A DNA stretch of 29,248 bases, taken from a virus. Under the pieces are notes generated by a model, which did no database searches, was not told the origin of the DNA, and saw only the letters and a list, made by a program, of their open reading frames with translations. Where the stretch lies: the IMG/VR virus record IMGVR_UViG_3300029319_000035, positions 1-29,248 of that record. One strand, given 5' to 3'. How positions within the stretch are numbered: position 1 is the first letter of the stretch; every line of letters begins with the position of its first letter. The translations under genes were made by a program, and so were the position numbers. This document shows, piece after piece, positions 1 to 29,248 of this stretch.

Positions 1-48
1 ATAGTCACGCCAATTGAGCCAGCTTGCCCAAAGGGTTGCCGTGATAGA

Positions 49-360
49 CTAGATATCTAGCCAGTTCCTGAATGGCTCTCTTGCTTGTTTTGCCGTTGTA
101 GAGCACATATCCACAAAGTCTTTGAGTATTTGAGAACTCATACCCTGTGTAGTTTTCTTCGATGTTGTTGTAATGACATCGAGTACTTCGCCATCCGGTA
201 AGAAAATGACCGAAGACCACAGTCCTTTTTTCTCGATGACGATAGCTGCCGGTACTCTAGTGTTTTGGTTTAGCCAGTATCGCGTTTCAGATTTTAAATC
301 CCAGCAGTCAGTCCATCGTGTGAGTAACCAGTTTTGTTGTCCGTGTTCGATAATAGTCAT
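49..360 (-). CDS. Hypothetical phage protein, 103 aa
   Basis: I do not recognise this protein. It is a soluble 103-residue protein rich in tryptophan near the N terminus (W11, W16, W20, W29) with a beta-type middle (AAIVIEKKGLWSSVIFLPDG) and a helical tail; there is no signal peptide or membrane segment. The ATG at 360 has no clear Shine-Dalgarno sequence, and the AT-rich repeat block 361-440 lies directly upstream, so its expression may be controlled there. It follows the zinc-ribbon gene 423-986 in the same leftward direction, 62 bases downstream. It is probably real because it is the only long frame here and has sensible composition, but the start is uncertain. Confidence 0.6.
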   Translation of the reverse strand: MTIIEHGQQNWLLTRWTDCWDLKSETRYWLNQNTRVPAAIVIEKKGLWSSVIFLPDGEVLDVITTTSKKTTQGMSSQILKDFVDMCSTTAKQAREPFRNWLDI

Positions 361-440
361 TGTTCAAATGTTTTGATGATTCGTTTGTTCAAAATTTTTG
401 ATTGTTCGGAAAACCTGAATAATCAAATTTCTTGATGAAT
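361..440. repeat. AT-rich near-palindromic repeat cluster (operator-like)
   Basis: Two direct copies of a 23-base unit lie at 361-383 and 386-408 (TGTTCAAAAtTTTTGATTG type, about 19 of 23 bases shared, 25-base period). A third copy lies in the opposite orientation at about 418-440, reaching into the 3' end of gene 423-986. A fourth inverted copy is at 1148-1168 in the control region; aligned to the 386-408 copy it matches about 17 of 20 bases. The core TCAAAAwTTTTGA is close to a palindrome, as expected for a dimeric repressor site. Binding is inference; the repeats themselves are seen directly. Confidence 0.6.
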
Positions 441-986
441 GAGACGTGGCTTCCTGATGAACTTCCATTCCTGCTTTTCCCTGGTTATCGTGTACTTCCT
501 GTCTATTATCCCGGTCATCTCCATCGCAATGATCGCTGAGTACTTCTGACTGTAGCTGCCCGACTGTAGCTGGGTTGCTATCTTCTCAAGATTACCGTTC
601 TCTATGGCCTTACGCTCTTCTGTCGTTTGCCATTGTTGACGACGATATCTAGAGTCTGTGTCAAAGCAAGCACCACATCTCAGGCCCTTTGTCCACACGT
701 ACAGATCTCTTGTGCCGCTCCAGCAGAATGGGCACACGGCGTAGCCTTTATTACGAACCACTCGATAAGTACAGCTGGACCAACCTTGATAAAATCTGTG
801 GTCACCACGGTATCTCAGCCACAAGATTCCTGTGCGCAGATACAAAATGTAGTCTATGGTTTCACCACCTCTCTTCAGGTAGCCATCGCAGTATTCATTT
901 CGACGCTTGTCTATGAACCCCGTCATACCGAAGTTCGGGACTTCCTCTTTCCAACATCGTTGATTTTCGTTTAGTGATAGGCGCAC
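423..986 (-). CDS. Zinc-ribbon protein of unknown function, 187 aa
   Basis: The middle carries a four-cysteine zinc ribbon: CPFC at residues 85-88 and CGAC at 104-107, followed by a basic stretch (RYRRQQW). This CPxC-loop-CxxC-YxxQ layout resembles zinc-ribbon proteins in phages and plasmids whose role is unknown. The remainder is basic, with an isoleucine-rich helical segment near 150-165 and no membrane segment. The frame opens with GTG at 986 (cac on the + strand) and only a weak purine-rich leader; ATG at 926 would be a shorter alternative but would still keep the ribbon. The gene is transcribed leftward, away from the 987-1685 control region, with gene 49-360 after it. A nucleic-acid-binding role is likely from the ribbon but is inference. 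Confidence 0.7.
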   Translation of the reverse strand: MRLSLNENQRCWKEEVPNFGMTGFIDKRRNEYCDGYLKRGGETIDYILYLRTGILWLRYRGDHRFYQGWSSCTYRVVRNKGYAVCPFCWSGTRDLYVWTKGLRCGACFDTDSRYRRQQWQTTEERKAIENGNLEKIATQLQSGSYSQKYSAIIAMEMTGIIDRKYTITREKQEWKFIRKPRLIHQEI

Positions 987-1256
987 AACACAAGGCTCTC
1001 TTTTGGTTTATGTGATTGGTGATATCATTGAAACTTATCAAGAGTATATCGTTTCAGATTGAATGGTGCAGACATTTCCGTGAAAGAAGTTGGGCGACAA
1101 AGCAAATTACAATCAAAACAATCTTTGTATGATTATACGAAATTACTGAACAATCAAATTTTTTGACCAGTCGAGTGCTGACTGATTGGATTTTTTGGTG
1201 ATTTTTGTTGAGTTCAGCTCAAAAGTTGTTGAAAACGGATACTTAGCCAAAAAAGT

Positions 1257-1620
1257 GTTTGAGAATAGACATTTTAGATACAGCCCGTGTTCTCTGGGTT
1301 TCCGAGAGATTTTTCGATTTCCTCTTTTTGAGAGTAGACATTTCTAAAACCTCCATAGATAGGGAAATATATACAAATAAACTATTAAAACCCGTGCAAT
1401 TTACATTATTAACAATATATAATTTCATAATTTATTTAAAAAAAAATAATTTTTATTTTCTAATAGGGGTTTGGGAAATTTCGGCAGTTTTTGCTTCAAA
1501 TATGGACCTTTGCCCCGAATGGTGGGGCTTATCAAAATGTCTACTTAGAAAACAAAGATTTTCGATTTTCGTCTACACCTTCCATCTGGTCGGGTCTATA
1601 CAAAATGCCTACTTACAAAC
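1257..1620. repeat. Four iteron-like repeats, two per orientation
   Basis: A 17-base motif with consensus AAATGYCTAYTYWSAAA occurs four times: on the minus strand with cores at 1261-1275 and 1330-1344, and on the plus strand at 1534-1553 and 1601-1620. The pairs have similar internal spacing (about 69 and 67 bases) and point toward each other across the AT-rich core. A further partial match, GATACTTAGCCAAAA, lies near 1238-1252, and TTTTCGATTT also occurs on both sides (near 1310 and 1558). On the minus strand the motif would read M-S-T/I-L-K in a short frame, while on the plus strand a stop follows at once, which argues for a role at DNA level. Confidence 0.7.
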
Positions 1621-1630
1621 TATTTACTTC

Positions 1631-1659
1631 TTTTCAAGGACATTAAATCGTGGTATACT
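1631..1659 (+). promoter_or_regulatory. Sigma70-type promoter for the rightward methyltransferase operon
   Basis: The -35 TTTTCA (1631-1636) and -10 TATACT (1654-1659) are separated by 17 bases. The -10 matches five of six consensus bases and the -35 four of six. Transcription would start near 1666, just before the ribosome site AAGGAGG (1674-1680) of gene 1686-1853. The last iteron-like repeat ends 10 bases upstream of the -35, so a repeat-binding protein could affect this promoter. Confidence 0.65.
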
Positions 1660-1685
1660 ATATAGGTACAACTAAGGAGGTTATA

Positions 1686-1853
1686 ATGTACAAATCAACT
1701 AGACTTACACCCGATTACTGGCGATACCTTATAAGAGTGAAGGGGCGTACGTTAACGCGTCGTCACTTCCACAATGTGCTTTCCTCGTCTATAGGAATGC
1801 GCCGAGAGGTTCTACACAGAATATACGAAGAGGTCTTCAGTGCAAGAGCTTAG
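1686..1853 (+). CDS. Small basic protein, 55 aa, operon leader
   Basis: This short gene has the best ribosome site of the region, AAGGAGG five bases before ATG 1686; an upstream in-frame GTG at 1650 lies before the transcription start and is not used. The product is arginine-rich (about 11 Arg in 55 residues) with a predicted helical tail (RREVLHRIYEEVFSAR). I know no family for it. It is the first gene after the promoter at 1631-1659 and overlaps the start of the C5-methyltransferase by 14 bases, so the two are probably translated together. Small size, basic charge and its place next to iteron-like repeats would fit a DNA-binding regulator, but nothing proves that. Confidence 0.7.
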   Translation: MYKSTRLTPDYWRYLIRVKGRTLTRRHFHNVLSSSIGMRREVLHRIYEEVFSARA

Positions 1854-3093
1854 AATAGGGTCACTATTCAGTGGTATAGGTGCACTGGATTTAGGCTTAC
1901 ACGAGCTGCTGAAATGCAAAACAGAGTGGTTCGTTGAGCAGAATGAATACTGTCAACAAGTACTTGAAAAGCGTTTCCCTGGCACACCTATATATAATGA
2001 CGTGACAAGCATCACAGGATACAACCTGGCCTCGATTGATATACTTGTTGGTGGCTTTCCCTGCCAAGACTTATCGGTAGCTGGCCAAGGTGCAGGTATC
2101 AAGGAGGGCACACGCTCTGGTTTGTTCTTCGAGATGTGGCGTTTAGCTGAGGTCCTGCAGCCTCGGTTTGTATTGTTCGAGAATGTCCCTGCGATAATGA
2201 CGCGGGGTATAGACACAGTAACAGATACCATCGTATCATCTGGCTGGACAGTGGAGTGGTTTCACTTAGCTGCATCCGATATAGGTGCTTGGCACAAACG
2301 TGAACGTTGGTGGGCTGTAGCTCATAGAGAGCAGCCTTTGTTCAACAACTACATCCAGATAGGTTACAACGACAACGGGTGGAAGAGTTTACAGCACGAC
2401 TTGTTTTCGAGTTCATCTCGTATAGAGAAGTATCCAAAGTCAGGTATGGCAAGTGGCACGTCTTTATATAGTCGTCCTCACTCTCCAAGTTTGGAAGGAA
2501 CACTTCCCACACCAACACAGGACAGTGCTTCAGGTCGCAAGAAGATGTACAAGCAGGGTGGAATGCCATTGACAGTAGCGGTTCGTTATCCAACGCCAAC
2601 AGCTACTGACTACAAAGATGGTGGCTCGGAGCACAGTATCAAGACACAGGTGAAACGAAAGGGTACAGGGGTGAGGCTTGGTTCATACGTTCCAGCTTCA
2701 GAGAACCAGCTATTGCCAACTCCTGTTCGTGGTGATGGTCACAAGCTGGGCAGCAATACGCTGTCTCGATACATAGAATCAGGTGGTCGTCGTTATTCTG
2801 CTGATGACCACCGAGGCACAGGTGAACCGATAGAGTGGTTGCCTGGAAAGCTTAATCCAGATTGGGTAGAGCCATTGATGGGTCTGCCATCAGGCTACAC
2901 TGATCTGGACCAAGACATAGAGCCAGGTTTGGTAAGTATCCAGTCTTGGTTGGATGGTAGTTGGGAAACTGACATACCGAGATTAACAGAGAAGAAGAAG
3001 AACCGAGTAGCCCGTGTGAAAGCGTTGGGTAACAGTGTAGTACCTCAGTGTGCACGTTCAGCTTTTTCAGTTTTACGGAGGAGATATGAGTAG
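1840..3093 (+). CDS. C5-cytosine DNA methyltransferase
   Basis: The enzyme transfers a methyl group from S-adenosylmethionine to carbon 5 of cytosine. All landmark motifs are present: motif I SLFSGIGALDLGL (8-20), motif IV GGFPCQDLS with catalytic Cys75, motif VI ENV (114-116), motif VIII in IGAWHKRERWW, and motif X RVKALGNSVVPQ near the C terminus. Between VIII and X lies a variable target-recognition region containing three LPTPT-like strands and the typical LNPDWVEPLMGLP. The length of 417 residues is normal for phage members. The start is GTG at 1840, with GAAGAGG before it. No restriction endonuclease is adjacent, so it is an orphan enzyme; protection of phage DNA from host restriction is the likely role (inference). 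It overlaps the next methyltransferase gene by 8 bases. Confidence 0.95.
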   Translation: MQELRIGSLFSGIGALDLGLHELLKCKTEWFVEQNEYCQQVLEKRFPGTPIYNDVTSITGYNLASIDILVGGFPCQDLSVAGQGAGIKEGTRSGLFFEMWRLAEVLQPRFVLFENVPAIMTRGIDTVTDTIVSSGWTVEWFHLAASDIGAWHKRERWWAVAHREQPLFNNYIQIGYNDNGWKSLQHDLFSSSSRIEKYPKSGMASGTSLYSRPHSPSLEGTLPTPTQDSASGRKKMYKQGGMPLTVAVRYPTPTATDYKDGGSEHSIKTQVKRKGTGVRLGSYVPASENQLLPTPVRGDGHKLGSNTLSRYIESGGRRYSADDHRGTGEPIEWLPGKLNPDWVEPLMGLPSGYTDLDQDIEPGLVSIQSWLDGSWETDIPRLTEKKKNRVARVKALGNSVVPQCARSAFSVLRRRYE

Positions 3094-3670
3094 TAAAACG
3101 AGCTTGATGCTTGGCGCAAGCAATCCAAAAGAGGAGCGTCATCCAGAAGATTATTATGCAACAGAGCCGGTTGCACTTGAGAAGCTACTGAAGGCGATCG
3201 ACTTTGATCTTCATCAGATGGTTTGGGAGTGTGCTTGTGGCGGTGGTCATTTGGTAGACGTGTTGATCAAGAACAATCATTATGTACTGGCGACAGACAT
3301 AGTAAACCGTAATGACCGGGCGATGTTGGAGGTAGACTTCTTGCAAGCTCAGTCACGTTGGAGGGGAGATATCCTGACCAATCCTCCGTTCAAATCAGCG
3401 GAGGCATTTGTAAAGAAGGGCCTAGAGATTTTGAATCCTGGTCGTTATTTGATACTGTTCCAGCGCATAATGTTTTTGGAGAGTTCAAAAAGATTTGAAC
3501 TTTTCAAGAAGCATCCACCCAAGTATGTGTATGTGCACTCGTCCAGGGTAGCGATAGCAAAGGGTGGAGATTTTGAAAAATACGAAGGTGGTGGCAAGAA
3601 TATGTGCTACGCCTGGTTTGTTTGGCAGAAGGGCTGTCAAGCGGAAACAATAGTGAGGTGGATAAAATGA
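3086..3670 (+). CDS. SAM-dependent DNA N-methyltransferase (NPPF type)
   Basis: This 194-residue protein has the class I methyltransferase fold markers: motif I WECACGGGHL, the acidic end of strand 2 in LATDI, and the catalytic motif IV TNPPF (about residues 94-98) followed by KSAEAFVKKGLEIL. NPP[YF] enzymes methylate exocyclic amino groups of adenine or cytosine. It lacks a sizeable recognition domain, as do many compact phage enzymes. ATG 3086 is preceded by GGAGGAG with a rather short spacer and overlaps the end of the C5-methyltransferase by 8 bases, so translation is coupled. Together the two would give the phage genome two kinds of modified base. The substrate (adenine or cytosine, DNA or RNA) cannot be decided from sequence alone. 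Confidence 0.88.
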   Translation: MSSKTSLMLGASNPKEERHPEDYYATEPVALEKLLKAIDFDLHQMVWECACGGGHLVDVLIKNNHYVLATDIVNRNDRAMLEVDFLQAQSRWRGDILTNPPFKSAEAFVKKGLEILNPGRYLILFQRIMFLESSKRFELFKKHPPKYVYVHSSRVAIAKGGDFEKYEGGGKNMCYAWFVWQKGCQAETIVRWIK

Positions 3671-3840
3671 GAGGAAAACCGATAAAACCTGGTAGACATA
3701 CTGGGAGCAAAGACAGTTGGCAGATTCAATATATGCCGAAGCAAGCTGTAAACCCGAGGCAAGAAGTTTCGGCTGAAAAAAAAGAAGCACTAAAGAGAAA
3801 GCGAAAGCTACAAAAGAAATCCAAAAGGAGGAACAGATGA
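3667..3840 (+). CDS. Small lysine/arginine-rich protein, 57 aa
   Basis: ATG 3667 overlaps the stop of the methyltransferase gene as ATGA and is preceded by GAGGTGG. The product is strongly basic: its last 20 residues are nearly all Lys and Arg (ALKRKRKLQKKSKRRNR). It has no recognisable domain; a nucleic-acid-binding or charge-neutralising role is plausible but unproven. It overlaps the next gene, an HTH protein, by four bases (ATGA at 3837), so the stretch 3086-4085 is translationally coupled throughout. Confidence 0.75.
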   Translation: MRGKPIKPGRHTGSKDSWQIQYMPKQAVNPRQEVSAEKKEALKRKRKLQKKSKRRNR

Positions 3841-4085
3841 CAGAACAAGAAAAAAACATATATGAAGCGTGGTTAAAAGACTTTGGTCGTTGTGTCGCAA
3901 TGCGTCGCAAGACCTTGGGATTAACTCAGAAGCAAGCTGCAGAGAGGGTAGGTATGCACAAGAAGTTCTATAGAGACATAGAGTATGGTTTGCGGCCTAT
4001 CACAACTCGGACGTTGTTTCAGCTGTGTATGCGTCTAGATTTAACGCTGCCGTATAGTGAGGCAATGATTTTCGTATGCGACTAG
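3837..4085 (+). CDS. XRE-family helix-turn-helix protein
   Basis: An 82-residue single-domain protein. Residues about 24-70 have the Cro/C1-type HTH pattern: RRKTLGLTQKQAAERVGM, then recognition-helix sequence HKKFYRDIEYGLRPITTRTL. AAGGAGG precedes ATG 3837 at good spacing. Proteins of this size are usually transcriptional repressors or activators in phages, and candidate targets are the operator-like repeats at 361-440 or 1257-1620. There is no partner domain. The C-terminal codons overlap the start of the membrane protein gene at 4076 by ten bases. Confidence 0.88.
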   Translation: MTEQEKNIYEAWLKDFGRCVAMRRKTLGLTQKQAAERVGMHKKFYRDIEYGLRPITTRTLFQLCMRLDLTLPYSEAMIFVCD

Positions 4086-4276
4086 GATTGAGCGTACTAC
4101 TTTTCAATATAGTTTTGGGTGCTTGGGTTTTGTACAAGCACCTTCTATATTGGCTGAATGAGGATTACTGTAGGGAGTATTGTTTTCCGTACAGTTTTGA
4201 TATGATGGATGAGGAAACGTGTGCTTGTTGGAGAGATGATGGCACAATAGAAGTAAAGGAGGTAGAATATGAATGA
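4076..4276 (+). CDS. Small membrane protein with Cys-rich tail, 66 aa
   Basis: Residues 2-26 (LGLSVLLFNIVLGAWVLYKH) form one hydrophobic helix without a cleavage motif, so an inner-membrane anchor is likely. The remaining 40 residues are acidic and contain four cysteines (in DYCREYC and CAC) plus tryptophan. No family is recognised. The ATG at 4076 overlaps the HTH gene by 10 bases and has only a distant GAGG, so translation probably depends on coupling. The gene overlaps the next one by 8 bases. Its role is unknown; phage membrane microproteins of this type may act on the host envelope, but there is no direct evidence here. Confidence 0.65.
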   Translation: MRLGLSVLLFNIVLGAWVLYKHLLYWLNEDYCREYCFPYSFDMMDEETCACWRDDGTIEVKEVEYE

Positions 4277-4508
4277 AGAGATGCAGCGAGCTTGGTGCTC
4301 AAAATGTCAGCGTGACGCTTCTTATCGTCGCACTGGGAAGGGTTCAGGGTGTCATATCCTGTTGAATGCTCTAACCAACCATTCTTTTGATTACTGGTCG
4401 TATGACGAGAAGGGTGGTCATTGCTCGGAGTTTGAGCAGACCAAACCGAAAGAGTTGAGAAAAAAGAGAGTAAAGAAGTCAGATCCGAATCAGTTGAGGT
4501 TGTTTTGA
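4269..4508 (+). CDS. Small Cys-containing protein ending in a clamp-binding-like QLRLF
   Basis: A 79-residue protein with CSKC at 10-13 and two later cysteines (GCH and HCS), which could form a zinc site of the kind common in tiny phage proteins. A basic linker (KELRKKRVKK) leads to the C-terminal sequence DPNQLRLF. QL[SD]LF-type pentapeptides at a C terminus are the standard motif for binding the bacterial beta sliding clamp, and the fit is close. AAAGGAGG precedes ATG 4269 at ideal distance. The gene is coupled to the next by TTGA at 4505. The cysteine site and the motif are seen; the clamp interaction is inference. Confidence 0.75.
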   Translation: MNEEMQRAWCSKCQRDASYRRTGKGSGCHILLNALTNHSFDYWSYDEKGGHCSEFEQTKPKELRKKRVKKSDPNQLRLF

Positions 4509-4723
4509 ATTTTGGTAGGTATTTACAAAAGAAACTTCATATGTTAGAAAGAAGTCAGGAGTGGTTGTATCGTCGCAGTAAGATTAGCACAGGCAGTTGT
4601 CAGCGTTGGTCAAACGGCCAAGAGCCATCTCTCAGTGCGTTCTTACGTGTTTGCAAGGTCATAGCCAACCAAGAGCAACGCAGTCTCATAGAAGTGATTG
4701 AGGAGTATCTGGAGAAGCAATGA
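4505..4723 (+). CDS. Small helix-turn-helix protein, 72 aa
   Basis: Residues about 15-60 read as a compact XRE-type HTH: SQEWLYRRSKISTGSCQRW, then SNGQEPSLSAFLRVCKVIA, the pattern in which the second and third helices of a Cro-like domain are followed by a conserved leucine-rich helix. The start codon is TTG at 4505, overlapping the preceding stop (TTGA) and preceded by GAGG; an internal ATG at 4541 would remove 12 residues but leave the HTH. This is the second HTH gene in the operon (the first is 3837-4085). A regulatory role is expected. Confidence 0.78.
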   Translation: MNFGRYLQKKLHMLERSQEWLYRRSKISTGSCQRWSNGQEPSLSAFLRVCKVIANQEQRSLIEVIEEYLEKQ

Positions 4724-4845
4724 ATATAGTTTTATTTTGCACACTGTGTTTTTTTATGTGCTGGTGCATCAGCAATGTAAGTACTGAATGCCCGGTATGC
4801 GGTTGTGACCCTTGCGATTGTCACCCGCAGGAATTGAAGCTGTGA
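4720..4845 (+). CDS. Cysteine-rich microprotein, 41 aa
   Basis: This short gene runs from ATG 4720 (ATGA overlap with the previous stop, GGAGAAG just upstream) to TGA 4845. The product has a hydrophobic first half with four cysteines (VLFCTLCFFMCWC) and then the cluster CPVCGCDPCDCH. That is ten cysteines in 41 residues. The second half looks like a zinc knuckle; the first half could insert in a membrane or act as a signal sequence. The stop overlaps a GTG start as GTGA, and this coupling on both sides is the best evidence that it is translated. No family is recognised with certainty. Confidence 0.68.
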   Translation: MNIVLFCTLCFFMCWCISNVSTECPVCGCDPCDCHPQELKL

Positions 4846-5009
4846 GCTTAGAACCTGGTCGTGAGTATGTAATCCGTTGGTTGGATGACCCTACGGAGTA
4901 TTTGGTAACCTTTATAAAAACAGACAGAGGCTTCTTCTTGTTTGAATGGAAGAAGGACTCTGCCTATTTGGTTGCTCGTCCGAGCGCGATAGCTATTCGG
5001 CCTGCTTAG
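4842..5009 (+). CDS. Small beta-rich hypothetical protein, 55 aa
   Basis: The start is GTG 4842, which overlaps the stop of the cysteine-rich gene as GTGA and has AGGAA ten bases upstream; an in-frame TTG at 4812 is less likely because it lies deep inside that gene. The product (SLEPGREYVIRWLDD, then EYLVTFIKTDRGFFLFEW) has alternating hydrophobic residues typical of a small beta barrel. It is the last gene of the 1686-5009 rightward operon and its 3' end overlaps the oppositely oriented gene 4993-5088 by 17 bases. Function unknown. Confidence 0.7.
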   Translation: MSLEPGREYVIRWLDDPTEYLVTFIKTDRGFFLFEWKKDSAYLVARPSAIAIRPA

Positions 5010-5088
5010 AAGAGGTATCGTCTGAACTGTCGACACCCTTTGTGCATCCGCCACAAGCTAGGAAAAGTGTAATAAGAATAGTAAGCAT
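4993..5088 (-). CDS. Putative 31-aa lipoprotein or secreted peptide
   Basis: ATG 5088 is preceded by GAGGAG at a spacing of about six bases. The peptide begins MLTILITLFLACGGC and continues with a short polar tail (TKGVDSSDDTSSKQAE). The hydrophobic start ending in LAC fits a lipoprotein signal, although the -3 residue (F) departs from the usual leucine, so export is probable but lipidation is less sure. It lies downstream of the terminator at 5103-5134, so it would be made only on read-through or from its own unseen promoter. Tiny phage lipoproteins can be outer spanins or superinfection blockers; nothing here chooses between them. It could also be a chance frame. Confidence 0.5.
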   Translation of the reverse strand: MLTILITLFLACGGCTKGVDSSDDTSSKQAE

Positions 5089-5102
5089 ATTGTCTCCTCG
5101 AA

Positions 5103-5134
5103 CAAAATAAAACCTCCCCAAGGAGGAGGGGAGG
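5103..5134 (-). terminator. Rho-independent terminator after the primase-helicase gene
   Basis: A perfect 7-base stem, CCTCCCC (5113-5119) paired with GGGGAGG (5128-5134), encloses an 8-base loop. In the leftward direction it is followed by TTTTATTTTG, as expected of an intrinsic terminator. It lies 64 bases past the stop of gene 5199-7931 and just before gene 4993-5088. Confidence 0.8.
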
Positions 5135-5198
5135 CTTTGTAATACAATCAAACTACCTGAAGAGTAGATACTAAGTATAACTGGTTCGAGACTGAAGA

Positions 5199-7931
5199 TC
5201 AACCTTTATCAGTCTCATAATCGTAAAGATCTTCAGGTATCAGCCAAGTTGTGACCTTCTGATTACCATACCTGGTTTGCCCGATGGGTTTGACACCCAT
5301 AGCTGACAAAATCTCTCCGGCGCGTTTGGCAGCTTTCCGGTCCTGTTGCTTTGCAGGTATCTCGAGTACATCTTGTAGTATCTCTCTGATGTATACGTAC
5401 CGTGCTTTTTTGAGCTTTTTCTCGGTGACATCTCGAAGTCCTTTGAGATTTTTGAAGTTGTCCCATTTGATTTTACAATGTGAGCTGATGTATGGCAGCC
5501 AGGGATCTTGGGAAGCGAACTGTCTATTGAAGTCTTGCTGTCTTTGTTCGATATGTTTTGGAAACCAGTTTTGTCTATCAGGTCCTCTTTGAGCGTACTC
5601 ACCTTCTCCATAGATACAGTGCATAGCTCTAGCGTAAATGTATGGCAGATCTCTTCTGAGTTCATCTATTCTGATCATACCGCCTAGTCCGACACGGAAC
5701 GCCATAAATCGTCGAGAGCCTGTTGGATCTGACAGGAAGCCTAGCTGATCGATGTTTGAGTTACCGACCAGTACCCAAGAGGCGTCAATGGTGGAGACGT
5801 TTGCTTCGTACGGCTTACGGATTTTGAAACGTGGGTTTGAGATAAATCCTTTGATAACTTCGTATCCGTGTTCCAGCAGTGTATTACACTCGTCGAATTC
5901 ATAGAGTGCGCATCCAGCGAGGACGAGTTTGGCGTCTTTGCTCTTGAGGTCCAGATCTCCACGAGAGAAGTAGTCCTTTTCGATAGCGAGTAGTTCGGTA
6001 GAGATTGACTTCCCGCATCCTTGAGGTCCGATTTTAATTGGAAGGAGTTGCCATTCGCATCCAGGTTCAATCTGTCTCATACAAAAACCTTTACAGAACA
6101 TACGGCCGTATAGACTGATAAGTTCGTTGTGCTTGTCCTTGTTCGGTCCATCAGGTATCTCTGCTCTGTAATAGTATGTGTACAGGTTCTCAGGTCTTGC
6201 GTGGTCAGGTGCTTGAGACATATCCAAATTGAACCGCCATTCATTTAACTGATCTCGGACAGGATGATAAGAGTGTTTAGATGCAGCATAGTTGATACTC
6301 TTCCCGACAGTAGATAAGGGAAACTCGAGCTGTTCGTAGTTGCGTTGAATGAACAGCAGTGTTTCCATAGTCAGGTTGTCATTGATTGGTTGGCCATCAA
6401 CTTCAACAACTCCAGCAAACTCATTGTATTTGAACTTGCCCTGGAGACGCTTGTCATCCTGTAGAATGTTGTGCAGGTTGAGGATAACAGCTTTGATTTC
6501 GCCTTCTCCAATTTTGACGCCTTTCTCCATAATGGCTTTTCGGAACAGCTCAACATCGGGGTCTGCCCCTTCCATTTCAATCATTGGTTCAACGCCGACA
6601 GCCTGAAGTTCTGAGCCTCGTAATCTGATATCGATAGCTGCTCTAAGTTTCCGTGCGACCTTGGCACAACCGTGTAAAGCTTGAAGCCTGTAGAAGTACT
6701 TCTCTGCTTCCATTGGTACGTATTTAAAAGCGATAGCCAGGTCTTCAACGTAGTCAAACAGGTCAACGATTGTATTTATTCGATCAGCTCTCTTGGCATC
6801 CTCCAGTGCTTCAAAGGTATTCTTGAGTAGCTGCAAGGCTTTTTCCCCAACAATCTTTTCGTAGTTGGGGTAGTTGGTCACCTTCTCTTCGATGTGTGAT
6901 ACATCGTGTTCTTTGTCGAGGAAAAAGTCGTTGATGTCTCCTTCTCCGAGCATCAGTCTTTTTGGTACAAGAGGGTAGATAGCTTTGGCAATCTTCTCAG
7001 CGTACTCATCGCCCTTCTCATCGTTGTGGGTAGCAATGATTACTTCAGCAGCAGCGGGGAACTTGAACTGTCTGAATGCAGGTATAGAACCATTTTTGAT
7101 TCCCATCACGGGGTTGGTCACTCCTTTTGACTTGAGGCAGATGAAGTCCATCTCTCCTTCCACGATCCAGAAGCGATTGAATGACGATTCATTTCTGAGG
7201 AACTGTCTCATTTGTTCGCAAGCGAAGAACAGTCCAGACATAGAGTATCCGATTGGGCACATTGTCTTTGGTCGATCTTTCAGCTTCTCGACAGCTCGTC
7301 CCTGAAAACTTTTTAGGTTACCCAAACTGTCGACGAGTGGGACACACAGTGGGTATTCCTGTGCCCATTTCCAGGGCCAGAATGGCATACGTCGTCCAGA
7401 AGATGTCTCTACCTTCGTTAGAGTATTGTAGTGGAAACTGATTGGCATCACGTATGCTTCAGTGACATTATATGGGTTTATACCTCTTCTCTGTAGGAAT
7501 TTATCTATTTTGTCTGGAGTTCCATCTGCGGCAACAGGTTGTTTTCTTATTTGTTGCCATAGTGCTTTCAGGTCTTGAGAAGGCACTTCTTCCTTCTGGA
7601 AAGAAGGCACTTCGAAGCTAGTAAACTCTTTTGTTTTGAAGAAGTCTTTAATAGCGGAGTAGTCTTGGACATCTCTGCACTTCACGCCTTCCAGTGAATA
7701 TGCAACGAGGTCCATCATATCTCCCCCGGCTTGGCATCTAAAGCACGTCCAACCAGTCGAGTTTGTACCACGTACTATTCCTATTGGTGGGCGTTTATCC
7801 TTTGTGCCGACTTGTTCAGCACCGCAGGCAGGGCAGGGTGTCCATCTTTTACCTTTACAGGACATCCCAAGATTTCCAGCAACGCTCTCAAAACTAGAGT
7901 TTAACTTTGCTTTCCTAATCCAATCACTCAT
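5199..7931 (-). CDS. Primase-helicase (zinc finger, TOPRIM, VirE/SF3-like ATPase)
   Basis: A 910-residue replication protein expected to synthesise primers and unwind DNA at the phage fork. Domains in order: a CHC2-type zinc finger with C33, C36, C63 and C66 (CPAC and CFRC) followed by GGDMMDLV; a TOPRIM region with EGEMDF at 258-263, HNDEKGDEY near 302-310 and GDINDFF at 331-337; a helical linker; and a C-terminal helicase ATPase with Walker A GPQGCGKS (635-642), Walker B ALYEFDE (675-681), sensor VGNSN (722-726) and a likely arginine finger in GSRRF (738-742). The last domain resembles the VirE / phage D5-like family rather than DnaB. The start is ATG 7931 with AAGGAGG five bases upstream; the frame is open to 8003 but that part precedes the ribosome site. 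It is transcribed alone from the promoter at 7975-8003. Confidence 0.93.
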   Translation of the reverse strand: MSDWIRKAKLNSSFESVAGNLGMSCKGKRWTPCPACGAEQVGTKDKRPPIGIVRGTNSTGWTCFRCQAGGDMMDLVAYSLEGVKCRDVQDYSAIKDFFKTKEFTSFEVPSFQKEEVPSQDLKALWQQIRKQPVAADGTPDKIDKFLQRRGINPYNVTEAYVMPISFHYNTLTKVETSSGRRMPFWPWKWAQEYPLCVPLVDSLGNLKSFQGRAVEKLKDRPKTMCPIGYSMSGLFFACEQMRQFLRNESSFNRFWIVEGEMDFICLKSKGVTNPVMGIKNGSIPAFRQFKFPAAAEVIIATHNDEKGDEYAEKIAKAIYPLVPKRLMLGEGDINDFFLDKEHDVSHIEEKVTNYPNYEKIVGEKALQLLKNTFEALEDAKRADRINTIVDLFDYVEDLAIAFKYVPMEAEKYFYRLQALHGCAKVARKLRAAIDIRLRGSELQAVGVEPMIEMEGADPDVELFRKAIMEKGVKIGEGEIKAVILNLHNILQDDKRLQGKFKYNEFAGVVEVDGQPINDNLTMETLLFIQRNYEQLEFPLSTVGKSINYAASKHSYHPVRDQLNEWRFNLDMSQAPDHARPENLYTYYYRAEIPDGPNKDKHNELISLYGRMFCKGFCMRQIEPGCEWQLLPIKIGPQGCGKSISTELLAIEKDYFSRGDLDLKSKDAKLVLAGCALYEFDECNTLLEHGYEVIKGFISNPRFKIRKPYEANVSTIDASWVLVGNSNIDQLGFLSDPTGSRRFMAFRVGLGGMIRIDELRRDLPYIYARAMHCIYGEGEYAQRGPDRQNWFPKHIEQRQQDFNRQFASQDPWLPYISSHCKIKWDNFKNLKGLRDVTEKKLKKARYVYIREILQDVLEIPAKQQDRKAAKRAGEILSAMGVKPIGQTRYGNQKVTTWLIPEDLYDYETDKG

Positions 7932-7948
7932 TTTTTCCTCCTTGTTGT

Positions 7949-8003
7949 TTGCAAATGTAGTTGATTGTGTATACATTGTATGTACAAACCATTTGGTTTG
8001 CAA
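7949..8003. promoter_or_regulatory. Divergent face-to-face promoters with operator-like palindromes
   Basis: Leftward promoter: TTGCAA (8003-7998), 17-base spacer, TACAAT (7980-7975), driving the primase-helicase. Rightward promoter: TTGCAA (7949-7954), 17-base spacer, TACATT (7972-7977), driving the RHH gene at 8027. The two -10 elements overlap, so both cannot be used at once on one molecule. The palindrome TGTATACA (7968-7975) and an inverted repeat CAAACC/GGTTTG (7985-7990 and 7995-8000) lie within the block. Part of this sequence recurs in the promoter at 10192-10230. Confidence 0.7.
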
Positions 8004-8026
8004 ATTTTTTCAAGGAGAAAATCATT

Positions 8027-8419
8027 ATGATGACACTTTTTAATAAAAGGATGAAAAGAATAACTGAGAGATGGAGAAGAGCATTGGCTTGTCACGGCGA
8101 GGAAATCGCGAAAGCAGAGATTGAGTTTGACTTGATGATCCTCAACCGCTCGATTGTGAACAGAGAGAACTACTATGATCTCTCTTACAATGATGCCAAA
8201 CTATTATATCCTCTTCTGCTTAAAATAAAAGACAGAACTTTAAATACCAACCTGAAAAAAGGTAAGAACAAAAAGCTGGTTAGTTTTAGGCTATCTGAAG
8301 ACGCTCGATTCAAGTTAGATATGCTAGCTGAAAGGGGTGGCGTTTGTAAGACAGCGGTTCTTGAAAATCTTTTGATGCAGCAATCTCGTTTTGAGATAGC
8401 TATTCCGGAGACGAAATGA
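8027..8419 (+). CDS. Ribbon-helix-helix (CopG/Arc-like) DNA-binding protein
   Basis: A 130-residue protein with a charged helical N-terminal part (RMKRITERWRRALACHGEE) and a C-terminal ribbon-helix-helix at about residues 82-118: KLVSFRLSEDARFKLDMLAE for the strand and first helix, then KTAVLENLLMQQ for the second helix. RHH proteins bind operators as dimers through the beta strand. AAGGAG (8012-8017) precedes the ATG at 8027, with a second ATG at 8030. It is the first gene of the rightward unit and sits directly next to palindromic promoter sequence that is also present at 10209-10230, so autoregulation and control of the second unit is a reasonable inference. The N-terminal part has no match I recognise. 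Confidence 0.78.
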   Translation: MMTLFNKRMKRITERWRRALACHGEEIAKAEIEFDLMILNRSIVNRENYYDLSYNDAKLLYPLLLKIKDRTLNTNLKKGKNKKLVSFRLSEDARFKLDMLAERGGVCKTAVLENLLMQQSRFEIAIPETK

Positions 8420-8700
8420 GCAAGATACGGATTCATTCTGATTCTTTCGAAGAGTTATTACTGACTCTTCGGGAGATTAATGATGACGAGGACCTCTTCG
8501 TTGAGATAATCAACGAGGAGGGAGAAGTCCTTGTCTATGACAACGGTATGTTCGCGGTAGCTTCTGGCGCAGATCATTGTTGGTTCGAGGCTGATCAGCT
8601 GGTTGATCCTCAACGTGAGATGTTGGAAGCTACCTTGGTAGACCATTTATTGAGAATAGTAAACAATATAATCGCAGGAGCGTTAAACAATGTGGAATGA
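8416..8700 (+). CDS. Acidic hypothetical protein, 94 aa
   Basis: A strongly acidic protein (for example INDDEDLFVEIINEEGEVLV) with a beta-rich first half and a hydrophobic helical C terminus (ATLVDHLLRIVNNIIAGAL). I know no family for it. It is coupled to the RHH gene by an ATGA overlap at 8416 with CGGAG upstream, and overlaps the helicase gene by 11 bases. The acidic nature could suggest a DNA-mimic or partner-binding protein, but that is speculation; the context only says it is co-expressed with the helicase. Confidence 0.72.
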   Translation: MSKIRIHSDSFEELLLTLREINDDEDLFVEIINEEGEVLVYDNGMFAVASGADHCWFEADQLVDPQREMLEATLVDHLLRIVNNIIAGALNNVE

Positions 8701-10174
8701 TGCACCGTGGACACCACGCAGATGGCAGGAGGAAGCTTTACCTCTTGCCATTTCTTCTTTAAGACAAGGTAAACGCCCTATTATCTCAGCGATAATGGGT
8801 GCAGGGAAAAGTATACTATTGGCTGAATTAGTGTACGAGGCACTGAAGAAGCTACAACCTGGCTACAAAGTTGTAGTCATTGCGCCTCGTCAGTCTTTGA
8901 TTCGGCAGCTATACGGCACAATCTCTTTTCGTTGTGGAAAGGAGAATGTTGGTGTGTATTATGCTGATGAGAAGGACACGACAAAAAAAGTCGTGATTAC
9001 AACTTTTGTTTCTGCTCCGGCGATATCACGGCAAGTGAAGTGTGCTTTGCTTGTTGGAGATGAGGTACACGGAACAGAGGCTGAAAATTTTAAAAATTGT
9101 TATCAGTTTATTGATCCGGCTTGCGCGATTGGTTTTACAGCTACACCGTATCGCAGCAACGAGGTAGAGACACTATCACTGTGGGATGAAGTTATATATA
9201 GATACAGTGCCAAGGATGCTCTGTCAGATGGAGTTATCGTTCCTTGGAAGCTCGTACATTGGGATGGTACTGGTTCATCAGATACGGACGATGTTTGCCA
9301 CAGATTGATTGCCAGAATGGAGGGACCGGGAGTTGTGAGTGCTCTAAATATAGAGGATGCTATCAGCTACGCTGGATACCTGAATCGATATGGAATACGT
9401 TCTGCAGCTATTCATTCTAAGATGAAGCGAGCGGAAAGAGATCATATGCTGGAGATGCTGAAGAAGGGGTCTTTAAAATGCCTTGTACACGTCTCTCTGT
9501 TAGCTGAGGGGGTAGATATGCCCTGGTTGAAGTGGTTGTGCCTCAGAAGGCCTGTTGGGGCGCGAGTAAGGTTTGTACAGGAAGTGGGCAGGGTGTTGCG
9601 TGCTCATCCAGGAAAAGAGTTTGCTTATATAATAGATCCACACGATTTATTTGGAATGCACACATTATCCAATCCAGAACGTTTGGGAGAGGCGTTAACC
9701 AAGCAAGAGAAGGAATATGAAGATGAGCTTGTAATGTTAGTTCCGGAACAAGAAGAGCGAGAGATTATACGTAAGATGCCAGCAGCGAAAGCGTTCTCTG
9801 TAGTTGATTCTTATGTAACAAGTTTGCTCAGTGTGATGAGGGGTGCAGGTCTAGTTCCCCCTCCGAAAAAGTGGGTAGATGATCATTGGAGGGGTGGTGT
9901 CCCGACACGTAAGCAGCTTATGACTGTTGAGAAATGCAGATGGTCTTCGAGGTACTTACCAGAAAATGTCCGAGTACCATTTAAACTGATACTGGATAGG
10001 GCACATACTTACAACAAAGGAACGGTCACAGACCTATTGGAGATCCTGTTTGGACTTGCTAAATCTAGCAAGCAAGCTCGTGCAATGAAAAGGCACTACT
10101 ACCTCCCGAATATACGGTTTCCTAAGCCAGACTTCCCCATTCAACAAATGTTGTTTGTAATGGAAAAAAATTAA
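8690..10174 (+). CDS. SF2 DEAD/DEAH-type DNA helicase
   Basis: A 494-residue superfamily 2 helicase. Visible motifs: RRWQEEAL (10-17) in the Q-motif position, Walker A MGAGKS (36-41), motif Ia VVIAPRQSL (62-70), motif II DEVH (124-127), motif III FTATPYR (149-155), motif V AEGVDMP (272-278) and motif VI QEVGRVLRA (297-305). The last 170 residues form an unassigned, basic C-terminal domain. The layout resembles phage UvsW-like and RecQ/RadD-like helicases that act in recombination, repair or fork remodelling. ATG 8690 has AGGAG about nine bases upstream. This enzyme, the primase-helicase and the RecU-like nuclease could together handle replication and recombination intermediates. No nuclease domain is fused. 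Confidence 0.93.
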   Translation: MWNDAPWTPRRWQEEALPLAISSLRQGKRPIISAIMGAGKSILLAELVYEALKKLQPGYKVVVIAPRQSLIRQLYGTISFRCGKENVGVYYADEKDTTKKVVITTFVSAPAISRQVKCALLVGDEVHGTEAENFKNCYQFIDPACAIGFTATPYRSNEVETLSLWDEVIYRYSAKDALSDGVIVPWKLVHWDGTGSSDTDDVCHRLIARMEGPGVVSALNIEDAISYAGYLNRYGIRSAAIHSKMKRAERDHMLEMLKKGSLKCLVHVSLLAEGVDMPWLKWLCLRRPVGARVRFVQEVGRVLRAHPGKEFAYIIDPHDLFGMHTLSNPERLGEALTKQEKEYEDELVMLVPEQEEREIIRKMPAAKAFSVVDSYVTSLLSVMRGAGLVPPPKKWVDDHWRGGVPTRKQLMTVEKCRWSSRYLPENVRVPFKLILDRAHTYNKGTVTDLLEILFGLAKSSKQARAMKRHYYLPNIRFPKPDFPIQQMLFVMEKN

Positions 10175-10191
10175 AAAATACAAGTTCTGTG

Positions 10192-10230
10192 TTGACACCT
10201 TTTGATTTTGTATATACATTGTCTATACAT
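10192..10230 (+). promoter_or_regulatory. Promoter and operator-like site of the small-gene operon
   Basis: A perfect -35 TTGACA (10192-10197), a 17-base spacer and TACATT (10215-10220) make a good promoter for the genes from 10251 on. The perfect palindrome TGTATATACA (10209-10218) and then TATACA form an operator-like block that aligns with 7961-7986. The leader CAAACAACAAGGAG (10231-10244) is also nearly identical to the leader of the primase-helicase gene on the other strand. Confidence 0.75.
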
Positions 10231-10250
10231 CAAACAACAAGGAGTTAGTG

Positions 10251-10466
10251 ATGAAAAATAGTTTTATGTACATTGTGTACGCTTCGGACACCATTATTGG
10301 AGTCCACACTTCTTTAGAAAATGCTGCTGCATCAATCGGCATTTTTCCATCAACATTAGAGTCGGTGTACCCACCAGCCAATGCTTCCCAAAAGTGGGTC
10401 GAGCCAAAGACTCCCTACTCTATAAGAGAGTATAAAGTAGGGGTCAATCTAGAAGGAGGTGAGTAG
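10251..10466 (+). CDS. Hypothetical phage protein, 71 aa
   Basis: ATG 10251 follows CAAGGAG by six bases; an in-frame GTG directly before it is less likely. The sequence starts with strand-helix pattern YIVYASDTIIGVHTSLENAA, suggesting a small alpha-beta fold. Short phage proteins with this opening are common and uncharacterised. It is the first gene of the operon that runs to 13393, directly downstream of the 10192 promoter, so it is probably among the earliest and most strongly expressed products of the unit. Confidence 0.7.
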   Translation: MKNSFMYIVYASDTIIGVHTSLENAAASIGIFPSTLESVYPPANASQKWVEPKTPYSIREYKVGVNLEGGE

Positions 10467-10467
10467 G

Positions 10468-10812
10468 ATGATTCTTTATTGTGTGGAGCATTGCGACTCA
10501 AGTGGCTACGACAGACAAGTGGACCGCTACTGGTGGTTCAGCACCAAAAGTGAGGCCTTGGTTCATTTCTATGAACAAGGCCACGACTACGATTGGAACG
10601 CTTACCTTTATGCTCAAGAAAATTTCCCAGAAGACCCGTTTATAACCCTTTGGAGAGTGGAGCTTCCAAAGCAAAGCCCCAAAAAAATGCTCGTGGAAGC
10701 TATGAAGGTAGTCACTTGGCCCTCTTGGTACGGCAAAGCCATCCTCAGCTACCACTGTAATGTAGATAAGGAAAACGAAACTCTAAAAAAATTCATCAAA
10801 GGAGGTGAGTGA
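10468..10812 (+). CDS. Hypothetical protein, 114 aa, Trp-rich
   Basis: The start is taken as ATG 10468, eight bases after AAGGAGG; GTG 10459 lies inside the ribosome site and is rejected. The protein is rich in aromatic residues (YWWFSTKSEALVHFYEQGHD) and has no cysteine motif or membrane segment. No family is recognised. The junctions upstream and downstream use the same arrangement GGAGGTGAG followed by an ATG, which recurs at 10801 and 11008, suggesting that a cassette-like gene border is repeated along this operon. Confidence 0.7.
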   Translation: MILYCVEHCDSSGYDRQVDRYWWFSTKSEALVHFYEQGHDYDWNAYLYAQENFPEDPFITLWRVELPKQSPKKMLVEAMKVVTWPSWYGKAILSYHCNVDKENETLKKFIKGGE

Positions 10813-11021
10813 TGAAAACATACGATCTCTTTATAGAAGAGGATGGATGCACCTGGCTAACAGGTGAAATCATCCGAGAATCAGACCCTCTTGGACAGGG
10901 GAATACAAGATGGGAAGTGAATTGGGAGAGCGGTAGCTTCCTGTTTTATGGAGGGAAGAACCAATTGAAAGCGATTCTAAGAACAATGAAACCAAACTTT
11001 ATTATAGGAGGTGAGCGATGA
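10812..11021 (+). CDS. Hypothetical protein, 69 aa
   Basis: ATG 10812 overlaps the previous stop by one base (TGATG) after GGAGGTGAG. The sequence shows beta-strand character (YDLFIEEDGCTWLTGEII, then WEVNWESGSFLFYGG) and a helical tail. No family is recognised. The stop overlaps the next ATG as ATGA. Conservation of the same gene border on both sides supports that it is real. Confidence 0.68.
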   Translation: MKTYDLFIEEDGCTWLTGEIIRESDPLGQGNTRWEVNWESGSFLFYGGKNQLKAILRTMKPNFIIGGER

Positions 11022-11416
11022 TTATACGACCAAAGTTTGAAAACCCGGCCGAGTGGGTGAAAGCTAAATACGATCAGCAAGAAGAAGAATGGTTCTCATT
11101 CTTTCTCAAGGCTGCATCTAGAGGAGTGCGTTGTGACCTCCCTTGGAGCAATGATATCGACATTTACATTTGGCCAGATGATTTTTGGGATTTCTTTGAG
11201 CTCAAGGAGATCGAGAAGATGAAGATTGACTTTATGTTCCGCAAAGGCCAGCGAGTTGGATACAACTTAGCTACCTTCCGAAACTCAGATGGCAATGCAG
11301 TCGTGCAAATAAACAGGCGCGGCCCGTGCCATCACTGCAACCACCATCGGTGGCACAGCATTCAAACAACAACCTGTCCAGAGTGTGGCTACACTCCAGT
11401 AGTCATCCCATTTTAA
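11018..11416 (+). CDS. Hypothetical protein with C-terminal zinc ribbon, 132 aa
   Basis: The C terminus has a clear zinc ribbon: CHHC at 104-107 and CPEC at 120-123, followed by GYTPVV. The preceding part is acidic and aromatic (IYIWPDDFWDFFELKE) and contains a short basic segment at 70-80. The start ATG 11018 overlaps the upstream stop (ATGA) after AGGAGGTGAG. No family is recognised; the ribbon suggests binding of nucleic acid or of a host protein. This is one of several CxxC-bearing small proteins between 10 and 13 kb. Confidence 0.75.
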   Translation: MIIRPKFENPAEWVKAKYDQQEEEWFSFFLKAASRGVRCDLPWSNDIDIYIWPDDFWDFFELKEIEKMKIDFMFRKGQRVGYNLATFRNSDGNAVVQINRRGPCHHCNHHRWHSIQTTTCPECGYTPVVIPF

Positions 11417-11425
11417 GGAGAAATT

Positions 11426-11722
11426 ATGAAAATCACTGAAAAACGTCAACTTCTGGCTGAAGCCAAACGGTTCAACCCATACTCACACCCGGCCGAGGAC
11501 ATCAAAATGTTCAAAAGAAACGGAGTATACTACGGTGTCTCTTTTGGAGGTTCAGCCTATTATCAGTGGACTCCACTCCGCTTCAGTCTAAAACGATGGA
11601 AAAGAGATCATCACGACAAAGCAACTCAGTTGCTAGCTGAATTAAAAAGAAACCCATTTATGCAACAGCATCGCGAGATGCTGGAAAGATTGGAAATCAA
11701 CTTGGAGATCAACAATGACTAA
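11426..11722 (+). CDS. Hypothetical basic protein, 98 aa
   Basis: AAGGAG precedes ATG 11426. The protein is basic and probably mostly helical at the ends, with a central beta segment (GVYYGVSFGGSAYYQW). No family is recognised. Its C-terminal codons (EINLEINND) fall in the first copy of the 36-base direct repeat 11694-11729, and the same bases are read in a different frame at the end of gene 11745-12089, so the C terminus may have been exchanged or extended by recombination. Confidence 0.7.
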   Translation: MKITEKRQLLAEAKRFNPYSHPAEDIKMFKRNGVYYGVSFGGSAYYQWTPLRFSLKRWKRDHHDKATQLLAELKRNPFMQQHREMLERLEINLEINND

Positions 11723-11729
11723 AATAAAA
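11694..11729 (+). repeat. 36-base direct repeat, copy 1
   Basis: This copy and copy 2 at 12065-12100 differ at one position (AAA versus ACA in the TAAMATAAAA part). Each copy covers the end of one gene, a GGAG ribosome site and an ATG. The two copies flank gene 11745-12089. Confidence 0.85.
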
Positions 11730-11744
11730 TTACAAGGAGCAACA

Positions 11745-12089
11745 ATGAAATTAGAAAAGCAAAAATCACGATGCGGATGTACGACATTCTTCATATTAGT
11801 TGATGGTGAGTGTAAGGGAACGGTGCAAAAATGCAGCTACTACCACGATGGATACAGAGCACAAAAAACTTTCTACACCGTATTTATGGGGGAAAAGATC
11901 ACCCTTGACCCTAATCTACACTGGCCTGGTTACAATAGTAGGTTGGGAAAGGGTGTTGAATTTCAGCAAAAGCTAACCGATGATCGAAGGGCTTTTGCTG
12001 AGACAGGACACAAAGTACGAAAACGAATGATTGATTGGATCAAACAAAATTTGAACACAGTCGAAAATCAACTTGGAGATCAACAATGA
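11745..12089 (+). CDS. Hypothetical protein with N-terminal cysteines, 114 aa
   Basis: The N terminus has CGC (10-12) and two later cysteines (GEC and KC within the first 40 residues) in a beta-rich context (FFILVDGECKGTVQK); the C-terminal half is basic and helical. No family is recognised. AAGGAG stands five bases before ATG 11745. An in-frame ATG at 11715, with GGAG, would add ten residues and lies in the direct repeat, so both starts are possible. The gene is flanked by the 36-base direct repeats 11694-11729 and 12065-12100, which suggests it was gained or duplicated as a unit. Confidence 0.72.
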   Translation: MKLEKQKSRCGCTTFFILVDGECKGTVQKCSYYHDGYRAQKTFYTVFMGEKITLDPNLHWPGYNSRLGKGVEFQQKLTDDRRAFAETGHKVRKRMIDWIKQNLNTVENQLGDQQ

Positions 12090-12100
12090 CTAACATAAAA
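12065..12100 (+). repeat. 36-base direct repeat, copy 2
   Basis: Second copy of the repeat described at 11694-11729. Here it supplies the C-terminal codons of gene 11745-12089 in another frame, together with the ribosome site and first codons of gene 12086-12433. Confidence 0.85.
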
Positions 12101-12433
12101 ACAAACACATCCACCATTGACACGTCAGATTTTACACTTGGCATCAAGGCTAGAGTCGAAGTCTTGTCACGTCTCGCAAAACAAAGTGCCGTCATACAAA
12201 AAACCGTGAGAGTTCACGGCGTCGACATGGATTTTTCTGGTTTGCATATCCGAACCAGCATTTGGGGACTTCCTTCTAGTGCGCAGAATACTAAGGGTTA
12301 TCTCCAACATCGTGACGAGCTGTCATCACTTTTCAAGCAATGCTTTGGTAATCGCTTTGAAATTTCCAAAGAGCCAACAGAAAGTGAATATGGCGACCAA
12401 CTATATTTTACTTTCACCTGCTCGCTCAGTTAG
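12086..12433 (+). CDS. Hypothetical protein, 115 aa
   Basis: ATG 12086 overlaps the preceding stop (ATGA) and uses the GGAG of the direct repeat; the longer frame from 12035 lies inside the upstream gene and is not needed. The first 25 residues are rich in Thr and Ser, and the remainder mixes helix (ARVEVLSRLAKQSAVIQK) and strand segments. There is no cysteine pair, membrane segment or family that I recognise. It lies in the middle of the 10251-13393 operon. Confidence 0.68.
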   Translation: MTNIKTNTSTIDTSDFTLGIKARVEVLSRLAKQSAVIQKTVRVHGVDMDFSGLHIRTSIWGLPSSAQNTKGYLQHRDELSSLFKQCFGNRFEISKEPTESEYGDQLYFTFTCSLS

Positions 12434-12442
12434 GAGGATAAA

Positions 12443-12592
12443 ATGGGAGTATGTAAAGGTGAGAAGCTGGGTAAATGTACCCATTGCGGAAAACAGGGAG
12501 TGTACAAGAAATTCGGTTGGGGATACCCAACTGGAATAAAAATATGTCGCTACTGCAAACAACAACAACCAAAACAAGGAGGGGAAGAATGA
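12443..12592 (+). CDS. Zinc-ribbon microprotein, 49 aa
   Basis: A short gene with TAGGAGG just before ATG 12443 and an ATGA overlap with the following gene at 12589. The product contains CTHC at 12-15 and CRYC at 35-38 around an aromatic-basic loop (YKKFGWGYPTG), a compact treble-clef or zinc-ribbon pattern. Size and spacing are like other phage zinc microproteins with unknown targets. The two cysteine pairs and the coupled borders make translation very likely. Confidence 0.8.
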   Translation: MGVCKGEKLGKCTHCGKQGVYKKFGWGYPTGIKICRYCKQQQPKQGGEE

Positions 12593-12819
12593 ACTGCCCA
12601 TTATCAGACACAGTATTTAATTACATTGAACATCACACCAAAGATGAGATAGAAGAAATGTTGGAAACAACAGAGGTCTTATTGGTCCTGTTAAAAGCTT
12701 CGGCAAAGGCCGGAGATAAAAAAGCCATCAGCGACCGCAACAAGTTTTTATTTGCCAGAAAGGCACTGAGGATGGCAATCGCTTTCCTTGAACAATCAAC
12801 CAACCAAAAGGAGCAGTAA
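12589..12819 (+). CDS. Helical hypothetical protein, 76 aa
   Basis: ATG 12589 overlaps the microprotein stop (ATGA) and has AAGGAGG upstream; the longer frame from 12475 runs through the previous gene and is rejected. The product is almost wholly helical with repeated acidic-hydrophobic spacing (TKDEIEEMLETTEVLLVLLK) and a basic middle. It could be a small coiled-coil or four-helix protein. No family is recognised. The stop overlaps the next start as TAATG. Confidence 0.7.
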   Translation: MNCPLSDTVFNYIEHHTKDEIEEMLETTEVLLVLLKASAKAGDKKAISDRNKFLFARKALRMAIAFLEQSTNQKEQ

Positions 12820-12998
12820 TGGAGTATTTAGTAACATTACGCGTCAGCTATGAGGTTTACTGTACAGTAGATGCTGACAACAAAAAGGAGGCCATTGAGT
12901 TGGCCATAGAAGAAGTACACGACCCAGAACTCATCAGCAATCATTCGTATTCGGTGATGAGTGAACCAACCATTTTAGAAGTAGAAGGTGAAGAATGA
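12819..12998 (+). CDS. Small acidic protein, 59 aa
   Basis: A short gene from ATG 12819 (one-base TAATG overlap, AAGGAG upstream) to TGA 12998 (ATGA overlap with the next gene). The sequence YLVTLRVSYEVYCTVDADNK followed by KEAIELAIEEVHDP has the strand-then-helix pattern of a small alpha-beta fold often seen in uncharacterised phage proteins that begin with a tyrosine-rich beta strand. It is acidic. Coupling on both sides supports it as a gene. Confidence 0.75.
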   Translation: MEYLVTLRVSYEVYCTVDADNKKEAIELAIEEVHDPELISNHSYSVMSEPTILEVEGEE

Positions 12999-13393
12999 TG
13001 ATGATACAAAAGACAAAAAGAACTTCAAAGTATTTAACGAAGTTGTATTTGAAGACAGATGAAGGCAGAGAGTTTCTAAGAGACTTACTAAGCAGAAAGT
13101 TAACCGATGCCCAGCTTGCGACGCTGTATGACTTCAATGAAACGCAGGTGAAGCGAGCTCGCCATAAGCACGGTGTGTACTATAGAAATTGTCCCGGTTT
13201 ACGTAAAATAGAAAAAAGAGAAGAGGTTGTAGAGGCTGAAGAAGTTGTTCCGCGCCCAACTCGTTCTGCAAACACACACAGTATATGTATCCAGCTATCT
13301 CCCGATGAGATGGAGAAGCTAGCCACACTTGCAGAAAATGAGTGTCGATCTGTTTCAAATCAAGCTAAATGGATACTAAGAAACGCCATCTAA
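12995..13393 (+). CDS. Putative regulator with HTH and ribbon-helix-helix parts, 132 aa
   Basis: The N-terminal half carries a likely HTH (about 36-60: LTDAQLATLYDFNETQVKRA) of the kind in resolvase or homeodomain-like proteins. After a Glu-rich linker, the C-terminal 38 residues resemble a ribbon-helix-helix: strand HSICIQLSPDEMEKLATLAE, then helix SNQAKWILRNAI, matching Arc/CopG-like proteins that open with a strand and an SxDE helix cap. The start lies in ATGATGATG at 12995-13003, so the exact codon is uncertain. It is the last gene before the strong terminator at 13419. A DNA-binding regulator is likely; its operator is unknown. Confidence 0.75.
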   Translation: MMMIQKTKRTSKYLTKLYLKTDEGREFLRDLLSRKLTDAQLATLYDFNETQVKRARHKHGVYYRNCPGLRKIEKREEVVEAEEVVPRPTRSANTHSICIQLSPDEMEKLATLAENECRSVSNQAKWILRNAI

Positions 13394-13418
13394 GACCCTC
13401 GGGTATCCCTCCACTTAG

Positions 13419-13450
13419 CCCTCACCTTTCCCCAAGGTGGGGGTTTTTTT
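13419..13450 (+). terminator. Strong rho-independent terminator of the rightward operon
   Basis: A 10-base stem, CCCTCACCTT (13419-13428) with AAGGTGGGGG (13434-13443), contains one G-T pair and a 5-base loop, and is followed by seven T residues (13444-13450). It ends the 10251-13393 operon and separates it from the converging late genes, whose last stop is at 13449. Confidence 0.93.
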
Positions 13451-14024
13451 AATCTTCTAACAATGTATAGCTGAAGCTGTTCCCATAAAGGTCAGCACTT
13501 ATCCTACACAGCTCCATAAACACTCTGTAATCATTTGGATCAGCAAACACTTGGCATCCTGCGCTCCACTTATCTACCTGAGTACTGGTCCGAACGGAAG
13601 AGGCACGATGAATGTTTATACCAAAATAACCCTGCTCGATGTCTTCAGGGTTGTGTTCCAAGATCTCGTCCTTGTCAGCATCGCGATACACCTTGACTTG
13701 TCCTCCTGTTTGCACAAGAGCCTCGTATTGGCCTTTGTGTTTCCCAAGTTGCCAAGTCCCTCTATACTGACCTGGGCACAAGATAGCAGTACCAGAAACA
13801 CGACTTGGATTTACTAGCCAGTACTTACCAGGGTCTGTAGTGACCGGAAAGGACAGTTCTACCCATTTGCCAGCACTGTCCTTGTACACACAGTGCAAAG
13901 TATCATCAAAGGCATTTGCAGTTGATTCTGGGCTTCTTACACCTATTAGGTTTAGATTGTAAGAACCTGTTTTAAAAACAACGTATCCTTCTCTTTCAGC
14001 TCGTTGTAGTATATCTGGTATCAT
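13449..14024 (-). CDS. L,D-transpeptidase-like protein, possible endolysin
   Basis: A 191-residue protein related to a family common in marine and other tailed phages. The C-terminal part has the signature of the YkuD catalytic fold: H139 in INIHRASS and C157 in DKWSAGCQVF, with S154 before it, close to the HXnSxGC pattern of L,D-transpeptidases and carboxypeptidases. A substrate in the peptidoglycan stem peptide is therefore likely, and a lysis function follows by inference from the late position near a holin-like gene. The first residues (GYVVFKTGSYNLNLIGVRS) match the usual beginning of the family. ATG 14024 is preceded by AAAGAGG; ATG 14060, overlapping the upstream stop as ATGA, and ATG 14096 are longer alternatives. 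There is no signal peptide. Confidence 0.8.
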   Translation of the reverse strand: MIPDILQRAEREGYVVFKTGSYNLNLIGVRSPESTANAFDDTLHCVYKDSAGKWVELSFPVTTDPGKYWLVNPSRVSGTAILCPGQYRGTWQLGKHKGQYEALVQTGGQVKVYRDADKDEILEHNPEDIEQGYFGINIHRASSVRTSTQVDKWSAGCQVFADPNDYRVFMELCRISADLYGNSFSYTLLED

Positions 14025-14056
14025 TTCGACCTCTTTCCTAAGAACCGCGCCGAGCA

Positions 14057-14353
14057 TCATTTTCTTCTCGCTGACTTTGCGCCCTTGCATTTCCATTTTT
14101 TTCGGGACAGATTGTTTGGTGAATTAGGGTCACGGGCCTTCTTGGCCGACTTGCCACCCTTCTTAATCATTTCCTTTTTTATACCTAGCGACCGAGCACA
14201 ATACGAGTCACCCTTAGATGTCCCTGGACGTATTCGATCACCGCCGCCTTTGGCTTTACCTGCTTGACCGTAGCTGACCTTTCTCTTTCGGCCAGTTTTC
14301 TTGTTCTTTACGACCTTAACAAATCGTTTTCCTTTCGATGGTTTCGCAGCCAT
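14057..14353 (-). CDS. Basic phage-conserved protein (DUF6321-like), 98 aa
   Basis: A Lys/Arg/Gly-rich 98-residue protein. The segments RKVSYGQAGKAKGGGDRIRP, TSKGDSYCARS and DPNSPNNLSRKKWKC are typical of a widespread phage family that I associate with DUF6321, whose function is unknown. Only two cysteines remain (C52 in SYCARS and C88 in KWKCKG), whereas relatives I recall have more, so a zinc site is doubtful. AGAGG precedes ATG 14353, two bases after the stop of the previous gene. It belongs to the block of basic proteins 14057-15063; binding or packaging of DNA in the capsid would fit the charge but is not shown. Confidence 0.8.
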   Translation of the reverse strand: MAAKPSKGKRFVKVVKNKKTGRKRKVSYGQAGKAKGGGDRIRPGTSKGDSYCARSLGIKKEMIKKGGKSAKKARDPNSPNNLSRKKWKCKGAKSARRK

Positions 14354-14355
14354 AG

Positions 14356-14598
14356 TTACCTCTTCTTACCTTTGTGAAGACCGTGCTTCGCGTGTTGCTT
14401 ACCTTTTTTGGTAGCTGCTCTCTTCTTTCTGTTCGCAGCTGCTAATTTGGCACGACCCTTCTTTGTAGACTTCAACCGATCAATGGTTTTCTTCGGAGCG
14501 TACACCTCTCCCGTTTTCCCAGATGGTTTACCGCTGGGAGTCGTCCACTTTTGCTTCGTCCATTTTTTTAGACTCTTTTGGCTTTTCTTGAGAGGCAT
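14356..14598 (-). CDS. Basic phage-conserved protein (DUF5872-like), 80 aa
   Basis: An 80-residue Lys-rich protein containing WTTPSGKPSGKTGEVYAPKK, TIDRLKSTKKGRAKL and GKQHAKHGLHKGKKR. This combination is highly characteristic of a phage protein family that I associate with DUF5872, of unknown function, typically found beside other tiny basic genes. The start ATG 14598 overlaps the upstream stop by one base (TAATG). The predicted charge is very high, so association with nucleic acid is likely but unproven. Confidence 0.85.
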   Translation of the reverse strand: MPLKKSQKSLKKWTKQKWTTPSGKPSGKTGEVYAPKKTIDRLKSTKKGRAKLAAANRKKRAATKKGKQHAKHGLHKGKKR

Positions 14599-14738
14599 TA
14601 CTTCTTCTTTGCTTTCTTGGTTCTCTTTCCGTTACCAACGACTTTTTGCAATGCCTTAGCTTGAGCAGCGTGTGACTTAGATGCCTTCTTAAGTCCCTTG
14701 ATAACCTTCTTTATCTTTGCTTTCTTTTGCTTTTTCAT
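14598..14738 (-). CDS. Tiny Lys-rich phage protein, 46 aa
   Basis: A short gene from ATG 14738 to TAA 14598. The product (KKVIKGLKKASKSHAAQAKA, then LQKVVGNGKRTKKAKKK) matches a tiny protein that recurs in many phage genomes next to the DUF5872-like gene. About 40% of residues are lysine. It overlaps its neighbours as ATGA upstream and TAATG downstream, so this is a single translationally coupled block. Function unknown; an amphipathic helix with many Lys is the visible structure. Confidence 0.8.
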   Translation of the reverse strand: MKKQKKAKIKKVIKGLKKASKSHAAQAKALQKVVGNGKRTKKAKKK

Positions 14739-14914
14739 TTGTATCCACCGCCCTTGGCTTTGTATTCCTTAGCAAGCATTTGCGCCTTGCGAGCAGACCA
14801 CTGACCTGGCTTGCCACCTTTTCCACCACGTTTAATCTTTTCAAAGAGGCGTTTGCGCATTGTAGGCTTGGTGTAATTACCAGCTTTGTTGACTGTACTT
14901 TTCTTTTTTGGCAT
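14735..14914 (-). CDS. Tiny basic phage protein, 59 aa, Gly/Lys-rich
   Basis: From ATG 14914 to TGA 14735. The sequence contains VNKAGNYTKPTMRKRLFEKI, GGKGGKPGQW and SARKAQMLAKEYKAKGGGYK, a strongly conserved phage signature found in many marine and other tailed-phage genomes and of unknown role. The strict conservation of the GQWSARKAQ part suggests a specific partner rather than general charge. It overlaps both neighbours (TGATG and ATGA). Confidence 0.85.
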   Translation of the reverse strand: MPKKKSTVNKAGNYTKPTMRKRLFEKIKRGGKGGKPGQWSARKAQMLAKEYKAKGGGYK

Positions 14915-15063
14915 CAGTATCTCCGCTTACCTACTTTTTTGTTTGCCTTCGTTCTCTGTCCTCGCTTAGGTAAAGACGGCTTCTTTTTTTTCTTAGCAGA
15001 CATAGTTTTTTTCTTCGGTGGACGTCCACGTTTACTACCGTATGTTCCAGGTCCTTTAGGCAT
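14914..15063 (-). CDS. Tiny basic protein with AT-hook-like motif, 49 aa
   Basis: From ATG 15063 to TGA 14914. The N terminus MPKGPGTYGSKRGRPPKKKT carries RGRP flanked by lysines, the core of an AT-hook that binds the minor groove of AT-rich DNA; the rest is Lys/Arg-rich. The opening GPGTYGS is itself a recurrent phage sequence. It overlaps the end of the RecU-like gene by 8 bases, so it is probably co-expressed with it. The DNA binding is inference from the motif. Confidence 0.8.
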   Translation of the reverse strand: MPKGPGTYGSKRGRPPKKKTMSAKKKKKPSLPKRGQRTKANKKVGKRRY

Positions 15064-15580
15064 TACAATTCTCCAATTTTTCTTTCCATTCTAACAAAGG
15101 GGTTAGCCAATCATAGTTAGGGTTCTCAGGTTCTTTTTTTATCCAAGGAAGAGCACCCATTTCAATAAGATCTTCCAATCCTATTGTAGCACGAGCTTCC
15201 CAGAATGGTTTTAGCATTATCCAAGGAATACACCACCTGCTTCGGTCGTGCATTCTTAGAAGCACACAAGCAAGACCCTTTTGTCCCTCGTGTTTATCGA
15301 AGTCGGCAGCCTGATGTTTTTTTAAATTCCAAGTGCTCCACCGCTTAGACTTTGAGTCTTTATCATCACCCAAAATGCTCAATCCATTACAAAGTACAAT
15401 CCAGTCGGGAGGGCCTTTCCCTGTGCGCACAGCTAGAAAAGACCCCTTGTTACCCTTTTTGCCTGGCCCAATCTTAAGTATAGGGGGGTTCATCCGCATC
15501 CAGTGTATAAGGCCATCCTGTTGCAACTTATTGCGAGAGTTATTACAAACCCTCTCCCAGACTATCCCTCTTCCAGCCAT
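15056..15580 (-). CDS. RecU-like Holliday-junction resolvase (PD-(D/E)XK nuclease)
   Basis: A 174-residue protein. The nuclease core is visible: GPPDW (56-60) with D59, then ILGDDKDSKSKRW with D72-x-K74, followed by KKHQ with HQ at 89-90, and a later segment IPWIMLKPFW. This follows the RecU pattern, in which DxK or ExK is followed by a polar pair, a bend and HQ. RecU resolves four-way DNA junctions and is used by phages to clear branched DNA before packaging. ATG 15580 has no strong ribosome site. It stands between virion genes and the small basic proteins, in the leftward late operon. Assignment to RecU is from motifs only; a related Vsr- or VRR-like nuclease is possible. Confidence 0.78.
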   Translation of the reverse strand: MAGRGIVWERVCNNSRNKLQQDGLIHWMRMNPPILKIGPGKKGNKGSFLAVRTGKGPPDWIVLCNGLSILGDDKDSKSKRWSTWNLKKHQAADFDKHEGQKGLACVLLRMHDRSRWCIPWIMLKPFWEARATIGLEDLIEMGALPWIKKEPENPNYDWLTPLLEWKEKLENCNA

Positions 15581-15582
15581 TG

Positions 15583-15951
15583 TTAACTCGTCAACAATTC
15601 GATTGTAATTGCTGTACCAGGGGCAGATGTGCCTCCCGTTCCAGCGTTGCTTACCACGGCATAGCTAAGGGCTGTACCAAATGCAATGCCAGGGTCAAAC
15701 GCATACTCAACGCTTGAGCTTGCTTCGACCGGGAGAATGACGTCTGGAGCGTTTGTTCCAACGGTCAGACTCGCTGTCGTCAGATTGTACAGCTTGAGAT
15801 ACAGTTTGGTAGCGTTAGCTGTATTGACGATTCGGACCTGATGTACAGTGATCGATGCGTTCGAAACCTCAACTTCTCCGGATGAAGCAGCTGTATCTGT
15901 CCATTTCGCAGACGATACACTGGCTGGTATCGATGTTTTAAATGTAGCCAT
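15583..15951 (-). CDS. Small beta-rich virion protein, paralogue 1, 122 aa
   Basis: A Ser/Thr/Ala-rich, beta-strand protein without catalytic motifs. It resembles the next upstream product (15951-16316) along its length: shared features include VHQVRIVN versus VHHVRLVN, a KLYLKLYN versus FKMYD strand, a VILPVEA versus FVVPVAA strand and a G-T-G-rich loop near the end. This points to a tandem gene duplication. The composition suits a decoration or adaptor protein on the particle, but no family is named. It shares one base with the upstream stop (TAATG). Confidence 0.75.
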   Translation of the reverse strand: MATFKTSIPASVSSAKWTDTAASSGEVEVSNASITVHQVRIVNTANATKLYLKLYNLTTASLTVGTNAPDVILPVEASSSVEYAFDPGIAFGTALSYAVVSNAGTGGTSAPGTAITIELLTS

Positions 15952-16316
15952 TATGCACCCCCAAAAATTGTTACAGCAAGAGAACTCGGTTGTGTGTCGC
16001 CACTAGATCCTGTACCGCCTGCTCTTGCAGCGGCCATTGTAGCCGCTGTACTAAACGTAATCCCTTGGCGGCACTGTACACTCATTGTAGTGTCGGCAGC
16101 CACAGGTACAACAAAACAAGGATCGTCTGTACCATATGTAATGGAGTACGCGTCGTACATTTTAAAATGTGTGATGTTAGCACCATTCACCAGTCGAACG
16201 TGGTGCACAGAGCCTGTAGTGCTGGTCAAAATGTTTGACACACCAGCTTTCTCAAGGTCGGATTCCTTGAGGTAGGTGTCAAAATTTGGTTGGCCATTGT
16301 TTGTAGTCGTAGCCAT
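15951..16316 (-). CDS. Small beta-rich virion protein, paralogue 2, 121 aa
   Basis: Sister of 15583-15951, with the same order of strands and the motif HHVRLVNGANITHFKMYD. It has an additional N-terminal segment (QPNFDTYLKESDLEKAGVSN) that may mediate attachment. Two cysteines, in DPCF and VQCR, are absent from the paralogue. It is likely a structural component of the virion (inference from sequence composition and location). Its stop and the next start overlap by one base. Confidence 0.75.
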   Translation of the reverse strand: MATTTNNGQPNFDTYLKESDLEKAGVSNILTSTTGSVHHVRLVNGANITHFKMYDAYSITYGTDDPCFVVPVAADTTMSVQCRQGITFSTAATMAAARAGGTGSSGDTQPSSLAVTIFGGA

Positions 16317-16317
16317 T

Positions 16318-16725
16318 TTATTTACCCTTGGTATCGCGAGCGATATCTTTTATGCGCAGCTCTTGAACAGTTGAGCTCAAGACCTGCAATTGATTTATAA
16401 TTTGGTCAAATTTCTTGTCGACGTCCTGAATGTGTCTTTCTAGGGCGTCGAGTTTTTGAGAGAGTAAAGCAATGGTAGCCTGACTGTCGTCCTTGATTGC
16501 CTCTTTTTCCTTCTGTAGGTCCGATATAACAATGTCATACCGTTCTCTTAGAGCCAATTCTCTTTGCTCAAAACGTTCAGTCAAGGCCTCCGAGCGAGCC
16601 TCTGATTTTTCATTTATTTCATCTACCTTTTTGGTCATTGCTTTGTTTTGCACGACCAAATAAGCAGCAAACCCCATCAACGGGCTGCTATTAAACAGCA
16701 GGTCTATTAGACTCGCTTGATCCAT
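16318..16725 (-). CDS. Holin-like membrane protein with coiled coil, 135 aa
   Basis: One hydrophobic segment at about residues 5-27 (LIDLLFNSSPLMGFAAYLVV) is followed by a long charged coiled coil (about 30-125) with few prolines or glycines. This plan, a single N-terminal membrane helix with a coiled-coil tail, fits the BhlA/UviB group of holin-like proteins and some phage anchor proteins. ATG 16725 has GGAG about nine bases upstream; an upstream start at 16749 would overlap the neighbour and is not preferred. With the L,D-transpeptidase-like gene it could form a lysis set. Membrane location is well supported; holin activity is not proven. Confidence 0.7.
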   Translation of the reverse strand: MDQASLIDLLFNSSPLMGFAAYLVVQNKAMTKKVDEINEKSEARSEALTERFEQRELALRERYDIVISDLQKEKEAIKDDSQATIALLSQKLDALERHIQDVDKKFDQIINQLQVLSSTVQELRIKDIARDTKGK

Positions 16726-16729
16726 AATG

Positions 16730-16942
16730 CTACTCCAGAGCATCAGCAATCGTCTCTATGAGGGATGGCAGGATGCTAAAACTCGCTTCTTCGGCGATAG
16801 CCCACTTTTCGGACTTGGTTACTCTACGACCTCCGTCAGAACTCTCTTCTTTGGCTTCTTCGACCGAGCGAAGTAGTTGTAGAATGAGTGGCATAGTTTT
16901 TCTAACGATAGCTATTGTAAGACGAAGGGCTTGGCGGTTCAT
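16730..16942 (-). CDS. Small helical protein, 70 aa, in the lysis region
   Basis: AGGAG eight bases before ATG 16942. The product begins with an amphipathic helix (ALRLTIAIVRKTMPLILQLL), then a charged loop with Gly-Gly (ESSDGGRRVTKSEK) and an amphipathic C-terminal helix ending in IETIADALE. It has no full membrane segment. It lies immediately upstream of the holin-like gene with a 4-base gap, so they are probably co-translated and could work together. No family can be named. Confidence 0.65.
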   Translation of the reverse strand: MNRQALRLTIAIVRKTMPLILQLLRSVEEAKEESSDGGRRVTKSEKWAIAEEASFSILPSLIETIADALE

Positions 16943-16989
16943 GGTAATCTCCTAATTACGGGTTCTACTGATACTATAATCAATAGATA

Positions 16990-17011
16990 ATGGGGGGGCT
17001 ACCCCCCCCAT
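16990..17011 (-). other. Very stable GC hairpin (possible terminator or processing site)
   Basis: ATGGGGGGG (16990-16998) pairs perfectly with CCCCCCCAT (17003-17011) around a 4-base loop. It is located between the fibre gene 17027-18844 and gene 16730-16942. In the leftward direction the following sequence is AT-rich but has no uninterrupted T run, so an intrinsic terminator is uncertain; a partial terminator or mRNA-stabilising stem is also possible. Confidence 0.6.
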
Positions 17012-17026
17012 CAGATTACATAAAAA

Positions 17027-18844
17027 TTATGCGATATAAACAGCGTGCAAAATGTCGTTGGCATCCGGGTTAGCCCCGAAGGTGATACGACCAACACCAC
17101 CACTACCACCAGTAGCAGATACAGCGTAAGAATCGTTATCACTGTCGCCATCTTTTTCCATTAACAAACCGTTTTTGTACACAAGAACTTCGACGTGTCC
17201 AGCATCTAGAGCTACTGACAAATCGAATGTTGCTGTACTACCATTGGCAGTAAAGACATCACGACGAATACGAGCAGCCATTTTAGCAGGAGTAACAGCA
17301 TCATCAGCAAGCTGAGATGTGCCAACACCAGCAGCTTTGATACTGATTGTTCGAGCAGCAGAACCGTTGAATGTTGTTCCGGAGTTCAAGGCTATAGTGC
17401 TGTCGTCTACAGTCAAAGCATCCAAGTTTGCACCAAGAGCTTTTCCAGAGATCGTGCTGTTTGCAAGCTTTGCATTTGCAATGCTTCCGGCCAACATATC
17501 GTTGGTAATTCCAGAAGCTTGTACAAAAAGACCATCAGCATCAGCAGTTAGACCCCCAGAACCCTTCAGCTTGACCTCTAATTTATCAACACCGTCAACG
17601 TCGATAGATTGTAAACCAATATCAAGCAAAAGTTTGCTTGCTTGAATAGACCCGGCGAGCATTGCATCGGTAATCCCAGACGCCTTAACACGTAGAGCAT
17701 CAGAAGAAACTTCAATTGAGCTGTCATCCACCGCAACATCGAGAGTGTTGCCACTCTTGGTCATAGCTGCCCCAGCAGTAATTTGGCCAGCTCCAGAGAA
17801 TTGGGTAAATACCAAACTGTGAGTACCTACTGTATCAGAAGCATCGTCAGTTGTACAAACGAAACCATTGTCAGCATTTACAGTACCCTCTTCAACGAAG
17901 AAGAATGCACCAGAAGCGTGTTCGCCAGCTGACAGGTCAGCAGCACGTGCCCAAGAGCCTGCTTTACAGAGATAAATACCATTTTCAGAAGCAGTACTTT
18001 GATTTTTTACCAAAACACGCTCATCAGCACTAACCGCCACACCATCGATAGTTTGTGTACCACTCAAGGTAATGTTAGCAGTAGTAGCAACACGAACAGC
18101 ATCCTTGACATCCAATCCTTGTTGCACAGAATCAACATATGCTTTTGTAGCAGCGTCTTGTGCTTGTGTTGGATCAGCCAATCCAGTAATCTTTTGGCTA
18201 TTCATCGCAAAAGCACCATCTGGGTTTGCTAGATCGTTCGGCTTTAATTGGCCAGCCAGAGTGCTAGCAGCCAATGATCCACCCAAGGAAATAGATTGTC
18301 CAGCAACGGTCACAGCACTATTAGCAAGCTTTCCGTTGGCAATTGACCCAGCGAGCATAGCGTTGGTAACCCCAGAGGCTTTAATGCTGATTGTGCGTCC
18401 AGCAGAACCATTGAATGTTGTTCCAGAATCTAGTTGAATAGAAGAGTCGTCTACAGTAAGATTTCCTAAATTCTCCCCAAGAGCAACACCAGAGATTGTG
18501 CTGTTTGCGAGTTTTCCGTTGGCGATTGACCCAGCAAGCATAGCGTTGGTGATTCCAGAAGCTTTAACACGGATAGCGTCTGAGTTTACTTCGATCGATG
18601 AGTCGTCTACTTGGACACTGAGAACCTGACTCGAAAGAGCAAGAGCAGCACCAGCGATAGCAGACTTTATACGTAGTCCTGTAGAATTTTCAAGAGCAGA
18701 TGTTCCAGCGAGCTGTACAGCCGAGCCACTGACTTTGTTGGAGGTTGAGATTGTGGCGAGTTTAGAATCTGAAATACTACCTGCGAGTTTTGAATCGTCG
18801 ATAGCAAGATTTTTTATCTGCGCCCCACTAATTTGTATAGCCAT
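17027..18844 (-). CDS. Repeat-rich tail-fibre protein, 605 aa
   Basis: The protein contains repeated units with the signatures AMLAGSIANGKLANS (four variants, near residues 99, 160, 385 and 440), LTVDDSS and GTTFNGSAGRTISIKA; the longest unit occurs twice, almost intact. Between them is a domain starting DPTQAQDAATKAYVDSVQQG and continuing with ERVLVKNQSTASENGIYLC and GAFFFVEEGT, a common module of phage tail fibres. The C terminus (FTANGSTATFDLSVALDAGH and VLVYKNGLLM) forms a beta module also seen in 18852-19202. AGGAAATT precedes ATG 18844. Function: a trimeric appendage used for host recognition (inference). The repeats are also visible at DNA level. Confidence 0.85.
   Translation of the reverse strand: MAIQISGAQIKNLAIDDSKLAGSISDSKLATISTSNKVSGSAVQLAGTSALENSTGLRIKSAIAGAALALSSQVLSVQVDDSSIEVNSDAIRVKASGITNAMLAGSIANGKLANSTISGVALGENLGNLTVDDSSIQLDSGTTFNGSAGRTISIKASGVTNAMLAGSIANGKLANSAVTVAGQSISLGGSLAASTLAGQLKPNDLANPDGAFAMNSQKITGLADPTQAQDAATKAYVDSVQQGLDVKDAVRVATTANITLSGTQTIDGVAVSADERVLVKNQSTASENGIYLCKAGSWARAADLSAGEHASGAFFFVEEGTVNADNGFVCTTDDASDTVGTHSLVFTQFSGAGQITAGAAMTKSGNTLDVAVDDSSIEVSSDALRVKASGITDAMLAGSIQASKLLLDIGLQSIDVDGVDKLEVKLKGSGGLTADADGLFVQASGITNDMLAGSIANAKLANSTISGKALGANLDALTVDDSTIALNSGTTFNGSAARTISIKAAGVGTSQLADDAVTPAKMAARIRRDVFTANGSTATFDLSVALDAGHVEVLVYKNGLLMEKDGDSDNDSYAVSATGGSGGVGRITFGANPDANDILHAVYIA
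17336..18560 (-). repeat. Duplicated coding repeat within the fibre gene
   Basis: A segment of roughly 180 bases occurs at about 17336-17525 and again at about 18384-18560, with the same order of sub-motifs (GTTTAA-type variations are silent or conservative). Shorter copies of GCNAGCATNGCGTTGGT-like sequence lie near 18351 and 17657. The repeats stay in frame and are likely to allow length changes of the fibre by recombination. Confidence 0.65.
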
Positions 18845-18851
18845 AATTTCC

Positions 18852-19202
18852 TCAATTTGGATAATAATCGACTACAATATAGTCCCCGTTTTCTGGAGTG
18901 AATGTAGTCTGAAACGTTGTTTGTGAGTTTTCGGTTATTGATACGCCAGTAATTTGGCGCAAACCGTTCCAGTAAACTCGCAATGATCCAGATTGATATG
19001 CCTCAGGCACAGTAAAAGAGGTGGTCGATCCGTTTACCTGTGATGTCAGATTTGATTGTTTCAGCTCACGCATTGTGCCGTGTACAACCAGGTTTCCATC
19101 GATCGTCAGATTACCAGTAATTTTGGCAGTGTCTGATTGACCAATGACGCGACGTGTCACATTGGTGGAATCGTACCCAATCAGTTTATAGTCGTTAGGC
19201 AT
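18852..19202 (-). CDS. Small fibre-associated virion protein, 116 aa
   Basis: The N-terminal half (IGQSDTAKITGNLTIDGNLV) has the beta pattern of fibre shafts. The C-terminal half (VNGSTTSFTVPEAYQSGSLR and YWNGLRQITGVSI) corresponds to the C-terminal module of the fibre gene 17027-18844, aligning NGST-aromatic, L-R/E-V-Y/L-x-NGL. Such modules are common in tail tips and fibres. GGAGGG precedes ATG 19202 by five bases. It is likely a companion fibre or an adaptor; it ends seven bases before the large fibre gene begins. Confidence 0.75.
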   Translation of the reverse strand: MPNDYKLIGYDSTNVTRRVIGQSDTAKITGNLTIDGNLVVHGTMRELKQSNLTSQVNGSTTSFTVPEAYQSGSLRVYWNGLRQITGVSITENSQTTFQTTFTPENGDYIVVDYYPN

Positions 19203-19283
19203 AATCCCTCCAAATCATTGCAGAATTTGAAAGAACGATTACCATAATCTTGCACATAAACTGTTGAATGACAAACATAAGAC

Positions 19284-19724
19284 TCACCCAAGATAAACAA
19301 CAAATTGAAAGTTTAAAACAACGTCTGGAATTATGCTTTGGCCATTGGCCCCGTAGAGGTAGCCTATTTTAATAACGTTGCATCCAGAGGCTGTAGGGGC
19401 GGTCAGGGAGGCTACACCATTTGTATTCTGACTGAGGTAAACTGGCTTCCCATTATCACCTACAGCAGGCACTTGATCCATCCGAACGCGACATAGACCC
19501 TCTTGAACAATTTTAACTCGGTTGCCCTGTTTTTGAGTTTGCAGTGATATCCCAATAACTTGATTGGTAGCTACACGGGCACGCCGAACTTGACCAAAAA
19601 GCCCATCCGGAAAAAATGCTACAATATGACCCCTGAGGACATCTTCATTAATGTTAGCGTGGAATTCGACGTTTTCAGCAGAACCTGATTCTCCCCTGAA
19701 AAATTTGTTACGCTTGATACCCAC
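19284..19724 (-). CDS. Putative virion structural protein, 146 aa
   Basis: A beta-rich protein with sequence features of small capsid or DUF2190-like decoration proteins: LRGHIVAFFPDGLFGQVRRA, VIGISLQTQKQGNRVKIVQE, GKPVYLSQNTNGVASL and SGCNVIKIGYLYGANG. The assignment to a family is tentative. The start codon is GTG at 19724 (cac on the + strand) with GGGAG upstream. The 60 bases before it contain TATATATACAGTATAGGG, which might include a weak promoter. Position between fibre genes suggests a particle component, either a decoration protein or a fibre-attachment protein. Confidence 0.68.
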   Translation of the reverse strand: MGIKRNKFFRGESGSAENVEFHANINEDVLRGHIVAFFPDGLFGQVRRARVATNQVIGISLQTQKQGNRVKIVQEGLCRVRMDQVPAVGDNGKPVYLSQNTNGVASLTAPTASGCNVIKIGYLYGANGQSIIPDVVLNFQFVVYLG

Positions 19725-19784
19725 GTTTGCTCCCTGTAATCCCTATACTGTATATATACTCCTAAACCGGGATGCGCATCAAAA

Positions 19785-21959
19785 TTAGTGGAGAGCGGTC
19801 CAGCTACTGCCGTTATACACCATCAACTTGTTTGTGGTTGTATTGTACAAGATAAGTCCTGCAGCCGGACTTGAAATAGCGTTTTGCTGAGTTGTTGTCA
19901 TTTTTGGTGGCAGCAATCCTTTTGTTGTGGATACAATCTGTAGTATAGCACTCGCCTCATTTGGATTAGTACCAATACCAACGGCATTATCACCACCATT
20001 AGTCCGTATCAGATTGGGGAAACTATTTCCGTTGACGCGAAAATCAATGTCGACCCGACCTGTATTTGCCTCGATACAAAATGCTTGCGTTGCCCCTGCT
20101 GTGTCCTCCTTACCAATTCGAAGACACTCTACCTCGGCATTATTTACGAGCGCATTGAAAAGTATCTCTCCACTCTGCGCATTGCCAGAGGATGTTACAT
20201 CTGATGCCCGAGCAACGATTGACGCGTATTCCTTTGGATTAGGCGTTCCAGCATCATCTTCACCAAAGAAAGACAATTTACCTATTTCCATGTCATCAGA
20301 GGCGTGCCCCAGTTTGTTAAAACGAAGCATTGGCGGTTTGTCAGCTGAATCGTGTGAGTTAATCAGCTCAACCATCGGGTTTGTTTCCGCTGCTGTACTT
20401 TCAATGATTACAGATCCGTTGGAAGCTATGGCGTCATTTTTCATTTGCAGCAGGGTTGTACCAGTCGCTCCTGTATTGTCATTGGTAATGTCGATCAGTG
20501 AGCGCACACTGTTAGAAGATGAATCGGATTCAATTTTAAATACACTACCATCAGTCAAGGCATCTGCGGTTACAGTCATTACAGCACCTGTGGTCAATGC
20601 GTCCGCTGTAATGTCTATGACATTGGCTGTAGTCTGAGAGGCGTTGATATCAAGGCAAATTTTGTCGACATCTAACGCGTTGAGTTGTAGTAGTGGTACA
20701 CCAGTATCTGCATCTCCAGTGACCTCCAGAAGGGCCGCAGGACTATCTGTGCTCACACCAATAGATACTCTGTCAGTACTGGCCTCAGCAAAGATAAGAT
20801 TGGCATCATTGTTACCCTCGACACGAAAATCAACATCACCAGACAGGTCATTGATTACAAACTCATCTTGTGTACCCTCAGAGCATCTAGCTATCTCTAC
20901 ACCGCCAGCCTCAAACGCAATGATGTCTCCAGCGTTGAAAAAAACAATCCTGGTATCTGTGTCTCCATTGTGAGTGAGGTGTTTGTCAATCAATACATCA
21001 TTGGTTGACATTGTAATTGTTTTGTCATCAGATATGGTCAAGGCTGTAGCAAAACTATTAAGGGAGCTTCCGCCTGCACCTTCATTGGCCACCTGAAAGA
21101 TGATGTCTCCCCCAGCTCCAGAACCTTTACCTTGTCCACCCTGAATAGTCAGAGAGCCACCAGCAATGTTATTGGTTGTTCCGGCTGTGGTATTACCACC
21201 CCGAATGACAACGCTTGTACCAGCAACATTGTGAGCAGTATCAGAGGTGGTAAACAGGTCCATAGATGTAACGACCAGGTCTCCACTACCAAAAGCGACA
21301 TCAGATAAATCATCCAGCGCAGAAGCCCCGCCACCACCTGCTAATCCTGTACCAGAGGTAATCTGGATATCGTCACCTGCATCGGTTGTAAAATACAACT
21401 CATTAGGAGTCGCTGTCTTGACCCACAGCTGACCATACGCAGCAACGTCAGCATCGGCATTGGCTTTTTCTTTCAGAGACACAGAAGAATTAAATGTAGC
21501 TGACCCCGCCTCTGACATATCCAGTTTCAACGCTGTTACGCCACTACCACCATCATTACCAGAAAAAATCAGGTCCTTGTCTTGAGTTTCAATGTGTAGT
21601 GTTATGTCACCACTACTGTTCTCAAAATAGGCTCGAAGTGTCCCGCCTGTCAGGAACTTCCAAGTATTTCCGGCGGCATCCAAGTGGACATCATCTGCAG
21701 CATCCAGAATGAGGTCGCCACTTTGCCCGGTTGCGATGGTTGTGTGAGAATCGTTTGCCACTGTAAACGTAGCAAAGCTGTCTGAATCGTAGCTCAATTT
21801 GAGCTGCGTAGAGGTAGCCATTACCTCCAATTCAGAGTCAGGGTCAGCCACCCCTATACCAACTCGGTTTGAAGAATCTACATAGATTAAACCAGCATCA
21901 CCAACATCAACGGTAAGATCTGGAAAATCTGATACTAAATTTCCCTGGTTAATGCCCAT
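19785..21959 (-). CDS. Large beta-rich fibre-like virion protein, 724 aa
   Basis: A long Asp/Ser/Thr/Ala-rich protein with many short repeated strand-turn elements (VGIGVADPDSELEV, DLILDAADDVHLDA, ANVIDITADAL twice, RVSIGVSTDSP), typical of beta-helical or triple-stranded shafts. The C terminus (GLLPPKMTTTQQNAIS then GLILYNTTTNKLMVYNGSSW) is a familiar ending of phage fibre and bacterial adhesin-like proteins; the intramolecular chaperone that sometimes follows such a region is absent. AAGGGAT precedes ATG 21959. A role as a fibre or tail appendage is likely; a receptor is unknown. Confidence 0.82.
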   Translation of the reverse strand: MGINQGNLVSDFPDLTVDVGDAGLIYVDSSNRVGIGVADPDSELEVMATSTQLKLSYDSDSFATFTVANDSHTTIATGQSGDLILDAADDVHLDAAGNTWKFLTGGTLRAYFENSSGDITLHIETQDKDLIFSGNDGGSGVTALKLDMSEAGSATFNSSVSLKEKANADADVAAYGQLWVKTATPNELYFTTDAGDDIQITSGTGLAGGGGASALDDLSDVAFGSGDLVVTSMDLFTTSDTAHNVAGTSVVIRGGNTTAGTTNNIAGGSLTIQGGQGKGSGAGGDIIFQVANEGAGGSSLNSFATALTISDDKTITMSTNDVLIDKHLTHNGDTDTRIVFFNAGDIIAFEAGGVEIARCSEGTQDEFVINDLSGDVDFRVEGNNDANLIFAEASTDRVSIGVSTDSPAALLEVTGDADTGVPLLQLNALDVDKICLDINASQTTANVIDITADALTTGAVMTVTADALTDGSVFKIESDSSSNSVRSLIDITNDNTGATGTTLLQMKNDAIASNGSVIIESTAAETNPMVELINSHDSADKPPMLRFNKLGHASDDMEIGKLSFFGEDDAGTPNPKEYASIVARASDVTSSGNAQSGEILFNALVNNAEVECLRIGKEDTAGATQAFCIEANTGRVDIDFRVNGNSFPNLIRTNGGDNAVGIGTNPNEASAILQIVSTTKGLLPPKMTTTQQNAISSPAAGLILYNTTTNKLMVYNGSSWTALH

Positions 21960-21962
21960 TTT

Positions 21963-22427
21963 TTATCCCTTTGATAACTCATACCAAAACAGTCGTGCTC
22001 TGTGTAAAATTGGATTACTGAGATTGAAATTACGAGTAGTAACCCAGCAATGTATGGTATTTGCTGAACCATCTGAAGGTAGGCTCGGGACCATATCCAT
22101 ATCAATGGCAGCCATATAATAGTCCGTCGTAGTGGTACGTCGAGCAACCATTCTTATAGCCGCACTTGGACCTGCACATATATCATTGCCATCAGAATCC
22201 CAAGTGAAGAAAACTTTGCATTCTCGGTCTGTCTGATTGGCTGTATCGTCTTCAATAATAATTTCCAGATGACTCCAGCGCACTCCTCCAGTTGGTAAAC
22301 CAATTGCAGAGGTTGCCGTGGTGTCAGCATTGAGAGTTACCTTGACGAAGGTGTTACCGAACGTGGTAACACCCCCAGCCGAAGTTAGCGTTACGTTTTC
22401 GCTGTTTTGTAAAAATCCACTAGCCAT
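21963..22427 (-). CDS. Virion protein of unknown detail, 154 aa
   Basis: The protein is beta-rich with an acidic central loop (IIIEDDTANQTDRECKVFFT) and an aromatic C terminus (RLFWYELSKG). It has AGGAGG before ATG 22427 at ideal spacing and lies three bases before the large fibre gene, so they are probably in one mRNA. No family is recognised. Location and composition suggest a small structural or fibre-connector component. Confidence 0.68.
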   Translation of the reverse strand: MASGFLQNSENVTLTSAGGVTTFGNTFVKVTLNADTTATSAIGLPTGGVRWSHLEIIIEDDTANQTDRECKVFFTWDSDGNDICAGPSAAIRMVARRTTTTDYYMAAIDMDMVPSLPSDGSANTIHCWVTTRNFNLSNPILHRARLFWYELSKG

Positions 22428-22454
22428 ACTAGCCTCCTATTGAGATTAAGAAGG

Positions 22455-23192
22455 TTAGCTACGTTCCCAAAGGACTGAAATATAGTCAATGTCGACTTGT
22501 GGTACAGTTGTACCGCTCGATTTTTGAATTTCAACTATTGGCTGTAAATAATCCGCTGCTGCCATTTGACTAACATCAAAAGTAGTAGATTTCAGTTGTC
22601 TTACTCCATCAATAAAAAATTTAACATCTGATAAATCACTCATATCAATTTTAAATTTGTAGTAAGTTCCACTAACCCAGTCTGATGTTGTATCTTGATC
22701 AGATGTGTCAGTAACACCATCATCAGTATCAATAAGGATATTGTTGTTAGCTCCTGTCCATTTGAATAAACAATGATCAGCAATGTCACCAACAGTATCG
22801 TTTCTGGCAGAAGCCAACCCAATAATTAATGTTTCAGCAGCATTTGGTGAAGCAGTTGTAATTGCAACTCTTGCTTCAAAAATTGGTTTTTTCGTAGGAG
22901 ATATGCAACAGTCATCACCAAGATAAACAGCACATCTTTCGGCTTCTGAAGTTGAAGCTAATTTCATTCTATAAACACCATCTGCAAGAGGTTGGTGCGC
23001 TAGAGTTGGTGTGCCTGATGATGAATCGTCATGTTGTACAAATCCTGAGCCAGATGCAGGTAAAGCTCCACCACCGATAAAGTCAGAAAAAATTTGAACG
23101 TGGTCACCAACACTTCGTGTGTACCATCCCTTTTCACTAACAGCGTCGTGCTGAAGTCGGTTGCCATTCATTAATTGTGGAATCTGTGACAT
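22455..23192 (-). CDS. Lectin-like (concanavalin A fold) virion protein, 245 aa
   Basis: The strand pattern and sequence (YRMKLASTSEAERCAVYLGD, IFEARVAITTAS, LIIGLASARND, YYKFKIDMSDLSDVKFFIDG) resemble concanavalin A-like jelly-roll domains found in phage proteins that bind glycans or decorate capsids and tails. The C terminus ends in VDIDYISVLWERS, the usual final strand. ATAGGAG precedes ATG 23192. A carbohydrate-binding, adsorption-related role is likely but inferred. It is immediately upstream of the fibre genes and downstream of the polyprotein. Confidence 0.75.
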   Translation of the reverse strand: MSQIPQLMNGNRLQHDAVSEKGWYTRSVGDHVQIFSDFIGGGALPASGSGFVQHDDSSSGTPTLAHQPLADGVYRMKLASTSEAERCAVYLGDDCCISPTKKPIFEARVAITTASPNAAETLIIGLASARNDTVGDIADHCLFKWTGANNNILIDTDDGVTDTSDQDTTSDWVSGTYYKFKIDMSDLSDVKFFIDGVRQLKSTTFDVSQMAAADYLQPIVEIQKSSGTTVPQVDIDYISVLWERS

Positions 23193-23234
23193 AATAATCT
23201 CCTATAGGTTGTCGTCTATATCTTAATTTAAATT

Positions 23235-26200
23235 TTACTGTAGGTCACCAGATTTTTCTTCTGCTTCCCTTAGTTCTTGGCGAACCCCTCTAATTACTCT
23301 CAACTGCTCTACCAGCTCAGTTCGCAACGCTTTCGGCGGAACGGACATAACTTCCAAGAAAGATTCAAAATCAGTGTAACCAAGACGGGTTTCAGAAGGC
23401 TCACCCAAAACTTTACTTTTGAAAGTGCTTGTTAAAAACCTAGTTTGTTTCTGTGGTCTACCAAATACTAGATTCGTTCCTGGAAACGAAGTAAGCGTTT
23501 CCAAAGAAAGGTAGTATAGAAATACATCTATAGTTTCTTCGGGAACATAAAAGATATCATCACCACGAACAGAATCTTCATACTCATACTTTCTTCTTTT
23601 CATATTGATAAATCCTTTCGTGTTCGTTGGATTTTCACTTGAAAAATTAAACAATGGATACAGCTTGTTCATAGCTTCCATCTGTCTCTGCGAAACTCTA
23701 ATTTGGCTAAGATCCATATTGTTAAACAGTTGCTTGGACATAGCCAATTCAAACACCATCTTGATAAGTGGTGTACTCTGATTTACAGCATATGCTGCAG
23801 TACCACCTAACAAATTCTTTAATACGTCTTCATAGAAGAACTCTTTTGCTGTTCCACCTTGGAGGGCTTTTTGTAGTCCACCGCGCATCATTTCTACAAA
23901 TGGAGCAACCATCATTGCGGAATCAGCAACACCAACCATAGGCCAAATATGAACCTTTTGACCGTATACGTCTTCATAATACCAAACGTCGTGAGGCTCT
24001 TGAAAATCAAAAACACCGCCCTTAGACATTATTCTTGGTCTAAGATAATCAGGTAGCATTCTATACTCGTATCCTCTTTCGTCTTGAGATGTAGCTTCCC
24101 TTTGCGAGTTCCGGATAAAACGGAGAACACCCATAACCCTTGCAGGATTGTTCATTAAGGCCCTGGTAACTTGAATTTGGTTTTTTCTCATATACGCGTA
24201 GAATAAAAAGACTTGTCGTAAATATGTCTTCTCAAAATCAGTTAAAGCAGCGTAATCATAGTATGTATCACGTACGACCTTTGCGGCTTCTGCTCCTGAT
24301 TTCCCCTTGTTTATCTCATCCATAAACAATGCAAATCTGAATATATTGTCTGTAGCTGCAGCCAATTCTGACCAAAAGTCTACATATGCTTCACCAAGGG
24401 CGTAGAGCTTATACAATCCTTTTGGATTCTTTTGTCTCAAATCGTCGATAACACTTTGTCCCAGCTCCGTAGTAATGAAAGAGCCTCCAATACCGTGCTT
24501 CTGAGCTTCGTTGGCTAAACTTTCAGCTGTCCATATTCGGCCATCATCTGTAACCATAACTCGACCTTTATGGTGACCGCGCTTTCCATATTCAAAAACA
24601 CTTATCTCTTTTGGGTGTAAGAACGAAAGACCTTGCAAGTAAATGTCAACATTCAACACAGCCGTTGCAAAGTTAGAACTTATTCCTTTTATTCCTCCAT
24701 CTAAGAAGCCTTGAAACAAAGCCCCAAACATATTGTTTACGTAGTAAGCAGCAGTTCCCACAAGGAATCCAGTAGTAACCAATCGCTTCTTCATTCTGTG
24801 GTAGGCTTCAAAAACATTAAGAATGTTATTAAATGGATTACCTGAAAACCGTTGGGCTGGGTTTACTAGTCTTGAAATCGTATACGCACACACTGTAAGA
24901 GCGTCATTTACAAATTCTCTAATTGGTTTGGCTGGCTCAAGTTTTTCAGTGAGTCGTTCAGAAGCGGTTTGTGTCCTCATCTCCTTCTTTAATTCTTTAA
25001 AATACTCTCGTATTGTAAAATAGCCTTTTTCAGCTTTCGCTTGATCAATACGAGTTTTCAAGTACTGTGATGACAATTCAGCCTCAGCTAGTTGTTCTTT
25101 TGCATTTAAAGCAAAATCAAGGTCTTCATATATCGTGGTGTTAGGATCGCCACTTTTTTCAACAAGTTTGCTTTTAATGTTGTCCATTAGTCGTTGTGTG
25201 TTCGGAAACCTTGCTTCTAGTGACTCACCTAAAATCTCTTTGAGGTATTTTTGAGTTTCAAGTGCAAACTGAGTATCAATGTCTTCAACCAGTTCAGTGT
25301 TTTTAGACTCAATGTCAAATTCCTTTATCGACCTTCTAAGAGCAGGGTAGTCTGGATTTTGCTCTATAATATATTGAGTTACAAGGTGATGTAAATCTTT
25401 TGCATCAAGTTGAGGATACATCTTTAAAATTTCCTCAACCATTCTTTCCTTAATGATTTCCGACCTGGCTAAATTTTGTTGTTGCCTTTTTGTGTTGCTT
25501 TTTCTTTCAGCAAGCTCTTTTGGAGTAATTCTGGTTTTGTCTTTTGCAACTCCCAATGGCGAAACTTGCTCAGTTAGATTCAACATAATGTCATCTAGTC
25601 CAGTTGGAACAATATATTCAATCCCATCAGGGGAGGTATAACGTTGCATCTTTTTTCCTGAACTAGGTTCAATACCATATGTAGATATAATTTCACCGGC
25701 CACCTGTGTAGCCGCTATATCTAACTCTAAGAGTTCAGCATTTTCTCTTTGAGGCGGCACTAGAAATTTTCTATCTGCTGACAACAAACGAGAGTTTGGT
25801 GTGAGATTTATCCATTTATTAATTATTTGTTCTACCTTATCAATAAAGATGCTCTCTTCTACTAAAGGCTCAAAACCAATTTCTATAAGTTTCTCACGAG
25901 CCGCTTTTTGTAAATCACCATAAACGTGGATTTCAGCGATTTTACGTGAAGCCTCAGCTAGTTTTTCCTCAGCCATCAAACGAACAATCATTTCTGACAT
26001 CACCATCCCCAAATCAATTTTTGGAGTTTGAGAAAGTTTTACATCTCCACTGTCTATGCCCATTCCAATCAATGTTCTTCTGAAATAGGTTTCATCCATT
26101 GGAGCTTTGGTGGTTATTTCATTGGCGTATTTTACAATCTCTTCTGGTGTAAGCTTATCAAGATCTTTCTTAATTTTTAACGTTTTCTTCAGGTCTTCTG

Positions 26201-29200
26201 CAGCGTTAATGTTGGCACTGGATTCATTCTTAAAAGACTCCTTGAATCCAAACTGTCTATATATATTTACCAAGTCCTGAGGTGTCCATTCTTGTCCATT
26301 TATAGGCTCTTCCACAGAGTATTTAGTGGGGTTCTGCATTCTTTTTAAATCCAAGTCGCCAGGAGCAATCTTACCTTGGAAGAACAAAGTGTACGCAGTA
26401 TACAAGTCCTGAGAGCTTAATTCACCTGACGACAGTTCTTGCTTACCAACAGCAGCCTTGTAAACAATTTCCCCTCTTCTTTTAACTTGAAAGTCTTTTC
26501 TTTCTAGAGCTGTCAAAAGTATTGATATGTTTGCTGTGACTTGCTTCTTCTGGTCAGGAGACAAACTCATATTTGAGTTGTATGTCCCCAAAAACACTCC
26601 CAACTCTTCTGACGCCACTTCCTCGGCCAAGGTCAAATCAAAACCTATAATACTTTTGACTTCGTTAAAAAATCCATTTGCCCAAGTATCAATGCTTAGA
26701 ACATCTCGAGTTGAAGCTATTCTTCTGTAAATAGAAACTATTTTGTCTTGGGCTTCTTCTATCGCTGTTATTTCCTTTTTAGTCAACTCTAAAGTCTCAT
26801 TTTCGTCTCTGTCGAGAAGGTATTCTTTCAGAACCTGAAACTCCTTTGGAGCAGACTCTCCAGCAACATCAATAGCATCCATCATCGTTCGAAGCTTTAA
26901 AAGAGCATCTTTGTCTTCTAAAGCAAGCTCAAAATTCTTATCCATCATTCCTGATTTGATACCTTTAATTCTGTTTACAATGTTACGTAGCTGAGGAACT
27001 TTAACAGGATCAACAGGTGGATTGAACATCCTTTGTAGGTTTCGCCCTATCTGTACCATTGGCACACCAATCTTTCGAAGATTCTTACGCTTGGATTCTG
27101 TTAGGTTAGAACCAAAAATAGAATCAGCATAACCAATAGCCTGCTCAGAGTTTTGTTTGTCAATTAAGTTCAACACAGTTTCAATGTCTTGTGGAAGTTT
27201 TCTTAACCCTGCCTGTAGCTCGATTAAAACCTCTACAATTCTAGGATCTAGTTTCTGTTCAGTAGCAATCGCCTCTAAGCTTTTACCAGGTAAACTTGCA
27301 ACAATAGATGGGTTGTAGTTTTCAACAACTATATCAGCAACCGTGCGTATATTTTGAACTGTTGACCTTGCAATACGCCCACCAATTGCGTCAGGAATCA
27401 ATCTTGCAAGCCCATCGACGACGTTGTACAACGCACTTGTCGAAGTGCGTTCAAGAGCATTGCTTCGCTTTGCCGATATGGGAGCAGCATTATCAATTAT
27501 CGCTGGTCTTATGATATCTCCGATATCAGTCAAATATATCTTTACCCTGCCATCTCCACGTTTAGTGTCTTTAACACGACGAACAAAGCCAGCATCTAAC
27601 AATTGACGACCGGGAAGAGAGTGTGTTTTGTCAATGAAGTCGTCTAAACGAGCCTTCACTTCTGGGCCAAAAGTTACAAATGGCTGATTGAGTTTTTCTT
27701 GTTGCTCTCTGGTCATATCGAAAATGTTTTCTACATTGTCATACTTTGCTTCAGTTCCAAACTTCTCGGCTACTTGATCCATTGTTTGACCAAAGATTTT
27801 TTCCATCTTAATTCTTGCTCTGGCAGAGTACTCCTCTCGATCTTCAGCCCTTACAATTGTTCTTTGGGTTAAAGCGTGGTAATCAAAGCGTGTGTTTGCT
27901 TGTATGTGTCTGTAGTCAGCATAAGCCTCTATTCTTGCATAGAAGTCAAGTTTATCAATGGGCTTACCCTCTTTTACAAGTTGCAAAAAGGCAATGTCTA
28001 TTTCTTCGCCTGTTACTTCTTCTGGCCTGATATCATTAACATCTCTGTTCTCCCTTTGAGCAATGTTCTCTTTTGCTCTTTGGCGAGAAGGTCTTAGCTT
28101 TTCTGGATAGTTTATAGAAGGATACAAACTAGGCCGTAAGTCATTTAACAGCTCATCACGACTGGTTTTGTAGACCCTCTGACTAACTTTTGACAACGCC
28201 CTCTTGGTTTTGTTTTTCTCTTCTGCTTGTAAGATACCAAGTTCTTGAAACACCTCAACGGTTTCTAGATACGCGTTTCGAAAGTTTACAGGACTCTCTG
28301 CTGTTGATTTTAAAAGACCCTCTATTGCATCTGAATTGATAACTCCCTCTAGTTTCTGTCTTTGCTCTGCAATGCGATCCTCATTTAAAGATCGAGTGGC
28401 CGTTTCAGCTTGTCGAGTAATTTGTTTTGTTGGGTTAATTTTCAAAAGCTTTTTAAGGCCCTCTGGCATATTGCTTTTAGCACCTCGAGCAATCCTGGAA
28501 TTTAAGGCTAGGTTTAATGCAGTCTTGAAAGATTCAGTAAATCGTCTTATGCCTTCTTGTAAAACAGGATCGCCCGAGTTTTTTTCTGACATCTGAGTGT
28601 ATTCCCAAGCATCAGCAAATTCCTCTTCCCCTTTCCTAGTCATTCTGCGTTGTCCATTTTGAACAACGTGATCGAAGTATTTGGCTATTTGGTTGTATGT
28701 ATCAGGGTCTAAGAGGCTTCTTACAAGGTGACCGTGCTCGTGGAAAAAGGTTGTGATATCATAGTCTTTACCAAGTTGAATTCTAACTATGTCACCAGTG
28801 TTTACAAATGTCCCAAGTACTGTGTCTTCTTCCTTCTTGGTAAGGCGATTTTTCATTAAGAATTTGTTTTGTTCTGCTTCTGTCATCACTCCAGTGTATC
28901 GACTTACATCTATATCGTAGTCAACTGGCAGTATTGGTTCACCTGATATAAACTCTTGCTTGTTCAAAACTTCAGTTAAAAAGTTTGTGGCTCTGTCGTC
29001 AGGTATTTGTTGTAGAACTGATTTCAAAACTTGTAGCTGGTGTTCGTTCAATGGCTTTGGATTTAGCTCAAAAGCGGCTCTAAATTGCGTCAATGCTTTT
29101 TGCAGCCCCTGAGGTACAGTCATCAACCGTAAAAGGAAATTAAAGACTTCACTGCCCATTCGTGTATCGATTTCTTGAAACCCTGCATACATAGCATTCT

Positions 29201-29248
29201 GAGCTTTTTCTTGGCCTATGTATTTTTTCATTGTAGACCAAACCATCT
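23235..29248 (-). CDS. Giant virion polyprotein with HEXXH metallopeptidase-like site (partial at 5' end)
   Basis: A continuous frame of at least 2003 residues that reaches the window edge; ATG 29246 may be internal. Near the visible N terminus, residues 169-173 are HEHGH (in TTFFHEHGHLVRSL), with EEEFADAWEY about 34 residues later supplying a possible third zinc ligand: a gluzincin-like metallopeptidase site. The middle (300-1450) is charged and helical with long coiled-coil-prone stretches. A hydrophobic segment near 1490-1510 (GFLVGTAAYYVNNMFGALFQ) is followed, at about 1615-1700, by DNIFRFALFMDEINKGKSGA and DYAALTDFEKTYLRQV, which resemble the LPD38-type module of phage large polyvalent proteins. 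Such proteins are packaged and injected. Function is inferred; the protease could act on the polyprotein, the cell wall or a host protein. Confidence 0.8.
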   Translation of the reverse strand, partial: MVWSTMKKYIGQEKAQNAMYAGFQEIDTRMGSEVFNFLLRLMTVPQGLQKALTQFRAAFELNPKPLNEHQLQVLKSVLQQIPDDRATNFLTEVLNKQEFISGEPILPVDYDIDVSRYTGVMTEAEQNKFLMKNRLTKKEEDTVLGTFVNTGDIVRIQLGKDYDITTFFHEHGHLVRSLLDPDTYNQIAKYFDHVVQNGQRRMTRKGEEEFADAWEYTQMSEKNSGDPVLQEGIRRFTESFKTALNLALNSRIARGAKSNMPEGLKKLLKINPTKQITRQAETATRSLNEDRIAEQRQKLEGVINSDAIEGLLKSTAESPVNFRNAYLETVEVFQELGILQAEEKNKTKRALSKVSQRVYKTSRDELLNDLRPSLYPSINYPEKLRPSRQRAKENIAQRENRDVNDIRPEEVTGEEIDIAFLQLVKEGKPIDKLDFYARIEAYADYRHIQANTRFDYHALTQRTIVRAEDREEYSARARIKMEKIFGQTMDQVAEKFGTEAKYDNVENIFDMTREQQEKLNQPFVTFGPEVKARLDDFIDKTHSLPGRQLLDAGFVRRVKDTKRGDGRVKIYLTDIGDIIRPAIIDNAAPISAKRSNALERTSTSALYNVVDGLARLIPDAIGGRIARSTVQNIRTVADIVVENYNPSIVASLPGKSLEAIATEQKLDPRIVEVLIELQAGLRKLPQDIETVLNLIDKQNSEQAIGYADSIFGSNLTESKRKNLRKIGVPMVQIGRNLQRMFNPPVDPVKVPQLRNIVNRIKGIKSGMMDKNFELALEDKDALLKLRTMMDAIDVAGESAPKEFQVLKEYLLDRDENETLELTKKEITAIEEAQDKIVSIYRRIASTRDVLSIDTWANGFFNEVKSIIGFDLTLAEEVASEELGVFLGTYNSNMSLSPDQKKQVTANISILLTALERKDFQVKRRGEIVYKAAVGKQELSSGELSSQDLYTAYTLFFQGKIAPGDLDLKRMQNPTKYSVEEPINGQEWTPQDLVNIYRQFGFKESFKNESSANINAAEDLKKTLKIKKDLDKLTPEEIVKYANEITTKAPMDETYFRRTLIGMGIDSGDVKLSQTPKIDLGMVMSEMIVRLMAEEKLAEASRKIAEIHVYGDLQKAAREKLIEIGFEPLVEESIFIDKVEQIINKWINLTPNSRLLSADRKFLVPPQRENAELLELDIAATQVAGEIISTYGIEPSSGKKMQRYTSPDGIEYIVPTGLDDIMLNLTEQVSPLGVAKDKTRITPKELAERKSNTKRQQQNLARSEIIKERMVEEILKMYPQLDAKDLHHLVTQYIIEQNPDYPALRRSIKEFDIESKNTELVEDIDTQFALETQKYLKEILGESLEARFPNTQRLMDNIKSKLVEKSGDPNTTIYEDLDFALNAKEQLAEAELSSQYLKTRIDQAKAEKGYFTIREYFKELKKEMRTQTASERLTEKLEPAKPIREFVNDALTVCAYTISRLVNPAQRFSGNPFNNILNVFEAYHRMKKRLVTTGFLVGTAAYYVNNMFGALFQGFLDGGIKGISSNFATAVLNVDIYLQGLSFLHPKEISVFEYGKRGHHKGRVMVTDDGRIWTAESLANEAQKHGIGGSFITTELGQSVIDDLRQKNPKGLYKLYALGEAYVDFWSELAAATDNIFRFALFMDEINKGKSGAEAAKVVRDTYYDYAALTDFEKTYLRQVFLFYAYMRKNQIQVTRALMNNPARVMGVLRFIRNSQREATSQDERGYEYRMLPDYLRPRIMSKGGVFDFQEPHDVWYYEDVYGQKVHIWPMVGVADSAMMVAPFVEMMRGGLQKALQGGTAKEFFYEDVLKNLLGGTAAYAVNQSTPLIKMVFELAMSKQLFNNMDLSQIRVSQRQMEAMNKLYPLFNFSSENPTNTKGFINMKRRKYEYEDSVRGDDIFYVPEETIDVFLYYLSLETLTSFPGTNLVFGRPQKQTRFLTSTFKSKVLGEPSETRLGYTDFESFLEVMSVPPKALRTELVEQLRVIRGVRQELREAEEKSGDLQ

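Follow-up and report, generated by a model that had tools for sequence, protein, structure and literature searches.

This locus raises the question of why a phage encodes five very small, strongly basic proteins in a row, and on what these proteins act. The window analyzed here, a stretch of 29,248 nucleotides, comes from a virus record of 62,669 bases (IMG/VR IMGVR_UViG_3300029319_000035), and the block lies on the minus strand. Numbered from the low-coordinate end, the genes are P1 (14057-14353, 98 aa), P2 (14356-14598, 80 aa), P3 (14598-14738, 46 aa), P4 (14735-14914, 59 aa; GGKPGQWSARKAQ) and P5 (14914-15063, 49 aa). The initial annotation had reported five ORFs with these coordinates and sizes, overlapping, abutting or two bases apart and all rich in Lys/Arg, and each of these points was confirmed: the spacing was +2 bases for P1/P2, -1 for P2/P3, -4 for P3/P4 and -1 for P4/P5, and the K+R content was 36, 36, 43, 32 and 43% for P1 to P5, respectively. 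When 42 hand-picked genes of the window were ranked by net charge per residue, P1–P5 took the first five places, and an equally charged run of five appeared in 3 of 50,000 shuffles of the order of these genes.

Along the minus strand, the order of genes was RecU-like gene, P5, P4, P3, P2, P1 and endolysin-like gene. The gene for a RecU-like Holliday junction resolvase (15056-15580, minus strand), a neighbor outside the set, overlaps P5 by 8 bases. The downstream endolysin-like gene (13449-14096, minus strand) matched phrog_33083 (endolysin, E 1.3e-15) and phrog_3000 (E 5.3e-36) and overlaps P1 by 40 bases, given its first ATG as the start. In the full record, the terminase large subunit is encoded at 54829-56298 on the same strand as the block, which places the block far down a minus strand region with structural genes.

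P4 and P2 form an obligate pair. P4 belongs to phrog_17747 (E 2.3e-35) and P2 to phrog_14910 (E 2.7e-17). At least 596 relatives of P4 were found in IMG/VR, the best 80 of which made up the P4 locus set (n = 83) after addition of two phage records and the window. P2 was encoded on the strand of P4 in 82 of the 83 loci, the sole exception being a locus that ends just past P4 (L080). The distance from the P4 stop to the P2 start was at most 4 bases or an overlap in 43 loci, at most 300 bases in 22, at most 1500 bases in 15 and larger in two. In the reverse direction, P4 was found in 72 of 80 P2-seeded loci; seven of the eight misses had P2 about 510 bases or less from the locus edge, and one (L216) was a true miss. 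The loci of each scan were the best 80 and mutually related, and Fisher and binomial values are therefore descriptive. Both genes were present in 20/20 cultured phage records found, pelagiphages and HMO-2011 included, and every matched feature in these records was annotated 'hypothetical protein'. The HMO-2011 group is called dominant in the consulted part of PMC9038755. A tblastn search of phages with the P2 of the window gave no match, probably due to the low-complexity filter, and a search with a P2 relative matched 14 phage records.

The proposal that the five genes are a conserved module consequently stands for P4 and P2 and falls for P1, P3 and P5, which assort separately. Of the signatures thought to be strictly conserved, GQWSARKAQM was nearly so in the form GQWSARKAQ (73-row alignment), and WTTPSGKPSG was not, most relatives having W[R/G/T]TKSGK.

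P4 and P2 are two halves of one protein made elsewhere as a single chain. Bacterial and archaeal genomes were scanned with one genome per species (84,980 species), and the best 80 of 392 P4 relatives were kept. Many of these 80 matches were phage-like loci that encode P4 and P2 as separate genes; 34 bacterial loci had P4 followed by P2 in a single ORF, and seven loci of Pelagibacteraceae (SAR11) had the reversed order, P2 followed by P4, in one ORF. Isolates carrying the P4-P2 fusion belong to Fibrella, Spirosoma, Corallococcus, Hymenobacter and Occallatibacter. In viruses, both halves were located in one ORF in 60 of the best 80 loci obtained with the fused profile. The linking of phrog_17747 and phrog_14910, listed as separate families, as halves of one protein is new here.

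The fusion corresponds to Pfam DUF5872 (PF19197), whose listed function is unknown. One bacterial fusion (L132) scored 29.5 bits against PF19197 at a cut-off of 27.5 and contains the P4 and P2 regions as detected by the profiles of this study, whereas the fusions of L122, L156 and L160 scored below the cut-off. An Azospirillum relative carries the NCBI name DUF5872, and PF19197 was matched by 3 of 71 P2 relatives. Neither P4 nor P2 of the window matched PF19197 at the curated cut-off, and a six-frame search of 25 phage records with this profile gave 0 matches, which indicates that the phage halves escape the DUF5872 profile. Homology of L132 over both halves, taken together with the lack of a profile match for the window proteins, makes P4 and P2 split relatives of DUF5872 and not members by profile. 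A search of the open PMC literature found no functional study, with DUF5872 appearing as a table label in one paper and DUF6321, the family related to P1, being absent. An algal virus is listed with a DUF5872 protein in the consulted part of PMC12085832.

P1, P3 and P5 are independent cassettes, as judged from the loci seeded with P1 and P5. P4 or P2 was present in 0/80 P1-seeded loci, 37 of which were at least 8 kb long, and a strict five-gene module was rejected on this ground; among P5-seeded loci, P4 was found in 8/80 and P2 in 13/80. Kin of P1 were detected in 14 of the 82 other P4 loci, the P5 start motif in 12 and kin of P3 in eight, and all five genes occurred together in one (L071). 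The P3 count was obtained with single-sequence phmmer, used instead of an iterated P3 profile that drifted onto P4 through composition and was discarded. P3 was fused in front of P4 in four loci (L020, L070, L075 and L079).

P5 had 239 relatives in IMG/VR. Its GPGTYGS signature was recovered in part: GTYG was common to the relatives, and the usual form was GKGTYG. The AT-hook-like RGRP did not prove to be a family feature, occurring in the window copy only, and a role of P5 as an AT-hook was rejected since the 12 other P5 relatives among the P4 loci had, by eye, xGRP with x not being R. Both Cys residues of P1 were kept in 80/80 relatives, in 73 as CAR and in seven otherwise (CSR in the five printed). 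PF19846 (DUF6321) was matched by 9 of 14 aligned P1 relatives, and the P1 of the window had no Pfam match at cut-off, PF19846 included. In marine phages, P2 or P4 was also joined to other unnamed small modules (L014, 5761-7125; L046, 5762-6268; L034, 1636-1926; L042, 5800-6162), as though such cassettes were drawn from a pool and could be exchanged.

The genomic surroundings were examined along with the question of whether the five genes travel together with RecU-like genes. The neighbor in the window passes PF03838 (30.8 bits, cut-off 25), but profiling found PF03838 in only 1 of the 50 records searched, the window phage itself, so that the co-conservation did not materialize and the RecU link was rejected for the sampled relatives. 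Terminase large subunit was the commonest PHROG label among 142 proteins near P4 (11 members in its leading family); next in rank were ferredoxin, head-tail adaptor, portal, virion structural protein, ribonucleotide reductase and endolysin. Terminase lay within 3.5 kb downstream of P4 in at least 18 of the 58 loci with enough flank (three seeds), the expectation being based on an assumed 50-kb genome. The commonest neighbor of the viral fusions was the major head protein (12/110). Near P1 relatives, DNA repair exonuclease (9/62) and terminase (8/62) were the commonest, and three terminase profiles detected terminase in 12 of 80 P1 loci.

For the bacterial fusions, Pfam tallies of 113 neighbors revealed no common operon, and a shared operon was rejected, DUF6321 appearing twice among these neighbors. 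At the level of genomes, DUF6321 was present in 6/16 with the fusion versus 5/198 without it (a phylum draw in which phyla were mixed), and within one family in 2/3 with the fusion versus 8/197. In SAR11, the reversed fusion abuts a TspO gene, with genes for a short-chain dehydrogenase, CMAS, DUF1365 and DUF3833 nearby, a set which we take to be that of a singlet-oxygen stress regulon. In L145, L157 and L165 (near 5740-6626), the reversed fusion overlaps the start of the TspO-family gene by one base, and thus the two may be co-translated in SAR11.

Among the named phages, pelagiphage HTVC033P (L176) contains a seven-gene basic block, gp36–gp42, in which gp42 is P4, gp41 is P3-like, gp39 is P2 and gp36 is P1-like, and gp38 resembles, by eye, the end of the P5 of L071. 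This block is flanked by other late-strand genes on one side and an amidase gene on the other, a location that matches that of the window block, and a run as charged was obtained in 0 of 20,000 shuffles. Elsewhere in its genome, HTVC033P has two more very small and highly basic genes, gp57 and gp81, the latter abutting the terminase large subunit gene gp82. In HTVC027P, gp52 is a P1-like gene; it is not named in the consulted parts of the transcriptome paper on this phage (PMC12753301).

Several features bear on the function of the proteins. Lys/Ala/Pro-rich, histone-H1-like tails were present on 10 of the 34 bacterial fusions versus 2 of 678 other ORFs of those loci, as counted with a second, looser criterion (6/34 versus 6/845 with the stricter one). 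The two other tailed ORFs, in L125 and L153, were DUF6321 genes that precede the fusion by 9-12 bases. The fusion of L156 contains Rho_N above the cut-off and SAP below threshold, in L063 an HNH_3 domain is fused to P4, and a fold search retrieved a phage ParB/Sulfiredoxin protein of 1022 aa, part of which resembles P4 (60% identity over 48 columns). AlphaFold2 predicted two helices for P4 (mean pLDDT 80.9) and a less certain structure for the fusion (pLDDT 75.6, pTM 0.44), and for neither was a usable match obtained in PDB and fold searches. Nucleic acid as the target is suggested by the charge, the tails and the fused motifs, and the position of the genes points to the time of head formation and packaging.

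On indirect evidence, P1–P5 probably bind nucleic acid of some kind. As the best, still tentative, explanation, it is quite possible that they are late cationic proteins which attach to phage DNA or condense it at about the time of packaging, with P4 and P2 serving as one split protein. The core would be a two-piece DUF5872-type protein, in which P4 provides a predicted helical hairpin with a near-invariant GG.PGQWSARKAQ loop and P2 a basic half containing Trp. We infer that P4 and P2 may act jointly, binding phage DNA late in infection, and they could condense, shield or handle progeny genomes around packaging, with P1, P3 and P5 filling the same slot as putative interchangeable basic cassettes. 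Presence of the proteins in the virion itself appears doubtful. It is distinctly unlikely that a 'chromatin' exists across a large group of marine phages, in which the genome would be packaged with phage-encoded basic proteins, a split form of a bacterial nucleoid protein (DUF5872) would form the core, P4 and P2 would reassemble on DNA and P1, P3 and P5 would be exchangeable subunits. Counted against the best explanation were the tails found on only 10 of the 34 fusions, the lack of a fold match, the placement in S-EIV1, where the P4/P2 pair lies away from annotated structural genes, and some metabolic neighbors (ferredoxin and ribonucleotide reductase). Bacteria use the protein without a phage too, and packaging therefore cannot be its only role.

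The occurrence of the same protein on the chromosomes of many bacteria and of SAR11, a phage host, would agree with a different target, the host nucleoid or its transcription. The phage genes would then be copies of a host DNA-binding protein that silence, protect or reorganize the host chromosome and take no part in packaging, and the SAR11 copy beside TspO and its presumed stress regulon would fit such an origin. However, host takeover genes are usually early, and the genes of the block sit among packaging, head and lysis genes, which makes a host target unlikely. The proteins might instead bind RNA or the ribosome and aid late translation in the manner of small basic ribosomal proteins, as their size, their Lys/Gly-rich composition and the Rho_N of L156 (Rho_N binds RNA in Rho) would allow. 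The similarity between P2 and ribosomal protein L24 was weak and at chance level (E 0.99), though, and no family match to ribosomal proteins was obtained; with the tails being H1-like and the partners including HNH and ParB, such a function seems quite improbable.

Cationic peptides acting on the envelope or assisting lysis were considered because of the endolysin or amidase gene adjoining the block in the window and in HTVC033P and the lysozyme gene beside the fused gene in S-CRES1. Inspection by eye gave no membrane-segment signal, terminase or head genes are the neighbors instead in many loci and there are copies on bacterial chromosomes, all of which renders this role very improbable. That the ORFs, all five short and of low complexity, arose by chance in low-complexity DNA has practically no likelihood and is refuted for P4, P2, P1 and P5 by relatives in the hundreds, P3 having kin in eight loci.

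Other genes of the window were noted as well. Two adjoining plus strand ORFs (1840-3093 and 3050-3670) presumably encode cytosine-5 and N6-adenine DNA methyltransferase-like proteins, as judged by motif (PCQ and NPPF). A gene for a VapE-like/Toprim primase-helicase (5199-8003, minus strand) is the lone one of its orientation among plus strand genes. An ORF of 2003 aa (23235-29246, minus strand) runs up to the window end and has, by eye, an HExGH zinc-protease-like motif; it is perhaps an internal virion protein.

Binding of phage DNA around packaging by a split protein would be of interest for a widespread gene pair, with at least 596 P4 relatives in IMG/VR and all 20 cultured phage records found. 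The link to a bacterial protein by fusion, split and permutation makes the relation of the two partners testable and offers a first functional lead for DUF5872. According to the consulted part of PMC3281028, phage DNA is thought to be neutralized mainly by cations and polyamines, with no evidence of a large share of basic proteins; if the proteins studied here were in virions, this view of a small share would need revision.

Compared with known families, P4 and P2 are members of phrog_17747 and phrog_14910, whose PHROG labels are unknown function. The invariant Cys-Ala-Arg and W-x-C motifs are common to the P1 of the window and its relatives matching PF19846 (DUF6321), the identity to that branch being 29-37%. 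The histone-H1-like nucleoid proteins of bacteria have Lys/Ala/Pro-rich tails similar in style to those on some bacterial fusions, whereas the phage genes are without such repeats, and P4 and P2 are conserved domains. The basic proteins packaged by PBCV-1 are likewise virus-encoded and associated with virion DNA, as described in the consulted part of PMC3281028, in a eukaryotic virus, while the proteins of the window are known here from their genes; identity with the PBCV basic adaptor was rejected, PF08789 being above the cut-off in 0/25 records. DUF5872, a family of bacteria and algal viruses, is homologous to the pair of the window across both halves, in contrast to which the window phage distributes them over two genes with P3 in between.

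Follow-up and report, generated by a model that had tools for sequence, protein, structure and literature searches.

A probable ejected giant protein with a predicted zincin-like metallopeptidase domain in an uncultured phage

Organization and extent of the giant gene

The window analyzed in this study is a stretch of DNA of 29,248 nt, corresponding to positions 1 to 29,248 of the IMG/VR virus record IMGVR_UViG_3300029319_000035 (62,669 bases in total; 62.7 kb). An open frame of 2,003 codons was found on the minus strand (23235–29246), and the window ends where a scaffold gap of ten Ns starts inside this gene (29249). In the parent record, which supplied the sequence upstream of 29248 that an earlier reading made from the letters of the window (hereafter, the sequence-only reading) had proposed to obtain, the frame runs on through the ten Ns to 5,251 codons (record 23235–38990). 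Because scaffold Ns are no proof of a frame, relatives were needed. In the closest relative (record G001, locus L092), a single unbroken ORF of 5,092 aa aligned colinearly with the window protein before and after the gap. At the gap position itself, '..AIMHQ' is followed immediately by 'WIWAKM..' in the relative, with zero extra residues, and the corresponding sequence here is '..AIIHQ', the Ns, and 'MVWSTM..'. Since the frame continues in the parent record and the relative is continuous at the gap, we put the actual length of the protein at about 5,247 aa and take the ATG at the edge of the window for an internal codon. The frame of more than 2000 residues described in the sequence-only reading thus exists, but it is not the whole protein: the window holds the C-terminal 2,003 residues (23235–29248, minus strand; numbering below refers to this part) of an ORF of approximately 5,250 aa.

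Upstream, the strand of the giant gene carried terminase, portal-like, scaffold-like, head, and tail genes, followed by genes for 424-, 665-, and 144-aa proteins and then by the giant gene itself. The next gene downstream encoded a 245-aa protein (22455–23192, minus strand); this gene and that at 21963–22427 precede tail-fibre-like genes (19785–21959 and 17027–18844). The gene order in the closest relative was 709 – 141 – 5,092 – 191 aa. In Bordetella phage BPP-1, the order is bbp12 (internal virion protein), bbp11 (transglycosylase), bbp10, and tail fibre, and in T7 the genes of gp14, gp15, and gp16 stand before the tail fibre gene. By analogy, the giant gene occupies the slot of the third, largest ejection protein in T7- and BPP-1-like phages. 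Like polyvalent and ejection proteins of phages, the giant is a large protein encoded among virion genes.

Other genes of the window were as follows. The 605-aa tail-fibre-like protein (17027–18844, minus strand) contained repeated 'VDDSSIEV' and 'MLAGSIANGKLANS' units. A 215-aa protein encoded downstream of the late operon (13449–14096, minus strand) matched phrog_3000 and the endolysin-like phrog_33083, and is a candidate lysis enzyme. Genes for DNA methyltransferase, primase-helicase, and helicase were located at 1840–3093 (plus strand), 5199–8003 (minus strand), and 8690–10174 (plus strand). No T7-like RNA polymerase was found in the parent record.

Relatives of the giant protein

Homologues were reached via the large terminase, which gave 54 IMG/VR loci, and a scan with the conserved C-terminal module described below gave 80 more loci. 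A homologue of the window part was encoded in 20 of the 34 records from the terminase search. Direct searches with the window protein gave no match in deposited phages and IMG/VR, and a pattern search of 84,980 bacterial and archaeal genomes, within its sensitivity, gave no relatives. For the ~3,200 residues upstream of the window part, matches were essentially limited to the closest relative, and head and cargo were not distinguishable within them. The N-terminal 3,244 aa had no relative in a PDB sequence search. The giant gave nothing significant against Pfam and one weak match against PHROG. One of its N-terminal stretches may resemble a common polyvalent-protein segment, a resemblance on which no conclusion rests.

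Predicted zincin-like metallopeptidase domain

The core of a zincin-like metallopeptidase domain was assigned to residues ~130–250 (28497–28859, minus strand), based on its conservation in all relatives, the homology of the corresponding domain of a relative (L099) to Bbp10 of BPP-1, and the order of structural elements predicted by AlphaFold. In the giants of the relatives, this region always occupies the same position N-terminal to the conserved C-terminal module. The HExxH motif, HEHGH, is located at residues 169–173 (28728–28742, minus strand), and alignment and co-conservation predict Glu208 (28623–28625, minus strand), within GEEEFADAW (206–214), as the third zinc ligand. The pairing of HEHGH with a downstream acidic EEEFADAWEY, as described in the sequence-only reading, was therefore borne out, the acidic stretch supplying a plausible third ligand.

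Shuffled family proteins yielded HE..H in ~2% (<3,000 aa) to 6% (>3,000 aa) of cases; because the motif was this rare in shuffled proteins and was conserved in relatives, its occurrence in the family is not attributable to chance. Among 43 distinct sequences, the Glu of GxE[QE]FA corresponding to E208 was present in all 13 with HExxH and in 5 of the 30 without it (Fisher 2e-7, with kinship ignored). On a tree of the C-terminal module, in which the trait was not included, the HExxH state changed at least eight times and the Glu never changed in the opposite way; the sign test for this co-change gave 0.06, limited by the number of pairs. The residues G, H, E, H, E, A, and R were invariant in the 13 HExxH sequences, which were 17–26% identical to the window protein, and members lacking the motif contained the same domain (hhalign probability 100).

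The window domain was linked by HMM to that of L099, which in turn matched Bbp10 with an E-value of 5e-8 over ~200 residues, HExxH and Glu lying within the match. The score of this match was 46.6 bits, compared with 26.6 bits for the best of 200 shuffles, and the L099 domain also matched a Caulobacter phage protein (E 1e-9). The family profile matched Bbp10 itself with an E-value of 6e-4 in a four-protein set, so that the link between the window protein and Bbp10 is transitive via L099. Residues 700–1000 of Bbp10 served as a seed for the CLCA_X zincin family (PMC3650047), and the domain type found most often in phage polyvalent proteins is the HExxH one (PMC5512222). A profile match of this HExxH family to a second HExxH family vanished when members lacking the motif were used, and was therefore down-weighted as motif-driven.

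Two AlphaFold models (mean pLDDT 61 and 71) gave strands, the HEHGH helix, a hairpin, and then the E208 helix, with pLDDT of ~85–95 over the best part; E208 fell in predicted helix 101–117 of the second model. This order is compatible with the three-stranded sheet and two helices of zincins. Foldseek against PDB returned no metallopeptidase match for either model, and a PDB sequence search with the domain found no relative. The structure prediction suggested in the sequence-only reading thus recovered a zincin-like order of elements and no PDB match. Because Foldseek matched no solved structure, we base zincin membership on sequence and regard the fold as compatible. The conserved HExxH, the co-lost Glu, and the homology of a relative to Bbp10, itself a seed of CLCA-like zincins, sustain the metallopeptidase reading, and the domain in the window copy is likely to be an active zinc peptidase.

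Connecting region and C-terminal module

The zincin-like domain is followed by a connecting region of ~1,230 residues (24804–28496, minus strand; 779–1,272 residues in relatives), for which no known family was matched, and by a conserved C-terminal module at residues 1482–1739 (24030–24803, minus strand) with invariant D, R, G, DY, F, P, and R. A PDB sequence search with this module found no relative; WD40 matches in the PDB sequence search were rejected as repeat artefacts. The hydrophobic patch placed near residue 1500 by the sequence-only reading was located within the module (residues 1493–1511; 24714–24770, minus strand), but it was only modest, with a Kyte-Doolittle value of ~1.06–1.07 over 19 residues. 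The same reading had also described an LPD38-like region, an impression for which the likeness is that both are regions of large phage proteins. Pfam LPD38 (PF18857) was matched in none of 21 records and none of 21 aligned family members at E ≤ 5, in a search run without a positive control, and this assignment was dropped.

The C-terminal module also terminates 735–1,100-aa proteins of phages from other samples (L152–L193) and the 1,783-aa ORF of Cellulosimicrobium phage DS1 (L194:6593–11944). The phrog_19395 label "tail fiber; host specificity" on short proteins with this module looks like a mislabel. In several of L105–L111, the module contained an insert rich in glycine, with weak matches to Pfam Gly-zipper and DUF6861, as in membrane-inserting proteins.

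Payload slot in relatives

In short members of the family (2,249–2,624 aa), a conserved head runs directly into the zincin. In all 11 long relatives with an alignable head, ~720–3,065 aa were inserted exactly between the head and the zincin, the head ending at 820–1,070 and the zincin beginning at 1,699–3,977. The pair L099 and L137 shared 49–66% identity in regions flanking a non-matching stretch (319 vs. 368 aa) directly before the zincin. The slot contained ART-PolyVal in L099, a GNAT acetyltransferase in L094, and additional HExxH domains in others. Two or more effector domains per chain (ART, GNAT, and HExxH types) were thus seen in relatives, whereas the zincin was the only one in the window protein. 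The suggestion that new effector domains may be present is plausible, given the ART and GNAT domains in the slot of relatives and the ~3,200 residues outside the window to which no family was assigned. A PDB sequence search with the cargo-free chassis of relatives found no relative.

HExxH domains in the cargo of relatives matched the solved ejection proteins 9sfn (E 2e-21) and 8vb2, and residues 2222–2320 of N4 vRNAP. This second HExxH type is referred to as A5. A further cargo HExxH type showed a weak match to WLM metalloproteases. These two cargo types were found in L101, L103, L104, L115, L138, L145, and L094.

At least one HExxH domain was present in 13 of 14 proteins longer than 3,000 aa and in 4 of 21 shorter ones (raw counts); four short cargo-free members retained HExxH. 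In the sister pair L108/L175, the cargo-bearing member kept the site and the cargo-free one had lost it. Under phylogenetic pairing, three of four independent pairs agreed, which is not significant, and the association between cargo and HExxH is therefore regarded as suggestive.

Proposed function and alternative explanations

The giant is likely to be packaged in the virion and ejected into the host, and the uncultured phage encoding it is probably short-tailed. That proteins of this size in phage late operons are usually packaged and sent into the host had been stated in the sequence-only reading; the gene order and the domains that relatives have in common with solved ejection proteins point the same way, and presence in the virion is inferred from them. 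As the best explanation of the whole, with a probability of roughly 0.6, we propose that the window protein is the C-terminal portion of an uncultured phage's third and largest ejection protein, a giant polyvalent protein of ~5,250 aa. This protein would consist of a conserved C-terminal body of ~2,000 aa (zincin, long linker, and C-terminal module) and ~3,200 aa ahead of it. It would be made late and packed inside the head, and would pass out through the tail behind two smaller proteins encoded upstream (424 and 665 aa), which would leave along with it. The C-terminal body may serve packaging or ejection, and the zincin (H169, E170, H173, and E208) may cut the chain near its own N-terminal side, so that the N-terminal payload would be free in the new host.

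For this last step, self-processing rather than cleavage of host proteins by the zincin is given about even odds; on the former, the giant may reasonably be called a polyprotein in the sense of a cleaved chain. Self-processing by HExxH domains of ejected phage giants has been proposed earlier (PMC5512222). The main caution comes by analogy from N4 gp50, the vRNAP: its HExxH domain lies at the corresponding point of the chain, yet it is packaged unprocessed (PMC5512222).

Alternatively, the zincin could itself be an effector that cuts host proteins after ejection, for example defence factors or proteins of transcription, its own chain staying intact. Zincins serve as effectors in other conflict systems, and both the unprocessed packaging of N4 vRNAP and the intact site in the four short cargo-free relatives agree with such a role. 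Because the slot adjoins the zincin directly upstream and the presence of HExxH tracks protein length, however, self-processing fits better, and the effector role is considered rather unlikely. A mainly structural zincin in the ejection body, with catalysis that is dispensable and decaying in the family, would account for the 30 of 43 relatives that lost HExxH yet kept the domain and for the repeated changes of state; it is nevertheless an unlikely explanation, since retention of all four site residues in the window protein and 12 others at low identity disfavours neutral decay.

Weak PHROG tape-measure matches in three relatives would suit a tape-measure protein or another structural component of the tail that is not ejected. 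This is very improbable given the podovirus gene order with internal virion proteins, and variable enzymatic inserts would be unexpected in a length ruler. Hardly any probability is assigned to an N4-type virion RNA polymerase, in which a polymerase payload would lie in front of the HExxH domain. The layout does resemble that of N4 gp50 (NTD, RNAP, HExxH-containing C1 at 2124–2375, and helical C2; PMC12633501), but the record matched neither phrog_2206 (the vRNAP family) nor Pfam RNA_pol (PF00940), the positive control being detected, and an N4-type polymerase in the giant was rejected on this basis. Further, neither the N-terminal 3,244 aa nor the cargo-free chassis of relatives matched a polymerase or N4 chain in PDB.

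Returning to the ejected giant with a self-processing zincin, we tentatively suggest that the family might form a modular delivery chassis: a conserved head followed by a slot open to payloads, then a zincin, which would free the payload, and finally a conserved C-terminal ejection body, with the zinc ligands kept or lost as a set. Under this possible arrangement, ART, acetyltransferase, peptidases, and other domains of up to 3,065 aa would be swapped at the same junction, with the N4 RNA polymerase as a parallel case. If so, the ~3,200 upstream residues of the window protein would rank with the largest payload regions of the kind seen here. Such a defined junction would lead directly to novel domains that act on the host in uncultured phages, and might offer a natural means of bringing large proteins into bacteria.

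As to the reason why a zinc-protease domain is so frequent in ejected phage giants, there has so far been a prediction, self-processing, but no clear test of it. This family gives natural experiments, as near relatives differ in the presence of payload and of zinc ligands (L108 vs. L175) or in the segments that occupy one position (L099 vs. L137).

Comparison with known systems

The kind of protein described here is already known; as far as our searches show, what is new is its size, its clade (recovered here almost only from metagenomes), and a payload junction next to the zincin. As in the T7 ejection trio gp14/gp15/gp16 (reviewed in PMC8954989), consecutive late genes of rising size lie ahead of the tail-fibre genes. 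The giant differs from that trio in having no sequence match to it, in that no transglycosylase was found in it, and in being approximately four times as large as gp16.

N4 gp50 of Schitoviridae is an ejected giant, with an N-terminal part, a payload, HExxH, and a large helical C-terminal region in this order (PMC12633501). In contrast, the present giant has no RNA polymerase match, its chassis has no detectable homology to that of gp50, and the HExxH domain of gp50 matches the other HExxH type, A5, found in the cargo of some relatives.

Bbp10 of BPP-1 and gp039 of Caulobacter phages Jess A and RapA are CLCA_X zincins (PMC3650047) and phage polyvalent proteins (PMC5512222). They are shorter (2,040–2,052 aa vs. 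~5,250 aa), the C-terminal module has no significant match in them, and the similarity detected between them and the window protein was confined to the zincin. Their domain with HExxH and Glu is homologous to that of the window protein through the relative L099, and their gene also follows two smaller internal or lytic proteins and precedes a tail gene. Moreover, an ART segment upstream of the zincin is common to Jess A gp039 and L099.
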